Below are positions 1-64,000 of a DNA stretch of 64,000 bases, piece after piece. Both the position numbers and the translations under genes were made by a program. The first letter of the stretch is position 1. Each line of letters begins with the position of its first letter. This DNA is from Saprospirales bacterium (GTDB lineage: Bacteria > Bacteroidota > Bacteroidia > Chitinophagales > Saprospiraceae), in the NCBI GenBank assembly GCA_007695145.1, contig REEI01000063.1:1-64000 (forward strand). The letters run 5' to 3'. The notes under the pieces are model-generated. The model had not been told where the DNA came from. It made no database searches and saw only the letters and a program-made list of their open reading frames with translations.

Positions 1-3000
1 GAAATGAATCTACCTACTCTTTTGAGGTGACTGTAACGGACATGGTTGATCCTGAAGTTACTTGTCCTGTTGGATCTCCCTTCACATTTGACAATACGCC
101 GGATTCATGTGGGTATTTGGTTCCAAATATGGCTTTGGATGCAACAGCTGATGATAATTGTGGAGTTGTTTCTCTTGTTCATGATTGGCCAGATGCAGAT
201 TCAGCCAATACTCTAATGGGTGCTTATTTTGAAGTAGGTGGTCCTTATATGGTAACTTGGACTGCAACTGACGCAGAGGGTAATACTGATGAATGTACCA
301 TTGAAATTACTGTTCTTGATGCTGAAGATCCATTTTTTACATATTGCCCAGTAGATACTACCGTTGGTACATCCGAAGATGGTCTAGGTCTATATGACTG
401 TGCATTTACCATAATTAATGACTTTTTTGATGCTGAAGCTGATGATAATTGTGCTGTTGTATCTTTAACGCACGATTTCGCTGATGCACCATTAAATACA
501 ACCCTAGAAGATGCTGTTTTGCCTGAAGGTAGTAATACCATCACCTGGACAGCTGAAGATGCTGCTGGGAATACTGAAACGTGTACCTTTACCATAACAG
601 TAGTGGATGATGAAAATCCAATAATCAATGATTGTCCTGCTGACTTTACTGTATTTACCAATCCATCCAGTTGCGATGTAATTGCCAGTTGGTCTCCCCC
701 TATTGATTTTGAGGACAACTGTGCCTTGGCTTCTTTTGACGTTTGGGGTGTTGGCCCCGACGGTGATACACTGAATATTTTCAATACTAATCCGGGTTCT
801 TGTTTGAACACGCTTGGTTATGTTGGTGCTTTTTCACCAGGTCTGTGGGCGGTTACTCAATCAACAGGAAATGCTGATTTTGTCCATGATGCTTTTTCTT
901 ATGAAGTGGATCTAAGTCCTGGGGCAGCTGGTTTATTTACTGATAATGTTGTAGGAGAAGTTAATGTACCTTCCGACTATCAGGGAGTTGTATCTCTTAG
1001 AGTGGCGCAAACTTCTCAAGGGGTTGCCTCTGGTTCAATTGTCAATATTGAGGTTAATGGGTCTACTGTACACTCTAATCTTTCTTTGATTGGAAATGCT
1101 ACAAATTTTGTGTCTTTCAATGTTTTTCCTGGTGATGTAATCACGTTTGATATCGTTGTAACAAAAACAGTTTTGGCAGCAAACTTTGCTAATGTTGTTA
1201 TTGACAATTTTTCTTTCCTTTGCGACAACAGCCAAGCCAATGCAAACATTGGATTAGGTACCAGTTCAATTTATTATCAACTAACTGACCTGGAGGGCAA
1301 TGATACAATCTGTCAATTCAATATCACTCTAGAAGATAATGATGCACCTGTAGCCAACGGACAAGATGTTACCGTCCAGGTTGGAGCAGGTCAAACGATC
1401 AATGTTCCTGCAACTGCTTTTGATGCAGGTAGTACCGATAATTGCGGTATCGTTGAGTATCTGGTTAGGGAGAATCCTGCAGGTCCTTTCTACTCTGTTG
1501 ATTGCAGTAATGTTGGTGATACTATAGCACTTCAATTAATTGTTTGCGATGCAGCAATGAATTGTGATACTGCTGATGTTTCTCTTATTGTTGAAGAAAT
1601 TGCAATCCCTGTTATCGCATTCTGCCCTGCAGATCAAGTTTTGGTAAATGATGCCGGTGAATGCGGTGCAGTTGGTAATTATCCTACTCCACGTGTTCAT
1701 GATGGTTGCTCTGCCGACAGTGCTATGGCATTGCTCAATGGATTGGCTTCCGGTGAAATGTTCCCGGTTGGAGTTACTCCTGTTACCTGGTTCCACGTTG
1801 GCAAAAATACCGGTGATACCGTTCTTTGTCAGTTCAATGTGGTGGTAAACGACAACGAAGCTCCTGTAATCACAGGATGTCCTGCTGATATTATCCAGCC
1901 GAAAGATGCTGGAAGTTGCAGTGCAACGGTAACTTGGACCGAACCTACTGCGGACGATAATTGTACTGCTCCAGGCGACATTTTGGTTATTCAAAACCAT
2001 TTCCCTGGTGATGAGTTCCCTGTTGGTAAAACTACAGTACAATATACCTTTATTGATGAGGCTGGAAATTCCGATCAGTGTATATTTGATATCACAATTG
2101 AAGATCCTGAAGTTCCTTTCGTACTTTGTAGAGACTACACAGTAGAATTGGATTCATGTGGAGAACTTGTTGTTTATGCCAATGATATTCGAGTATCAGC
2201 TGAAGCTGATTGTGGAATTGCTTTGCTGGAAATTGAGATAAACGGGGAGGGTTTCAACATAGACTCTGTTGTACTTGATTGCAACTACCTTGGTGTAAAC
2301 AATGCAATTTTCCGCGCTACAACTAAAGCTGGAATTAGTAATACTTGTGAAGCAACAGTCACTGTCATCGATGTAATCGCTCCTGAAGTGGTTTGTCACG
2401 ATGATATAACAGTTAACATCTCTGATTACGATGATGCTCTTTGTTCCGTTACCGGTATTCCCGGTATTGGTTTCGATTATATCGATTGCAACGGTTTACC
2501 AACTGCAGCAGGAGAGTACTACTCTAACGATTCTTGTAATGTTGAGACTCGTTTCAGCATTGAAGATGAAGATGGAAACATTATTAATGTTGGTCCATTT
2601 ACCGGTCCTGTTAGTTTCGATCCGGGAGCTGAAGTATTCCAATTGGGTGACAATGTTGTTACGGTAATCGTTACGGATGCCAATGGACTGTCTGATCAGT
2701 GTGATTTTACCGTTACTGTAGTGGATGATGTACCTCCTATTGTTGAGTGCGCTGAAGACATCACCAGAGGAACCAGCGAAGATGGTGTTCTGGTTGATTG
2801 TATCTACATCGTTCAGGGTAATGAATTGGACCCTATAACAGTTGAGGACAACTGCGAAGTTTGTTCAGTTGTAAATGATGTAAACGGTGATTCAACCCTT
2901 GCCGGACACGGCTTTGAAGCTGGTACGCATGTAATTACCTGGACCGTTACAGATTGTAGTGACAATGTTTCAACCTGTCAGGTTACACTTACCGTAGTGG

Positions 3001-6000
3001 ATGACGTGGATCCTCAAATCACTTGTGCAGATGATGCCTTCAGAACTACTTCTCAAGATGGTGTTACTGTTGATTGCTTCTACATTGCCTCTGGTGGTGA
3101 ATTCGATCCTGTCTTTACTTTCGACAATTGTGAAATTGAGTCAGTTACTCACGATTATGATCCTGGACTTTCTGCTAGCAATACCACTCTTGATGGAGCT
3201 CAATTCCCTGGCTTCTGTGAAACAACTGTTGTAACATGGACCATTACCGATACTTCCGGTAGAACTGCTACATGTGTCATTGAAATCACAGTAGAGGATA
3301 GCGAAGATCCTATGTTCCTGGATCCTACATTGACCAATACAACTCATACCTGTGGTGATACAGTTAGGTTGGTGAATGTTACCAATAACTGTCACGCAGA
3401 GTTGATCGTGAATCGTCCTACTTTGGATGATACCTGGGACAACTGTTCTGATCCTATGGATATGACAATGACTGAAGATATTTCCGATGCATCCGTTGCT
3501 GCAAATGTCGCTCAGAATCACCCATGGGGTGGAGGAGTGGCTCCTTCTTCAATGGAATTGGATTTCCCTGTAGGTATTACCACGCTAACCTGGGTTGTTT
3601 ACGATCAGGTATGTGATGGCAATGAGCCAAATACGGATACTTGCGTTTTGACTGTTGTCGTAGAGGATACTGAAATACCTGTTATCACCTGTCCTTCACC
3701 ACAGAATATTTACTCTATCTGTGCTGATACCGAAGTACCTAATTACATAGGTTCTGTTCAGGTGATCGACAACTGTCCTACTGATACCATTACACAAGAT
3801 CCTGCACCGGGTACTACTCTTGAAGATGTAGGCGTTGCTTTAGAAGACGGTGCTACCTTCCAGGTTACCATTACTGTTACTCAGCCTACCTACAATGCAA
3901 CCTTCGATGATTTTGTAGTTACCTGTGACTTCACTATTACCCTTGTTGATGAGGATATGTGGACTCCGACTGCAGGATTGCCTCAGGGTTTCCTTTCTAC
4001 TTTGGATACCATTTCTTGTGGTGGTGCATCCGTGGTCATCACGGCTCCTACGGCTACCAAGCCCAATCCTGAGGATTGCAGTGACATTTTGACCGCTTTT
4101 GCGACATTAACATCGAGCAATGATAATTTTGTAGACCTTGGCAATGGACAGTATCAATTAGAAATTGGAACCTACTCTATTAGTTGGGTATACAATGGCG
4201 GTCCTTTGAATCAATTCCAACTAATTAATGTGGTGCCTGACTTCATACCACCGGTTGCTGTTTGTCAGGATATAACTGTAGAGTTGGATACTGATGGCAG
4301 TGCCAGTATTGATGCTGAGACCGATATCGATAATGGAAGTACAGATAATTGTGGTATTTCTGCCTATGCAATCGACATCGATGCTTTCACTTGTGCTGAT
4401 TTGGGTCTGAATACTGTTACCTTAACGGTTACTGATTTAGATGGCAATACAGATGAGTGTGAAGCAAATGTATTGGTAGTTGATAATATCGCTCCGGTTG
4501 CTGAGTGTATTGAATTGATCGTTGTCTCTCTTGATGAGGCTGGTCAAGGGTCAATTACAGTTGATGATGTTGATGCAGGAAGTTCTGATAATTGTACAAT
4601 TACCAATAGGACCTTATCACGCTCTACTTTCGATTGTGATGACCTGTTTTCAGGTGATATTTTGTTTGATACTACTTCAGTTGAGTTCAGTTTAATTGCC
4701 GAAGCTACAGTGTTTGAAGATAATCCTTCATTTAACGTTGCTGCTCCTGCCCTTAATGATCCTGTTGACATAGTTTTAAACATGGAAATTATACCAATTT
4801 CCTTTGCCTGGACCAGCGAATTAAGAATACGAATTACTGATAATAACGACAATGTTGTATTTGAGAGTACAGGACCCCTTCCAGGAACTGCTAATAACAC
4901 TACTCCTGTTTCCTCCCAACTTACTTTCCAAGGGATTGAAGATGTTGAAGGCGATTGGACTTTTGAAGTTAGAACTACATTCGGTGATGCTATAGATGTG
5001 GACTTTGAGCTGAATTTGATTACTTCTTCTATTGCTGGCGGCGTTCCTGTGACTTTGACTGTAACTGATCAAAGCAGTAATAGCAGTGAATGTGTCACTT
5101 TTGTAAATGTTATTGATGAAATTGCTCCTGTCGCCCTTTGTCAGGATGTTACTGTTCAATTGAATCAGGAGGGTTTGGCATCATTGGGTGAAACTTCATC
5201 ACTTCTGTTGGAGTGCGCTGATCTTACACCTACCATTATCTCTGGTGTTCCATATAGCGAGTCCCTTGTGTGCTTTGGAGTTAATAACATCAGTTCTACA
5301 AACGTTACTGATTGGTGTGTTGGCCTTTCCTATGGCAATGGTCAAGAAGCATTGCTTACTATGGTGCCTGAAGAGAGTGGCATTTATGAGTTTAGTATTT
5401 CTGGACAATCTTGGACTTCACTTATCGTTTTTGATGGTTGTCCTACGGAAGGTGCTAATTGTGTTAATGGCATAGCAAACTCCTTGGCTGCTAAATCTAT
5501 TACTGCCCAATTAGAGAAAGGCGTTCAATATTTTATTCTCGTTGATACCTGGCCATCACCTGTAAGTCCATGTTCTGGGACAGGGACTGTCTTGTCTGTT
5601 AATTTACTAGATGGTTTTGGTGACGGTGGTTCGGACGGGTCTCTATTAGATGCTGGAAGCTCTGATAATTGTGGTATAGCTGAATTTATTGAATCTCAGT
5701 CTAACTTTAGTTGTTCAAACGTCGGTGATAATGTTGTAACTTTAACTGTTATTGATGCCTCTGGTAACAGCAGCCAATGTACTTCTGTTGTTACAGTAGA
5801 AGACAACATAGCTCCTGACTTTACTTGTCCTGAGTCTATTGTTACATGTATTTCTATGAACGTGATCAATGCCATTCCTGCTACCGATGCGTGCGGTATC
5901 GCTTCTGCACTATACACAGCTGAAGGTGCTACTCAATTTGCAGGTGCAGGTTATGAAATTGACGAGAAGTTCATGCCTGGTGTTACTACCATCACTTATG

Positions 6001-8999
6001 TGGTAACCGATGTAAACGACAATGTAACTGAGTGTTCATTCACCGTTAATGTAGATGATGACTTGCTACCTGTAGCTGTTTGTCAGTCTAACGTAATTGC
6101 TCCCCTCGGTCCTGATGGTTTGGTTACTTTGCCAGCCACTTTGGTTGACCTCGGTAGCTTTGATCTCGGTTGTGACATTGAAGACGAAGAAGGTATTCAC
6201 ATTACTTTTGAAATTTTCAATGAAGACAATGGAACAGAAGAGCCCGTTGAATTCTTTACTTTCAATTGCGACAATATCGGAGTAAACAATGTCCGAATGA
6301 CTGTAACTGATAACGCATGGAATTCATCTTACTGTGAAACTTTCATTACCATTCAGGACAATACTCCTCCAGTAGCTCTTTGCACTGAAGATCCAATCGA
6401 GATTTATGTAAACAACGGAGAAGAGTTTGTGACTGTTGATGATGTTGATGCTGGAAGTACTGATAATTCTGAGCCATGTTTTGATTTGGATTTTGAAATT
6501 CAGGGGAATGGATTTACCTTAGAAGATGTAGGTACCCAGACTGTTGTGTTACTCGTAACTGATGCAGCCGGTAACTTCTCTACTTGTTCAGCTACTGTTG
6601 AGGTGCTCTCTGGAGTTCCAACTGCAGTTTGTGTTGCTGATCCTATCTCTGTATTCCTTGATGCTGATGGTTTAGCTTCTATCACTCCTGAGGATGTCGA
6701 TGGAGGAAGCTTTGATCCACAAGATGAGGACATTGTTCTTACTGTCAATCCTTCTACATTCACTTGCGCTGATGCAGGTATGAATATCGTAGTTACTTTG
6801 ACTGTTACAGATCCTCACGGGAATAGTGATGATTGCGAAGCAGTTGTTATGGTTATCGATAACTTGATACCTGTTGCAATTTGTCAGGATGTTACCATAG
6901 AATTGGATGCCAATGGTGAGGCTTCTACTTCTGCTGATGCAGTTGACAATGGAAGTTTCGACAATTGTGGAATTGGTTCACTGGTATTGAGCCAGACTGA
7001 TTTCGATTGTGGTGACGTTGGTGACAATCCTGTAACTCTTACTGTTACTGATAATAATGGCAATTCAGCATCTTGTCCTGCTGTTGTAACAGTTGAAGAC
7101 AATATTTCACCAACCTTCGTTTGTGATGATGAGTTGACTCTTGTTCTCAATAATCAGGGTGTTGGTTCCATCGTTCCTGCTGATGTTCTTGAGACTTCAG
7201 TCAGTGACAATTGCGGTATCGATGAGATGATCCTATCTCAATCAGAGTTTGATTGTACCGATCTCGGTTACAACCATGTAACACTTACTGTGTTCGATGT
7301 CAATGGTAACTTCTCTGAGTGTGAATTCTCCTTGTTCGTTACCGTTGCAGGTGGTGTATGTCCTGAAATCGCTCTTATAGCTGAGGACGTTAGCGGAGCT
7401 GAAGGTGATGTTCTATGTATCCCTGTTACAGTAGAAAACTTTGAGAATGTAACTGGTGTTCAGTTCAGCCTTGAAGTTGTTGATCCTGAGGTAGCAGTTG
7501 TTCTTGGAGTTCAGGAACTTGGTCTTACTGATGTAGTTTCTAATGTTATAGGAAATACTGTTACCGTCAGCTGGTTCGAGTCAATTGACAATGCAGTAAC
7601 TCTTAATGATGGAGATGCTATCCTTTGTGTTGAGGTTGAACTGGTCGGTGAAGTGGGTGATATGACCGGAGCGATCATTTCTGATGATCCTGTGGCTATT
7701 GAATTGACTCAAGGTCTACAGGTTGTTCCAATCTCTGTATTCAGCGGTACTGTTACCATCGATGCTGAAGCTGAAATGGCTGATATTGGTGGTTTAATTG
7801 CAACTGAGTATGGATTTGGAATCGAAGGTGTTGATGTCAATGTTACCGGTGATGTAGTTACTACTTTGGAAACTGATGCAGATGGTAACTACGATGCTTC
7901 TGTACTTCTTGGTTCGGATGTGACTCTCACTCCTTATAAGAATGACAATCACTCTCAGGGGGTTAGTACGATGGATCTTATCTCTATTCAGCGTCACCTG
8001 TTGTTGATCCAGGCTTTGGATTCTCCATACAAGTTGATTGCCGCTGATGTGAGCAACGATGGTGTACTATCTACCTTCGACCTGGTTATTCTTCAGGCTT
8101 TGATTATCGGCAATATCACTGAATTCCCGAATAATACCAGCTGGAGATTTATCGATGCTGACTTTAGCTTTACTGACCCAACTAATCCATTTGCGGACGT
8201 TTGGCCTGAGTATATCTCGCTTGTTGATGTAAATGCTGCTTCATTGGATAATGACTTTGTAGCTATCAAGATTGGTGATGTAAATGAGTCTATTGGATTG
8301 CATGGTGCTCAAACCAGAGGAAACTTTAACTTCCTCATTGAAGACAGAGCTTACCAGTTGGGTGATTTAGTGGAGGTTAGCTTTAATGCCAACAACTTTG
8401 TCGGCATGACAGGTTATCAGTTCACTCTTGATTACGACAACAACAACCTTGAGTTTGTTGGTTTCGTGAATGCTGGAAACATTGATAATCTGACTGAAGC
8501 TAATGTCAACGCGATTGAAGAAGGTATAATCAACCTGAACTGGTACAATGCGCTTTCTAACTCGTTGAATGATGGATCTGAAGTATTTACACTCACTTTC
8601 AGAGCCAAGTCTACTATCAATGCTATTAGCGAGCACATCGATGTTAGCCGTAACGGCCTTAATGCCGAAGCTTATACTGTTAATGATGACAGAATGAACC
8701 TGGACATTGAATTCTTCACCAGCGCTGTTGCCGGTAATGAGTTCGTTCTTTACCAAAACATTCCTAACCCGTTCAGCGGTGAAACTGTTATTGGTTTTGA
8801 ATTGCCTTCAGCTTCTTCTGCTACTATAGAAATAATTGATGAAACTGGTAAACTCATTCGTTCAATCAACCAAAACTTCGAACAAGGGTACAATGAAATC
8901 CGTGTTGGAATCAGAGAATTGAATGGAAGTGGAGTTTACTTCTACCGACTGACAACTGCCGATCACTCTGCAGTAAAGAGTATGATACTTGTAGATTAA
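1..8999 (+). CDS. Giant HYR-repeat protein with cohesin-like, dockerin-like and T9SS sorting domains (5' partial)
   Basis: The reading frame is open from the first base, and the residues before the GTG at 27 continue an HYR repeat, so the true start lies upstream. I count 22 HYR-type linkers (pattern V-x-D-x-x-x-P-x-x-x-C), each opening a module of about 80 residues with a DNCG-type motif and a TDxxGN strand. Foreign modules interrupt HYR units at about 745-1250 (unrecognised beta-sandwich), 4650-5030 (resembles a proprotein-convertase P domain) and 5200-5640 (resembles a PPC domain). The C-terminus has a cohesin-like domain (about 7345-7760), a carboxypeptidase-regulatory-like stretch (7780-7940), a dockerin-like pair of Ca-loop segments (7940-8300), a second cohesin-like domain (8320-8720) and a T9SS type A sorting domain (8740-8996, with YQNIPNPF). 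It is inferred to be secreted or surface-anchored through T9SS. An adhesive or structural role is likely but unproven. Confidence 0.9.
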   Translation, partial: NESTYSFEVTVTDMVDPEVTCPVGSPFTFDNTPDSCGYLVPNMALDATADDNCGVVSLVHDWPDADSANTLMGAYFEVGGPYMVTWTATDAEGNTDECTIEITVLDAEDPFFTYCPVDTTVGTSEDGLGLYDCAFTIINDFFDAEADDNCAVVSLTHDFADAPLNTTLEDAVLPEGSNTITWTAEDAAGNTETCTFTITVVDDENPIINDCPADFTVFTNPSSCDVIASWSPPIDFEDNCALASFDVWGVGPDGDTLNIFNTNPGSCLNTLGYVGAFSPGLWAVTQSTGNADFVHDAFSYEVDLSPGAAGLFTDNVVGEVNVPSDYQGVVSLRVAQTSQGVASGSIVNIEVNGSTVHSNLSLIGNATNFVSFNVFPGDVITFDIVVTKTVLAANFANVVIDNFSFLCDNSQANANIGLGTSSIYYQLTDLEGNDTICQFNITLEDNDAPVANGQDVTVQVGAGQTINVPATAFDAGSTDNCGIVEYLVRENPAGPFYSVDCSNVGDTIALQLIVCDAAMNCDTADVSLIVEEIAIPVIAFCPADQVLVNDAGECGAVGNYPTPRVHDGCSADSAMALLNGLASGEMFPVGVTPVTWFHVGKNTGDTVLCQFNVVVNDNEAPVITGCPADIIQPKDAGSCSATVTWTEPTADDNCTAPGDILVIQNHFPGDEFPVGKTTVQYTFIDEAGNSDQCIFDITIEDPEVPFVLCRDYTVELDSCGELVVYANDIRVSAEADCGIALLEIEINGEGFNIDSVVLDCNYLGVNNAIFRATTKAGISNTCEATVTVIDVIAPEVVCHDDITVNISDYDDALCSVTGIPGIGFDYIDCNGLPTAAGEYYSNDSCNVETRFSIEDEDGNIINVGPFTGPVSFDPGAEVFQLGDNVVTVIVTDANGLSDQCDFTVTVVDDVPPIVECAEDITRGTSEDGVLVDCIYIVQGNELDPITVEDNCEVCSVVNDVNGDSTLAGHGFEAGTHVITWTVTDCSDNVSTCQVTLTVVDDVDPQITCADDAFRTTSQDGVTVDCFYIASGGEFDPVFTFDNCEIESVTHDYDPGLSASNTTLDGAQFPGFCETTVVTWTITDTSGRTATCVIEITVEDSEDPMFLDPTLTNTTHTCGDTVRLVNVTNNCHAELIVNRPTLDDTWDNCSDPMDMTMTEDISDASVAANVAQNHPWGGGVAPSSMELDFPVGITTLTWVVYDQVCDGNEPNTDTCVLTVVVEDTEIPVITCPSPQNIYSICADTEVPNYIGSVQVIDNCPTDTITQDPAPGTTLEDVGVALEDGATFQVTITVTQPTYNATFDDFVVTCDFTITLVDEDMWTPTAGLPQGFLSTLDTISCGGASVVITAPTATKPNPEDCSDILTAFATLTSSNDNFVDLGNGQYQLEIGTYSISWVYNGGPLNQFQLINVVPDFIPPVAVCQDITVELDTDGSASIDAETDIDNGSTDNCGISAYAIDIDAFTCADLGLNTVTLTVTDLDGNTDECEANVLVVDNIAPVAECIELIVVSLDEAGQGSITVDDVDAGSSDNCTITNRTLSRSTFDCDDLFSGDILFDTTSVEFSLIAEATVFEDNPSFNVAAPALNDPVDIVLNMEIIPISFAWTSELRIRITDNNDNVVFESTGPLPGTANNTTPVSSQLTFQGIEDVEGDWTFEVRTTFGDAIDVDFELNLITSSIAGGVPVTLTVTDQSSNSSECVTFVNVIDEIAPVALCQDVTVQLNQEGLASLGETSSLLLECADLTPTIISGVPYSESLVCFGVNNISSTNVTDWCVGLSYGNGQEALLTMVPEESGIYEFSISGQSWTSLIVFDGCPTEGANCVNGIANSLAAKSITAQLEKGVQYFILVDTWPSPVSPCSGTGTVLSVNLLDGFGDGGSDGSLLDAGSSDNCGIAEFIESQSNFSCSNVGDNVVTLTVIDASGNSSQCTSVVTVEDNIAPDFTCPESIVTCISMNVINAIPATDACGIASALYTAEGATQFAGAGYEIDEKFMPGVTTITYVVTDVNDNVTECSFTVNVDDDLLPVAVCQSNVIAPLGPDGLVTLPATLVDLGSFDLGCDIEDEEGIHITFEIFNEDNGTEEPVEFFTFNCDNIGVNNVRMTVTDNAWNSSYCETFITIQDNTPPVALCTEDPIEIYVNNGEEFVTVDDVDAGSTDNSEPCFDLDFEIQGNGFTLEDVGTQTVVLLVTDAAGNFSTCSATVEVLSGVPTAVCVADPISVFLDADGLASITPEDVDGGSFDPQDEDIVLTVNPSTFTCADAGMNIVVTLTVTDPHGNSDDCEAVVMVIDNLIPVAICQDVTIELDANGEASTSADAVDNGSFDNCGIGSLVLSQTDFDCGDVGDNPVTLTVTDNNGNSASCPAVVTVEDNISPTFVCDDELTLVLNNQGVGSIVPADVLETSVSDNCGIDEMILSQSEFDCTDLGYNHVTLTVFDVNGNFSECEFSLFVTVAGGVCPEIALIAEDVSGAEGDVLCIPVTVENFENVTGVQFSLEVVDPEVAVVLGVQELGLTDVVSNVIGNTVTVSWFESIDNAVTLNDGDAILCVEVELVGEVGDMTGAIISDDPVAIELTQGLQVVPISVFSGTVTIDAEAEMADIGGLIATEYGFGIEGVDVNVTGDVVTTLETDADGNYDASVLLGSDVTLTPYKNDNHSQGVSTMDLISIQRHLLLIQALDSPYKLIAADVSNDGVLSTFDLVILQALIIGNITEFPNNTSWRFIDADFSFTDPTNPFADVWPEYISLVDVNAASLDNDFVAIKIGDVNESIGLHGAQTRGNFNFLIEDRAYQLGDLVEVSFNANNFVGMTGYQFTLDYDNNNLEFVGFVNAGNIDNLTEANVNAIEEGIINLNWYNALSNSLNDGSEVFTLTFRAKSTINAISEHIDVSRNGLNAEAYTVNDDRMNLDIEFFTSAVAGNEFVLYQNIPNPFSGETVIGFELPSASSATIEIIDETGKLIRSINQNFEQGYNEIRVGIRELNGSGVYFYRLTTADHSAVKSMILVD

Positions 9000-9008
9000 T
9001 TTCAGTTT

Positions 9009-9050
9009 CCGGAGCATCGATGAGTCTTCATCGGTGCTCCGGATTTTTTA
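9009..9050 (+). terminator. Intrinsic terminator after the first giant gene
   Basis: A 15-bp stem (9009-9023 with 9028-9042, one G-U pair) closes a GTCT loop and is followed directly by a T run. It starts 10 bases after the stop codon, so the first giant gene is terminated before the second begins. Confidence 0.9.
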
Positions 9051-9188
9051 ATATAATTGAGCAATATTTAATGTCATAAAAAATTTGGCATTTTTATTGT
9101 TGTTTAAGGACTGATCGTCCTTTAAGTAGTAAAAAGACGTAAAATTTCGGAGATTTAGATTTAACCAGTCTACTTCTCCACCACCAAG

Positions 9189-9196
9189 TAGTTTTG
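9189..9196 (+). promoter_or_regulatory. Bacteroidota-type -7 box for the second giant gene
   Basis: TAGTTTTG matches the Bacteroidota -7 consensus TAnnTTTG and would give a leader of about 30 bases before the ATG at 9235. No clear TTG or TTTG -33 element lies at the usual distance, so the call rests on the -7 box and its position after a terminator. Confidence 0.5.
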
Positions 9197-9234
9197 TAAA
9201 GAACCAAAACAACAAATTATAAAAAACCAAACTC

Positions 9235-12200
9235 ATGAAACAAACTATTACGCTAATTGCATTTCTTTGTTTCGCATTATTAAATTTTCTTCATGCCCAG
9301 AATGTGACTTTTTTCCTTTCTGATGAAGAAATTTCTTGCGATTTAGATGAAATTGTTACTGTTGAATTTTCCGTTGAGAATTGGAATGATGTTGCCGGAG
9401 CTCAGGGTACTATTGTTTTCGATCCTGATGAGCTTCAAGTTGATGAAGTTAGAGGGTTTTTCCCATCCGGACTTTTTGTGCCAAACATCAATAACACTCT
9501 CGGTTTTATCACTTTCAGTTGGTTTGTTCCTGTTGGAGGGAACTTGCCCAATGGAACCGTAGTAATGGAAATTGACTTTGAACTTCAAAACGGTGGGGTA
9601 ATTGCTATACACCCTGTTGAGTTTTCAAATTCTCCCACTCCTCTCGAAGTTACAATTACACCACCAGGCGGTTCACCCTCTATAACTCCAGTTGATACTG
9701 AAGATGGATCTATAACTGTTATAGACGATGTTGAGCCCACTATTAGCTGTCCTGCTGACGTAAATGTTGTCGTGGACTTTGGTGAGACAGGATCCGTGGT
9801 GAATAATATTGCCCCTGATGCTGATGACAACTGTGATGTTGAATCTGTTGTTTATGATATTTCCGGAGCTACTTCGGCTTCAGGTGATGATGATGCCAGC
9901 GGTACTTTTTTTGAATTAGGAGAAAGTACTGTAGAATATACTGCTACTGATTTTGGAAGTAATAGTGCTGCTTGTTCCTTTACCGTTACCATTTCTGAAG
10001 CTGCACCTCCTGTACCCGGAGAAGTTACTCTTAATGTAGTTTCCTCAGAGGCATCTTGTAATGATGAAGGATCTGTTTCAGTGAGTGTTGAAGGGATGGA
10101 AGATGTTGAGACTCTCCATTTTTCAATCTCATTTGATGCTTCTGCCCTAACTTATGCTTCTGCTGTAAATCTTATAGGAGGAAGTCTCGTTGTCGATGAT
10201 TCTGATGCCGGTTCCGGTTTACTGGGTTTTAGCTTTGAAAATACCGATGGTTACAACGAGGATGACGGTACTTCAATTCTTACAATAAATTTTTCCACTG
10301 ATAGCGACCTTGGAGTATTTGATATTGAGTTTGGTGACAGTCCTACTCCTATTGGCGGTACAGATATAGATGATGAGGATTTAACCGTCCTCACGAATAA
10401 TGGTGATTTCACCATATTCGATAATGAAGATCCTTTTATTGAATGCCCTGACAATGTTGTTGTCGATGCTGAGAGTGGCGAGACTACTGCCGTTGTTGAT
10501 GATATTGAACCTGCTGACTTTGGTGACAATTGTGGGATTGATGGTGTCGCTTATTCTTTGAGCGGTGCTACAAGTGGCTCCGGCGATGACGACGCCAGTG
10601 GCACTGAGTTCAATGCAGGTGTTACTACGGTTACCTATACTGCAACTGACTTGGCCGGTAACGAAAGTGAATGTTCATTTACAGTAACCGTCAATGTTGA
10701 AATTCCTGTAAGTGATACCATTACTCTGGTTATTACTACCGGAGTTGCCGATTGTGGAAATGAGGTTAGCCTGGATGTTCAGGTTTTTAATTTCAACGAT
10801 GTAAGAGGTGTTCAGTTCTCAATAAATTGGGATGCTGACAACTTTTCGTTTGTTTCCGGCACTCCTGATTTTCCTGGAGGTTCACCATTGATTAATAGTG
10901 GTGATGATTTCCTGTCTTTCTCAGGATTTGCTGGAAGTGATGTTTCCCTTCCCAATGGACATTCTATCCTCAGCTTTACTTTGGAAGCATTTGGTCCAGA
11001 AGGCATAGCAGATGTTGTCTTTAGTAATTCTCCTCTTGCTGTAGAAATTACCAATTTAGACGGGCCTTTACCACATGCTACACTCAATGGTTCAGTCGAA
11101 ATTTCGGATACCGAAGACCCTGTTATTTCATGCCCTGCCAATGTAGTTGAAGAAGCTCCATTTGGTAGTTCTGGTGTAGCTGTTACCGGTATAGCTCCTA
11201 CTTCCGCTTCTGATGATTGTGGAGTAGGTTCTATTGTTTATTCTCTTTCCGGTGCTACCTCCGGTTCAGGAGATGATGATGCCAGTGGAGAATTTTTTAA
11301 TGTTGGTGTGACTACGGTTACCTACACTGTTACTGATGTCAACGACAATTCTGCAGAATGTTCATTTGAAGTTACTGTAGAAGAGGCTGTAGCGGGTGAT
11401 GATATTATTATTTATGTTCAGGATTATGTCGTAGACTGTAATCTTGATCAGGTAGTTGTTTCTGTAAGACTGGCTAATTTCGAAGACGTGCTTGGTATAC
11501 AGTACTCTGTAAATTGGGATGAAAATGCCTTGGAGTATGTTTCTTCTGAAGTTACTATTCCCAATGGAACTAGTGACATCAACGATGATTTTGTCGATGA
11601 TGGTCAATTAGCCACTTCATGGGCTAGTAATGCTGCTCCAGCCTTGAACAATGGTGATGCTATTTTGGAGATTACTTTCAATGTATTATCCGCTAATGGT
11701 GTCTCTTCTGCTATTGAAATTACCGATATTCCTGTAGATATTGAATTCTCAAATCTCAGTGGCCAACTTCCATATGAAGTAATTAATGGTTCTTTCCTTT
11801 ATCAGGATGATGAAGCTCCAACTGCTGAGTGTCCCGCAGATGTCGTTGCATTTGTTGAAAACTTAGGAGACCCTTCAGTTGAAGTAAATAATATAGAAGT
11901 GAATGCAGATGACAACTGTGAAGTTGAATCTGTTACTTTTGATGTTTCAGGTGCCACTTCAACCAGTGGTGATGATGATGCAAGTGGAACTGAATTTAAC
12001 CTCGGTGTTAGTACCGTAACATATACCGTTTCTGATAACGCCGGGAATACTGCAGAATGCTCATTCTCTGTCGATGTAAAACCTTTACTTTCAGAACTCG
12101 TCACTTTATATGTCAGTGATGCTGACCCCAGTTGTGGCGATATCTTTACCATAGATATTACAGCTGACGATTTTATAGGTATTGGTGGTGTGCAGTTTAC

Positions 12201-15200
12201 TGTAGCCTGGGATGAAAATGTTATCGAATTTATTGATTTTGAAACATTTTTCCCCAATGGCCAGTCCGAAGCTAATGATTCTCTGGTAGTGGATGGGTTG
12301 TTGTTATTTTCTTGGGCCGGAACTGAGGATGTCGTGTTTGATGACGGTACTGTTATTATTACTTTGACCTTCCAGGCAATTGGTGAATTGGGTGAATCTA
12401 CTCCGGTAGAGATTATCGATACACCTCTTGATATCGAATTTTCAAGTCTTGAATTTTTGGTTAATGATATTCCTTATGAGGTTTTCCCGGGAGAGGTTAA
12501 TATTATCGACATCGTCGATCCCATTGCTCTTTGCCAGGATATAACTGTTGAATTGGATGCCAATGGCGAAGCTTCTATTGAAGCCGCTGATGTAGATGGT
12601 GGATCTTCGGATAATTGTGGTGTTATTTCTTTAGCTATTGATGTCAACTCTTTCGATTGTGATGATGTAGGTCAAAATACAGTCGTTTTAACCGTTACTG
12701 ATCCAAGCGGCAATTCTGCAAGTTGCGAAGCTATTGTTTCTGTTGAAGATAATATTTCGCCTACTGCACTTTGCCAGGATGCAATTGTTGAATTAGATGA
12801 AAACGGCGAAGGTAGCATCAGTGTTGATGATATTGACAATGGATCTTTTGATAATTGCGACATTGCATCTTTAGTTCTCAGTGCTACTGATTTCGATTGC
12901 GATGATGTTGGCGATAACCCGGTTACTCTTACTGTAACTGACGTTAACGGTAACGTCTCTAGCTGTGTGGCTAATGTGGATGTTCAGGACAATATTGCTC
13001 CCACTGCACTTTGTCAGGATGCTCTTGTTGAGCTGGATGAGAATGGCGAGGGAAGTATTGGAGCAGATGATATCGATAATGGTTCTTTCGACAACTGTGA
13101 CATTGAATCCCTTGAATTGAGTGTTACTGATTTCGATTGTGATGACATCGGAAGCAACTCAGTTGTTCTTACCGTAACAGATGTCAATGGTAATGTTTCT
13201 TCCTGCGAAGCAAATGTTGAAGTTGAAGATAACCTTGCTCCTATTTTGGTTTGTGTTGACTCTACTGAAATTTTCCTCGATGAAAATGGTGAGGCTGCAC
13301 TTGACCTTGACGATGTAGTTATTAGTGTTAGCGATAACTGTGAAGTTGAACAATTGTTTGCCAACGTAGATCAGTACGATTGCAGTCTTGTAGGTTCTCA
13401 TGACCTCTTTATTACTGCAATAGATCCTTCAGGCAATGAAACTACCTGTGACTTCCACTTACAGGTAATTGATAATATTCCTCCTGTTCTTGTTTGCGTT
13501 GATTCTCTCACCATTGCATTGGATGCCACAGGATTTGCCTCACTGGATCTCGATGATGTTGTAATTGAGGTTTCTGATGCTTGCGGGATAGCAGAATTGT
13601 TTGCGAATGTTGATGAATATGATTGCGATTTGGTAGGTGAGCACGATTTGTTTGTGACAGCTATTGACAGCAACGGAAACGAATCAACTTGTGACTTCCA
13701 CCTTACTGTAGTTGACAACATTGCTCCTGAGCTTTCTTGTGTTGATTCACTTGAAATAAGCCTTGATTCTACCGGCTTCGCTGCACTAGACATCAATGAT
13801 GTCGTGGTTTCCGTTTCTGATGCTTGTGGAATTGCTGAGTTATTTGCAAATGTCGAGGAGTATGATTGTGATTTGGTAGGTGAGCACGACTTGTTTGTGA
13901 CAGCTATTGACAGCAATGGCAACGAGTCAACTTGTGATTTCCACCTTACTGTTGTAGATGATATTGCACCTGTATTGGTGTGTGTTGGCGAAATTGACAT
14001 CTTCCTCAGTGAAGATGGTGCAGCCTCTGTAGATCCTTTGGATCTGGTTGAATCAGTTAGCGATAATTGTGAGGTTGATGCTGTAAATGCAGAGCCAATT
14101 ACTTTTAGTTGCGATGATGTAGGTATCATTATGATAAGCGTGGAAGCATCTGATGTAAACGGAAATGTTTCTTCTTGTCAGGTAACGGCAAACGTACAGG
14201 ATACTATTCCTCCGACTCTCATTTGTAATGATATTACCGTTGAACTTGATGCAAATGGTCAGGTAATCGTTACAGCTGATGATGTAGATGGTGGATCTTT
14301 CGATAATTGCGGTATTGCCTCAGTTGACCCGGAATTTGTTATTCTGACCTGTGATGATATTGGTGAAAATGCTTATGTTGGTGTAGTAACCGATGTAAAT
14401 GGTAATTCTGCTTCATGTGAAGTTACTGTTACCGTTGAAGATAATCTTCCTCCAGTAGCACAGTGTGTTGCCGGATTTGAAGTTGAATTGCTTCCTCCGG
14501 ATTTCACCTTCGTTCTTGAGCCATCTGATATTGATAACGGTAGCTTTGATAATTGTGGTGATGTAACACTTTCTATTGAGCCTACAGAATTGGGTATTGG
14601 TGACGTTGGTTCTGTTGATGTTGTACTTACTGTTACCGATGGCAGTGGAAATACTTCTACTTGTGTTACTACTTTAACTGTTATTGATCTTCCCCCATGT
14701 GAAATCACTTGTCCTGATGATGTAGTTGTCAGCAACGATCCTGGACAATGCGGTGCTTTCATAGATCTTCCCGAGGCCTTCCTTACTGGATTCTGTACAG
14801 CTCCTAATATTGTATTTTTTGAAGGTTTTGATGGTTGTGCCCAGCCAGCCGGCTGGACCAATACATCAACCTCTGCCTCTATAAACACTAACGCTGTAGC
14901 TTGTTTTGCTCCTTTCGGTGTCGGAAATATGTTTAGCTATCAGTGTGTAAATGGTGTACCTTTCGGTGGAGTAGCCGTGCCTCCTACTTTTGCAACTTGT
15001 CAGGCGACTATTGATACCGACCGTGCAGGTGCGGGTGCTATTTATCGTGGAAAGCATTGTCAGCAGTCTCCTACTATAGATCTTTCTGCTGGCGGTGCAC
15101 AAATGACTTTTGACTTCCAGAATAGACCTCTTGGCGCTGGTGGTATTTTTACCGCAGAAGCATGGGATGGTAACTCATGGAATGTTTTATTCCAGACCAA

Positions 15201-18200
15201 TGCCCTGGCGTCGAACTCAGGAGAAACTGTCTCTCTTGCTGCTTATAGCAACAGTGACTTCCAGGTGAGATTCTGTTATGATGACAACGGTGTTTGGGCA
15301 TGGGGATCTGCCGTTGATAATATTGAGATTCTTGCGCTTGGTGGAGGTAGTGATCCTGCAATAGTAAATGACTTTAATGATGGTGGTGCCAATGCTGCAG
15401 GTTTCTATCCAGTAGGTACCACAGTTGTTACTTTTGGTATTCCCAATACCGGCATAGAGTGCTCTACTACAATTACTGTTGAAGATAATGAGCCTCCTGT
15501 ATTCACCAATTGTCAGGATTATGAATTCACCCTTGCCGCCGGTGAGTGTGGAATTATCTTCAATTTTGAATTGGAAGCTACTGACAATTGTCCGGTTTCT
15601 GCTGAAAGCGTAGCGGGTCCTTATTGCGATCCTTGTAATGATGCTACTGGTGGCTCTGCACTGGCTTGTGCTCCATTTGCACAAAATGCGATCATACAAT
15701 TTATTGATTTGCCTAGTGCAGGTATCATGGACTACTTCTGTTTCAATCAGGAAACCTTTGGCAATGCCGAGCCTGCTACTATTCATTTTTATGAGGCTCA
15801 GGCTCCAGGAGTTGTTCCTTACATTGGTGGTGGATTCACTCCATTTTATAGTATAGATTATCAAACAAATGCCGCAGATGATGGCACTTGTGTTTGTGTA
15901 GATTTTCCAGATCCGGTAGATGTTCCTGCCGGTGGTATTTGGGTTGAGGTTTGGACTCCAGGCCTTACTCTTAATAGTCGAGTTGTTCAAACACCACCTT
16001 CTTGCGATGGTAACACTGGTACCGGAATGAATACATTTATCCAGGCTCCTGCCTGCGGATTTGTATCTCCTGTACCTTTCAGTGATATTGGTTTCTTCCT
16101 TGATGCTGGTTTCGCTATTGGATTTAGCGCCGGTGATCTTGTTGGTTCACCCGATCCAAATGCACCAGCTGGTGTAAATGAATTCGAAAGTGGAGACTTC
16201 CTTCCAATTGGGGTTCATTGTTTCCAGTACGTTGTTGAAGATGCAGCTGGAAATGAAGCAGTTTGTGAATTCTGTGTTACGGTTAATGAATTCCCGAACC
16301 CAACTTCAGTTCTTGCATGTAATGACTTCATCAATTTCTCTTTGGATCAAAATTGTGAAGGACTGATCAATGCGGACATGATCCTTGAAGGAGGACCTTA
16401 CAGATGTTACGATGAGTATGAAATTATTCTGGAGACTTCTGGTGGAATGTCTGTTCCTAACCCGATCACTGGTGATTTCATAGGTGAAACCCTAATGGTT
16501 ACCATCGTTGATCCTGTTACAGGTAATTCTTGCTGGGGTAATATCTTTGTTGAAGATAAGATTAAGCCAACTATTGAATGTAGAGATTTGACCATTGTTT
16601 GTGGTGATATTATTCCTGATGTACCTGCTCCGGGTATCGAAGGACCACAATCAATTATTGAGGAAGGGTTGAACGATCAAATTGGAATTCCTAACTTTCC
16701 AGCTTTCATAGACTACCCATTTGACTTTGGGTACTTACCTGCAGATGCTACTGTAGAAAATGTTGGTGTGCGACTTAAATTGTCTCACACATGGGCTGCA
16801 GATTTAAATATTTCTGTGACAGGTCCTGATGGCACCTCTGCTACCGTATTTAATGTTACCGGTGGTACAGGTTGTTTATTTACCCCTGTTACCATTGATG
16901 TTACATTTGACGATAACGGTGCTGCGGTACCAAGTTGTTCTGGCCTTAATCTTGATGGTGACTTGGTTCAACCTTTGACTGGTGCTGCAGTTCCTACCCA
17001 AAATCTTGGAAACTTTGTAGGAACCTTTGCATCAGGCGAGTGGATTGTTAGGATTGAGGATAATGTCTTTTTTGATGATGCTCTTGTTGAGATCGTTGGC
17101 CTAATACTGGATGTGGATGCTGAACAAATCGATCCCGCCGATAACTGTGGTGATGTGTTTGTTGACTTTACCGAATCAATTGCAGACTTTGGTTGCGATG
17201 CTGAATTTGGTCAGGTAATTACGCGTACCTGGACCGCTACTGATCAAAGTGGAAATCAATCCTCATGCGATCAGACCATTAATGTTCTTCGCGTGACAAT
17301 TGACGAATTAGTGGCACCGCCAAACTTTGATGGTATATCTAATCCTCCTCTTAGCTGCGGTGGCAACTGGGATATCAATGGAAACGGTTATCCTGATCCT
17401 GAAGAAACTTCGGGCTTCACCAATAATTGTGATAATATTGCCTTTACTTACGAAGACCTACTATTTGATGTTTGTGGCACTGGATTTAAGATTCTTAGAA
17501 AGTGGATCATCTATGACTGGTGTACTGATGAAATTGGTTACTTTAACCAGCTAATCAAAGTAGAAGATGACGTCGCTCCAGTATTTGATCCCGCTTGCGA
17601 GAATCCTGTGACCGTTAGTACTGATGTGAATCAGTGTGAAAGACTAATGTGGTTTGTACCGATTCCTGAGTTCCTTGAAGATGCTTGTGTAGATGAAGTT
17701 TCTTACACAGTTACTTCAAGTGTTGGTAATGTTACTCAGAATAATCAGGGTGCCTGGATAGTTCAGAATCTTCCTGTAGGAGAGCATACAGTTACTTATG
17801 TTGCTTCTGACGGTTGTGACAATGTTTCAACTTGTAGCTTCACTCTTAATGTTGTAGATAATGTAGCACCTGTTGCATTGTGTGACATTGATACCAGAGT
17901 TTCTCTAGGTAGCGACGGTAATGCTCTCGTTCACTGGACTGCGTTCGACGATGGTTCATATGACAATTGTGGTATTGCTGAAATAGGTCTTCAAAGAGAT
18001 ATAAGCAATCCTGGTGGAAGAGCAGGCTGTGGTAATTCACCAGGCGCTAATGTTTGGGTTCCTCAGCTTAACTTCTGTTGCGATGATTTGGTTAGATCAC
18101 CTATTCTTGTAAATGTTCGCGTTGTTGATATAAGTGGCAATACCAATGTTTGTCAGGTTGAGGTTGATGTAACCGATAAGCTTGCTCCTGTTGTTGCCTG

Positions 18201-20904
18201 CCCGGATCCTATCGAAGTTGACTTGAACTGTCTGTATGATTTCGGTAGTGTAGCATGGGGTGAAGCGATTGGTAACGACAATGCTGCCAATGTTTCCGGT
18301 GATGCTCTTCAGAATATTGAATTATTCGGTGAGCACTTTGGAAGGATTGTAAGAACGCAGAATCCATTCAACGAAACTCCGCGTAACTTTGAAATCAATC
18401 CTACTGGTAATCCAAACAGCTCAACCAGAATTCAAATTAGTGATGGTACTGCAGTTGATAACTGTCCTACTTCAGGAGAGGGATTGAGAGTGTTTGAGAC
18501 ATATCGAATAACTGTTGATCCCCATTGTGGAAATGTTGGAACGAGCGTTTCGCAATTGAATCCTTTCAAAGGAAATCTTGCCATAGAGCGTAATTTCTAT
18601 GTTGTTGATGGACAGGGTAATGGAAATGCCGCGCCCAATGCTGGTTTTGGCAATCCAAATACTGCTACCTGTACCCAGAGAATTTATGTAACTAATAATA
18701 ATCCTTTCCAGGGCTTGACTCGTATGCAGTGGGAAAACAATGCTCTAGGTCAGGCGAATATCATCAGAACTATTAACGAGTGTGGTGGTGACGATCCTGA
18801 TCTTAATGAGATTGGTGAAATTGATAAGGCTAGAATCCTTAACTATATCAACAACCGTCCCGATGCTGCTTGTGCAAATCTATTGGTTGGATATACAGAC
18901 ATGGAGTTCTCGATAGTTAATGATGCTTGTTTCAAAGTATTGAGACAGTGGAAAGTTATTGACTGGTGCCAGCATGATCCTAACTCAGGAGCTGGCGAAT
19001 GGACCTTCATTCAGCAGATCAAAGTTATGGATACTGCCGGTCCTGAATGTGATGGATGTGGTGAGAGAGACTTTGCTATCACTGAGGGTGATGGATGTGA
19101 AGGATTTGTTGATTTTGAAGTTGAATTCATGGATGGATGTACTCCAGATGAGCAATTAGAAATCAGATTCCAGGTAGATGCCTTCAATACCGGTTCTTTT
19201 GATATTGATCAAACCTTTATCGGTGCTGCTAATGCGGTGAATGCTAACAGAGTACTTCCATTTGGCGACCATAGAGTGAGATGGACTGTTTCTGACATGT
19301 GTGGAAATGTAAGCGTATTTGAGTATGAGTTCAGCGTTGTTGATGGCAAAGAGCCTACTCCGGTTTGTATTCACGGTCTTGTGACTGTAATCATGCCAGC
19401 TGCAGATCCTCCATGTATTGAGCTTTCTGCTGATGCTTACGATGCCGGTAGCTTTGACAACTGCACCGAATCTGGTGACCTTATCTTTAGCTTTAGCGCT
19501 GATATCACAGAAACCACTAAAGTTTTCTGCTGCGATGACCTCGGTACTAATATCGTTGAAATTTGGGTAACGGATGAGGCTGGAAATCAAGATTATTGTG
19601 AAACCTATATCCTGATTCAAGATCCAAATGAAGTTTGTGCTGATCAGTCTATCGCTGGTTTGCTTGAAACAGAAGAGAACGAAAGCATAGGAAATGCCGA
19701 TGTTAATCTGACCAGAGATGGTGGACTTTTCCGCACGGAGTCAACTATCGATGATGGATTGTTCTCCTTCAACGCCCTGCCATTGAGCAGTGACTATACG
19801 GTTACTCCTGAAAAGGATATCAATCCTCTTAATGGTGTTACTACCTATGACATCGCTTTGATTCAGAGACATATCCTGGGTATAGAGTACCTCGATAGTC
19901 CTTATAAGCTAATCGCGGCTGATGTTAGAGCAGATGGAGTTATTAACGTCCTTGACGTTGCTGACCTCAGAGCTTTGATCCTTGGTAAGAGAGATGGTTT
20001 TGTTAATAATACCAGCTGGAAGTTTGTATCTTCTGACCAGATTTTCCCTGCAGGTATGGTGCAGCCACCTCATCCGTCTGAAATTGAAACTCTTCGAAAC
20101 TATGATGATTTCATGGCTTCCGTTAGAGATGCTAATTTCATAGGTGTGAAGATTGGTGATGTCAACAATACCAACCAGCCTAATTCACTTGTTGGTGCTG
20201 AGAGCAGAAGCTTTGGTAACGAAGTAAATATGCTTATTGACAGAGTTGATTTCAATGCCGGTGATCTTGTAGAAGTAGCTTTTAGAGCTTCTGACTTCAA
20301 TGAAATTCTCGGATATCAGTTTACGCTGAACTTCGATAATAGCATGATTGAGTTCAATGGTTTTGAAGCTGGTCTTCTTGAAGGTATTTCTGAAAACAAC
20401 TTCGGCTTCCATATGCTTGATAACGGCATGATCACTACCTCCTGGAATACCTCCAAGCACGTTAGCTTGTCTGCTGACGAGGTATTGTTTACCCTTGAAT
20501 TTATCGCCAGACAAAGTGGTTCTACTTCCAACTTGTTTAGCGTAACTTCTGCGGTAACCGCTTCAGAGGCTTACAGAGCCGGAGAAGGCATTATCGATGT
20601 TAACCTGCTTGTTGTTGATGAAAGAGGTGCTTTTGACTCTGATGTATTTGCATTGTATCAAAATACACCTAACCCATTCAATCAGCATACTACTATTGGA
20701 TTTGTTGTTCCTGAATCTGTTTCAGGTACTTTGACTATATATGATGTTACCGGAAAGGTGGTTAAGGTTATTGAGGATGACTTCACAAGGGGTTATAATC
20801 AAGTTACTCTGACCAGAGGTGACCTTCCTGCAAATGGTGTTTATTACTACCAGTTAGAAGCAGGAAATCATAATGCTACTAAGAAAATGATGTTGATTGA
20901 ATAA
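9235..20904 (+). CDS. Giant secreted protein: five cohesin-HYR pairs, long HYR array, dockerin-like segment, T9SS sorting domain
   Basis: Complete, 3889 residues. A signal peptide (about 1-21, ending LHA) is followed by five cohesin-like domains starting near residues 23, 262, 493, 721 and 953. Each is followed by an HYR module, giving a repeat of about 230 residues. A long HYR array (about 1093-3466) is interrupted by a cleaved-adhesin/MAM-like jelly roll (1861-2037), an unrecognised module (2129-2299) and a P-domain-like module (2471-2629). The C-terminus has a regulatory-like fold plus dockerin-like loops (3468-3646; second loop DVRADGVINVLD), a sixth cohesin-like domain (3659-3799) and a T9SS type A sorting domain (3806-3889, YQNTPNPF). 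It is a paralogue of the preceding gene, sharing the whole C-terminal block. Export through Sec then T9SS is inferred. Carrying both cohesin-like and dockerin-like parts suggests self-assembly, but that is a hypothesis. Confidence 0.93.
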   Translation: MKQTITLIAFLCFALLNFLHAQNVTFFLSDEEISCDLDEIVTVEFSVENWNDVAGAQGTIVFDPDELQVDEVRGFFPSGLFVPNINNTLGFITFSWFVPVGGNLPNGTVVMEIDFELQNGGVIAIHPVEFSNSPTPLEVTITPPGGSPSITPVDTEDGSITVIDDVEPTISCPADVNVVVDFGETGSVVNNIAPDADDNCDVESVVYDISGATSASGDDDASGTFFELGESTVEYTATDFGSNSAACSFTVTISEAAPPVPGEVTLNVVSSEASCNDEGSVSVSVEGMEDVETLHFSISFDASALTYASAVNLIGGSLVVDDSDAGSGLLGFSFENTDGYNEDDGTSILTINFSTDSDLGVFDIEFGDSPTPIGGTDIDDEDLTVLTNNGDFTIFDNEDPFIECPDNVVVDAESGETTAVVDDIEPADFGDNCGIDGVAYSLSGATSGSGDDDASGTEFNAGVTTVTYTATDLAGNESECSFTVTVNVEIPVSDTITLVITTGVADCGNEVSLDVQVFNFNDVRGVQFSINWDADNFSFVSGTPDFPGGSPLINSGDDFLSFSGFAGSDVSLPNGHSILSFTLEAFGPEGIADVVFSNSPLAVEITNLDGPLPHATLNGSVEISDTEDPVISCPANVVEEAPFGSSGVAVTGIAPTSASDDCGVGSIVYSLSGATSGSGDDDASGEFFNVGVTTVTYTVTDVNDNSAECSFEVTVEEAVAGDDIIIYVQDYVVDCNLDQVVVSVRLANFEDVLGIQYSVNWDENALEYVSSEVTIPNGTSDINDDFVDDGQLATSWASNAAPALNNGDAILEITFNVLSANGVSSAIEITDIPVDIEFSNLSGQLPYEVINGSFLYQDDEAPTAECPADVVAFVENLGDPSVEVNNIEVNADDNCEVESVTFDVSGATSTSGDDDASGTEFNLGVSTVTYTVSDNAGNTAECSFSVDVKPLLSELVTLYVSDADPSCGDIFTIDITADDFIGIGGVQFTVAWDENVIEFIDFETFFPNGQSEANDSLVVDGLLLFSWAGTEDVVFDDGTVIITLTFQAIGELGESTPVEIIDTPLDIEFSSLEFLVNDIPYEVFPGEVNIIDIVDPIALCQDITVELDANGEASIEAADVDGGSSDNCGVISLAIDVNSFDCDDVGQNTVVLTVTDPSGNSASCEAIVSVEDNISPTALCQDAIVELDENGEGSISVDDIDNGSFDNCDIASLVLSATDFDCDDVGDNPVTLTVTDVNGNVSSCVANVDVQDNIAPTALCQDALVELDENGEGSIGADDIDNGSFDNCDIESLELSVTDFDCDDIGSNSVVLTVTDVNGNVSSCEANVEVEDNLAPILVCVDSTEIFLDENGEAALDLDDVVISVSDNCEVEQLFANVDQYDCSLVGSHDLFITAIDPSGNETTCDFHLQVIDNIPPVLVCVDSLTIALDATGFASLDLDDVVIEVSDACGIAELFANVDEYDCDLVGEHDLFVTAIDSNGNESTCDFHLTVVDNIAPELSCVDSLEISLDSTGFAALDINDVVVSVSDACGIAELFANVEEYDCDLVGEHDLFVTAIDSNGNESTCDFHLTVVDDIAPVLVCVGEIDIFLSEDGAASVDPLDLVESVSDNCEVDAVNAEPITFSCDDVGIIMISVEASDVNGNVSSCQVTANVQDTIPPTLICNDITVELDANGQVIVTADDVDGGSFDNCGIASVDPEFVILTCDDIGENAYVGVVTDVNGNSASCEVTVTVEDNLPPVAQCVAGFEVELLPPDFTFVLEPSDIDNGSFDNCGDVTLSIEPTELGIGDVGSVDVVLTVTDGSGNTSTCVTTLTVIDLPPCEITCPDDVVVSNDPGQCGAFIDLPEAFLTGFCTAPNIVFFEGFDGCAQPAGWTNTSTSASINTNAVACFAPFGVGNMFSYQCVNGVPFGGVAVPPTFATCQATIDTDRAGAGAIYRGKHCQQSPTIDLSAGGAQMTFDFQNRPLGAGGIFTAEAWDGNSWNVLFQTNALASNSGETVSLAAYSNSDFQVRFCYDDNGVWAWGSAVDNIEILALGGGSDPAIVNDFNDGGANAAGFYPVGTTVVTFGIPNTGIECSTTITVEDNEPPVFTNCQDYEFTLAAGECGIIFNFELEATDNCPVSAESVAGPYCDPCNDATGGSALACAPFAQNAIIQFIDLPSAGIMDYFCFNQETFGNAEPATIHFYEAQAPGVVPYIGGGFTPFYSIDYQTNAADDGTCVCVDFPDPVDVPAGGIWVEVWTPGLTLNSRVVQTPPSCDGNTGTGMNTFIQAPACGFVSPVPFSDIGFFLDAGFAIGFSAGDLVGSPDPNAPAGVNEFESGDFLPIGVHCFQYVVEDAAGNEAVCEFCVTVNEFPNPTSVLACNDFINFSLDQNCEGLINADMILEGGPYRCYDEYEIILETSGGMSVPNPITGDFIGETLMVTIVDPVTGNSCWGNIFVEDKIKPTIECRDLTIVCGDIIPDVPAPGIEGPQSIIEEGLNDQIGIPNFPAFIDYPFDFGYLPADATVENVGVRLKLSHTWAADLNISVTGPDGTSATVFNVTGGTGCLFTPVTIDVTFDDNGAAVPSCSGLNLDGDLVQPLTGAAVPTQNLGNFVGTFASGEWIVRIEDNVFFDDALVEIVGLILDVDAEQIDPADNCGDVFVDFTESIADFGCDAEFGQVITRTWTATDQSGNQSSCDQTINVLRVTIDELVAPPNFDGISNPPLSCGGNWDINGNGYPDPEETSGFTNNCDNIAFTYEDLLFDVCGTGFKILRKWIIYDWCTDEIGYFNQLIKVEDDVAPVFDPACENPVTVSTDVNQCERLMWFVPIPEFLEDACVDEVSYTVTSSVGNVTQNNQGAWIVQNLPVGEHTVTYVASDGCDNVSTCSFTLNVVDNVAPVALCDIDTRVSLGSDGNALVHWTAFDDGSYDNCGIAEIGLQRDISNPGGRAGCGNSPGANVWVPQLNFCCDDLVRSPILVNVRVVDISGNTNVCQVEVDVTDKLAPVVACPDPIEVDLNCLYDFGSVAWGEAIGNDNAANVSGDALQNIELFGEHFGRIVRTQNPFNETPRNFEINPTGNPNSSTRIQISDGTAVDNCPTSGEGLRVFETYRITVDPHCGNVGTSVSQLNPFKGNLAIERNFYVVDGQGNGNAAPNAGFGNPNTATCTQRIYVTNNNPFQGLTRMQWENNALGQANIIRTINECGGDDPDLNEIGEIDKARILNYINNRPDAACANLLVGYTDMEFSIVNDACFKVLRQWKVIDWCQHDPNSGAGEWTFIQQIKVMDTAGPECDGCGERDFAITEGDGCEGFVDFEVEFMDGCTPDEQLEIRFQVDAFNTGSFDIDQTFIGAANAVNANRVLPFGDHRVRWTVSDMCGNVSVFEYEFSVVDGKEPTPVCIHGLVTVIMPAADPPCIELSADAYDAGSFDNCTESGDLIFSFSADITETTKVFCCDDLGTNIVEIWVTDEAGNQDYCETYILIQDPNEVCADQSIAGLLETEENESIGNADVNLTRDGGLFRTESTIDDGLFSFNALPLSSDYTVTPEKDINPLNGVTTYDIALIQRHILGIEYLDSPYKLIAADVRADGVINVLDVADLRALILGKRDGFVNNTSWKFVSSDQIFPAGMVQPPHPSEIETLRNYDDFMASVRDANFIGVKIGDVNNTNQPNSLVGAESRSFGNEVNMLIDRVDFNAGDLVEVAFRASDFNEILGYQFTLNFDNSMIEFNGFEAGLLEGISENNFGFHMLDNGMITTSWNTSKHVSLSADEVLFTLEFIARQSGSTSNLFSVTSAVTASEAYRAGEGIIDVNLLVVDERGAFDSDVFALYQNTPNPFNQHTTIGFVVPESVSGTLTIYDVTGKVVKVIEDDFTRGYNQVTLTRGDLPANGVYYYQLEAGNHNATKKMMLIE
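13483..13968 (+). repeat. Tandem 243-bp HYR repeat pair inside the second giant gene
   Basis: Two adjacent HYR modules of 81 codons are nearly identical. The core 13621-13716 against 13864-13959 encodes the same 32 residues with nine nucleotide differences, all at third codon positions. Confidence 0.9.
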
Positions 20905-20930
20905 TTGAGTTTGGTTATAAAATCAATATA

Positions 20931-20962
20931 AAGGCTGTGCTCATTCGGGCACAGCCTTTTTT
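20931..20962 (+). terminator. Intrinsic terminator after the second giant gene
   Basis: A perfect 10-bp stem (20931-20940 with 20949-20958) closes an 8-base loop and runs into a T tract. It lies 26 bases past the stop codon. Confidence 0.92.
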
Positions 20963-20987
20963 GTTGAGTTGATTATGCTTACTTTTG
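20960..20987 (+). promoter_or_regulatory. Promoter for the oxidoreductase-phosphodiesterase pair
   Basis: TACTTTTG at 20980-20987 matches the Bacteroidota -7 box TAnnTTTG. TTTG at 20960-20963 lies 16 bases upstream as a possible -33 element and overlaps the T tract of the preceding terminator. The ATG follows 20 bases after the -7 box. Confidence 0.6.
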
Positions 20988-21007
20988 CAATTGTCAACCC
21001 TTAGAGA

Positions 21008-21988
21008 ATGATGAAAGCTGTCGTTTTTATTTCCCGTGAAAAGGGAGCCGAATATCAAGCCGATTATTCCCACCCTGAAGTGAATAACCCTCCTCCTGGA
21101 TTCGTTAAAATTGATTTAGCTGCCGCTGCTTTAAATAAAAGAGATGATTTTATATTGAAGGGGTTGTATCCAGGAATTCGACCCAATGTCATTTTGGGGT
21201 CTGACGGTGCTGGTTTGCTCGCCGGTAAAAGGGTTTTCTTTAATCCCGGGATCAACTGGGGAAAAGACGAAACTGTTCAGTCCATAAATTATCATATTCT
21301 GGGCATGCCTTCTCATGGTACTTTTGCGTCATCTGTACTCGTTCCCAGGGAGAATGTCTTCCCCATTCCCAATCACCTCAACTTTATTGAAGCTGCTGCT
21401 CTTCCTCTGGCAGGACTCACTGCTTTTCGGGCTTTATTTACCCGTGGCAATCTCAAAGCAGGAGAAAAAGTACTGATTACCGGTGGTGGAGGGGGAGTCG
21501 CACAATTGTGTATTCAGTTCGCTATCGCAAAAGGGGCTCATGTGTTTTCCACTACAGGCTCTGTTGATAAATTTGAGCAATTGGAGTCTCTGGGTGTTGA
21601 TGGAGTTAAAAATTACAACCATCACGATTGGGAAAAACAACTGATGGAGTCTTATGGAACTTTTGACCTGGTTGTTGATAGTGCCGGTGGAGACGGGTTT
21701 CAGAAGTTGGTTGGGCTCTTGAAACCTGCCGGTAGAATGGTTATCTATGGGGGAACTCTTGGGAAGGCTCACAACTTAAGTCCCCAGATTATTTTCTGGC
21801 GGCAGCTGAATATTTTGGGGTCTACTATGGGGTCTCCCTCCGATTTCAAATCCATGGTCAAATTTGTCGATGATCACCAAATCAAACCCGTGATTGATAG
21901 TGTTTATCCATTGGAGGATTTTCATGCCGCTTTTGAGCGGATCAACTCCGGCAGTCACTTTGGAAAGATTGTCCTAAGAATCGATTAA
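21008..21988 (+). CDS. MDR-family zinc-free NAD(P)H:quinone oxidoreductase-like protein
   Basis: Medium-chain dehydrogenase/reductase of 326 residues, a normal family length. The N-terminal GroES-like part is followed by a Rossmann fold whose nucleotide-binding glycine motif is at residues 159-163 (TGGGGGVA). The position that holds the catalytic zinc cysteine in alcohol dehydrogenases reads LNKRD, so this copy is probably zinc-independent, like quinone oxidoreductases. The substrate cannot be told from sequence. Two adjacent ATG codons (21008 and 21011) are both possible starts. A metallophosphoesterase gene follows after 21 bases, so the two are probably cotranscribed. Confidence 0.85.
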   Translation: MMKAVVFISREKGAEYQADYSHPEVNNPPPGFVKIDLAAAALNKRDDFILKGLYPGIRPNVILGSDGAGLLAGKRVFFNPGINWGKDETVQSINYHILGMPSHGTFASSVLVPRENVFPIPNHLNFIEAAALPLAGLTAFRALFTRGNLKAGEKVLITGGGGGVAQLCIQFAIAKGAHVFSTTGSVDKFEQLESLGVDGVKNYNHHDWEKQLMESYGTFDLVVDSAGGDGFQKLVGLLKPAGRMVIYGGTLGKAHNLSPQIIFWRQLNILGSTMGSPSDFKSMVKFVDDHQIKPVIDSVYPLEDFHAAFERINSGSHFGKIVLRID

Positions 21989-22009
21989 GCACCTTATTTC
22001 AAAAATGAC

Positions 22010-22522
22010 ATGAACTCATTTTCCGAAAGCTCGAATGTGTTAATTGTTTCAGATACTCATTCTTATAGTGAGCTGTCATTTGTGAATGATCTTCCCGAAG
22101 CCCCAGATGAAATCTGGCATGCCGGCGATATTGGTTCAATGGATGTGGTAGATGCCTATAAAAAGATTGCGCCTTTTAGGGTGGTTTATGGCAATATTGA
22201 CAGTGCTTTGATTCGATCGGAAGTACCTGAATCACTTATTTTTTCTATTTGTGGTCTGAAGGTTCTCATGATTCACATTGGTGGAAAACCACCTCGATAT
22301 AACAGGAGAGCCAAACAACTTATTGATGAGGTCAAACCGGATATTTTTGTATGTGGTCACTCTCATATCTGCAGGGTAGAAAGGGATCAAAAGAATAACC
22401 TTCTGTTTATTAATCCAGGGGCCATAGGCATTTATGGCTTCCACCAGTTCCGCACTTGTATTTTTCTTAAAATTCTAAATGGAAAACCTTCCAGGCTAAA
22501 GGTTTTAGAATATCCCCGGTAA
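22010..22522 (+). CDS. YfcE/MJ0936-type metallophosphoesterase
   Basis: A 170-residue single-domain calcineurin-like phosphoesterase, probably a cytoplasmic phosphodiesterase. The metal-binding set is complete: D15 and H17 in SDTHS, D40 in AGDIGS, N62 in YGNID, H89 in MIHIGG and GHSH at 116-119. The family cleaves phosphodiester model substrates and its physiological substrate is often unknown. It sits 21 bases behind the oxidoreductase gene, converges on the PLP-enzyme gene, and no terminator hairpin is evident between them. Confidence 0.88.
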   Translation: MNSFSESSNVLIVSDTHSYSELSFVNDLPEAPDEIWHAGDIGSMDVVDAYKKIAPFRVVYGNIDSALIRSEVPESLIFSICGLKVLMIHIGGKPPRYNRRAKQLIDEVKPDIFVCGHSHICRVERDQKNNLLFINPGAIGIYGFHQFRTCIFLKILNGKPSRLKVLEYPR

Positions 22523-22588
22523 ACTGGAATTCCTCAATTGTGTTCGGTCATTGATTGCCTCGTCACTAATTTGTCTGGTTTATCCAAT

Positions 22589-23806
22589 TCATCCAAATGC
22601 CCTGGAGAAAGCCTTTTCCAAAGAGTAAATTAGATCTTCGTGATCTTCGATTCCTACAGATAGCCTGATCAGGGAGTCACTTACCCCTGTTTTTAATCGT
22701 AATTCTTTGGTGATATTGATATGAGAAGAGGTGGCAGGGTGCAGCACCAATGTATCTAAATCACCCAAAGTGGGCGCTTTGGAGAAGTCAAGACTATTGC
22801 AAAATTCGATAGTCTGTTCTAAATTGGCATCCAGTTCAAAGCTCAACATACTTCCCGGCTGTTTCATCTGGGCACCTGCAAGATGATATGCCTTATGAGT
22901 GCTCAACCCCGGATAATTTACCTTTAAGACCTTTGATTTTTTGTCCTGCAAGTAGGCTGCTATTTCCCGGGCGTTACTGCATTGCTTATTCATACGCAGA
23001 GGAAGCGTTTTTAATCCTTGATATATAACCCATGCTTCAAATGGACTGGGATTGGTTCCGGTAAGTTTCATCGTTTTCCAAAGCTGTTTTTTTATGAGCT
23101 CTTCGTTGGTAGACACAATCAGCCCACCCATTGAATTCCCATGACCATTGATGAATTTTGTAGTGGAATACACTACAATGTCTGCCCCAAGCTCTAGCGG
23201 CCTCTGAAGATATGAAGTACAAAAGGTGTTGTCTACTACCAGTGGGATATTATGGGAAGATGCGCATTTTGATAGGGCTGAAATATCCAGGATTTCAAGT
23301 CCAGGATTTGTTGGGGTCTCTATAAAAATGAGGTCGGGTTTAACACCCCCATCTTTTAAATAATTCTTTAGGTTTCTTGCATCGGTTAAATCAATCTGAA
23401 GTATCTGGTGTCCTGGTCTGGATAGTTCTGTTTTGAAGTATTCCAGTGTGCCACCGTAAAGTGACGGATGAATAAGTATAGCACCTCCAGGCTTTAGAAT
23501 AGAGTTGCATACCGTCGAAATGGCTGACATTCCGGAAGAGGTCAGTAAACTGTAGCATTTTTTTCCTGACTCCAAACCTTCCAGTACAGCCAGTTTTTCT
23601 TCAAGCGCTCTTATGGTTGGATTGGCATACCTGCTGTAAATATAGCCCTCAGCCCTACCGGAAAATACTTCAATGGCATCCTCCATGGTTTTTGCCTCAA
23701 AGGAATTGCTCTGGTACAGTGGTAAAATGTGGGACCCAAATTGATCCGGGCTCTTCCACTCTCTAGCGCAAATGGTTTCGTATGATCTCTCTTTTGATGA
23801 TTTCAT
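22589..23806 (-). CDS. Trans-sulfuration PLP enzyme (cystathionine gamma-lyase/synthase or methionine gamma-lyase family)
   Basis: A 405-residue fold-type I PLP enzyme of the Cys/Met metabolism family. The Schiff-base lysine is K217 in YSTTKFINGHG, the pyridine-nitrogen aspartate is D192 in VVDNTF, and SRYANPT at 58-64 contacts the neighbouring active site. Full length for the family. Members catalyse gamma- or beta-elimination or replacement on sulfur amino acids. Sequence alone does not separate cystathionine gamma-synthase, gamma-lyase and methionine gamma-lyase. No met or cys gene is adjacent, so context does not decide the substrate. Confidence 0.9.
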   Translation of the reverse strand: MKSSKERSYETICAREWKSPDQFGSHILPLYQSNSFEAKTMEDAIEVFSGRAEGYIYSRYANPTIRALEEKLAVLEGLESGKKCYSLLTSSGMSAISTVCNSILKPGGAILIHPSLYGGTLEYFKTELSRPGHQILQIDLTDARNLKNYLKDGGVKPDLIFIETPTNPGLEILDISALSKCASSHNIPLVVDNTFCTSYLQRPLELGADIVVYSTTKFINGHGNSMGGLIVSTNEELIKKQLWKTMKLTGTNPSPFEAWVIYQGLKTLPLRMNKQCSNAREIAAYLQDKKSKVLKVNYPGLSTHKAYHLAGAQMKQPGSMLSFELDANLEQTIEFCNSLDFSKAPTLGDLDTLVLHPATSSHINITKELRLKTGVSDSLIRLSVGIEDHEDLIYSLEKAFSRAFG

Positions 23807-24200
23807 TGCTCTTTTTTATTTGAGTGTAACATGACTCAATAATGTAAATGGTTTAAACAAAAGTTTCCTCTAAAGAGGCAAAAAAAACCATTTATTTGAT
23901 GATAAGACATACCTTAATTTTTGGATTGGTCGGAAGAACATCTCCCCATGACGCCCGCTTGATCAAGAATCTTTAAAAAATTGCCAAAAGTTGAAGATAT
24001 GCACAAAACAAAGATAGGTGTTTGCTTATTCAATGAATGTAAAGAGTGGTATCTTATCTTTGAGTTCTGGAGTATTACTTGTTTTAGAGGACAGTGGATA
24101 ATTGACCTGGAAGGAGGACAGTAGTTTTTTTGCATCAATTTATTAGAGTGAAATCTCATGCGGTATTCAACAAAATATGCTGCAAGGATGGAATTCTAAG
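23807..24200. other. Gene-free stretch between divergent genes
   Basis: This AT-rich divergent intergenic region should hold the promoters of the PLP enzyme (minus) and lepA (plus). No stable hairpin, RNA gene or convincing reading frame is visible apart from the lepA -7 box at its right edge. Confidence 0.6.
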
Positions 24201-24208
24201 TATCTTTG
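24201..24208 (+). promoter_or_regulatory. -7 box of lepA, six bases before its ATG
   Basis: TATCTTTG is a perfect TAnnTTTG box. Transcription should begin only a few bases downstream, at or next to the ATG at 24215, so the mRNA would be leaderless or nearly so. The same box contains the upstream in-frame TTG at 24206, which argues against that start. Confidence 0.6.
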
Positions 24209-24214
24209 CAGCCT

Positions 24215-26005
24215 ATGAAGTTAATAAGGAATTTTTGTGTAATTGCCCACATTGATCACGGAAAGAGCACGCTTTCAGATCGCCTTTTAGAAACCACGCA
24301 TACTGTGTCTGAAAGGGATATGAAGGCTCAGGCGCTTGACAGTATGGACCTTGAACGCGAAAGGGGTATCACCATAAAAAGTCATGCCGTGCAGATGTAT
24401 TACCCTCATGAGAATGGTAATATTTACACCTTCAATTTGATCGATACCCCAGGGCATGTTGATTTTTCCTATGAGGTTTCCAGATCCATAGCAGCCTGTG
24501 AAGGGGCACTTTTGTTAGTGGATGCAACTCAGGGTATTCAAGCGCAGACCATTTCCAACCTGTACCTTGCTATTGAGCACGATCTCGAAATCATCCCCAT
24601 ATTGAATAAGGTGGACATGGACAGTGCTATGGTGGAAGAAGTTACCGATCAAATAGTCGATTTAATTGGATGTGACCCGGATGAAATTATCCACGCTAGT
24701 GGGAAAACAGGTCAGGGAGTTGAAGATATTTTAAGAGCAATTGTTGAAAGAATTCCTGCTCCGAAAGGCGATGAGGATGCTCCCTTTCAAGCCCTTGTTT
24801 TTGATTCAGTTTTTAATTCCTTTCGTGGGGTAATTGCCTATATGAGGATATTCAATGGCGAGATCAAGTCAGGAGATAAGGTTCGGTTTATGAATACCGA
24901 GATGGAGTACGAGGCGAATGAAATTGGGGTGCTGCAGTTGAGTCAAGTGCCTAAGAAATCACTTAAAGCCGGGGACGTTGGATACATCATTACGGGAATC
25001 AAAGAGAGTTCTGAGATTAAAGTTGGGGACACCATCACTCATGTTGATCGCCCCTGTGCAAGCACAATTAAGGGTTTTGAAGAGGTGAAGCCAATGGTTT
25101 TTGCCGGAATTTTTCCTGTTGACAACGAAGATTATGAGGATTTGAGGGACAGTATCGAAAAGCTTCAACTCAATGACGCCTCTCTGGTATTCGAACCGGA
25201 GAGTTCTGCTGCCCTTGGCTTTGGGTTTAGATGTGGTTTTCTGGGTATGTTGCACCTGGAGATTGTTCAGGAGAGATTGAGCAGGGAGTTTGATCAGGAT
25301 GTTATTACCACAGTTCCTAACGTTTCTTACAAGGCATTTACCAAAAAAGGGGAACTCATAGTCGTGAACACCCCGTCGGAACTTCCTGAAGCAACCGTTT
25401 TGGATTATGTGGAGGAACCCTACATTGAGGCACAGATTATAACCAAGCCAGAATTCATTGGCGGAATCATGAATCTGTGTCTGGATAAGCGCGGAGAATT
25501 GAAAAAACAAATCTACCTCACTCAGGAGCGAGTAGAGCTTACTTTTGAGCTCCCGCTTGCAGAGATAGTCTTTGACTTCTACGATCGCCTTAAAAGTATC
25601 TCCAGGGGCTATGCATCCTTTGATTATGCCCCAACTAAATACCGCCAGTCAGATTTGGTAAAAATGGACATCCGATTAAATGGTGATATGGTCGATGCCT
25701 TATCTGCTCTCGTCCACCGGGAAAAAGCCGAAGCGCTCGGAAGGAAGATTTGCAAGAAATTGAAGGAATTGTTGCCCAGACAGCAGTTTGTTATAGCTAT
25801 TCAGGCTGCTATTGGGGCAAAAATCATAGCCCGTGAAACTATTTCGGCCATGAGAAAGGATGTAACTGCCAAATGCTATGGTGGCGACATAACCAGAAAG
25901 AGAAAACTCCTGGAGAAACAGAAAAAGGGTAAAAAGAGAATGCGGCAGATTGGAAACATAGAAGTTCCTCAGAAAGCTTTCCTGGATGTGCTTAAGTTAG
26001 ACTGA
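24215..26005 (+). CDS. lepA: Elongation factor 4 (LepA, ribosome-associated GTPase)
   Basis: A 596-residue translational GTPase, normal for LepA. The G1 motif AHIDHGKST lies close to the N-terminus, followed by [21 protein letters not shown] and NKVDMD. The LepA-specific C-terminal part ends in the basic stretch [17 protein letters not shown] region near the terminus. EF4 acts on ribosomes and is linked to initiation, back-translocation and assembly under stress. I chose the ATG at 24215 rather than the in-frame TTG at 24206 because MKLIRNF matches the usual LepA start and the TTG lies in the promoter box. It appears monocistronic, with nearly 400 bases empty on either side. Confidence 0.97.
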
Positions 26006-26387
26006 TGGCCTTTTGGTCGAATTGATTTCAGATTCGCATGGAAACTCCCGGGTTATTTTAGGGTTGTAATTTTGCGGGATAGTATTAGGGGAAAAGAACC
26101 TTTACAGAATGATAGGTTCGAAATTGTGCAATGATTACAACCTGGGGCTGAAGGCAGTGGATGCACCTCTTAAATCTGGTTTTTTTTTTTAAAAAACTCG
26201 AGACTGGATTCAGGCCTGTTTTGGCCCCTCTTCAAAATACCAATTGAAATAGACTCTCCTGTATCTCAACTGGGGATATGAAAAAGTTTGAAAGCAAGTG
26301 GTGAAAGTCACAACTTGCATAATCTCAGGGCTATTTTATGAGGCCTTGAGCAGACCCAAAACTTAAAGTCCAAGGAAAAAGATAGGT
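26006..26387. other. Gene-free stretch between lepA and ftsY 3' ends
   Basis: No coding potential is visible. It contains a T11/A6 homopolymer tract near 26180-26196 and an 11-bp imperfect hairpin at 26294-26318 (one mismatch, 3-base loop) with no T run after it. The genes on both sides point into this region, but no classical terminator is evident. Confidence 0.6.
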
Positions 26388-27347
26388 TTACTCATTGAAA
26401 AGAGAGTCCACAAAGTCAGCAGTATTGAAGACCTGCAGCTTTTCTATGCTTTCTCCCACTCCTATGTATTTGATCGGAATTTTGAATTGATCGGATACTC
26501 CGAGCACTACACCTCCTTTGGCAGTTCCATCCAATTTTGTCATTGCAATAGAACTCACCTCAGTGGCATCTGTAAAATGTTTAGCCTGCTCAATGGCATT
26601 CTGTCCGGTTGACGCATCCAAAACCAATAGCACATCATGGGGTGCGCCCACAAGACTTTTTTCAATAGATCGCTTAATTTTTGATAACTCTCTCATTAGA
26701 TTGATCTTGGTATGGAGCCTCCCGGCAGTATCGATAATGGCCACGTCCACAGAATGCTCAACAGCGTATTTTACCGTTTCGTAAGCGACGGCAGCCGGAT
26801 CAGTATGCATACCCTTGGAATAGAAATGGCAGCCATTGCGCTCGGACCATATCTTCAACTGATCCACAGCAGCAGCCCTAAAGGTATCGGCAGCTCCAAG
26901 TACGACAGATAAGCCTTGATTCTTAAATTGCCAGGCAAGTTTTCCGATGGTAGTGGTTTTGCCAACACCGTTAACACCAACCACCATAATTACGTAGGGT
27001 TTTTTGCCGGGAGGGATTGAAAAATCTTTGAGGTCAGCTGTATTGTTCTCAGCCAGAAGCTCAATGATTTCCTCCTTCATAATGCGGTTTAATTCCTCGG
27101 TGTTGATGTATTTGTCCTTTGCAACTCGAGCCTCCAGTCTTTCGATGATTTTAACCGTAGTCTCAAGTCCTACATCAGAGGTGATCAGTGCTTCTTCAAT
27201 TTCGTCCAGGGTGTCGTGGTCTACTTTCGACTTGCCCGCGATTGCTCGGGATATTTTGCCCAGGAAGGATGACTTGGTCTTTTCCAAACCCTGATTGAGG
27301 TCCTTTTTTTTCTCTTCCTTGGAAAAAATTTTTTTAAAAAAGTTCAT
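26388..27347 (-). CDS. ftsY: Signal recognition particle receptor FtsY
   Basis: A 319-residue SRP-family GTPase that docks the SRP-ribosome complex at the inner membrane. The G1 loop GVNGVGKTT is at residues 124-132, with DTAGR and TKLDGTAKGG further on. A short basic N-domain start (MNFFKKIFSKEEKKK) replaces the long acidic A-domain of enterobacterial FtsY, as is usual in Bacteroidota. I chose the ATG at 27345-27347. An upstream ATG at 27401 adds 18 residues that do not look like FtsY. It lies downstream of the rpmB-rpmG-DUF4295 genes, separated from them by a terminator-like hairpin. Confidence 0.96.
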   Translation of the reverse strand: MNFFKKIFSKEEKKKDLNQGLEKTKSSFLGKISRAIAGKSKVDHDTLDEIEEALITSDVGLETTVKIIERLEARVAKDKYINTEELNRIMKEEIIELLAENNTADLKDFSIPPGKKPYVIMVVGVNGVGKTTTIGKLAWQFKNQGLSVVLGAADTFRAAAVDQLKIWSERNGCHFYSKGMHTDPAAVAYETVKYAVEHSVDVAIIDTAGRLHTKINLMRELSKIKRSIEKSLVGAPHDVLLVLDASTGQNAIEQAKHFTDATEVSSIAMTKLDGTAKGGVVLGVSDQFKIPIKYIGVGESIEKLQVFNTADFVDSLFNE

Positions 27348-27421
27348 ATGAATAGAATAATAGGGAAATATAATAGATGAGAACCGACTGAATTTCGGCA
27401 CACTTAGCCGGACATCAGTAC

Positions 27422-27465
27422 TAAAAAGTAAAAAAGGCTTAATCGCGAGACAAAGCCTTTTTTAC
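27422..27465 (-). terminator. Hairpin terminator between DUF4295 gene and ftsY
   Basis: A perfect 13-bp stem (27428-27440 with 27453-27465) closes a 12-base loop. Read on the minus strand it is followed by a T5 run. It separates the ribosomal-protein transcript from ftsY, though it may be leaky. Confidence 0.8.
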
Positions 27466-27499
27466 CTATAAAATTATGGTGTACAAAGAAACCAACCAA

Positions 27500-27673
27500 T
27501 TACTTGTTGGCAAAAAATTCTTTAACCTTGTCTTTGTGGACAATGGCTTCTTTGAAAGAAACCTTTCCGGTTACGGGGTCTTTAATGGGCTTGACAACTT
27601 TTACGTGGTCTTTCCCTGACCCTGCATTACTAGCTCTTTGAGCAACTCTCGCGTTTTTTGATACCTTAGCCAT
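27500..27673 (-). CDS. DUF4295 family small basic protein
   Basis: A 57-residue lysine-rich protein starting MAKVSKNARVAQRASNAG and ending FFANK. It starts two bases after the rpmG stop. This conserved short protein sits next to rpmG in Bacteroidota and is annotated as DUF4295. Its size, charge and company suggest a ribosome-associated role. From memory, a Bacteroidota-specific large-subunit protein (bL38) has been described and this may be it, but I cannot confirm that here. Confidence 0.88.
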   Translation of the reverse strand: MAKVSKNARVAQRASNAGSGKDHVKVVKPIKDPVTGKVSFKEAIVHKDKVKEFFANK

Positions 27674-27675
27674 GA

Positions 27676-27864
27676 TTATTTAATTTCTTTATGAATAGTA
27701 TACTTCTTTAAAATCGGATTGAACTTTTTTAGTTCCAATCTATCCGGAGTATTTTTCCGGTTTTTTTGAGTTACGTATCTGGATGTGCCGGCCATGCCGC
27801 TTGTTTTATGTTCAGTACACTCCAGTATGACCTGTATTCTGTTACCTTTTGATTTCTTTGCCAT
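27676..27864 (-). CDS. rpmG: 50S ribosomal protein L33 (bL33)
   Basis: A 62-residue bL33 starting [20 protein letters not shown], with the conserved [19 protein letters not shown] region. bL33 sits in the large subunit near the E site. The first zinc-ribbon cysteine pair is not present as CxxC: only one cysteine is visible, so this looks like a zinc-independent form. It is cotranscribed with rpmB 25 bases upstream and the DUF4295 gene two bases downstream. Confidence 0.96.
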
Positions 27865-27889
27865 GGTTGATTATCTTAATTCCGGATTA

Positions 27890-28138
27890 TTATAATTTAA
27901 TGTCAGTAGCGAAGCCCTTTTTCTGCTGCTTTTTGATGTATTGGAGTATGCCCAACTTGTTGATACACCTGATTGCCTTGGCAGAAACTCGCAAAGTAAT
28001 CCATTTATCCAGCTCGGGAATATAAAAACGCTTCTTGTGCAAATTTGGTTCGAATCTCCTCTTTGTCTTGATGTTGGAGTGCGATACCTTATGGCCGCTT
28101 ACCGGCCTCCTACCTGTTAATTGACAAACCTTAGACAT
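27890..28138 (-). CDS. rpmB: 50S ribosomal protein L28 (bL28)
   Basis: An 82-residue bL28 beginning MSKVCQLTGRRPVSGHKVSH. The start is the ATG at 28136-28138. The frame stays open further upstream, but only because it crosses the tRNA-Arg gene, so the longer version is rejected. It is the first protein gene of the rpmB-rpmG-DUF4295 operon and lies 16 bases after the tRNA. Confidence 0.97.
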   Translation of the reverse strand: MSKVCQLTGRRPVSGHKVSHSNIKTKRRFEPNLHKKRFYIPELDKWITLRVSAKAIRCINKLGILQYIKKQQKKGFATDIKL

Positions 28139-28154
28139 AGTTATTGAATTTTTG

Positions 28155-28228
28155 TGACTTCGGCAGGATTCGAACCTGCAACCTCCTGATCCGTAGTCAG
28201 GTGCTCTATCCAATTAAGCTACGAAGCC
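28155..28228 (-). tRNA. tRNA-Arg (anticodon ACG)
   Basis: A 74-base cloverleaf on the minus strand. The acceptor stem GGCTTCG pairs with CGAAGTC, the D arm contains AGCTTAATTGGATAGAGC, the anticodon stem-loop is CCTGA-CTACGGA-TCAGG and the T arm contains GGTTCGAATCC. The 3' CCA is not encoded. It is probably cotranscribed with rpmB. Confidence 0.96.
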
Positions 28229-28240
28229 TTTTTCGGACGG

Positions 28241-28269
28241 CAAAGATACTGCTTTTTATGAAATTACAA
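28241..28269 (-). promoter_or_regulatory. Promoter of the tRNA-Arg / rpmB operon
   Basis: On the minus strand TATCTTTG (28241-28248) matches the -7 box TAnnTTTG. TTG (28267-28269) lies 18 bases upstream. Transcription would start about 6 bases before the tRNA 5' end. Confidence 0.65.
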
Positions 28270-28465
28270 GGTTTCTAATAAAAAAATATTATTTTGACCC
28301 CTATAAATCAAGGCCTGATCAAATTTAGAAGTTGACCGTTTTGTGGTAATTAGGTTTTACCCAATTGACTCGCGAATCCAGCAGGGTCAATCTGCTTCAT
28401 TGGCGGCCTTCTCAAACATTGATTCATTGAATGTTTTCTATATCCTTTCAGGAAAACTACCGCTT

Positions 28466-30118
28466 TTAAAACTTAATAAACTTTCTGGAACTCTTTCTGT
28501 TTGCCCCGATAATGTGGATCAAATAGGTCCCGGACTGAAGTTGCTCGAGATTGAGGTTTATATTTCCTGACTGAAAAGCATCTGCTTTAAATGAAGTTTT
28601 GAAAACTCTCCGACCCAAAATATCAGTCACCTGGATTTCGTAGTCCTCAAAATCAGGGGTCAGGAATTGGATGTTGATATCTCCAAATGTTGGATTGGGG
28701 TAAATATTTACTATTGAAAGTTCACCTAGTTCTATTTGGCAATCTTGGAGCTTGAATAAACTGTTGTATAAATTCAATCTTCCTCCTGAAATGGTGTATT
28801 GTTCAAGGTCCGCATTTTTATCAACCCCATCCATAATAGCGCGCTTAACAGCTAATGCTGCCTCGGATGGGTTGGATCGCGCCAATTCGGCTAATGCCAT
28901 ACAGTCAGCTGAATACAGCAATGCCACCGCAGCTGCTACCTGAGGGGCTGAAATTGAAGTCCCGTTTATGCCACCTGAGTACCCATCATTAATATTTGTG
29001 GTTGGTACACTCCTTCCGGGAGCTGCCAGATCAATGGAATTTTGGCCGTAGCCGGCATTTGAAAATTTGCGGTCATCCATGTCCGAATTCGTCACGGAGA
29101 TGAGGTATGGACTTGGACAGGCAGTTGGGATGTCGCCAAATACATCCACATTAGTATTGCTGTTTACAGTGGCAGCAGTGGAGAGAATTCCGACCTGACC
29201 CATAAGATCATACATGCCGCACCACAATGGGAATGAATCGGGTATTGCATTGGCAATGCCACCTGAGAAGTTAATAGCTACTACAAAGGCACCTTCTTCC
29301 CCATTGCTTTCATTGTACCTTTTCCGCTGGTCAATCACATAGCTGTAGGCTTCTACCATATCCGCTTCGGTGGGACCGGTTCCGGACTTGGAGAGGACCA
29401 TGATTTTGACATTCCAGTTTATTCCTGCTATTCCCTCACTATTGTTGGTCACTGCACCTGCAGCCCCTATAACCTGAGTTCCATGGTTTGTAGCATTGTG
29501 CTGATCATTTCCAGTGGTAATGTTGAGGCCGTAGTAGTCATCAATGTATCCGTTTCCATCGTCGTCTATGCCATTTCCGGGAATCTCAGACCGATTTACC
29601 CAGATATTTGGGTATAGATCAGGGTGGTCGATTTGACAACCTGAATCCATTACAGCAATTACAATGGTGTCTCCCAGTGAGGTTACACCCCCACGGGCAA
29701 TTTCCCAGGCTTCAGGGGCCATAATAGCTTGCAGATTCCATTGATCAGGGTATAAGGGGTCATCAGGTTCACCCCCTCTCCAGCTTCCCTCACGATTCGG
29801 AAAGATATCAATGACAAATCGCAGGTTTCTCACTGTTGACCTGATGAATTGAGGACTTAGCTCATCCGATTTCATGCGAATAAGGTGGATATTCATAAAA
29901 TGGGACAGTGGTCGAATATGATCAGCCTGTATTTCGGGATAGATTTCTGAAAGTTGTTCTATCCAGTTTTGAACGTTGGCCTTTTCCGAAAGCTGTACGA
30001 TGAATTCCCCTTCAATTACTGGATTATGAGCCTTATTTGAGTTTTCCTGGGCCTCGATATGGGAAAAAGTAGAGAAAAGTACCAACAGTGAGAATATCGT
30101 TGTATTTATTGTATCCAT
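28466..30118 (-). CDS. Subtilisin-like (S8) serine protease with T9SS sorting domain
   Basis: A 550-residue secreted protease. A signal peptide (ending IEAQ) leads into an inhibitor-I9-like propeptide region and then the S8 catalytic domain. The triad is visible as D in AVMDSGCQIDHPD, H in TNHGTQVIGAAG and S in NGTSISAPQVAAA. The last 80 or so residues are a T9SS type A sorting domain (VNIYPNPTFGDI ... GTYLIHI). It is inferred to be exported by Sec and then T9SS, and cell-surface or secreted. It appears to be a single-gene unit between gene-free stretches. The substrate is unknown; processing of surface proteins or nutrient proteolysis are both possible. Confidence 0.94.
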   Translation of the reverse strand: MDTINTTIFSLLVLFSTFSHIEAQENSNKAHNPVIEGEFIVQLSEKANVQNWIEQLSEIYPEIQADHIRPLSHFMNIHLIRMKSDELSPQFIRSTVRNLRFVIDIFPNREGSWRGGEPDDPLYPDQWNLQAIMAPEAWEIARGGVTSLGDTIVIAVMDSGCQIDHPDLYPNIWVNRSEIPGNGIDDDGNGYIDDYYGLNITTGNDQHNATNHGTQVIGAAGAVTNNSEGIAGINWNVKIMVLSKSGTGPTEADMVEAYSYVIDQRKRYNESNGEEGAFVVAINFSGGIANAIPDSFPLWCGMYDLMGQVGILSTAATVNSNTNVDVFGDIPTACPSPYLISVTNSDMDDRKFSNAGYGQNSIDLAAPGRSVPTTNINDGYSGGINGTSISAPQVAAAVALLYSADCMALAELARSNPSEAALAVKRAIMDGVDKNADLEQYTISGGRLNLYNSLFKLQDCQIELGELSIVNIYPNPTFGDINIQFLTPDFEDYEIQVTDILGRRVFKTSFKADAFQSGNINLNLEQLQSGTYLIHIIGANRKSSRKFIKF

Positions 30119-30319
30119 GCTTTCAGTATAAATGAATCCGACCGTTTTTGTTATTGATATTGTTTACCTACACACATAACCACCACTTAATTTTCGTCAA
30201 CTACAACAAGGCATTTCCTTGCCAGGGGCGTCAAACAACCCGGCTGGTTAAAGGCCATTTAAATTGAAGATCGCAATTTCTCAGTTGTATTTTCATCGAG
30301 CTGTAAAGTGGACGGACAA

Positions 30320-31123
30320 CTAATTTAACGAAAGCTTTTTTCTCAGATTGTCAAAATAACTAAAGCACCTGAGCATTCGGCTTCCGTACCAGGAAAACAT
30401 TTCCCCATCCACTAAAACAGCCCTGCTCTGGGGAGCTTTTTTTTCCAACTCTTTCAAATGTTTTTCTTTGAATGGATAGGGCTCAGAGGAAAGAAAAATA
30501 AAGTCGGCATCTACTGTGTTTAATTCTTCCTCCGAAAGAGAGGGGTAGCGATTGATGGATTTTAAGGTGTTTTTGTACCCGGCCAATTCAAGCATTTGGC
30601 TGATGTAGGTGTCCCCTCCAGCCGCCATCCAGGGATTTTTCCATATCAAATACAATACCTTTTGCGTTGTCGGAAGAAGATTCTGAATCGACTGCCGGTA
30701 TTCCTGTTCTTTGATTTGTAATTGCCCTACCAGGCCATTCGCCTCTTTTTCCCGATTGGTGATTATACCTATTCCTTTGATCATTTTCAGGGCTGAAGAA
30801 AAATCGCTTACATCCGTTACATACACAGGATAATCTCTCTCCAGTGCTTCAACCATCTCCACTGTGTTTTCTTCCTTATTGGCCAATACCAGGTCGGGTT
30901 TTAGGGAGTGGATTCGATGGATTTTGATTTCTTTGGTTCCTCCAACCCGATTTTTTGCTCGAAACATTTCCTCAGGATTTACACAAAACCTGGTAATCCC
31001 GACCAATTCTTCTCTCAAGCCCAAATCCCAAACCAATTCAGAAATTGAGGGGACAAGCGACACGATTTTTTTTGGAGGGTAGTGGAGTGACACCTTTCTG
31101 CCTATTTGATCAATTACTTCCAT
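30320..31123 (-). CDS. Helical-backbone metal receptor / BtuF-like substrate-binding protein without signal peptide
   Basis: A 267-residue class III substrate-binding fold. It starts MEVIDQIGRKVSLHYPPKKI, with VSLVPSISELVWDLG and VGITRFCVNP near the N-terminus, which is typical of the cobalamin/iron-siderophore binding-protein superfamily. GGTKEIKIHRIHSLKPDLV and FLSSEPYPF further support it. No signal peptide or lipobox is visible, so it may be cytoplasmic or use another route; related proteins in Bacteroidota also lack one. It is last in a four-gene minus-strand run after lepB. No transporter permease or ATPase is adjacent, so a transport role is uncertain. Confidence 0.75.
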   Translation of the reverse strand: MEVIDQIGRKVSLHYPPKKIVSLVPSISELVWDLGLREELVGITRFCVNPEEMFRAKNRVGGTKEIKIHRIHSLKPDLVLANKEENTVEMVEALERDYPVYVTDVSDFSSALKMIKGIGIITNREKEANGLVGQLQIKEQEYRQSIQNLLPTTQKVLYLIWKNPWMAAGGDTYISQMLELAGYKNTLKSINRYPSLSEEELNTVDADFIFLSSEPYPFKEKHLKELEKKAPQSRAVLVDGEMFSWYGSRMLRCFSYFDNLRKKLSLN

Positions 31124-31191
31124 TTTGCTCCAGATTTTCAGTTCTATTATTACAACCGCTTTAAGGCGTCAGGGTTTTTAAATGAGGGAAT

Positions 31192-31821
31192 TCATTCTGG
31201 TTTGCGGAAGGTTTTTTCGCCTGCCTTTATGGGAAATTCCAGGTGATTGGCCCTGGGTGGAATCGGGCAATTGAAACCCATCCGATAAGCGCACCACGGA
31301 TTATAGGCTAGGTTGAAATCGACATAGCACCCTTCTCGCCTTATGTCAGAAATACTCATATTCAGGTACCTGCCTCCTCCATAAGTGGTCTCTGCATTGG
31401 TGGCATCTTTAAAGGGCAGGAAAAGGTAGTCAGCAAATGCTCCACTTCTTATCGCCTCATAATTTTGGTACAGTTCCAGTGAAAAAGGAATGTCATCGAG
31501 CACCAATTCGATGGTGCCATATTTTATATAATGCTGGATTTGACCACTGTAGGTGGCCATTTCAAAAGGCTTGGGCTCGTCCTCTTGGATAAACTTACAG
31601 GGTAGTTTGTACTTTTTAGAAATGGGAAAAAAATCGAGATATACTGTGTCATCTATCTGAATGGGCTCCCTTTCGGACTGCCAAAGGGATTGTACAAACC
31701 GCCCCCTGTATTTTTCCATTTCGGAAATGTAACTACTGTCGTTTACGGCCTGAATACTTCCTGCTAAAAACATTAGGAAAAAGACAAGTAAGGTTAAACG
31801 AACTACTTGGAAATGATACAT
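31192..31821 (-). CDS. DUF1684 domain protein, exported
   Basis: A 209-residue protein with an N-terminal signal peptide (hydrophobic residues about 8-24, ending IQA). The DUF1684 hallmarks are at the C-terminus: TTYGGGRYL, VDFNLAYNPWCAY, then FNCPIPPRANHL. The function of this family is not known. Its start overlaps the end of the beta-propeller gene by 19 bases, indicating translational coupling. Related DUF1684 proteins are usually single-domain and periplasmic or exported. Confidence 0.88.
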   Translation of the reverse strand: MYHFQVVRLTLLVFFLMFLAGSIQAVNDSSYISEMEKYRGRFVQSLWQSEREPIQIDDTVYLDFFPISKKYKLPCKFIQEDEPKPFEMATYSGQIQHYIKYGTIELVLDDIPFSLELYQNYEAIRSGAFADYLFLPFKDATNAETTYGGGRYLNMSISDIRREGCYVDFNLAYNPWCAYRMGFNCPIPPRANHLEFPIKAGEKTFRKPE

Positions 31822-32717
31822 AACCTATCATTTTTGTCACTTGCGATCCTGCTTATTCTCGATCGATCCTCTAGTGGAATGCTGAATCTTGGAATCCAGT
31901 AGGCATCTTTTCCGGGCTTATAACTCATGATCATGCCATCAGCAGAAGTGATGAGTATGTCATCAGGTCCAAGGCAGAAATCCTCTGACCCATCAGGTAT
32001 CATTCGCACCACCCGGGTAGTTTCCCCGCTTATTGGATTGAATTGGTGAATGTGCCTGACTGTTTGGCTTTGAATGACCGTGTAGTATAAGTTTCCCTCA
32101 CTGTCGACATCCAGGCATCTTCCAGGCCGATCGGTGAGTAGGGTTTCTTCATTGGTAACAGGGTCCCATGCGATGAGACGATTTCCTTCCTCCTCCAATA
32201 AAAAAAGTGCCAGTTTCTCGCTTTGGAGCCATTGGTAATATCCCACTGTATACTTCAATGGTGTGAAAGGACTGCCATAAGATGAACCGTCCAAAGGCAC
32301 TTTCCAGACTCGTTGAACTCCGTCATTTTCTAAGCGAACAAAGCTCAGGTATTTGTTTGAGGGATGAATAGCAGGACTAAATTCAGACTCCGTAGTTTGA
32401 GTCAATCTTTCAAAGATTCCATCCTGTGGATGAAGAAGTATAATATCAGTTGTTTCACCAATTCCAAAGCTCAGCAATAGACTTCCGTCAGCAGTAAACT
32501 TAGGCTGATTGTTGTACCCACCGGGATTAAAATTGCTGAGAAAGCTAATTTTTTGTGATTGCCACTTTTCAGAGCCTGGGGAATGGTCAAATTTTAAAAG
32601 CCAGGCCTGGGATTCAGGAAGCTGTGACTTTAAAGAAATCGGTGCGACCAATAGCTGAAAGACGGAAAGTATCAGAAGCCCTAATATTATTTTTACTAAA
32701 GAGGTTGAATTAGGCAT
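31803..32717 (-). CDS. Exported beta-propeller-like (PD40/TolB-type) protein
   Basis: A 304-residue protein with an N-terminal hydrophobic segment (residues about 8-28) that acts as a signal peptide or anchor. The rest has repeated blade-like motifs such as NQPKFTADGSLLLSF, FSPAIHPSNKYLSFV, RVWKVPLDGS and CLDVDSEGNLYYT, typical of WD40-like PD40 or NHL propellers. No catalytic residues are recognisable. It lies 12 bases downstream of lepB and overlaps the DUF1684 gene. A protein-binding or scaffold role in the envelope is a guess. Confidence 0.75.
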   Translation of the reverse strand: MPNSTSLVKIILGLLILSVFQLLVAPISLKSQLPESQAWLLKFDHSPGSEKWQSQKISFLSNFNPGGYNNQPKFTADGSLLLSFGIGETTDIILLHPQDGIFERLTQTTESEFSPAIHPSNKYLSFVRLENDGVQRVWKVPLDGSSYGSPFTPLKYTVGYYQWLQSEKLALFLLEEEGNRLIAWDPVTNEETLLTDRPGRCLDVDSEGNLYYTVIQSQTVRHIHQFNPISGETTRVVRMIPDGSEDFCLGPDDILITSADGMIMSYKPGKDAYWIPRFSIPLEDRSRISRIASDKNDRLCIISK

Positions 32718-32729
32718 TAGGAATTGGTT

Positions 32730-34301
32730 TTATAAATTTCCTGCGGACTTAAAGACCCTTTCCCAGCGTATACCTTCTCGCATACTGGCATTTTTTGTGC
32801 TGAAAAATATGAAAACCGGCTTTCCGACTACATGGTCTTCAGGTACATATCCCCAAACTCTTGAATCCTCGGAATTGTGCCTGTTGTCACCCACCATCCA
32901 ATAATAGTTTTGACCAAAAGTATATTCGGTAGTCAGCTTTCCATTGATATAAATTGCATCTGGCTTTATTTCCAGGTCGTTATTTTCATAAACAGAAATG
33001 ATTCTCTTGAAAAGGGCTATGTTGCTGTGGTCAATCGACAGGGTTTGCCCCTTGGCCGGAATGGGTATTGGACCGTAATTGTCGTAATCAAATCCGGGAA
33101 AGTTATCAGGGTCATGAGGGAACAGATGGGTGTTTGTCTCTAATCGCGGTTCTACCAAATCGACAGTTACGGAGGGGTCAAGAGATCGCAAAGCCTCTAC
33201 CTGTTCATTGTTGAGATGGAATTGATTGCGCCCACCCATGTCATTGAGGTTAATTCCCAGGCGATCTAGTGTGCTGGTGGAGATGGGTACCCCGGTATCT
33301 ACCAGATATCTAAATTGCACCTTTTCCGGCTGTGGAATCGGGTTGCCATCCACGTAAATTACCCGGTCTCTGATTTCAAAGGTGGTACCCGGCATCCCTA
33401 CACAACGCTTTATGTAAAAGTCTGTCTTGTCCACCGGGCGATGAACGATGTCTTTCCCCACAAAATTTCTTTGAAATTCAGGGCTGCCCTGTCTAACCTG
33501 ATTGGCGCTGTAGGTTCGGTTGGGAAATATATAAACACTGTCCCCGGCCGGCCAGTTAAAAACTACCAAATCATTTTGCTGAACGGACTTCCGAGCACCG
33601 ATTCTCCTGTACGAAAGTTGAGGATTTTTGAGGTACGACTCCCTGTTTATGAAAGGAATGCGATTGTGTAACAGTGGAACCTGAACTACTGTCATGGGCA
33701 TCCTGACCCCATAGGACATTTTACTCACAAACAAATAGTCGCCCACAAGCAGTGTGCCTTCCATAGAAGAGGTGGGGATAGTGAAAGCCTCTATCATAAA
33801 CATGCGGATAAATGCCGCCACAAAAATCGAGAATACAGCAGCCTCGAACCATTCTCTCGCTACTGTCTTGCGATAGGGGTTGTTTTGCTCCAATTTGCGC
33901 ACCAAATGCTTTTTACCTGCTTCCTTTGCATCCTCAACCTTTTTTCTATACTCCCTTTCTGCTAATAAAGTGGGACCCTCGTATTGATCGCTTCCCGATC
34001 TGGCCAGAAATATAAAGTAAAAAGGCATGAAGAGCACTGCAAGAGTGGCATCCAATAGAGACAGCCTGCCAAAAGACCGGGCAGTGTCAATAGCAAGGCC
34101 AAAAAAGATGAAAAAATTCACTAGGGGCACCAGTAACCATAAAGCGTGTAGTCTCTTTCGGCCAACTATTTCCGCCCAGATAGCAAAATTTAGTCCGGGT
34201 ATAAGCCCATCGGTTGCCTTTTTACCACATTTGGGAAAGAGCATGAAAAAAGATATACTCAGCAGTATATAGTAAACGACAAGGAAGATAAGTACACTCA
34301 C
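32730..34301 (-). CDS. lepB: Signal peptidase I
   Basis: A 523-residue membrane protease that removes signal peptides from Sec and Tat substrates. Three hydrophobic segments (about 1-22, 52-72 and 86-100) precede the usual single anchor (153-173). The catalytic serine is S179 in IPTSSMEGTLL and the general-base lysine is K298 in DFYIKRCVGMPG. GDNRHNSEDSR marks box E. The size is large compared with about 320 residues in E. coli, because of the extra N-terminal membrane region and an insertion after the serine box, a pattern usual in Bacteroidota. The start is a GTG: no in-frame ATG lies upstream. It leads a four-gene run. Confidence 0.95.
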   Translation of the reverse strand: MSVLIFLVVYYILLSISFFMLFPKCGKKATDGLIPGLNFAIWAEIVGRKRLHALWLLVPLVNFFIFFGLAIDTARSFGRLSLLDATLAVLFMPFYFIFLARSGSDQYEGPTLLAEREYRKKVEDAKEAGKKHLVRKLEQNNPYRKTVAREWFEAAVFSIFVAAFIRMFMIEAFTIPTSSMEGTLLVGDYLFVSKMSYGVRMPMTVVQVPLLHNRIPFINRESYLKNPQLSYRRIGARKSVQQNDLVVFNWPAGDSVYIFPNRTYSANQVRQGSPEFQRNFVGKDIVHRPVDKTDFYIKRCVGMPGTTFEIRDRVIYVDGNPIPQPEKVQFRYLVDTGVPISTSTLDRLGINLNDMGGRNQFHLNNEQVEALRSLDPSVTVDLVEPRLETNTHLFPHDPDNFPGFDYDNYGPIPIPAKGQTLSIDHSNIALFKRIISVYENNDLEIKPDAIYINGKLTTEYTFGQNYYWMVGDNRHNSEDSRVWGYVPEDHVVGKPVFIFFSTKNASMREGIRWERVFKSAGNL

Positions 34302-34336
34302 ATTTAGATTTTTTCGCTAAAAACGCTTTTGTTTCG

Positions 34337-34344
34337 CAAAATTA
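34337..34344 (-). promoter_or_regulatory. -7 box upstream of lepB
   Basis: Read on the minus strand, TAATTTTG matches TAnnTTTG and lies about 35 bases before the GTG start. No clear -33 TTG is found at the usual spacing. Confidence 0.4.
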
Positions 34345-35221
34345 ATCAGATTGCGAAATTATTGGGTATTTGATGAACTCTTTAGTGTGCCCATTTATTA
34401 AGTCAAGCCAAAAATTGATGGTATCGGTTTTGCTTCAGGAGTGCTGCTGGTATAATCGAATGATGCTCAGGTGGTCCACCAAAAGCAACAATGTTGAGCG
34501 CTAAGAAAAGTGTACCTTAGACAGCCAGGTACGGATGTTTGCTACATTCATAAAAGAATGTGAAACTAGATTTACGTTAGTTTTGCCATTTTATATTGGC
34601 TTTACAATCTCTGCAAGGATTTGGCTTAACGCTATGTAAAAGCAGGGTTCCTACGATATGATAAAGGTGAGAATACCTACCGTTTACCCGTCAAAGTACC
34701 CTTGACTTACCACAGGTATCCAAGAATCTATCTCTGGTGGGAAAGTCAAATTTCTAAGTCCCTCTGCCTGAAGCTCCTTCAAGTGACGGTAGTCCACCGA
34801 AAATAATAATGGAAAAAGTTTTCAAATCAGGGGCAAATAACACCATGATCAAAACAAATTCGTTATCCATTTCTTTAATACAGAGTGCCAGGCCAGGGCC
34901 AAAAGTGAGTTGAGTTTGTAATTCGCCTTGTAGAAGGATATGGGTATTAATTACGGATTTTTAGACTTCTGCATTTTAGTGCCGGTTAAGACCTTTTAGC
35001 TTTGGACTTTTATGGATTTGGCATTGAGAAAAATGTTTCTTTTTCTCCCATAGTAAAGTGGAGGAGGCAGCCCAATGGATAAAGCAGAAGAAGCGATTTT
35101 TTCTGAAAGGTGTAGGATGAATATTCGATATGAAGGGATGATTTTGCGAATAAAGTTGTAATGATGTCCGAAATTTTGTAGATTGGTTGATTGTCCTGGA
35201 ATTTAAAGTAAATTGAATTTA
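34345..35221. other. Gene-free stretch of about 880 bases
   Basis: Both strands are closed by frequent stops and no tRNA-like, intron-like or repeat structure stands out. Only short palindromic scraps are visible. It could be decayed sequence or a long regulatory region between the divergent lepB and VWA genes. Confidence 0.5.
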
Positions 35222-36307
35222 ATGTTAGGCTGGAGATTTAAACGTTGGGAACCGGGTACTGAGCCGGATGCGAGGTTTGAAGACTTGTTAGAAATCTTCA
35301 GGCAGCTTCTGCTTTATACTGCCGGCAATGTGGGTGAGGCCATCTCGTGGATGACTGAGTTGGACAGGACATATAACTTTACATCAGATGATTATGGGAT
35401 GGCAGATTTTCTCAATGACCTCATTGAGAAAGGATATGTGAATCCTGCCGGCAGCCGTGAAAATCCCTTAAAATTTCACCTAAGTTCGAAAATGGAAGTA
35501 CATCTCAGAAGAACTGCTTTGGATGAGATATTTGATGACCTCTCTAAAAGTGGGAGAGGCAATCACGATACGCGTTTTAGTGGCAGGGGTGACGAGGAAA
35601 CTAGTGAGTTGCGTCCTTATGAGTTTGGAGATTCCATCGACAAAATTTCGCTTCCGGATTCCCTGAAGAATGCTCTGATTAGCCGGGGAATCAACGATCT
35701 CAGCCTCAGGCAGGAAGATTTGGAGATTCGAGAAACCTACTACAAGACTCAGACGAGCAGTGTGCTGATGATAGATATCAGCCATTCAATGATTCTATAT
35801 GGCGAAGATAGGATAACACCCGCTCGCAAGGTTGCTATGGCTTTGTCAGAGTTTATTACCACTCGTTATCCCAAGGATACACTCGATATCATTGTTTTTG
35901 GAGATGATGCCTGGCCGGTTGAAATTAAGGATTTGCCTTACTTAAAGGTAGGCCCCTATCACACCAATACCGTAGCCGGTCTGGAATTAGCGATGGACAT
36001 CTTGAGGAAAAAGAAAAACCCCAATAAGCAAATTTTAATGATTACAGACGGAAAGCCAACTTGTATAAAGCAGGGCAGGGGTTATTATAAAAACAGTTTT
36101 GGCCTGGACAGAAAAATTCTCACCAGAACTCTCTCTCTGGCACACAAATGCAGGAAGCTAAATATACCGATCACTACTTTTATGATTGCTACCGATCCCT
36201 GGCTGGTTGATTTTGTCGATCAATTTACCAAAGCCAATGCAGGGAAGGCCTTCTACAGTTCCCTGGACAATCTCGGGGAGTTTGTATTTAAGAACTATAA
36301 GAAGTAA
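35222..36307 (+). CDS. VWA (MIDAS) domain protein paired with a MoxR-like ATPase
   Basis: A 361-residue protein. The first 140 or so residues are not recognised, and a von Willebrand factor A domain fills the C-terminal half. The MIDAS metal site is intact: DISHS near residue 182, a threonine in HTNTVAG and TDGKP. No signal peptide or membrane segment, so it is probably cytoplasmic. I start at the ATG at 35222; an in-frame TTG at 35213 would add three residues. It precedes the AAA ATPase gene by 17 bases. Such AAA-VWA pairs act like the magnesium-chelatase I and D subunits or MoxR chaperones, remodelling or metallating a partner. The partner is not encoded here. Confidence 0.85.
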   Translation: MLGWRFKRWEPGTEPDARFEDLLEIFRQLLLYTAGNVGEAISWMTELDRTYNFTSDDYGMADFLNDLIEKGYVNPAGSRENPLKFHLSSKMEVHLRRTALDEIFDDLSKSGRGNHDTRFSGRGDEETSELRPYEFGDSIDKISLPDSLKNALISRGINDLSLRQEDLEIRETYYKTQTSSVLMIDISHSMILYGEDRITPARKVAMALSEFITTRYPKDTLDIIVFGDDAWPVEIKDLPYLKVGPYHTNTVAGLELAMDILRKKKNPNKQILMITDGKPTCIKQGRGYYKNSFGLDRKILTRTLSLAHKCRKLNIPITTFMIATDPWLVDFVDQFTKANAGKAFYSSLDNLGEFVFKNYKK

Positions 36308-36324
36308 CAAGAAACAGGATTCGA

Positions 36325-37803
36325 ATGATGAATAAAAAACTCGCCACCACTCTGGGGGAACTGAAAAAGAGCAAATACCGCACGCGTACGGTTAAGGAAG
36401 AGATCAAAGCAAATCTCATCGATAAACTGACAGCTAAAGAAGCCACTTTTCCGGGAATCATGGGCTACCAGGAAACGGTAATACCCGATTTGGAGAAAGC
36501 TCTGCTGGCAAAGCACAACATTCTGCTACTCGGCTTGAGGGGGCAGGCTAAAACTCGTATAGCCAGAAGTATTACCAACTTGATGGACGAGTTTATACCC
36601 GTTATAAGGGGAACTGAAATCAATGATGACCCTCTGAATCCTATCTCCAGACAAGGCAAAGAAATGGTCGCCGATATGGGTGATGAGACTCCGGTGATTT
36701 GGTTGAGCAGATCTGAAAGGTATGTTGAAAAATTGGCAACTCCTGATGTCAGTGTTTCTGATCTCATAGGTGACCTGGACCCGATTAAAGCAGTGAATGA
36801 GAAATTGAGCTTTTCGGATGAGCGAGCCATTCACTTCGGGCTGGTCCCCAGGTCGCATCGCTCGGTTTTTGTAATTAATGAACTTCCAGATTTGCAGCCA
36901 AGAATCCAGGTAGGCCTCTTCAATATTTTGGAGGAAGGGGATATTCAGATCAGGGGATTTAAACTCCGCTTACCACTGGACATCTTGTTCGTATTTACAG
37001 CTAATCCGGAGGACTATACCAATAGGGGAAATATTATTACACCTCTGAAAGACCGGATAGAAAGTCAAATTACAACCCACTATCCTCAGGATGTGGACAC
37101 CTCAAAGGCCATTACCAAGCAGGAGGCAAAAATCGATAGTGAACTTATGGCCAGAGTTCACTTTTCGGAGGCTGCTGAAGACTTATTGGAATTGGTCGCA
37201 TTTCAGGCGAGAGAGTCTGATTATATTGATCATTCAAGTGGGGTTTCAGCGAGGATGACAATTGCTGCCAGGGAGTTGCTCTTTAGCGCTGCTGAAAGAA
37301 GGATGTTGCTCAATAATGAGGAGAGTACTGCTGTGAGATACAGCGATTTTTGGTCGATCATTCCAGCCGTTATCGGAAAGGTAGAACTGTTATACGAAGG
37401 AGAACAAAAAGGACCTCACCGAGTAGCTCTCGAGATAATCGGCGAGGCATTGAGAGAGCTTTTTCTCGAGTACTTTCAGGATCCCAATGAAAAAATCAAA
37501 CAAGGCGAAAGGGATATTTATGGCACCATCAAAGCATGGTTTGAAGGAAAAAATACTGTTGAATTATTGAATGACGAGCCCGATAAAGTTCGATTGGAAA
37601 AACTGGATAAAATCCCCGGACTTTCAAAAATTGTGGAGACCCAAAATATCAGACCCGAGGATACCCCATTTTTTAAGGAAATGATTCTGCATGCTCTTGC
37701 TGAGTTTGAATTGATTAGCAAGGATATGCTCAGTAATACCCATATATTTAAAGATCCTTTGGCCGATATGTTGGATGATTTAGACGAGGAGGATTTTTCA
37801 TAG
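36325..37803 (+). CDS. MoxR / magnesium-chelatase-type AAA ATPase
   Basis: A 492-residue AAA+ ATPase. The Walker A motif is GLRGQAKTR (about residue 70), Walker B reads SVFVINELPDLQPR (the usual acidic pair is replaced by N-E), and FTANPEDYTNRG includes the sensor 1 region. The C-terminal lid and a further 150 or so residues follow. The protein resembles the ChlI-like group in which a conserved acidic LSRSERYVEKL region precedes the Walker B strand. It is cotranscribed with the upstream VWA gene and presumably forms a hexamer acting with it. Whether the Walker B change impairs hydrolysis cannot be told here. Confidence 0.87.
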   Translation: MMNKKLATTLGELKKSKYRTRTVKEEIKANLIDKLTAKEATFPGIMGYQETVIPDLEKALLAKHNILLLGLRGQAKTRIARSITNLMDEFIPVIRGTEINDDPLNPISRQGKEMVADMGDETPVIWLSRSERYVEKLATPDVSVSDLIGDLDPIKAVNEKLSFSDERAIHFGLVPRSHRSVFVINELPDLQPRIQVGLFNILEEGDIQIRGFKLRLPLDILFVFTANPEDYTNRGNIITPLKDRIESQITTHYPQDVDTSKAITKQEAKIDSELMARVHFSEAAEDLLELVAFQARESDYIDHSSGVSARMTIAARELLFSAAERRMLLNNEESTAVRYSDFWSIIPAVIGKVELLYEGEQKGPHRVALEIIGEALRELFLEYFQDPNEKIKQGERDIYGTIKAWFEGKNTVELLNDEPDKVRLEKLDKIPGLSKIVETQNIRPEDTPFFKEMILHALAEFELISKDMLSNTHIFKDPLADMLDDLDEEDFS

Positions 37804-38155
37804 TATCCCCTAATTGAAGAATTTCGTTTATGGTGCTCCTTGCTGAACATTTGAGTTCTACAGCTGAAGGGTTTTTTAGGGAATTAATTCGATGTATTTA
37901 CTTTTGTCGCAACTCAGAGCCGGCATCTACACCATTCTGACAGCAACTGGGCAACTAATAAAACAAGGGAACACCTCAGGTCTGCAAATTACCGCAAGAA
38001 GGTTGAAATAATCAATTTTTCAAAGGTAAGTCAAGTAGGATTGTAACTACTTCAGCATCTGAAGTTGATCGTCGATAGCTAGGCAGCGAAAAAAGTTGCT
38101 AGTCAATTGATTCCTGACTTCCCTGGTGGACCTATGGTTGAGAGCGAATTTAAAA
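37804..38155. other. Gene-free stretch between convergent genes
   Basis: Lies between the 3' ends of the AAA gene (plus) and the coiled-coil gene (minus). No convincing terminator, reading frame or repeat is visible. Confidence 0.55.
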
Positions 38156-39136
38156 TTATCTGAGTTCAAAATCTGACCTGCCTGCCAGAAACCCCTTGTT
38201 GTAGATCTCGACGGTGTATTTTCCGGAGGTGAAAGCCATATTGGGAGACCAGTTCGAGCAAATCGTTTCCACTTCATTAGAGTAGGGTATGGTTTTCATC
38301 TGGGTAAAGCGGATTTGACTGTTGTCACTTAAATCCTGAATAATGCCTGACCCCAGACTTTCTATAGCCATTGTTTCCCCTGCGGGTGAAATCAGCCGAA
38401 TAAAAAAAGCTTCATCGCCAAATTCCACCAAATCATTTTGGCTAGTTTCAAAGCAAATTCTCAATACATCGATATTTCTGGCTCTTCTTCTCGGCCTTTC
38501 CCTACCACCATCGGTTAGCCGGTAGCCCTGCACGTCAATATGTCCAACTTCTATCACAGATGCCCGCTCTACTTTTCTGGCGAGGTCCCGGATTTCTCTA
38601 TCCATGATCTCCTTCTCCTGGACCAAATTGGTTTGCAAGGCCAGTAATTCATCGGTAGCTTTGCGCTCAGCTGTTATTTCCTCGGTCAGTATTTCTTTCT
38701 CTCTCTTTAATCGGTCCGCTTCCATTACGAGTTCTTCGTTTTCCCTGTAAAGTGTTTCAATTTCTGCAATGTAGCCGTCCACCTGCACCCTGAGATTATC
38801 CAGCTCTCTTCTGGCACCTTCAAGGTTTCTGTTTTCGTAAATCAAAGTAGAAATTTTATCGCGCTGTCTGGTTAATTCAGTTTTCTGAGCATCGATAAGG
38901 GCATTTAACTCCTCGTTGTCACTCCTCATGTCGTCCAATTCAGAGAGCGCTTCGTAGTACTCTCTCTCCAATTCACTTTGTAAGTGGCGAACCTCAGTCA
39001 GGTCTTTTTTCAATTGACTGATTTCCTGGTCTTTGGAAGCGCGGTCATAAAGCAGGATGCCATTAATGCCCAGTAACAATAAAATTGCTATTATTGCAAT
39101 CGTAGAGAGATTCTTCCTGGATTTGGTAGTATTCAT
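38156..39136 (-). CDS. Membrane-anchored coiled-coil protein of unknown function
   Basis: A 326-residue protein. One transmembrane helix near the N-terminus (about 12-30) is followed by a long heptad-rich coiled coil (about 33-195), rich in E, L, K and R. The C-terminal domain (about 200-326) looks beta-rich, with VIEVGHIDVQGYRLT and GKYTVEIYNKGFLAG, and is preceded by an arginine cluster (GGRERPRRRARN). The order suggests inner-membrane insertion with the coil and globular domain in the periplasm. I do not recognise the family. It is divergent from the exonuclease gene and stands alone. Confidence 0.7.
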   Translation of the reverse strand: MNTTKSRKNLSTIAIIAILLLLGINGILLYDRASKDQEISQLKKDLTEVRHLQSELEREYYEALSELDDMRSDNEELNALIDAQKTELTRQRDKISTLIYENRNLEGARRELDNLRVQVDGYIAEIETLYRENEELVMEADRLKREKEILTEEITAERKATDELLALQTNLVQEKEIMDREIRDLARKVERASVIEVGHIDVQGYRLTDGGRERPRRRARNIDVLRICFETSQNDLVEFGDEAFFIRLISPAGETMAIESLGSGIIQDLSDNSQIRFTQMKTIPYSNEVETICSNWSPNMAFTSGKYTVEIYNKGFLAGRSDFELR

Positions 39137-39240
39137 CGCAAAAAATTTAGATTTTTGTAAAATTATTTAAGGAAAACAGAGAAGTCTACCTGTAAAGGAA
39201 GTGTTGCGAAGGCAGTTTAACGGGTTAAAGGTATAAAAAT

Positions 39241-39981
39241 ATGATTAATAACGTAAGGATAGAGAGAGTATTATTTCTGGACATTGAGACGGTTGCCGCT
39301 CACCCTTCCTTTGAAAAGATGGATGAGGACTTTAAGGCGCTTTGGAACAGAAAAGCTGAAGGGATAATAAAAAGAAGGGGATTGGAAGGAACTTCGGAAG
39401 AAGTTTATAGCCAGATGGCGGGCATTTTTTCAGAGTTTGGAAAAATTGTCTGCATTTCAGTTGGCTACTTTTCAGAATGGCGCAAAGGTCAGCGCGAATT
39501 CAGGGTCAAATCGTTTTATGGAGATGAAGAGAAATTACTGCTGAACGAGTTTGCAAACCTGGTCAGCAATTACTTCAACAATCCTGATCACCATTATTTC
39601 TGCGGCCACAATATCAAAGAGTTTGATATCCCCTACATAGGTCGCAGAATGTTGGTTAACAGAATAGCGCTACCAGAAATGATCAATATTCCGGGTAAAA
39701 AACCCTGGGAAGTAAAATACCTCCTCGATACTATGGAATTGTGGAAATTTGGTGACTACAAGGCGTATACTTCTCTCAATCTCCTTACAAAGCTATTCGG
39801 TGTACCCACTCCCAAAGATGATATAGATGGAAGTATGGTGAATGAACTTTACTGGCAGGGGGATCAGATGGAGCGCATAGCCCACTATTGCGAAAAGGAT
39901 GTGGTGGCAACGGCAGGTTTGTTTCTCGCTATGAGAGGAGAGGATCATTTGACAACAGAAGAGGTATTTATCAATAATTAA
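39241..39981 (+). CDS. Predicted 3'-5' exonuclease, PolB-like DEDDy family
   Basis: A 246-residue protein of the PolB-like predicted exonuclease family. The exo I motif is FLDIET (D14, E16), exo II is CGHNIKEFDIPYIGRR and exo III is HYCEKDVVATAGLF with the tyrosine-aspartate signature. No polymerase domain is attached, so it is a stand-alone nuclease. Its likely role is DNA repair or processing. It is followed after 12 bases by rpe, so the two may be cotranscribed. Confidence 0.88.
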   Translation: MINNVRIERVLFLDIETVAAHPSFEKMDEDFKALWNRKAEGIIKRRGLEGTSEEVYSQMAGIFSEFGKIVCISVGYFSEWRKGQREFRVKSFYGDEEKLLLNEFANLVSNYFNNPDHHYFCGHNIKEFDIPYIGRRMLVNRIALPEMINIPGKKPWEVKYLLDTMELWKFGDYKAYTSLNLLTKLFGVPTPKDDIDGSMVNELYWQGDQMERIAHYCEKDVVATAGLFLAMRGEDHLTTEEVFINN

Positions 39982-39993
39982 AGCAATATCAAA

Positions 39994-40680
39994 GTGAAAG
40001 AAAACAATCATTTAATAGCCCCCTCCCTGCTGGCAGCAGATTTTTCAAAACTGGGCGAAGAGGTGAAAATGATCAATGAGAGTAAAGCAGACTGGCTGCA
40101 TCTTGATGTGATGGACGGGAGATTCGTCCCCAATATCTCTTACGGAATGATGATAGTGGAGTGTATTGCCAGCCTGACAGACAAACCACTGGATGTTCAT
40201 CTGATGATAGTCGAACCCGAAAAATATATCGAAGAATTTGCTCGCGCTGGAGCATCGATAATTTCTGTTCATGCTGAGACCTGTCCTCATTTGCACAGGA
40301 CCATACAGCAAATTAAAGATACCGGTGCCAAAGCAGGGGTGGCATTGAATCCATCAACACCGGTTCAGATATTACAGGATGTGCTAGAAGATATTGACAT
40401 GGCATTAATTATGTCCGTCAATCCAGGTTTTGGTGGACAAAAGTTTATTTACAGAACTATTCCAAAAGTCAAGGCCCTGGCCCAAATGATTGAAGAGAGA
40501 AACCTGAATGCTATAATTGAAGTAGATGGGGGAGTAGGCCTTCAGAATGCAGGAGCTATACTTGAGGCAGGGGCCAATGTGCTGGTAGCAGGCAATAGTA
40601 TTTTTAAGACGAAAAACCCCTTGGAAACTATTGAACGATTCAAGCAAATCGGTGCCTGGAATGGAAGCCCAAAGCCGTAG
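39994..40680 (+). CDS. rpe: Ribulose-phosphate 3-epimerase
   Basis: A 228-residue TIM barrel that interconverts ribulose 5-phosphate and xylulose 5-phosphate in the pentose phosphate pathway. Family motifs are clear: APSLLAADFSKL, HLDVMDGRFVPNISYG (with metal-binding H and catalytic D), DVHLMIVEPEKY, MSVNPGFGGQKF and EVDGGVGLQNA. Normal length. The start is a GTG at 39994, as MKENNHLIAPSLL fits the family and no ATG lies in frame nearby. Confidence 0.96.
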   Translation: MKENNHLIAPSLLAADFSKLGEEVKMINESKADWLHLDVMDGRFVPNISYGMMIVECIASLTDKPLDVHLMIVEPEKYIEEFARAGASIISVHAETCPHLHRTIQQIKDTGAKAGVALNPSTPVQILQDVLEDIDMALIMSVNPGFGGQKFIYRTIPKVKALAQMIEERNLNAIIEVDGGVGLQNAGAILEAGANVLVAGNSIFKTKNPLETIERFKQIGAWNGSPKP

Positions 40681-40962
40681 AAATTCCAAAAAATAAAGTG
40701 GATTAGGGCAATTGAGACTCCAAAGCGATGGTTTATTCGGGATTGTAACATGGATGAATGCCCCGACAAATTTGAGCTAAAGAAAGGGTGAAAGAATGTA
40801 GAATTCAATTGATCCTTGGACTAATCTTGACTCCTCAAGCTAATCAATCCGCAGGGTGAAATATTGAGATTTGAAATTTTTGGATGCAAATCTGAGCCAG
40901 GAACCCCTGTTTGATTCAATCCAATATCCAAATGTCATCAGCAGTTCATTAATTTTTATATC
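40681..40962. other. Gene-free stretch before the small membrane protein
   Basis: No reading frame with coding character, RNA gene or repeat is seen. Confidence 0.5.
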
Positions 40963-41376
40963 ATGGCCAAGCGATTGTTTCTGATAAATGTCTCCTTGTT
41001 GATCATCAACCTTGTAAGCTTTTTGATATTTTTTGTCATTGGGCTTTTTACCCAGCTTATTTTGGGCGTAACGCAATTGATCATCATGCTTTCTTTACCA
41101 GGAATTTTTAGAACTGACTTCCCAAAGGTAAAAGGTGCATATTGGGCCTATTGGTTGATGGTAGTTCTCTATTTTATCACGTGCTTGATTGTTTACCTCC
41201 TTGTAGACATATTTAATCTTCACGAAATTGGCATGATGATTCTCGGCATTGTATTCATATTGCTTTTGCCGTTGATTATCGCAACGCACTCTGTCTATTT
41301 GACCTATCGTCTATGGGACTTGTCGGAAAAACGAATGGAGGCTACAACAATTGCTGATGATGGTACGCCAGTTTAG
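40963..41376 (+). CDS. Small integral membrane protein, unknown function
   Basis: A 137-residue protein with about four hydrophobic helices (residues about 5-27, 29-47, 60-82 and 88-112) and a short polar C-terminus. Only one charged start cluster (MAKR). No family motif is recognised. It lies 93 bases before the TonB-dependent receptor gene, with a promoter between them, so cotranscription is not required. Confidence 0.65.
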   Translation: MAKRLFLINVSLLIINLVSFLIFFVIGLFTQLILGVTQLIIMLSLPGIFRTDFPKVKGAYWAYWLMVVLYFITCLIVYLLVDIFNLHEIGMMILGIVFILLLPLIIATHSVYLTYRLWDLSEKRMEATTIADDGTPV

Positions 41377-41414
41377 TGGAATTGATGAGGTTAAAGGTCC
41401 TTTAGAAAGTAATA

Positions 41415-41441
41415 TTGAGGTGCTTATTTTGGTTACCTTTG
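41415..41441 (+). promoter_or_regulatory. Promoter of the TonB-dependent receptor gene
   Basis: TACCTTTG at 41434-41441 matches the -7 box TAnnTTTG. TTG at 41415-41417 lies 16 bases upstream as a possible -33 element. The ATG follows 28 bases after the -7 box. Confidence 0.6.
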
Positions 41442-41469
41442 CTGCTTGTTTTAAAAAGGATGACTTTAT

Positions 41470-44016
41470 ATGAAGGGCTTCTTGTTGTCTTTCCGATTCC
41501 ATGTTCTGCTTCTTTTTGCTCTCACAGTTAGTGGAGTTCAATTGAAAGCCAATGGTGTAATATCGGGAAAAGTACTGGATGAATTGTCAGGAGAGCCAAT
41601 TGAACTTGCCATTGTCCAACTTAGAGGTACTTCCCTTTTTTCTGAGTCAGGCTCAAATGGGGACTTTAGACTGGATGTTCCATCAGATGTAGAGTTGAAC
41701 CTTTCAGTAAGCCGGGTCGGGTACCATACCTTTTCCCAATCCCTCGATGCGGTACAAGACGGAGAAAACCGGATTGTCAATATTTATCTGGCTCCTGTCG
41801 ACAGCGACCTGGAGGTCATTGTCCGATCCGGCCGAATAGAAGAGGTAATCATGATAAGAGAACGTGCTGAGGAGTTGAGGTTTATACCTTCAGTATCGGG
41901 TAATTTTGAAAGCTTACTGTCCGGAATTGCCCTGGGAACTTATGGAGGGACTGGAGGTGAGCTAAGCTCTCAATACAATGTGCGCGGTGGAAATTATGAC
42001 GAAAACCTGGTGTATGTCAATGACTTTGAAATCTACCGTCCGCAACTCATCAGTACCAGTCAGCAAGAAGGTCTCAGCTTTCCCAATATACACCTCATAA
42101 GGGATGTGTCATTCAGTTCAGGGGGCTTCCTGCCAAGATACGGAGATAAAATGTCTTCGGTCCTTGATATTAGGTATAGAGTCCCGGAGGAGTTCCGGTT
42201 GGGTATTGAAGCCAGTTTGCTGGGTGGAGGTGTCCATCTCGAAGGTAGTGGGTTTATGGGAGATCACGGAAGAAATCGACTTCGGTATCTCGGTGGATTT
42301 AGATATAAAACTACCAGTTATCTGCTTGGGACCCTCGATGTGACCGGCGAGTACGCTCCTGACTTCTACGACTTCCAGGCTTTCGTGACCTGGGATTTTA
42401 GCCCGGAACTTCAACTTGGTGTCATTGGAAACTACAATAGGAGCATTTTTTCTTTCATTCCGGAAGAGCGGTCAACGGCTGCAGGCCTCATTGATTTTGC
42501 CCTTCAGTTGTCCTCCGTTTTTGAGGGCAGTGAATTGGATGATTTTGAAAATTACATGGGAGGAGTTTCTTTGACTTATCTACCTGAGCGGGTAGAAAAC
42601 CCTCTTTACCTCAGATTTCTTGCATCCGGCTTTCAAAGCAATGAAAATGAATCGACAGATATTCTCGGATTTTACCGCCTGGCTCAGATTGAGACGGATA
42701 TAGGTAGCGACAACCTCGGAGATGAAATTGCTCTTCTGGGAACAGGAACTCAACACACTTACAAACGAAACTTTCTAACTCTTAGAGTTCTCAATGTCAA
42801 GCACAAAGGAGGTATAGAGTTCAATGAACTAGGAGGTGCCGATGGTGATCATTCCCATTTTCTCGAATGGGGTTTTGGCTACAAAAGAGAGTTTTTTGAC
42901 GACTGGATCAATGAATGGGAAAGATTGGACTCAGCTGGTTATTCATTGCCCTATGATGGACAAACCGTCAATCTATTTACCGTCCTCAAGACAACCAATC
43001 GCGAGTACTCCAATCGATTTGAAGGTTTCCTTCAGAATAGTTACACGGTATCTAAGCCGGGCTTGAGAGAGTGGCAAATCGCAGGCGGGCTTCGATTCAA
43101 CTACTGGGACTTCAATAGAGAGTTTATTGTTTCACCAAGGGCCTCTGCAAGTTTGAAGCCGCTCAACTGGGATAGGGATATGTCGTTCAGATTGAGCGCA
43201 GGACTATATTCACAACCTCCATTTTACAGGGAAGTCCGAAGGCCTGACGGCACCATCAATCAGGACCTTAAAGCTCAGCAATCATTTCATTTTGTCGGTG
43301 GGATGACCTGGGATTTTGGTCAGAAAACCGGGAACAGGAGAAAATTCCGATGGATAGCTGAGTTGTATTATAAACACCTTTGGAACCTGGTGTCTTATGA
43401 GTTGGATAATGTTAAGATTTCCTATTCAGGAGAAAATGATGCAAGAGGGTACGTCATTGGATTGGACACAAGACTGAATGGTGAATTTGTGCCCGGAGCT
43501 GAAAGCTGGATTAATCTCTCTATTTTGCGCGCAAGAGAAAGATTGGATGGGGTCACCCACCTTAAAAGAGAATTGGGCGAACCCGAAGCCCAGGAGGTAA
43601 AAGATGTGCCCCGACCCTCTGATCAACTGGTCAGCGTCTCTATTTTCTTTCAGGATTACCTCCCGCGCAATGAGAACTTCAAAATGCACCTGAATCTCGA
43701 ACTTGGAACAGGTCTTCCATTTGGCCTCAGAGGGAATAACAGGGTTTTTCGGAACACTTACCGATACTCCCCCTACCATCGGGTAGATATTGGCTTTTCT
43801 TACCTTCTTTGGGATGAACAAAGACGAGATAGCAGACCCAATAGCTTTTTTCGGCACACCAGAAGGGTCTGGGCAAGCCTCGAGGTCTTCAATTTGATGC
43901 AAGTACAGAATGAAGCATCCAAAACCTGGATAAAAACCATTTTTCAAACTCAGTATGCCATACCCAATTACTTGACTTCGCGGAGAATTAATCTAAGAAT
44001 ACAAGTCGATATTTAA
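41470..44016 (+). CDS. TonB-dependent outer-membrane receptor with carboxypeptidase-regulatory N-domain
   Basis: An 848-residue outer-membrane receptor. A signal peptide (about 1-27, ending LKA) is followed by a CarboxypepD_reg-like domain (about 30-112, with GKVLDELSGEPIELAIVQLRG). The plug domain (about 140-235) contains SQYNVRGGNYDENLVYVNDFEIYRP, and the rest is a beta-barrel. This is the SusC-like or TonB-receptor layout, but no SusD gene is next to it and the length is shorter than a typical SusC, so a substrate other than polysaccharide (for example a metal chelate) is possible. No clear TonB box can be singled out. The C-terminal strand ends INLRIQVDI. Confidence 0.88.
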   Translation: MKGFLLSFRFHVLLLFALTVSGVQLKANGVISGKVLDELSGEPIELAIVQLRGTSLFSESGSNGDFRLDVPSDVELNLSVSRVGYHTFSQSLDAVQDGENRIVNIYLAPVDSDLEVIVRSGRIEEVIMIRERAEELRFIPSVSGNFESLLSGIALGTYGGTGGELSSQYNVRGGNYDENLVYVNDFEIYRPQLISTSQQEGLSFPNIHLIRDVSFSSGGFLPRYGDKMSSVLDIRYRVPEEFRLGIEASLLGGGVHLEGSGFMGDHGRNRLRYLGGFRYKTTSYLLGTLDVTGEYAPDFYDFQAFVTWDFSPELQLGVIGNYNRSIFSFIPEERSTAAGLIDFALQLSSVFEGSELDDFENYMGGVSLTYLPERVENPLYLRFLASGFQSNENESTDILGFYRLAQIETDIGSDNLGDEIALLGTGTQHTYKRNFLTLRVLNVKHKGGIEFNELGGADGDHSHFLEWGFGYKREFFDDWINEWERLDSAGYSLPYDGQTVNLFTVLKTTNREYSNRFEGFLQNSYTVSKPGLREWQIAGGLRFNYWDFNREFIVSPRASASLKPLNWDRDMSFRLSAGLYSQPPFYREVRRPDGTINQDLKAQQSFHFVGGMTWDFGQKTGNRRKFRWIAELYYKHLWNLVSYELDNVKISYSGENDARGYVIGLDTRLNGEFVPGAESWINLSILRARERLDGVTHLKRELGEPEAQEVKDVPRPSDQLVSVSIFFQDYLPRNENFKMHLNLELGTGLPFGLRGNNRVFRNTYRYSPYHRVDIGFSYLLWDEQRRDSRPNSFFRHTRRVWASLEVFNLMQVQNEASKTWIKTIFQTQYAIPNYLTSRRINLRIQVDI

Positions 44017-44506
44017 AGTCGATTTTGGATGCATCAATTTTTTGGATTGAAATCCTGTTTGTTCTAGAAAAAGTTAATTTTTGACTTTTTGGCAATATCC
44101 CGGATGAGTTTAAAGAGCCCAAGCCCGAAACCTAAGATTAATTATGAGTTAATTTCATTATTGCACGAATCAACCAACCTAAGAGTATTGCGATCAATGG
44201 AGTACGTTTTGATATTCTGAAGGCGATAACAGTTTGACTACACCACAAAAACAGGTGTAAAGAAAGGAAAATCAAATGAATATGAGTCCAAATGCTGTTA
44301 AAAGGGAACTGCTGTCGACTGAACTAGCCAAATTTTAGGTAGGGAATTCATTTTTCGAATTAGGCTAATAAATAATAACCTTGAATGATGAAGGTTATCA
44401 AAGCAATCAATTGAATGATGGAAGCAAAGTTTAAGAGACATAAGATTTTCGAATTTCAATAACCCTTTCCCGGCCTAATGTTCATCTTTTTCCCAGGGCA
44501 CAAGGC

Positions 44507-44534
44507 AGCCAAAAGCCAACAGCCAAAAGCCAAC
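44507..44534 (+). repeat. Perfect tandem 14-base repeat
   Basis: AGCCAAAAGCCAAC occurs twice head to tail at 44507-44520 and 44521-44534. Its function is unknown. Confidence 0.9.
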
Positions 44535-44581
44535 CGCAAAATACTTTACAGCCTTGATTTTTCTGTTAGTTTTTGTACTTG

Positions 44582-44623
44582 TGCTGAGTTTATCGAAGCA
44601 CTTATGCTGAGCATGCCGAAGCA
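44582..44623 (+). repeat. Two copies of a 19-base TGCTGAG-N5-CGAAGCA element
   Basis: TGCTGAG...CGAAGCA occurs at 44582-44600 and 44605-44623 with different 5-base centres (a 23-base period). Short elements of this GCTGAGC/CGAAGC type are scattered in intergenic DNA of many Bacteroidota. Only the two copies here are seen directly. Confidence 0.75.
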
Positions 44624-44715
44624 TCAAGACAAAAAGTGAGTGGCAATTTCCACAGATCTAAGCCCTCACTGCATTACCACTAAAAAATATGGAACTCCAT
44701 GACGTGTACTTTGAA

Positions 44716-44790
44716 GAGCCGTATGACGGGCGACTGTTACGTAAGGCTCTGTTAGGGGATGGAGGTGAAAGTCCTCCGGCCTAATCGACT
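44716..44790 (+). mobile_element. 3' end of a group II intron (domains V and VI), 5'-truncated
   Basis: Positions 44716-44749 fold as a 34-base domain V: GAGCC pairs with GGCTC, the upper stem TGACGG pairs with CTGTTA, and the loop is a GNRA tetraloop (GCGA). The AGC triad is in place. After a 3-base linker, a domain VI hairpin follows: TTAGG with CCTAA and GGAGG with CCTCC, with an A at 44783 or 44784 that could be the branch point. No reverse-transcriptase/maturase reading frame or domains I-IV are recognisable upstream. It is therefore a fragment, perhaps the product of incomplete target-primed reverse transcription. Confidence 0.82.
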
Positions 44791-45016
44791 ATGCTTGTAA
44801 TCCGGCAACTAAAAATGATGACTTTAATTCAAGGGCTTAACCAGGGTTTCAACTCAAAAGTGGGTTATTGAATGGATGCATAATTTATTTTTGGATTTGC
44901 TGGTTGTTCCTGCTATTCTAATCATCCGGAAGCACCAAAACTCGAAATAAAGAGCTTTGAAATGACTCCATTTTACAGACGGGTTCTTTTCTGCCATGTG
45001 GTTATTAAAAATCCTT

Positions 45017-45024
45017 TATATTTG
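45017..45024 (+). promoter_or_regulatory. -7 box for the glycosyltransferase gene
   Basis: TATATTTG matches TAnnTTTG and lies about 30 bases before the TTG start. No matching -33 element is clear. Confidence 0.5.
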
Positions 45025-45054
45025 CGCTTCCAATATATATAAAAAGCTTTCCAA

Positions 45055-45780
45055 TTGGGACAATCGCTGGTAATTATTCCGACTTATAATGAGAGCAGCA
45101 ATATTTCTAAAATATTGGAAGCAACCATGAATGCCACTCGTGATTTTCATGTGCTGGTAGTGGATGATGGGTCGCCGGATGGAACTGCAGGACTCGTGAG
45201 AAATAAGATGGAAAAATACCCCAATCGCATTTTTCTCGAGGAGAGACAGGGTAAACTTGGATTGGGCACAGCCTATATTAAAGGTTTTAAGTGGGGTTTA
45301 GCCAATGGGTACCAGTACATCTTTGAGATGGACGCTGATTTTTCCCACAATCCCGAAGATTTAATTAGACTCCACAAGGTTGTCCATTCCGGGAAAAGCG
45401 ATGTCGCAGTTGGCTCGCGTTATGTAAAAGGCGGGAAGGTAGTCAACTGGCCATTTTTGAGACTTTTCCTTTCTTATGGCGCCTCCCTTTATGTCAGAAT
45501 CATCACCTGGATGCCGGTCAAAGACCCTACTGCCGGCTTTATTTGTTATCACCGCAAGGTGTTGGAAAGGCTAGACCTGGATAACATTAAATTTATCGGA
45601 TATGCCTTTCAAATTGAAATGAAATACAAGGCCCGGATTAAGGGGTTTTCAATATCGGAAATTCCCATAACCTTTACAGATAGAATTGAAGGCTCTTCAA
45701 AAATGAGCAAGGCCATCGTTCGAGAGGCCATCTTTGGGGTCATTAAGTTAAAATGGCTAAGAATTACGGGTAAACTATAG
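45055..45780 (+). CDS. Polyprenol-phosphate mannosyltransferase-like GT2 glycosyltransferase (DPM1 type)
   Basis: A 241-residue GT-A fold, GT2 family. Key motifs are VIIPTYNESSNI at the N-terminus, VVDDGSPDGTAG, the metal-binding DADFSHNPED (DxD) and VGSRYVKGG. This size without C-terminal membrane helices resembles the soluble bacterial DPM1-like polyprenol-monophosphomannose synthases. The start is TTG at 45055: the frame has a stop at 45040 and no ATG before the conserved VIIPTYN. Its likely role is making a lipid-linked sugar donor for envelope or protein glycosylation. The exact sugar is not known. It stands alone before the dcw cluster. Confidence 0.88.
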   Translation: MGQSLVIIPTYNESSNISKILEATMNATRDFHVLVVDDGSPDGTAGLVRNKMEKYPNRIFLEERQGKLGLGTAYIKGFKWGLANGYQYIFEMDADFSHNPEDLIRLHKVVHSGKSDVAVGSRYVKGGKVVNWPFLRLFLSYGASLYVRIITWMPVKDPTAGFICYHRKVLERLDLDNIKFIGYAFQIEMKYKARIKGFSISEIPITFTDRIEGSSKMSKAIVREAIFGVIKLKWLRITGKL

Positions 45781-46197
45781 GTCAATTTTCCAAAAATTCA
45801 TCCGGGGAAATTGCCATTGTATTTCTTCTTCCCACTTCCTCCCACCTGGGTGGAATGTTCCCAAAAACAGAATACTTTTTAAGCATTTAAGATCAAAAAG
45901 GTCTGAAATGTTGTCAAAATTTTTGTGCTTCTTCGAGGCTAAAGAATCTTGAGAACAGAACCCTTATTGACTTATATGCATTTTTTTAATGTGATTTAGA
46001 TTGATATATATATTATTATATATAGGGTAAATCTGTATAAATTTTTTTTATTCGGTAACCTGAGATAAAATTTACTCGCCTGCTCCGATCTTGACATGTT
46101 ATAATCAAAAAAACTCTAATATGTAATTTATTTGTTGACAACTCCTCCTTTTTTGTACCCATTTTAGGTTTTCTAAGCTGATTTTGAAAAAAAATCT
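45781..46197. other. Gene-free AT-rich stretch before mraZ
   Basis: Very AT-rich, with TATATA tracts near 46003-46022. No reading frame or RNA gene is evident. The MraZ boxes begin at its right end. Confidence 0.55.
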
Positions 46198-46223
46198 GTG
46201 GTAACTTGTGGTAAAATGTGGGA
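46198..46223 (+). promoter_or_regulatory. Three MraZ-box-like direct repeats (operator)
   Basis: GTGGTA (46198), GTGGTA (46208) and GTGGGA (46218) recur at exactly 10 bases. MraZ of other bacteria binds direct repeats with a TGGGN core spaced one helical turn apart. The boxes end 8 bases before the -7 box, so a bound MraZ ring would cover the -33 region and repress the cluster. A further GTGGGA at 46260-46265 abuts the mraZ start codon. Confidence 0.75.
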
Positions 46224-46231
46224 ATCTGCCC

Positions 46232-46239
46232 TACATTTG
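46232..46239 (+). promoter_or_regulatory. -7 box of the dcw cluster promoter
   Basis: TACATTTG matches TAnnTTTG and lies 27 bases before the mraZ ATG. TTG at 46206-46208 is the only -33 candidate and is further away (23 bases) than usual. Confidence 0.65.
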
Positions 46240-46266
46240 AATCGTAATTGATAGACAAAGTGGGAG

Positions 46267-46734
46267 ATGCCATTTTTTGGTGAATATGATTGTAAGCTCG
46301 ACTCAAAGGGTCGATTGAGGCTTCCATCTCAGCTGATCAGGCAGATGGAGGGGAAGGGTTCCTATGACTTTGTCATTCACAGGGGTTTTGAGAAATGTCT
46401 CATGCTCTATGAAAAGGTGACCTGGGACAAGATTGTGAAACAGGTCGAACAGTTGAATGTCTATAACAGGAAGGAAAGAGAGTTTCTCCGGTATTTCTTT
46501 AGGGGTGCAACCTTGGTTTCGCTGGACAGTGCCGACAGGATTTTACTATCCCGGAGGCAGCTGGAATTTGCTGGAATTGACAAAGAGGTGATATTGTCTC
46601 CTTTGAATGATCGGATAGAAATGTGGTCTCCTGAAAATTATAATACGCTGCTGGCAGAAGAGCCTGCAGATCTCTCGGCTCTTGCGGAGGAGGTTCTGGG
46701 AAAGCCGAGTTTTGAAAAGGATGAAAATGAGTGA
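46267..46734 (+). CDS. mraZ: Transcriptional regulator MraZ
   Basis: A 155-residue MraZ built from two tandem SpoVT/AbrB-like swapped-hairpin units. The first DxxGR motif is intact (LDSKGRLRLPSQL, residues about 12-24). The second reads LDSADRILLSRRQL, so its glycine is replaced. MraZ oligomerises into a ring and represses its own operon through direct repeats, which are present upstream. Its stop overlaps the start of rsmH (TGATG). Confidence 0.95.
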   Translation: MPFFGEYDCKLDSKGRLRLPSQLIRQMEGKGSYDFVIHRGFEKCLMLYEKVTWDKIVKQVEQLNVYNRKEREFLRYFFRGATLVSLDSADRILLSRRQLEFAGIDKEVILSPLNDRIEMWSPENYNTLLAEEPADLSALAEEVLGKPSFEKDENE

Positions 46735-47630
46735 TGAGCTACCATCAACCAGTATTACTTGAGGAGTCTATTGAAGGCCTGAACATAAAGGAAGAGGGCG
46801 TTTATGCCGATTTAACCTTTGGCGGGGGAGGGCATTCAAGGGAAATACTCAAGAGGCTTGGAGAGGCTGGAAGACTGATTGGATTTGATCAGGACGCTGA
46901 TGCCAGATCAAATCAATTGATCGATGACAGGTTTGGTTTGGTTCAGGCCAATTTTAGGTTCCTGTCCAGATTTCTTGAGTTTCTCGAAATAGAGAAGTTG
47001 GATGGGATTATAGCAGATCTCGGTCTTTCTTCTCATCAGATTGATGTACCGGAGAAAGGTTTTTCTCACCGATGGTCGGGACCACTGGATATGAGGATGA
47101 ATGAAGGCATCGAGAGGACGGCTCAGGATGTGTTGATGGAATCTGATGAAGGGGAATTGCTGGATATCTTTAGCAAGTACGGAGAGATCAGAAATTCCAG
47201 AATGTTGGCCCGGAGAGTTGTTGCTCAGAGAAAAGTGGCAGGTCTTAAAACCACTGCTGATTTGGTTACCATGGTGGAGCCATTGATAAGAGGCAATAGA
47301 AGACGCTATTTGTCACAGGTTTTTCAAGCCCTCCGAATAGCTGTGAATGAAGAGTTGAAGGCGCTGGAGGAGATGCTTGAAGCTGCTACTTATCATTTGA
47401 GGCCGGGTGGAAGACTTGTAGTGATTAGTTATCACTCATTGGAGGACAGAATTGTAAAAAATTTTATCCGTACAGGCAATGTAGAAGGCCTGTTGAAAAA
47501 AGACGAATTTGGGGTTTTGTTGACTCCTTTTAAAAAAATATACAATAAACCGATTGTGCCCTCGGACCGGGAGTTGAAAATCAATCCAAGGTCGAGGAGC
47601 GCTAAACTAAGAATAGCAGAGAGAATATGA
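46734..47630 (+). CDS. rsmH: 16S rRNA m4C1402 methyltransferase RsmH (MraW)
   Basis: A 298-residue SAM-dependent methyltransferase. The N-terminus SYHQPVLLEESIEGL is typical. The SAM-binding motif is YADLTFGGGGHSREIL, with GIIADLGLSSHQID and PGGRLVVISYHSLEDRIVK further on. It methylates N4 of C1402 in the ribosomal P site. The ATG at 46734 is used: an in-frame GTG three bases upstream would add one residue. The end overlaps the ftsL-like gene (ATGA). Confidence 0.97.
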   Translation: MSYHQPVLLEESIEGLNIKEEGVYADLTFGGGGHSREILKRLGEAGRLIGFDQDADARSNQLIDDRFGLVQANFRFLSRFLEFLEIEKLDGIIADLGLSSHQIDVPEKGFSHRWSGPLDMRMNEGIERTAQDVLMESDEGELLDIFSKYGEIRNSRMLARRVVAQRKVAGLKTTADLVTMVEPLIRGNRRRYLSQVFQALRIAVNEELKALEEMLEAATYHLRPGGRLVVISYHSLEDRIVKNFIRTGNVEGLLKKDEFGVLLTPFKKIYNKPIVPSDRELKINPRSRSAKLRIAERI

Positions 47631-47977
47631 ACTACGACAACGTATCTACCACCATTGACGAGAACCAAAAGCCCGGAAAGTCCTCCGGTTGGACCAGGGC
47701 AGAAAATCTTTACGCCCGACTTCCCTATATCTATTTGGTGATCTTCCTCTGTACAGTTTATGTGTTTTCTACTCATCAGGCTGAAAAGAAAGTTCGAGCT
47801 ATTCAGTCGGTTCAAAAAGACATGACCGAACTCAAATGGGAGTACACCTCTCTGAAAGCTGATTGGATGTATTCGTCTACTCGTTCTCAGATTTCTGAGC
47901 GAGTGGCACCAATGGATCTTCGCTGGACCGGTGAAGCTCCTGTGATTATTGAAACAACTTCTCAAAGAAGCGAGTGA
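47627..47977 (+). CDS. FtsL-like division protein
   Basis: A 116-residue bitopic protein: a short cytoplasmic N-terminus (about 1-36), one transmembrane helix (about 37-54, LPYIYLVIFLCTVYVF) and a periplasmic coiled-coil-like part (about 55-100). Sequence identity to FtsL of other phyla is not recognisable, but size, topology and position between rsmH and the transpeptidase gene fit FtsL. The gene overlaps its neighbour on both sides. Confidence 0.82.
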   Translation: MNYDNVSTTIDENQKPGKSSGWTRAENLYARLPYIYLVIFLCTVYVFSTHQAEKKVRAIQSVQKDMTELKWEYTSLKADWMYSSTRSQISERVAPMDLRWTGEAPVIIETTSQRSE

Positions 47978-50100
47978 TGGACAAATCGAGGAAAGTACTC
48001 TTGCTTAGGGTTTTTTTGGTGGCTTTAGGGTTTACCATTTTTGCTCTTGCAATCGCTTTCCAATTGATAAAGGTAAGCCTTATTGAGGGCGCTCATTGGA
48101 GTGCGCAGGCTGAACGTCTTTACCTCAAGACAGTTGAGACGGAAGGAGACAGGGGAGATATATTGAGCGAGAATGGATTGCCCCTTGCTACTTCACTTCA
48201 GTTCTTTGACATACGAATGGATTTAAATACCCAGGCTCTGGATGATCGGATATTTTTTGCTGAAATCGACTCCCTGGCCTGGTATCTCTCCCGATATGTG
48301 GACAGATCTAAAAGTACTGCTGAGTATAGAAATTTTTTAATTCAGAGACGAAGAGCAGGCGAACGCTATCTTTTGCTAAAGCGCAATGCCACCTTTGATG
48401 AAATGAAAATGATCAGTCAGTTTCCGATCCTTAGAAGAGGGCAGTTTAGAGGAGGTTTGATTGTTGAGCGTAAAAGTCGTAGAGTCAAGCCTTTTCGGTC
48501 ACTGGCTTCAAGAACCATAGGACTGGATAGGGATAATGCGCCCAATGTCGGATTAGAGGCAGCTTTTGATGAATATTTGAGAGGTGAAAGAGGAGAGAGA
48601 ACCTTACAGAGGATTTCAGGGGCCAATTGGATACCTGTAGGTGACCTTGCTTTGGGGAATCCGGCCAGAGGAGCCGATGTGGTGACTACCATTAATACCG
48701 ATATTCAGGACGTGGTGCACAACACTTTGCTGAATGCACTCAAACATCACAATGCAAAATATGGGGTTGCTGTAGTTATGCGAACTCAAACGGGGGAGAT
48801 TGTTGCCATCTCTAACCTGGAAAGGCAAAATGGTGTATATATTGAATCCTATAATCACGCTATAGGTTCCCTGGTTGAACCGGGGTCATTGTTTAAACTG
48901 GCTTCAGTTATGGCCTTACTGGAAGATGGGTTGGTTGATGTGGATGAGGAAATTGACATCAATCGGGGAAGAACTACTATCTGTAATAGGACGGTTAGAG
49001 ATTCCGAGCCTCATGAATATACCAGGACGAGCTTTAGGCATTCTTTTGAGATTTCTTCAAATGTCGGAGTGGCCCGAGTGGTCAATGAGCGATATAGAAT
49101 GCAGAATAGAGAGGCTGATTTTATTTCAAGACTCAGGCAATTTGGATTGGATAGGCGAACTGAAATTGAGTTGAGCGGTGAAGCTGACCCCTACATTAAG
49201 GAAGCAGGAAATCGAGCTGAAAACTGGAGTTGCCTTTCCTTGCCGTGGATGTCTTTTGGGTATGAACTCTCAATGACTCCCCTGCAATTGCTCACATTTT
49301 TCAATGCAGTGGCCAACAATGGAAAAGCAGTTAGACCTTATCTTGTTTCTGAGCTGCGACGCGATGGACGCACAATCAGGTCTTTTAGGCCTACTGTATT
49401 GAATCCGGCCATTGCTTCAGAAGCCACCATAGGTGTAGCTCAAGAATTGCTGAAAGGTGTAGTAGAAAATGGAACGGGCCGAAGAATAAAATCAGAGGCA
49501 TTTGAAATAGCCGGTAAAACTGGTACGACACAATTAAATTATACTGATGCAGGAAGAGAGAGAACAGTTTATCAAGCCTCTTTCGCGGGATATTTTCCGG
49601 CCGAAGCGCCAGAGTATACTGCTATTGTGATGATTTCTGAACCGTCGAGAAATGGATTTTATGGAGGCACAGTCGCGGCCCCAGTCTTTAGAGAGATTGC
49701 TGATAAAATCAGAGCAATCAATCCCGACAGAGATCCTGTAGCATTGAAGAATGCAGGTTTAAGACCAGCAAATGTGTCTTTCCCCTACTGGCAGGTTGGA
49801 CAAACTGAAGACTTGAGGTACCTGTTTAATTCCCTCGGATGGTTTCCAGGGGTAGGTGAAGGATCTGACTATTCTATAGTTATGCCAGATGAAGAATTGG
49901 CTTTTAGTTTGAACCCCAGAAGGGTTAGCTCTGATGTGATGCCCAATGTAGTTGGGATGGGTTTGAGGGATGCTCTTTATGTTTTGGAAAGAAAAGGATT
50001 GGAGGTAAGGGCCAGCGGTTACGGACGAGTAGTGCGACAATCTGTTCCTCCGGGATCAGGCCTGAATCATCAATCTGTCGAAATAGTTCTTGACTTATAG
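47977..50100 (+). CDS. ftsI: Division-specific class B penicillin-binding protein with PASTA domain (FtsI/PBP3)
   Basis: A 707-residue transpeptidase. One N-terminal membrane helix (about 10-30) is followed by the PBP dimerisation domain and a transpeptidase domain with the active-site tetrad SLFK (S304), SSN at 360-362 and KTGT at 514-517. A single PASTA domain closes the protein (about 650-707, MPNVVGMGLRDALYVLERKG). It cross-links septal peptidoglycan with FtsW. I use the ATG at 47977, which overlaps the ftsL-like stop; a GTG three bases upstream is also possible. murE follows after 23 bases. Confidence 0.95.
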   Translation: MDKSRKVLLLRVFLVALGFTIFALAIAFQLIKVSLIEGAHWSAQAERLYLKTVETEGDRGDILSENGLPLATSLQFFDIRMDLNTQALDDRIFFAEIDSLAWYLSRYVDRSKSTAEYRNFLIQRRRAGERYLLLKRNATFDEMKMISQFPILRRGQFRGGLIVERKSRRVKPFRSLASRTIGLDRDNAPNVGLEAAFDEYLRGERGERTLQRISGANWIPVGDLALGNPARGADVVTTINTDIQDVVHNTLLNALKHHNAKYGVAVVMRTQTGEIVAISNLERQNGVYIESYNHAIGSLVEPGSLFKLASVMALLEDGLVDVDEEIDINRGRTTICNRTVRDSEPHEYTRTSFRHSFEISSNVGVARVVNERYRMQNREADFISRLRQFGLDRRTEIELSGEADPYIKEAGNRAENWSCLSLPWMSFGYELSMTPLQLLTFFNAVANNGKAVRPYLVSELRRDGRTIRSFRPTVLNPAIASEATIGVAQELLKGVVENGTGRRIKSEAFEIAGKTGTTQLNYTDAGRERTVYQASFAGYFPAEAPEYTAIVMISEPSRNGFYGGTVAAPVFREIADKIRAINPDRDPVALKNAGLRPANVSFPYWQVGQTEDLRYLFNSLGWFPGVGEGSDYSIVMPDEELAFSLNPRRVSSDVMPNVVGMGLRDALYVLERKGLEVRASGYGRVVRQSVPPGSGLNHQSVEIVLDL

Positions 50101-50123
50101 TTCTTTGAAAAAATTCCACGAAA

Positions 50124-51584
50124 ATGAAAGTCAGGAACCTGTTGAAAAATGTGGAAGTTTTAGATTATCAGTATGACGATAATCTCAGTGTAAAGGGAAT
50201 CATACGCGATTCCAGACTGGTCTCCAGGGGTGATGCATTTGTAGCGATCAGAGGATACAGTGTGGATGGGCATGATTTTGTGAAAAATGCGGTAGAAAAT
50301 GGCGCTATTTTGGTGATTGCTGAGGATGAGGTTAATTTGCCGGACGCAGTTGCACGGGTGAGAGTTAAATCCACCAGAAAGACCTGGAGCAGAATAGCTT
50401 GTAATAGGTTTGGCAACCCGAGTGATAAATTGGATTTGGTGGGAGTGACCGGAACCAACGGAAAAACCACAACGGCTACCTTGCTTTACGAGATGTTTAC
50501 CGCTTTGGATAATAAATGTGGACTAATATCGACCAATGGCAACAAAATCGGCGACCAGACTTTTCCAGCTACCCATACTACTCCCGACCCTATGGAACTC
50601 AATCGGCTGCTTAAAGATATGGTAAAAGAGGGTTGTAGATATGCTTTCATGGAGGTGAGTTCTCATGCGCTGGATCAGGATAGAATAGAGGGACTTCATT
50701 TTGCAGGAGCCATTTTTACCAATCTCACTCATGATCACCTGGATTATCACGGCGATTTTATGAGCTACCTAAAAGCTAAGAAAAAATTGTTCGATCAGTT
50801 GAGTGAGGAGAGTTTTGCACTGGTGAACGCTGATGACAAGAACAGTTCAGTAATGATCCAAAACTGCAAGGCTCAAAAATTGACTTACGGTTTAAAAAGA
50901 GATGCCGGATTTAGGGCCCGCATAGTCGAAAATACTATTGAAGGGCTTCACCTTGAGATTGACAGATTCTCTGCCCACTTTTTACTGGCAGGAGAGTACA
51001 ATGCCTCCAATTTATTGGCTGCATACGGATGTGGGAGGAAGTTGGGAGTTAGTAGCGTGGAATTGCTCACCGTTCTTTCCAGGTTAAAAGGACCTGAAGG
51101 GAGATTTGAAAAAATACATTCGAGTAGTGATTTGCCCTTTGTAGTGATTGATTATGCACATAGTCCGGATGCTTTAAAGAAAATATTGCAGGCTATGGTG
51201 AAGATGAAAAAGAATGGGCAGCGATTGATCACCGTATTTGGTTGTGGAGGAGATCGCGACAGGACTAAGAGGCCTGAAATGGGCAAGATTGCAGCTGAAC
51301 TTAGCGATGAGGTGATAATTACCTCAGATAATCCGCGGTCAGAGAATCCCGCAATGATTATTGAAGAAGTATCGGTGGGAATTGAAGAGGAAGATTTGAC
51401 TAAAGTCAGGAAAATAAGCTCGAGAAAAGAGGCCATTCAAGTGGCCTGTAGAATTGCCCGCCGTGGAGATATTGTTTTAATTGCCGGCAAAGGACATGAA
51501 AAATATCAAGAAATCAATGGGGAAAAAGTTCCCTTCGACGATAAAGAAATAGCTCGCAAGGCTCTTGAAAGCCTTACAGCTTAA
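50124..51584 (+). CDS. murE: UDP-MurNAc-L-Ala-D-Glu:meso-diaminopimelate ligase
   Basis: A 486-residue Mur ligase that adds the third residue of the peptidoglycan stem peptide, using ATP. The P-loop is VTGTNGKTTT (from residue 110 region), with HTTPDPMEL and SSHALDQDRIEG in the central domain. The DNPR motif at 402-405 contacts meso-diaminopimelate, so this enzyme is predicted to add meso-DAP rather than lysine. It is the only Mur ligase in the cluster. Confidence 0.96.
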   Translation: MKVRNLLKNVEVLDYQYDDNLSVKGIIRDSRLVSRGDAFVAIRGYSVDGHDFVKNAVENGAILVIAEDEVNLPDAVARVRVKSTRKTWSRIACNRFGNPSDKLDLVGVTGTNGKTTTATLLYEMFTALDNKCGLISTNGNKIGDQTFPATHTTPDPMELNRLLKDMVKEGCRYAFMEVSSHALDQDRIEGLHFAGAIFTNLTHDHLDYHGDFMSYLKAKKKLFDQLSEESFALVNADDKNSSVMIQNCKAQKLTYGLKRDAGFRARIVENTIEGLHLEIDRFSAHFLLAGEYNASNLLAAYGCGRKLGVSSVELLTVLSRLKGPEGRFEKIHSSSDLPFVVIDYAHSPDALKKILQAMVKMKKNGQRLITVFGCGGDRDRTKRPEMGKIAAELSDEVIITSDNPRSENPAMIIEEVSVGIEEEDLTKVRKISSRKEAIQVACRIARRGDIVLIAGKGHEKYQEINGEKVPFDDKEIARKALESLTA

Positions 51585-51703
51585 AGATAGGTTGGTTTAT
51601 TATTATCAATTTCAGGTTGGTAAACAGATGCAGCACGGTCGCCGTGAAGATTGGTTGGAACTTTTTCTGGTGACCGGCTGCCTTCTGTTTTAGTTGAATG
51701 CAA

Positions 51704-52960
51704 ATGTTGTACCACATTTTTGAATTCTTGGAAAAAAATTTCGATCTGCCCGGCACCGGGTTGTTTCGATTCCTGACTTTCAGGGCCGGTTTGGCAATTA
51801 TACTGTCCCTGATAATCTCTATGATCTTTGGAAGCAGGATCATTAAATATTTGAAACGCAAACAAATTGGTGAGTCTGTTAGGGACCTCGGTCTGGATGG
51901 ACAAAAGGAAAAGGAGGGAACTCCAACCATGGGCGGAATAATCATTGTCCTGGGTATTGTTGTTCCTACCCTCTTGCTGGCTGACCTCACCAACATATAC
52001 GTCCAACTCATGCTTTTGGTCACTTTTTGGATGGCAATCATCGGATTTACAGATGACTACATCAAAGTTTTTAAAAAGGACAAGAAGGGTTTGAGTGGCA
52101 AATTTAAAGTGATCGGTCAGGTTGGATTGGGCCTGATTGTGGGTGTGACCATGTTGATGAGCGATGATGTAGTTGTAAGGGTCAGTCTGGAAAATGCCCA
52201 GGAAAAAGGTTACGAAATAATAAAAGTGGTCGAAAGGCCCAATTTAAGCAATACTGAACTAAAACAAATGGCCTACGTGAAAACGACATTGACTAATGTG
52301 CCCTTTTTGAAAGGAAATAACCTGGACTACAGGGCATTGGTCGCTTTTGCGGGAGATAATGCCTCGCGATTGGCGGATATCCTTTTTGTTTTCCTCGTTA
52401 TTTTTATTGTCACAGCAGTTTCTAACGCCGCCAACCTCACCGATGGACTCGACGGATTGGCCGCTGGTGTCTCAGCAATAATTGGTGCCATACTGGGTGT
52501 ATTTGCCTACGTTTCAGGCCATAACATCTTTGCCGACTACCTCAATATTCTTTACCTGCCTTTTTCAGGAGAACTTGTCGTTTACAGCGCTGCATTTATT
52601 GGCGCCTGTATTGGGTTCCTTTGGTATAACGCCTATCCTGCAAGAATCTTCATGGGAGACACCGGGTCATTGACCATAGGAGGTATCATTGCTGCACTTG
52701 CTATTGTATTGAGAAAAGAATTGCTCATACCTATACTGTGTGGGATTTTCCTGATTGAAAATCTATCGGTCATGATTCAGGTGGCCTGGTTCAAATATAC
52801 AAAGAAGAGATATGGACAGGGTAGAAGGGTCTTTTTAATGGCCCCTCTCCATCACCACTATCAAAAAATGGGAATGCATGAATCGCAGATTGTGACCCGG
52901 TTTTGGATAGTGGGCGTTCTGTTGGCTGTGATTTCGGTAATAACTCTCAAGATAAGATAA
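51704..52960 (+). CDS. mraY: Phospho-MurNAc-pentapeptide transferase MraY
   Basis: A 418-residue integral membrane transferase that makes lipid I on undecaprenyl phosphate. Conserved sites include [26 protein letters not shown] with catalytic aspartates, [12 protein letters not shown] and [11 protein letters not shown]. About ten membrane segments. Of two nearby ATG codons, the one at 51704 gives [14 protein letters not shown], which matches typical Bacteroidota starts. The 51698 alternative adds two residues. The next gene, ftsW, begins one base after the stop, where murD would be expected. Confidence 0.96.
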
Positions 52961-52961
52961 T

Positions 52962-54143
52962 ATGACTCTGGGCAAAAAATTATATCACCTGCTAAAAGGA
53001 GAGAAGTTTATCTGGCTCGCTTTGCTGATACTTCCTCTCTTTTCAGTGCTCGTGGTTTACAGTGCTTCAGGTAGTCTTGCACATATGTCAAGGGGAGGAA
53101 ATACTGAATTTTATATGATCAAGCATGGAACCATTCTTGCGATTGGTTTTATGCTGGCTCTAATTTGCTCGAGATTGCACTACATGAATTTTGCACGCTT
53201 TTCCGGGCTGTTGTTATTGGTCTCGATAGCGCTTTTGATTCTTACCCTGACCAATGGAGTTGAAATTAATGGTGCTAGACGATGGCTGATGATTCCATTG
53301 ATTGATGTAACTTTTCAAACATCAGACCTTGCCAAACTCTCACTCATCCTCTATCTGGCTACTCAATTGTCCCTTAACCGTCAATGCACCAAGGACTTGC
53401 AATCAGCCTTTTGGCCGGTTCTCTTTCCGGTTGGCCTGGTTTGTCTTTTAATCGCACCGGCAGATTTTTCTACTGCGGCTATGCTTTTCGCCACATGCTT
53501 TACTATGATGTTTATCGGCCAGATGAACTTGAAGCTTTTGGGTTCAATGTTTTTTATCGGTGGTTTGATGGTTCTACTGCTATTGTTTTGGGGTGCTTAT
53601 TTTCCCGAATTAGTTAGGGCAGAAACCTGGAGCAATAGACTGGCCTCCTTTTTTAGCGGAACAGGTGACAGCTATCAGGTTGATCAGGCAAAAATTGCCA
53701 TAGCAGAAGGGGGGTGGATTGGTCTTGGGCCGGGTAACAGTATTCAACGAAATTTCTTGCCTTCTCCCTACTCGGACTTTATCTATGCGATCATAGTCGA
53801 AGAGTATGGTTTGGTCGGAGGGATAGCTGTTTTGCTAGGATTTATGTTCCTTTTCTTCCGATGTGTGGCCCTTGTAACAAACAGTCCAAAGGCGTTTGGA
53901 GCTATTGTAGCTATTGGTTTGAGTATCAGCCTGACTCTACAGGCACTTTTAAATATGGCCGTTTCTGTCAACCTTCTTCCCGTGACAGGACTGACTCTTC
54001 CCCTCATCAGCATGGGGGGTACTTCTGTCCTCTTTGCCTGTATCACAATAGGTATTATACTGAGCGTGAGCAGACATGTGGATAGTAAAGAAGACAGGAA
54101 TCAACTGAATAAAACAGAGATAGCCTATGAGAGTGCTGATTAG
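52962..54143 (+). CDS. ftsW: SEDS-family peptidoglycan polymerase FtsW
   Basis: A 393-residue protein with about ten membrane helices, the size usual for FtsW. It has GARRWLMIPL, the SEDS signature QVDQAKIAIAEGGWIGLGPGNS and the C-terminal GLTLPLISMGGTS. FtsW polymerises septal glycan strands from lipid II and works with the division PBP encoded upstream. Its 3' end overlaps murG by 17 bases, so the two are translationally coupled. Confidence 0.95.
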   Translation: MTLGKKLYHLLKGEKFIWLALLILPLFSVLVVYSASGSLAHMSRGGNTEFYMIKHGTILAIGFMLALICSRLHYMNFARFSGLLLLVSIALLILTLTNGVEINGARRWLMIPLIDVTFQTSDLAKLSLILYLATQLSLNRQCTKDLQSAFWPVLFPVGLVCLLIAPADFSTAAMLFATCFTMMFIGQMNLKLLGSMFFIGGLMVLLLLFWGAYFPELVRAETWSNRLASFFSGTGDSYQVDQAKIAIAEGGWIGLGPGNSIQRNFLPSPYSDFIYAIIVEEYGLVGGIAVLLGFMFLFFRCVALVTNSPKAFGAIVAIGLSISLTLQALLNMAVSVNLLPVTGLTLPLISMGGTSVLFACITIGIILSVSRHVDSKEDRNQLNKTEIAYESAD

Positions 54144-55215
54144 TGGAGGTGGAACAGGCGGGCACATTTTTCCCGCCATCGCTGTAGCTGATGCTTTAAA
54201 AGAAATGCAGCCCGATATTGAAATTCAGTTCGTCGGTGCTGAGGGTAAAATGGAAATGGAAAAAATCCCGAAAGCGGGATACCCAATTGTGGGTTTGCCT
54301 ATCAGTGGAATTCAGAGAAAGTGGTCTCTTAAAAATCTGAGCGTTCCGCTGAAATTGTTGAAAAGTTTTCGAATGGCGAAAAGGTTGCTTAGGGAGTTTC
54401 AACCCGATGTCGTTTTTGGAGTGGGAGGTTACGCAAGTGCCCCCACCGTAAAAATGGCCCAGTGGATGAATATTCCCACTGCTATACTGGAGCAAAACAA
54501 CTTTCCCGGCCTGGCAAATAAACTGCTGGTAAAGGGAGCAAAAGTAGTTTTCGTAGCATATGCAGATATGGAACGCTTTTTCCCAAAGGATAAAATTCTT
54601 TTTACAGGCAATCCCGTCAGGAGGGATATTAGGTCTTTATCAGGTAAGAGTGAAGAAGCAAAGCGCTTTTTCGATTGGGGTCAAAGTAAGAAAACGCTCC
54701 TTTTTTTTGGAGGAAGCTTGGGAGCCAGAACCATTAATCTGGCAGTAAGAGATGCAACCGATTGGCTTAGAAGGCGAGACGACGTGCTCGTAATCTGGCA
54801 AACCGGAAAAAGCGATGAGTCTCTCCTGGACTCAGAAACTGCAAAACTCCCTAATGTTCGGGCGATGCAGTTTATTGACAGGATGGACCTCGCTTACGCT
54901 CTTGCAGATTTGGTCATCTGCAGAGCGGGAGCATTGACTATCTCAGAACTCGCTCTGGTTGCCAAACCGGCAGTTCTGGTTCCCTCTCCAAATGTTGCTG
55001 AAGACCATCAGAAAAAAAATGCGGTCTACCTTGCCGATAGGAATGCAGCCCGCATGGTTGAAGATCACCTTGCCGGTGATAGTCTCATTCCAGAAGTTTT
55101 TAAGCTTTTGGATGATGAAAACTCCCTGCGAACATTAGCTAAAAACATAAAAAGTGAAGCTAAAATGGATGCAGAAAAAAAAATTGCTGAAAAGTTACTT
55201 AGATTAAAGAATTAA
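54127..55215 (+). CDS. murG: UDP-GlcNAc:lipid I N-acetylglucosaminyltransferase MurG
   Basis: A 362-residue GT-B glycosyltransferase that turns lipid I into lipid II on the cytoplasmic face. Motifs are the N-terminal GGGTGGHIFPAIAVA, VFGVGGYASAP, FFGGSLGAR and the UDP-GlcNAc-binding ICRAGALTISEL. Normal length. Downstream, ftsQ begins after 16 bases, where murC would be expected. Confidence 0.96.
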   Translation: MRVLISGGGTGGHIFPAIAVADALKEMQPDIEIQFVGAEGKMEMEKIPKAGYPIVGLPISGIQRKWSLKNLSVPLKLLKSFRMAKRLLREFQPDVVFGVGGYASAPTVKMAQWMNIPTAILEQNNFPGLANKLLVKGAKVVFVAYADMERFFPKDKILFTGNPVRRDIRSLSGKSEEAKRFFDWGQSKKTLLFFGGSLGARTINLAVRDATDWLRRRDDVLVIWQTGKSDESLLDSETAKLPNVRAMQFIDRMDLAYALADLVICRAGALTISELALVAKPAVLVPSPNVAEDHQKKNAVYLADRNAARMVEDHLAGDSLIPEVFKLLDDENSLRTLAKNIKSEAKMDAEKKIAEKLLRLKN

Positions 55216-55219
55216 TAAA

Positions 55220-55227
55220 TATATTTG
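55220..55227 (+). promoter_or_regulatory. Possible internal promoter before ftsQ
   Basis: TATATTTG matches the -7 box TAnnTTTG and lies 4 bases before the ftsQ ATG. If used, it would give a leaderless ftsQ-ftsA-ftsZ transcript. No clear -33 TTG element is present, so chance is possible in this AT-rich gap. Confidence 0.35.
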
Positions 55228-55231
55228 TGGC

Positions 55232-56029
55232 ATGAAAATCAATACTAAACATATAGTAAAATTATTTACTGGGATGGCCGTTCTATCAGCGTGGTTCTGT
55301 CTTGTTTGGCTATTGGTTGCTTCAACTGGCTTTCAGAAGGATAAAATGATGGTCGGATTGGAGATTTTGGTGCTCAATTCTGAAAGTAAAGTTCACTTGC
55401 TGGAGGATAGGAAGTTATCTGAGTACATTCACGAATTGCTGGATGATTCCGTCCACACTTATAGAATTAGCGAATTTCCGGTAGCCATGCTCAGCAAAAA
55501 GTTGAATGACCACCCTTATGTTGGAGAGGCAAGGATTTTTGTTTCAAAAACGGGACTATTAAAGGTAGAATGCCTACCGAATTATCCCGTGGCAAGGGTT
55601 ATTCCGGCCCGTTCAAAGTCTTATTTTGTCGACTACAATGGACGTGTTATGCCATTGACTGAAGATGTCCAGCTTCGCTTGCCGGTAGTTAGGGGCAGGG
55701 TGCCCGATGGAAATACTGAAAAAGAGGAAGATTTAAGAAAGTTGGAGGAGATTGGAAGCCTTGCTACAATAATAGGAAGGAGTGAATTTATGACTGTCTT
55801 GACAGATCAGATTCTTATAACAGCTTTGGGAGATTATGTATTGATTCCCTCAATTGGAAACGAAAAAATTGTCTTGGGCTCTTTTGAAAGAATGGAGGAT
55901 AAAATTATTGATACAGAGGAGTTTTACAGCCAGGTGATTGCACAGACCGGTTGGAATGTATATGAAAAAATCAGTTTGAAATTTGAAGGTCAGGTAGTGG
56001 CTACCAGAAGAGAACCGGCCAGCCCTTAA
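55232..56029 (+). CDS. ftsQ: FtsQ/DivIB-like division protein
   Basis: A 265-residue bitopic protein: one N-terminal membrane helix (about 10-32), then a periplasmic region that fits the POTRA and beta domains of FtsQ (ISEFPVAMLSKKLNDHPYVGEARIFVSKTG, written here in short as residues about 85-115; then VECLPNYPVARVIP). FtsQ recruits FtsL and FtsB to the septum. The sequence is divergent, as in other Bacteroidota. The identification rests on topology, POTRA-like pattern and its place before ftsA. Confidence 0.87.
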   Translation: MKINTKHIVKLFTGMAVLSAWFCLVWLLVASTGFQKDKMMVGLEILVLNSESKVHLLEDRKLSEYIHELLDDSVHTYRISEFPVAMLSKKLNDHPYVGEARIFVSKTGLLKVECLPNYPVARVIPARSKSYFVDYNGRVMPLTEDVQLRLPVVRGRVPDGNTEKEEDLRKLEEIGSLATIIGRSEFMTVLTDQILITALGDYVLIPSIGNEKIVLGSFERMEDKIIDTEEFYSQVIAQTGWNVYEKISLKFEGQVVATRREPASP

Positions 56030-56054
56030 ATTTTTGCTGAATAGTAGTTAAATC

Positions 56055-57437
56055 ATGAGAAAAGATCAAAAATTATCTGATATGGAAAAATCTCAACAAT
56101 TCAGAAAGGATGTTGTATTCGCCCTTGACATTGGTACAACCAAGGTGGTTGCTCTTGCCGGGAGAAAGGATGAGTATGACCGAATCGAGATACTCGCTGT
56201 CAGTACCGTAGAGTCGACCGGCGTACTAAGAGGCATGGTGTCAAATATCGATAAAACGGTCACTGCCATCAACAGAGCCATCAGTCACGTGGAACGCAAA
56301 TGTGGTGTTCAGGCCAAGGAAGTAGTTGTTGGTATTGCTGGGAGTCATATCAGGAGTATTCAACACAGAGGAGTTCTCACTCGCGAGAATAGTGATATGG
56401 AGATTGGTGAGAGCGATATCCGCAAGTTGAAGAAGGATATGCACAAAATTGTATTGAGTCCCGGCGACAAAATTATCCACGTTATTCCCCAGGATTACAC
56501 TGTAGATAATGAATACGGAATTTTGGACCCCAAGGGGATGTCAGGGGTTCGCCTGGAGGCTAACTTTCACATCATCACAGGTCAGCACACTGCATTTAAC
56601 AACATTAAGAGATGTGTTGAAAAAGCCGGCCTAAAGGTTACAGATATTATCCTCGAGCCCATTGCATCTGGGAAAGCTGTGCTGAGTCCAGATGAAATGG
56701 AAGCAGGTGTTGCAGTTGTCGATATAGGGGGTGGAACTACGGACCTTACTGTCATTCATGAAAATGTAATTCGCCATACGGGAGTGATTCCTTTCGGTGG
56801 TAGTTCAGTTACAAAGGATATTAAGGAAGGCTGTATAGTCATGAATGACCAGGCCGAAAAGCTAAAGACCAAGTTTGGCTATGCGGTTGCTGAAAAGTTG
56901 AAGGGGGATCAAATAATTACTATCCCAGGTATCAAGGGGCGTGAGGCGAAGGAATTATCTCAGAAAAACATTTCTCGCATAATTCAGGCCCGTATGGAAG
57001 AAATTTTTGACTATGTCCTTAAAGAACTTGAAGCTTCGGGCTATTACAAGAAGCTCATTGCAGGGGTAGTATTGACAGGTGGTGGCGCAAACTTAAAATG
57101 CGTCAAGGATCTCGCAAGCTATCACCTCTCCCTTTCAACAAGAGTTGGAATGCCTATAGAAAATCTCGCCCATGGTTTTCCCAAGCTGATTGCGGATCCA
57201 CTTTATTCAACTGCCGTTGGTTTGTTGATCCATGCAATTGATGAGAATCAAAAATTGCCTACTCCTCCCGAAGGCGTTCAAGGCACTACAAAAGATGGCA
57301 AACCCAAAGGTGATGGGTTAGAAGGGACAGGTGTAGAGGATCCGGGAGGTGGCTCTGGTAAAAAGAGTTTTTTAGATAAACTGTTCAACCAGGCGGTGGA
57401 TATACTAAGCCCCAAAACAGATCGTGACCTTTATTAA
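56055..57437 (+). CDS. ftsA: Cell division protein FtsA
   Basis: A 460-residue actin-like ATPase that tethers FtsZ to the membrane. Actin-fold motifs are VFALDIGTTKVVALAG near residue 20, VAVVDIGGGTTDLTVI and VLTGGGANLKCVKDL. The C-terminal extension is a glycine-rich linker, followed by an amphipathic helix KKSFLDKLFNQAVDIL that should be the membrane-targeting sequence, and ends TDRDLY. An ATG at 56082 would give a start 9 residues shorter. Directly upstream of ftsZ. Confidence 0.96.
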   Translation: MRKDQKLSDMEKSQQFRKDVVFALDIGTTKVVALAGRKDEYDRIEILAVSTVESTGVLRGMVSNIDKTVTAINRAISHVERKCGVQAKEVVVGIAGSHIRSIQHRGVLTRENSDMEIGESDIRKLKKDMHKIVLSPGDKIIHVIPQDYTVDNEYGILDPKGMSGVRLEANFHIITGQHTAFNNIKRCVEKAGLKVTDIILEPIASGKAVLSPDEMEAGVAVVDIGGGTTDLTVIHENVIRHTGVIPFGGSSVTKDIKEGCIVMNDQAEKLKTKFGYAVAEKLKGDQIITIPGIKGREAKELSQKNISRIIQARMEEIFDYVLKELEASGYYKKLIAGVVLTGGGANLKCVKDLASYHLSLSTRVGMPIENLAHGFPKLIADPLYSTAVGLLIHAIDENQKLPTPPEGVQGTTKDGKPKGDGLEGTGVEDPGGGSGKKSFLDKLFNQAVDILSPKTDRDLY

Positions 57438-57469
57438 TCGCTTTTTTAAATAACAGAAAAATTATAGAT

Positions 57470-58876
57470 ATGGCACTCAATTTTGACTTTCCGAAAGAAG
57501 AACAATCGATTATCAAGGTAATTGGTGTCGGAGGTGGTGGTAGCAATGCTGTAAACCATATGTACAATCAGGGTATTGTGGGCGTGGACTTCGCCATTTG
57601 CAATACAGATGCACAGTCTATGGAAATAAGCAAAGTGCCGGTGAAAATTCAGCTGGGTCCCAGCCTGACTGAGGGAAGAGGTGCCGGTTCAAAACCTCAA
57701 GTAGGTGAGCAGGCTTGCCTCGAATCGATTGAGGAGGTGAAGTCCTTCCTGATGATGAATACTAAGATGCTCTTCATCACTGCCGGTATGGGTGGTGGAA
57801 CAGGCACAGGTGCGGCTCCTGTTATCGCCAAGGCTGCTAAAGAACTTGATATCCTTACTGTCGGAATAGTCACCATACCCTTCAACTTTGAGGGGCGGGT
57901 GCGATGCAATCACGCTAAGGAAGGTCTTGAAAAACTCAAGGAGAATGTTGATGCTCTCATAGTTATCTCTAACAATAAGCTGCGTGAGATTTATGGAAAT
58001 CTGGAACTCTCCAGGGCATTTGCCAATGCAGATAACATCCTGACAACTGCTGCCAAAGGTATTGCAGAAATAATAACGGTTCCCGGCTTCATCAATGTGG
58101 ACTTTGAAGACGTTAATACCGTTATGCGCAATAGTGGGGTAGCCATCATGGGCGCGGCTGTGGCCGAAGGCGAAAACCGGGCTCGCAAAGCTATAGATAT
58201 GGCACTTAACAGCCCCCTCTTAGAAGAAAGTGATATTAGAGGTGCCAAACAAATCCTCCTCAATGTGTCCTCAGGTGAAAAAGAGGTAACCATGGATGAA
58301 ATATTCGAAATCACAGAATATATCCAGAATGAAGCTGGGGAGGATTCAAACCTCATATGGGGTAACTGTGTGGACAAAAGCCTGGGAGAGAAAGTTTCGG
58401 TTACCTTGATTGCAACCGGTTTTGAAGATAATTCCAGGGCATGGTCAACGCCCAATACTCAAACTGTCAAAAATGAGGTGTTCTCTAAGAGGGAAATTGA
58501 GTTTGAGGTGAGCGAATCGGTTGAAGAGGATAAAGTTGTTTTTCAAGATGATCCGTGTGAGGAGTCCGTTCCTATATCTTCTATGGGATCAGAAGAGAAT
58601 TTAGATTACGATCCTGAACAAGAGGAGATTCTGATCGCAACCATGCAGGAAATTGAGAGGCGCAGGGAAGAGAATAAGGATATGACCCCAAAGGAATTGA
58701 CAAAGGAAATTATTTCTGAGTTGGAATCTCAACCTGCTTACCTCAGAAGAAAGATAAAACTGGAACAATTAGAGCACTCCTCTGGGATGGAGCTTTCAAG
58801 ATTAAGTATTACAGATGATGAAAATGATCCGGTGTCATCAAGCAGAAATCGTTTTCTGCACGATAACGTCGATTAA
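57470..58876 (+). CDS. ftsZ: Cell division protein FtsZ
   Basis: A 468-residue tubulin-like GTPase that forms the division ring. [15 protein letters not shown] opens the GTP-binding domain, [15 protein letters not shown] is the tubulin signature (about residues 104-118) and [11 protein letters not shown] lies in the T7 region. A long acidic linker (about 330-430) leads to the tail, ending NRFLHDNVD, which is the Bacteroidota form of the conserved C-terminal peptide. A strong terminator follows 58 bases after the stop. Confidence 0.97.
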
Positions 58877-58934
58877 AGATTACGTCTTTTTATATTCTCA
58901 TTTATTTTTTCATGAGATTGGTTTATTGGTTATC

Positions 58935-58968
58935 AAAAATCCGGGCAAACGTGCCCGGATTTTTTTTT
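58935..58968 (+). terminator. Intrinsic terminator of the dcw cluster
   Basis: A 13-bp stem (58935-58947 with 58952-58964, core CCGGGCA/TGCCCGG) closes an AACG loop and continues into a run of T to 58968. It ends the whole mraZ-ftsZ cluster. Confidence 0.95.
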
Positions 58969-59151
58969 GTCCGCTTGTAGAGGAAAGTTTGTAAAGTGGT
59001 GTCCCAAATTATTCTTTTTGTTTGTTTTTGAGGCAATTTATCTCTTTGGGTTTCAAGTCGCGATTTGAACATACTGGCGTTAAATTCCATTTCAATGTAT
59101 TGAGCTTTTATTGATAATGCCCTGTTTTTGCTTAATCAAAATTTGTATTCG

Positions 59152-59715
59152 ATGAAAATTCTTGTAATATCCTCCAGTGTGAGGGAAAAAAGAAATACCC
59201 ACATGGTTGCAGCGGCTCTGGCGAAAAGAATGAGGGAGAAGTACGGTGTAGATGCCGATTTGGTAGATCTGATGGAATCCAATCTTCCACAGCTTTCCTA
59301 TTTGTACAAAGCACATCCCAATCCCCCATCTTCTATGAAGGAATTGTACCATAAATTTATGGAGTGTGACGGATACATCTTTGTAAGTCCCGAGCACAAT
59401 GGCAGTTATTCGGCTGCACTGAAAAATGCTGTTGACCACTTTCCAAAAGATGCTTACCTGAAAAAGCCGATTGGCATTTCAACTGTTTCAACGGGAGGAA
59501 TGGGGGGCATGCGTGCAGCTTTGCAAATGCAACTGCTTGTTCTTGCCCTCAAGGCATTTCCAATGCCTGAGATGCTGCTAACTCCTAATGTTACCTCCAA
59601 ATTTTCCGAAGGTCAATTGACCGATGAGGGTTTTGTGAAAACAATGGATAGATACATCGAGGAATATATTTGGTATGCCAATGCATTGATTGAAAAAAGA
59701 ATAGCCGAAAAATGA
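59152..59715 (+). CDS. NADPH-dependent FMN reductase family flavoprotein
   Basis: A 187-residue flavodoxin-like fold. MKILVISSSVREKRNTH forms the FMN phosphate loop. SPEHNGSYSAALKNAVDHF and GISTVSTGGMGGMRA are the family signatures. Members reduce FMN, quinones, azo compounds or chromate with NAD(P)H. The exact substrate is not known. I start at the ATG at 59152: an in-frame TTG at 59128 would add eight residues that do not fit the family. The stop overlaps the start of msrB (ATGA), suggesting a shared redox-repair role. Confidence 0.9.
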   Translation: MKILVISSSVREKRNTHMVAAALAKRMREKYGVDADLVDLMESNLPQLSYLYKAHPNPPSSMKELYHKFMECDGYIFVSPEHNGSYSAALKNAVDHFPKDAYLKKPIGISTVSTGGMGGMRAALQMQLLVLALKAFPMPEMLLTPNVTSKFSEGQLTDEGFVKTMDRYIEEYIWYANALIEKRIAEK

Positions 59716-60113
59716 GTAATTCCAAATACAATCCGCTAAGTGCTGAGGAAGAGCGCATTCTGCTGGGCAAGGGGACAGAAATGCCTTTTTCAGGTGAATA
59801 CAATAATTTTAAATCACCAGGAACCTTTGCCTGTCGAAGATGCAATCAACCACTTTACCTTGCGACCGATAAATTTGACAGTGGATGTGGATGGCCGAGT
59901 TTTGACGATGAAATTGAGGGATCCGTAAAAAGAGTGCCGGATGCCGATGGGCGAAGGACGGAAATAATCTGCGGAAACTGTGGGGGGCACCTTGGACATG
60001 TTTTCATGGGAGAAAAGTTTACCTCAAAAAATACCCGGCACTGCGTAAACTCTCTATCCATCAGATTTTTCAAAGAGGACGAAGATTTACCACCAGTAAT
60101 TAAAGGGGAGTAG
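59712..60113 (+). CDS. msrB: Peptide-methionine (R)-S-oxide reductase MsrB
   Basis: A 133-residue MsrB that repairs methionine-R-sulfoxide in proteins. The two zinc-binding pairs are CRRC and CGNC, GCGWPSF is conserved, and the catalytic cysteine is in NTRHCVNSLSIRF. No signal peptide, so it is cytoplasmic. Its start codon overlaps the stop of the upstream flavoprotein gene. Confidence 0.95.
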   Translation: MSNSKYNPLSAEEERILLGKGTEMPFSGEYNNFKSPGTFACRRCNQPLYLATDKFDSGCGWPSFDDEIEGSVKRVPDADGRRTEIICGNCGGHLGHVFMGEKFTSKNTRHCVNSLSIRFFKEDEDLPPVIKGE

Positions 60114-60196
60114 TTTGCGCGATAAATTTGGGGAGAAAAACTCTGCACTCCTACAGTCTATTAACATAGGCGAGAAGTGCAGAGAAAAAAAAATAG

Positions 60197-60270
60197 TGAC
60201 TCCGGAAGGAGTCGAACCCTCAACCCCCAGAGCCGAAATCTGGTGCTCTATCCAATTGAGCTACGGAGCC
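60197..60270 (-). tRNA. tRNA-Arg (anticodon TCG)
   Basis: A 74-base cloverleaf on the minus strand: acceptor GGCTCCG with CGGAGTC, D arm with AGCTCAATTGGATAGAGC, anticodon stem-loop CCAGA-TTTCGGC-TCTGG and T arm GGTTCGACTCC. The 3' CCA is not encoded. It is closely related to the tRNA-Arg(ACG) at 28155-28228. Confidence 0.94.
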
Positions 60271-60276
60271 ATCCTG

Positions 60277-60284
60277 CAAAATTA
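60277..60284 (-). promoter_or_regulatory. -7 box of tRNA-Arg(TCG)
   Basis: Read on the minus strand, TAATTTTG matches TAnnTTTG and ends 6 bases before the tRNA 5' end. No clear -33 element. Confidence 0.5.
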
Positions 60285-60549
60285 GCCCTTTTCAAAAAAT
60301 TATACGTTCATTTCTCCATTTTTTGTTCTTCAGTCAATGGAACCATTCTATGGGCTCTCATCTTAAGCTGTTTTTTTTACATCTTTACGCGCTGATTCAG
60401 TCTTCACATTCTGATAGATAAACAGTCTTTGGTTAATAGAGTGAGATAGCAAAGTTGTTTATGTGGAAGCCACTAGAAGGAGAAAAGCTAATAAGGGTGT
60501 TTAGATTTCAATGATAACCATGAATAGATTTAGGATAAATTTTTAGTGT

Positions 60550-62319
60550 ATGCTTAAAAAAGAGAAGGCTAAGGTTTCCAAAGAAGGGCTGAGGTCGTTT
60601 TTTTATATTTTCAGGTATATAAAGCCCTATGGCCTTCAATTTGCTGGAGGCCTATTCCTGCTGGTACTAGGTAGTTTGCTCTTCATGGTTTTTCCCGGGG
60701 CAGCTGGAGAAATGGCCAATGCCGCTGCGGGTGAGTCTCGATTTGATTTGTCTGTTTCGGATTACGGATGGTTATTCCTGATCATTTTGGTATTTCAGGG
60801 TAGCTTTAGTTACTTTCGGACAGTTCTATTCGCTATAGTGAGTGAGAAAGGAATGGCAGATGTGCGCAAAGACTTATTTTCTAAAATGATGTCCCAGCAT
60901 CTCACCTTTTTTGAAGAGCGCAGGGTGGGAGAGCTGACTAGTCGAATAACCGCTGATGTTGAGCAATTGCAAAGTGCATTTTCTGTTACTCTCGCTGAAT
61001 TTTTGAGACAAATTGTGGTGTTGATTGCGGGTGTGGCCATATTGGCATGGCTGACCCCCTCACTTTCCTTAATTATGCTTCTAACCTTTCCGGTTATTGT
61101 CTTATTAGCTCTAGTTTTCGGACGCTATATAAGGCGCATTTCCAGGAAAAGACAGGATGAAATAGCCGGTACCAATACCATAGCAGAGGAGGCTTTTCAG
61201 TCTTTTCAGGTGGTAAAGAGTTTTGCCAACGAGTGGTTTGAGGCACTTAGGTACAGCAAATCAGTAGATGAGGTTGTAAAAGTCAGCCTTCGATATGCTC
61301 GCATTCGCGGGATTTTTTTTGTGTTCATCATCACCATTTTATTCGGTGGGATATTCTTTATCCTATGGAGGGGTGCACTGATGGTTGAATCAGGTGAAAT
61401 GCAATTGGGAGACCTTTTTTCCTTTATCATTTACACAGGAATAATTGGTGGGGCTATTGCCGGTTTGGGAAATATGTATACCACCCTTGCAGGTGCAGTA
61501 GGTGCCTCCGAGAGGGTTATGGAGATATTGAAAAGCAAGGGGGAAATTATGGAGCTCAAACCGCAAAGTGGCGAAAGAGCCCCGATAGAAGGACGACTGG
61601 AATTTAGAGCAGTCAATTTTTCTTACCCAGGTCGGGTCAATAACCCGGTACTTCAATCCATAAGTTTTAAGGTCGAAAAGGGCGAGAAGGTTGCATTGGT
61701 GGGCGTGAGTGGTTCCGGAAAAAGTACCATTGTCAAATTAATGCTGAGATTTTATGATCCTTTGAGTGGCTCTATTCTGTTAGATGGTAAGCAGGTTTCT
61801 GACTTTGATGTCCGTACTTTGCGGAGTTTTTTTGCATTGGTTCCACAAGAGGTAATCCTTTTTGGAGGTACGATTAAGGAAAATATTGAATACGGCAGGC
61901 CGGGTGCTACTCAAAAGGAAATCAGAGAAGCCGCGAAACTTGCCAACGCACTTGAATTTATTGATTCTTTTCCGGATGGAATGGAGACAATAGTAGGTGA
62001 TAGAGGGGTAAAACTCTCCGGTGGCCAACGCCAGCGCATTGCTATCGCAAGGGCTATTTTAAAGGATCCGGGTATCTTAATCCTCGATGAGGCAACCTCC
62101 TCATTGGATGCAGGCTCTGAAAAGGTCGTTCAGCAGGCGCTGGACAATCTTCTCGAAGGCAGAACAGCAATCATTATCGCTCACAGACTGGCAACCATCA
62201 AAAATGCTGATAAAATACTTGTACTGGAGAGTGGACAAATCGTGGAGCAGGGACGACACGAAGAATTAATACTTAGGGATGGACTGTATAAAAGATTGGC
62301 GAGCCTTCAGTTTGAATGA
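60550..62319 (+). CDS. MsbA-type ABC exporter (fused permease-ATPase)
   Basis: A 589-residue half-transporter that would work as a homodimer in the inner membrane. Six membrane helices fill residues about 30-310. The nucleotide-binding domain carries Walker A GVSGSGKST (from about 385), the signature LSGGQRQRI (from 489), Walker B ILILDEATSSLD and switch histidine IIAHRL. Domain order and length match lipid and drug exporters of the MsbA/LmrA group. The substrate is not evident: lipid A or another envelope lipid is the default guess. It is a single-gene unit with no clear partner nearby. Confidence 0.92.
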   Translation: MLKKEKAKVSKEGLRSFFYIFRYIKPYGLQFAGGLFLLVLGSLLFMVFPGAAGEMANAAAGESRFDLSVSDYGWLFLIILVFQGSFSYFRTVLFAIVSEKGMADVRKDLFSKMMSQHLTFFEERRVGELTSRITADVEQLQSAFSVTLAEFLRQIVVLIAGVAILAWLTPSLSLIMLLTFPVIVLLALVFGRYIRRISRKRQDEIAGTNTIAEEAFQSFQVVKSFANEWFEALRYSKSVDEVVKVSLRYARIRGIFFVFIITILFGGIFFILWRGALMVESGEMQLGDLFSFIIYTGIIGGAIAGLGNMYTTLAGAVGASERVMEILKSKGEIMELKPQSGERAPIEGRLEFRAVNFSYPGRVNNPVLQSISFKVEKGEKVALVGVSGSGKSTIVKLMLRFYDPLSGSILLDGKQVSDFDVRTLRSFFALVPQEVILFGGTIKENIEYGRPGATQKEIREAAKLANALEFIDSFPDGMETIVGDRGVKLSGGQRQRIAIARAILKDPGILILDEATSSLDAGSEKVVQQALDNLLEGRTAIIIAHRLATIKNADKILVLESGQIVEQGRHEELILRDGLYKRLASLQFE

Positions 62320-62349
62320 GTTTTTGACCTTTTATTCCGCAATTATGTA

Positions 62350-62357
62350 TACTTTCG
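62350..62357 (+). promoter_or_regulatory. Weak -7 box variant before the small membrane protein
   Basis: TACTTTCG resembles the -7 box TAnnTTTG with one change and lies about 95 bases before the ATG at 62453. Confidence 0.25.
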
Positions 62358-62452
62358 CGGTCAAAGTCTAAATATTTGTTTTGCTATGATTAGGAGCCCT
62401 TTTGATAATGGGATTGTTTTCCGGATAAAATTATAGGTTTGAATTGTAATTG

Positions 62453-62992
62453 ATGAAGTTAACTCAAAAAGATATTTATAGGATTTTGGCCTCAGTTTTG
62501 GGATTTGCACTACTCATAGGGCTGTTTGTAAGGGAAATCCCATACAATATCAATACGTTTAATTACGGCATCTTTCTCGTAGTATCCATTGCTGCCGGAA
62601 TGATCGCCGGTATTTTGGCAGCCTTATATTTTAAACGTTATGCCGAAGAATTGATCGAGAAATTTCAGTTGTTTGTTGCTCTGGCTATTGTCGGGGGTTT
62701 TATTTTTCCAGTACTTTCCGGAATGGTGAACCGGATTTATGTGCAGCCTGACCAGGAAACACTTATTTACCTAGATACCAGAGAGGTTTACGGAATGGTA
62801 TTTAAGGGTACTGTACCTGAGTTAGAGTTGCCTGAGCCTTCTGCATTTGATGTTTTGATCGAGAGAGAAGGGGGAAAGAGAGAAGTGATTCGTTTTTCTT
62901 ACCCAAAATCTGAAAACTGGATACCGGGCCAGCGCGCTGACATTTCCCTTTACCGGGGATTGCTTGGTGTTAAATTTGTATATCCGGAATAG
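62453..62992 (+). CDS. Membrane protein of unknown function
   Basis: A 179-residue protein. Three hydrophobic segments (about 10-25, 37-58 and 72-95) are followed by a soluble C-terminal part of about 80 residues with a beta-rich look. No family is recognised. I use the ATG at 62453: the frame extends to a TTG three bases upstream. Six bases after it, the next gene begins, so the two are probably cotranscribed. Confidence 0.7.
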   Translation: MKLTQKDIYRILASVLGFALLIGLFVREIPYNINTFNYGIFLVVSIAAGMIAGILAALYFKRYAEELIEKFQLFVALAIVGGFIFPVLSGMVNRIYVQPDQETLIYLDTREVYGMVFKGTVPELELPEPSAFDVLIEREGGKREVIRFSYPKSENWIPGQRADISLYRGLLGVKFVYPE

Positions 62993-62997
62993 ATTCG

Positions 62998-63606
62998 ATG
63001 ATTTTATTCAGACCGTTTCTTCTTTTATGTGTTTTGGTGCTGTTCCCGGGAATCCGGGAACTGAAAGCCCAGATTGGATTTGGAGTCCACTTTGGAAATG
63101 ACCTTTACCAGTACCTTTCAAATGACGAAGATCGTTCGGACTACAGCAATACTTCCACTATTCTGCTTGCACCTTATGTAGGCCCTAAACTATATGTTGG
63201 GAATCCCAATTGGAGCCTCTCACTTCAAACTGCCATTGGAATATCGCCTTTTTCATGGGACTGGTCTGAGTACAAGGGACTGGGTAACTTGTTCCTGCCC
63301 TCTTCAATAGCTGCAAATTTTGGAGGATTAAGCGGTCTGACAGAGAATCAGGCCTCCTGGGGTTTTTCTGTAGGCATTGGTTATGTGTTGGGGATGACTG
63401 ACCTGTATTTCAGAAATGAAGAGATTAGGGGGGAGGGTGGCCAACTTATTGGAGCTCCCTTTTTACAGGCAGCTTTAGGCTTTGGGGCCAAGGGTACATC
63501 AGTCAGTTGGTACATAAGATATGGACAGAATCCCAATTCCGCCCGCTTTTTTAGTACAGGTATTGCCCTGGATATCAATTTTTTTCAGCGACAGAAATTT
63601 CGCTGA
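62998..63606 (+). CDS. Predicted outer-membrane beta-barrel protein, unknown function
   Basis: A 202-residue protein with a signal peptide (about 1-24, ending LKA) and a glycine- and aromatic-rich body of alternating hydrophobic strands. It ends with a strand typical of small outer-membrane barrels (GIALDINFFQRQKF). No family motif is recognised. It follows the small membrane protein by five bases. Confidence 0.65.
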   Translation: MILFRPFLLLCVLVLFPGIRELKAQIGFGVHFGNDLYQYLSNDEDRSDYSNTSTILLAPYVGPKLYVGNPNWSLSLQTAIGISPFSWDWSEYKGLGNLFLPSSIAANFGGLSGLTENQASWGFSVGIGYVLGMTDLYFRNEEIRGEGGQLIGAPFLQAALGFGAKGTSVSWYIRYGQNPNSARFFSTGIALDINFFQRQKFR

Positions 63607-63737
63607 ACAATTCCATTATTAAATTAACCATTATCTTCGCACTCCCTTACAATGGGTGTTGATTCATGGCCTTCATTTGGCCCAAATACAGCAGTTTATA
63701 CCCAGATTGAAGCAGGTGTTATATTTTATGTAAGCCA

Positions 63738-64000
63738 ATGACATTATCCGCATTTTTCAGCATATTGCAGCACGAGTTTAAAATGGAGTTCCGCCATAGG
63801 TTCTCATCCGCTGCCTTAATGGTGTATGTAGCTGCAGTTGTTTTTATAATCTACCTTAGTTTTAGCAGTACTGAAGCTGCAATGTGGAATAGTCTTTTTT
63901 GGATAGTGGTATTGTTTTCAGGACTTCAATCAGGCACACTGGCCTTTACCCGGGAATTTGGTGATTCTCATTTGTTTTACTACCAGTATGTTCACCCTAT
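63738..64000 (+). CDS. ccmB: Heme exporter protein B, 3' partial
   Basis: The first 87 residues are visible before the window ends. The N-terminus has a basic start (HEFKMEFRHRFS) and two membrane helices. VYVAAVVFIIYLSFSS, WNSLFWIVVLFSGLQSG and REFGDSHLFYYQYVHP match the Bacteroidota form of CcmB, a permease of the heme-handling CcmABC system for c-type cytochromes. No other ccm gene is inside the window. A weak -7 variant (TATCTTCG) lies near 63630. Confidence 0.82.
   Translation, partial: MTLSAFFSILQHEFKMEFRHRFSSAALMVYVAAVVFIIYLSFSSTEAAMWNSLFWIVVLFSGLQSGTLAFTREFGDSHLFYYQYVHP

Follow-up and report, generated by a model that had tools for sequence, protein, structure and literature searches.

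Why does a single protein of a Saprospirales bacterium carry several cohesins and a dockerin, and what might these domains bind? In the window analysed here, the whole 64,000-nucleotide stretch of DNA, a sequence-only reading had proposed a self-assembling fibre, in which the tail dockerin of a molecule could fit into the N-terminal cohesins of a second copy to give polymers at the cell surface, with an upstream paralogue as a possible second subunit. Most cohesin-dockerin scaffolds known so far come from anaerobes that degrade polysaccharides. The available part of a study on a cellulose degrader with a type IX secretion system (T9SS) reports no cohesins or dockerins, as in other Bacteroidetes genomes (PMC5831590).

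The protein, here called P1, is encoded by one unbroken ORF opening with ATG at 9235-20904 (3889 aa); all features of the window located below lie, like it, on the forward strand. Pfam, family profiles and fold searches bore out the earlier observation that cohesin-like domains, a dockerin-like segment and a T9SS domain share this chain. Behind a signal peptide recognised by eye come five cohesin-HYR units, a HYR array, a mixed middle and a tail of CnaB-like module, dockerin, X segment, cohesin and T9SS domain. The N-terminal (N-type) cohesins occupy 9295-9726 (aa 21-164), 10009-10422 (aa 259-396), 10702-11109 (aa 490-625), 11389-11808 (aa 719-858) and 12088-12510 (aa 952-1092). Pfam places HYR modules 1, 2 and 4 at 9727-9999, 10423-10692 and 11809-12078 (boundaries approximate) and module 3 at 11110-11376 (best stretch 625-715). 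Cohesin starts at residues 21, 259, 490, 719 and 952 are spaced by 238, 231, 229 and 233 residues, and so the regular alternation of about 230 residues noticed in the first reading holds at 229-238 aa. Further along lie the HYR array (12511-14934, boundaries approximate; Pfam finds 12 HYR stretches in P1), a P-domain-like module (16753-17064; PF01483, 22.5 bits, cut-off 21) and, at 20641-20901, a T9SS type A sorting domain recognised by fold search and by the profiles Por_Secre_tail (32.6 bits, cut-off 27) and TIGR04183 (38.5 bits, cut-off 23). Matches of P1 to the OmpL47 'barrel' profile NF047446 coincided with HYR stretches and were read as relatives of HYR. As a chain that combines cohesins with a dockerin and is secreted, judging by its signal peptide, P1 has the composition that defines an adaptor scaffoldin.

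The upstream paralogue P2 (3-8999, cut by the left edge of the window) has a tail as in P1, directly preceded by a single N-type cohesin at 7371-7760. The orthologue of P1 in a genus relative (L184 in genome G201) has five cohesins and a tail alike, and is 58% identical over 3611 aligned residues. At E<=1e-3, no glycoside hydrolase family was found in P1, P2 or the 20 further window ORFs scanned (from a list of 46, many of them overlapping frames), in agreement with the remark that none lies nearby.

The sequence-only reading had called for cohesin and dockerin profile searches, and had allowed that the cohesin-like domains might turn out to be generic Ig-like domains. PF00963 matched P1 over six stretches (91.6 bits, cut-off 24.1); this independent profile scored cohesins 1, 4 and 5 and the C-terminal cohesin singly above its cut-off, and cohesins 2 and 3 were not scored singly. 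All five N-terminal cohesins reached 164-198 bits against a profile built from themselves, values that are high by construction. Folds were modelled for cohesin 4 and the C-terminal cohesin, and the model of cohesin 5 was poor. In a VIA search, the cohesin 4 model had the type I cohesin fold and matched 5nrm_A with Z 17.8 and 1.7 Å over 128 residues; among the matches listed, 50 of 50 were cohesins or cohesin-containing constructs. The C-terminal cohesin model likewise resembled type I cohesins and matched 4dh2_C (Z 13.4, 2.8 Å, 129 aligned residues). A generic Ig-like identity was rejected, as both models match solved cohesins well above the other matches listed. The tail-cohesin profile also matched two de novo designed Ig proteins (about 1e-4) among cohesins, and the N-terminal cohesin profile matched unrelated primase and FtsZ chains (0.15-0.63).

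In the tail, a CnaB/CarboxypepD_reg-like module (19648-19818; PF13620, 23.9 bits, below the cut-off of 32.3) is followed by the dockerin (19813-19989) and by the X segment (19993-20172; SWKF...FIGVKIGDVN), which is conserved together with the dockerin; dockerin and X jointly span aa 3528-3646. The dockerin scored 19.1 bits against PF00404 in the Pfam scan and 27.3 bits in a genome search (cut-off 22.9), and the dockerin family profile matched solved dockerins at 5.6e-8. A canonical dockerin calcium loop reads D1-x-N3-x-D5-G6-x-I8-x3-D12. Both loops of P1 keep D1 and D12; loop 1 (DINPLNGVTTYD) has Leu at position 5 and Gly at 7, and loop 2 (DVRADGVINVLD) has Arg at 3. The dockerin-like double calcium loop of the first reading is, by these profile matches and loop residues, recognisable, yet each loop lacks one canonical ligand; a dependence on calcium is presumed. 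In an AlphaFold2 model of the tail, the dockerin block reached pLDDT 95-98 with three helices (tail residues 73-83, 92-98 and 108-118), a pattern expected for dockerin structures. Fold matches for the tail model covered residues 195-330 and 337-425 and barely touched this block, so that the lack of dockerins in the VIA list carries no meaning.

P1 is not a single unusual protein, a view we rejected once its tail proved to be a genome-wide cassette. The genome holds 30 dockerin-bearing frames among 42 profile matches (29 matches in another search; L022, with another dockerin type, is kept out of tail counts). Full-length tails account for 27 of these 30; a cohesin was scored in 21 of them, and the other six have a segment of fitting length at its place. 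About 25 further proteins of the genome end as P1 does, and the CnaB-dockerin-X-cohesin-T9SS tail is common in Saprospiraceae, Lewinella cohaerens (L118 and L120) included. Over 22 tails of the genome, those kept in alignment A2 out of 28 rows in A1, mean pairwise identity was 0.55 for the dockerin, the best-kept domain, and 0.20 for the cohesin, the least conserved. Between P1 and its genus orthologue the dockerin is 90% identical, the highest value among the segments compared. This conservation may serve the dockerin's own fold with X rather than a partner. No glycoside hydrolase catalytic family was found in the 16 dockerin proteins scanned, which leaves a cellulosome unsupported; one dockerin protein (L033) carries the accessory domains CHB_HEX_C_1 and Fn3_assoc.

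The cohesin of the tail (20215-20613, about aa 3661-3793) has the strand-3 Gln and an ASEAY motif. Counted strictly, since looser expressions put 51 cohesins into both classes, the motif [AS]E.Y is present in 110 of the 133 scored cohesins that directly follow a dockerin and in 0 of 165 other cohesins; 23 of the 133 lack it, and the tail of L180 holds an N-type-like cohesin at that place. On strands 3 and 6 of the tail cohesin, the residues that point outward had a mean entropy of 0.95 bits, as against 2.94 bits on the opposite sheet, a set chosen after the entropies were known and with strands 4, 5 and 8 left out; entropy as low arose in 4 of 20000 permutations. These nearly invariant residues form a candidate interface. 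Judged from sequence, the dockerin-adjacent cohesin is a class of its own (C-type) with a conserved face, and the N-terminal cohesins of P1 fall into the other class, together with the cohesins of multi-cohesin SprB/CHU_C proteins. For the whole P1 tail, AlphaFold2 gave a pTM of 0.79. If dockerin block and cohesin were placed independently, with a presumed error of 12-20 Å between them, the pTM would by calculation reach at most 0.58-0.66. Because the observed value lies above this ceiling, the model suggests that the dockerin packs in cis against the C-type cohesin of its own chain.

It could be argued that this packing is all there is: a closed clasp forming a stiff stalk between passenger and T9SS signal, with no docking in trans and with N-terminal cohesins that are plain adhesive or spacer modules. 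The confinement of the AExY motif to cohesins with a dockerin in cis, the conserved face, the pTM of the tail and the predominance of full-length tails all fit such a clasp. We nonetheless consider it rather unlikely, as the cohesin is the least and the dockerin the most conserved domain of the tail, and as the genome and its relatives offer candidate partners in trans. Two dockerin proteins of the genome end after dockerin-X, with neither a cohesin nor a T9SS domain, one with a Trypsin_2 domain (L023:4074-5927) and one with HYR (L032:1816-5382). Directly after another dockerin gene of the genome lies a gene for a protein with three cohesins, SprB repeats and CHU_C (L131:2931-6032), and four multi-cohesin proteins of relatives likewise carry SprB repeats and CHU_C. 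Multi-cohesin genes often adjoin tail genes: in 9 of 20 tandem-cohesin regions of relatives, a dockerin-tail gene of the same orientation lies no more than 1.3 kb away. A tail fragment was found in one more region, three regions cover less than 1.1 kb upstream, and seven have no dockerin gene within the covered stretch, although in one of the seven (L182) a dockerin match lies some 3 kb past the gene and hence outside that stretch. Seen from the tails, 6 of 67 loci (those of 78 with 1.2 kb of downstream sequence) have a cohesin gene without dockerin within 600 bp downstream, and 61 have none directly downstream. Across genomes the two profiles occurred together in 39, alone in 1 and 1, and not at all in 157, a co-occurrence that is confounded because tail cohesins, too, score with the cohesin profile.

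These neighbours and cohesin-free dockerin proteins make docking between molecules, as first envisaged, plausible in general; its specific form, P1 docking into P1 with P2 as second subunit, is one among many conceivable pairings and is unlikely. The fibre draws on the presence of cohesins and dockerin on one chain, on the P2-P1 gene order, which recurs in the one genus relative G201, and on a signature common to both cohesin types, namely the strand-3 Gln (128 of 158 N-type, 80 of 80 C-type) and a later Glu (103 of 141 and 78 of 80), both of which P1 cohesin 2 lacks. Yet with some 25 other proteins bearing the same tail, the dockerin of P1 has no visible privilege for P1 cohesins; the cohesin nearest to it lies in cis and is of its own class, and the pTM implies predicted packing inside the tail. 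The step from both partners on one chain to a self-polymer was not borne out, since a generic cassette shared by 30 dockerin-bearing frames does not single P1 out, and self-polymerisation is possible but disfavoured. That cohesin and dockerin folds are retired domains, mere building blocks of large T9SS adhesins that do not bind each other, is very unlikely despite the degenerate calcium loops, the mean identity of the genome's tail cohesins down to 0.20 and the 6 of 27 unscored, given outward residues nearly invariant on one cohesin face and a dockerin 90% identical to its genus orthologue in a protein 58% identical as a whole.

We favour, at about an even balance of probability, the reading of P1 as a T9SS-exported, non-cellulosomal surface protein resembling an adaptor scaffoldin, whose N-terminal cohesins recruit dockerin proteins. 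The five HYR-spaced cohesins would be receptor sites for proteins with dockerin tails that the same cell secretes, holding cargo such as proteases and HYR adhesins at the cell surface. The C-terminal cassette of P1 is a common end among the genome's T9SS proteins, its dockerin most likely packed in cis onto the adjacent C-type cohesin; a dockerin without such a neighbour, or one released from it, could dock in trans onto N-type cohesins.

In clostridia, Paenibacillus and ANME archaea, single proteins that unite cohesins with a dockerin are already known. Adaptor scaffoldins of complex cellulosomes in Acetivibrio and Pseudobacteroides, as far as described in the portion available, share this arrangement with P1 (PMC11557425), and the fold search with cohesin 4 indicates a like type I cohesin fold. 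They differ from P1 in its T9SS export, HYR spacers and CnaB-like module before the dockerin, and in their setting, given the 16 scanned dockerin proteins without a glycoside hydrolase family. In the same partial source, Paenibacillus guangzhouensis has 28 'monovalent adaptors', each with a single dockerin-cohesin pair, and surface-anchored scaffoldins as their possible docking sites (PMC11557425), a logic like that of the tails and CHU_C multi-cohesin proteins here; that organism is a Gram-positive bacterium that uses SLH anchors and whose cargo often includes glycoside hydrolases, whereas here we find T9SS, proteases and adhesins. For Candidatus Stygibacter (Cloacimonadota), another phylum, a cohesin scaffoldin anchored by a CTD has been proposed along with dockerin-bearing peptidases; there, cohesins alternate with CBM2/CBM3 and dockerin glycoside hydrolases are present; the available part of that report mentions neither a dockerin-X-cohesin cassette nor a second cohesin class (PMC8542988). 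Scaffoldin-like proteins of ANME archaea, which are not cellulolytic, resemble P1 in combining a single dockerin with as many as five cohesins on a protein but, in the text available, have S-layer domains and cargo such as ABC-transporter binding proteins (PMC9012536). The amylosome protein Amy4 of Ruminococcus bromii (GH13 CBM26 CBM26 Coh Doc) is likewise a secreted chain with adjacent cohesin and dockerin, but, from what is accessible of its description, it is a starch enzyme with the order Coh-Doc, whereas P1 has Doc-X-Coh and then a T9SS domain (PMC9112005). Known SprB-type T9SS surface proteins with a CHU_C domain are the counterpart of the SprB/CHU_C multi-cohesin proteins described above, which differ in having cohesin arrays as their N-termini; P1 itself has HYR modules and a type A sorting domain. 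The open-access literature searched yielded neither the cassette nor the two cohesin classes nor the gene cluster, and the survey of Peer et al. (2009) may already list such proteins.

We extend the scaffoldin reading to the family only tentatively. Saprospiraceae may possess a non-cellulosomal, T9SS-exported cohesin-dockerin surface scaffold, comprising about 30 dockerin-tailed proteins in this genome, in which most dockerins would be capped by their cis cohesin until they meet an N-type cohesin on P1 or on a multi-cohesin SprB/CHU_C scaffold, a self-capped plug and socket built from two cohesin classes. If true, such pairs would offer new cohesin-dockerin partners for protein engineering. 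For the organisms themselves, a scaffold of this kind across a large Bacteroidota family would be a way to hold many secreted proteins at the cell surface, including those without a sorting signal of their own, such as the trypsin-like protein that ends after dockerin-X.

The 3889-residue protein P1 (9235-20904, + strand) proved to have the architecture described in the sequence-only reading: an intact reading frame in which cohesins alternate with HYR modules, followed by a dockerin, a last cohesin and a T9SS domain. Its N-terminal part comprises a signal peptide (judged by eye), five cohesins interleaved with HYR modules at a start-to-start spacing of 229-238 residues, further HYR modules and a mixed middle. 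The C-terminal tail runs CnaB-like module, dockerin, conserved segment X, cohesin, T9SS type A sorting domain. The domain assignments also held in profile searches against solved structures, where the dockerin matched dockerins (best E-value 5.6e-8) and the tail and N-terminal cohesins matched cohesins (1.8e-6 and 7.1e-5, respectively). A predicted structure of Coh4-HYR4-Coh5, built on an alignment of 16 rows, reached pLDDT 79.9 and pTM 0.54; in ten-residue blocks Coh4 averaged about 92 and Coh5 was much lower. Its first 141 residues matched the fold of type I cohesins (best Z 17.8); the fold search with the Coh4 part listed 50 entries, every one a cohesin or a construct containing cohesin. 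The tail model (80 rows; pLDDT 92.3, pTM 0.79) matched type I cohesins over residues 192-330 at Z 13.4 and a non-cellulosomal Archaeoglobus cohesin at 12.0. A dN/dS of about 0.15, with dS near or at saturation, suggests that P1 is maintained.

The proposal that P1 assembles with itself into a fibre stood only in part: cohesins and dockerin do reside on one chain, but the tail is a genome-wide cassette. In the 3.70-Mb genome, PF00404 matched 33 times (E up to 10), PF00963 12 times and the tail profile 42 times, and 30 of these last were dockerin-bearing frames. Full-length tails account for 27 of these (both tails of the window and 25 of 26 listed frames, L022 left out); the frames of L023 and L032 stop after dockerin-X, and a contig end truncates the remaining one. 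Of the 27, 21 have a scoring cohesin downstream of the dockerin: 20 among the 29 frames scoring with the dockerin profile, and L038:3515-9016, whose dockerin is too diverged to score. The other six have just a stretch of the right length in its place. On sequence grounds, dockerin-X-cohesin is a cassette. The last 330 residues of two adjacent tail genes of the window's genome (L036:6887-8155 and L036:13801-15072) are identical and the preceding stretches differ, pointing to recent copying or homogenisation of the cassette. Several tail dockerins score equally within single genomes (G173, and G182 with five at 113.9 bits), suggesting recent copies. Among the matches listed outside the window's genome, 550 of 590 candidate stretches encode tail relatives. 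The best 78 of these at least 550 are all stop-free, about 380-437 residues long, and end at, or within 3 residues of, the frame end; 57 of the 78 loci are labelled Saprospiraceae, the remainder being other or unspecific Bacteroidota, including two Cyclobacteriaceae.

A Pfam scan of 16 dockerin proteins of the window's genome found frequent HYR modules, one M12B metalloprotease, one trypsin-like protease and one DUF285 array, and no glycoside hydrolase catalytic family. The passenger of the dockerin-tail protein at L039:3654-7649 is a DUF285 array scoring 602 bits. The genome holds 122 Por_Secre_tail and 39 CHU_C matches. Another dockerin type lies about 270 residues from the end of an 843-residue T9SS-domain protein (L022:3868-5127), unlike the usual tail. 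A 1601-residue frame open at its contig start (L021, contig C65) has a cohesin stretch and, 11 residues from the frame end, a dockerin closer to the canonical form (35.8 bits), with no T9SS match among the matches listed. Elsewhere in the window are a Subtilase (Peptidase_S8) with a T9SS type A sorting domain (28466-30118, - strand) and a cell-wall/division cluster (46731-55215, + strand) with a MraW-type methylase, a penicillin-binding protein, a Mur ligase and MraY-like and MurG-like transferases.

The cohesins fall into two classes. Among the scored cohesins of the collected loci, the motif [AS]E.Y is found in 110 of the 133 that lie within 150 residues after a dockerin (C-type) and in none of the remaining 165; in P1 the C-terminal cohesin has it and cohesins 1-5 (N-type) do not. 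A P-x-x-[IV]-E-like motif is present in P1 cohesins 1, 3, 4 and 5, absent from cohesin 2, and found also in one-cohesin and multi-cohesin proteins. A strand-3 Gln is retained in both classes (80/80 C-type, 128/158 N-type), as is a Glu further along (78/80 and 103/141, respectively), which could let a single dockerin type fit either class. In clostridial pairs the dockerin is bound by the 8-3-6-5 face of the cohesin. In the tail cohesin, the outward-facing residues on strands 3 and 6 (strand 6 parity derived from alignment of the tail-cohesin profile to solved cohesins) are almost invariant, with a mean entropy of 0.95 bits; 4 of 20000 permutations gave a value as low. This set was fixed with the invariant columns already listed and its entropies not yet calculated. 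The outward-facing residues of the opposite sheet, picked once column entropies were already visible, are variable (2.94 bits).

Pairing in cis is favoured by the C-type motif, by this conserved face and by the tail pTM of 0.79, which exceeds the ceiling of 0.58-0.66 calculated for CnaB-dockerin-X placed independently of cohesin-T9SS, presuming 12-20 A error between blocks; the two blocks are joined by a low-confidence linker at tail residues 191-193. Docking in trans is favoured by dockerin-X proteins lacking a cohesin, by scaffold genes beside tail genes and by the dockerin's conservation, the highest among the tail domains (mean identity in 22 tails 0.55, versus 0.20 for the cohesin; 90% between P1 and its orthologue in the genus relative G201, versus 58% for the whole protein). 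The cohesin-less proteins include one protease without a sorting domain, and read by eye they show no continuation downstream in any of three frames. The two readings are compatible provided that the dockerin is capped by its cis cohesin.

In all 20 regions of relatives chosen for tandem cohesins we found a dockerin-less gene with 2-12 cohesins, and all five Pfam-scanned multi-cohesin proteins (four from relatives, plus L131 of the window's genome) carry SprB repeats and CHU_C. Six regions have, on a single strand, a tail gene, a one-cohesin gene (260-303 aa, T9SS domain) and the multi-cohesin gene; the tail gene lies downstream of the multi-cohesin gene in two and directly upstream in one, another has a tail fragment upstream, and three have too little upstream sequence to judge. 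The examined stretch of the other seven contains no tail gene (in L182 a dockerin match lies about 3 kb further on). Sampled from the tail side, a cohesin gene is next downstream in 6 of the 67 tail loci, among the 78, that have 1.2 kb of downstream sequence (the other 11 have less). A multi-cohesin gene, complete or cut, then follows in five; in the sixth, L066, the sequence shows just the beginning of that gene, with a single cohesin. L034/L131 is the corresponding neighbourhood of the window's genome. At G000:C141:14236-22050, two CHU_C matches lie in neighbouring same-strand frames of 1151 and 2513 aa, and an N-type cohesin is located close to the start of the 2513-aa frame; G200 and G201 have 2500-aa frames with a similar cohesin. 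Among 198 genomes of the order, the N-type cohesin and dockerin profiles each match 40, 39 of them shared (cohesin alone in G010, dockerin alone in G075, neither in 157), and both are missing from 3 of 37 family members; tail cohesins are matched by the cohesin profile too, so this co-occurrence carries little weight as support.

Cohesins and a dockerin on a single chain have been documented in adaptor scaffoldins and in Paenibacillus guangzhouensis, with 28 dockerin-cohesin proteins and SLH scaffoldins (PMC11557425), in Amy4 of R. bromii (PMC9112005) and in ANME archaea, with a single dockerin and up to five cohesins per protein (PMC9012536). For Ca. Stygibacter (Cloacimonadota), PMC8542988 proposes a large scaffoldin-like protein that bears cohesins in tandem and, at its C-terminus, an attachment domain, alongside dockerin peptidases; the idea of an anchored scaffoldin with proteases as cargo thus has a precedent. 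PMC5831590, in contrast, reports finding neither cohesins nor dockerins in its Bacteroidetes genome, 'consistent with' others. In the open-access literature searched we found no earlier description of the Saprospiraceae cassette, the two cohesin classes or the gene cluster. P1 has the most cohesins of any protein found in its genome and is therefore the best scaffold candidate there. The best account, to which we give about an even chance, is that P1 is a T9SS adaptor-scaffoldin-like protein.
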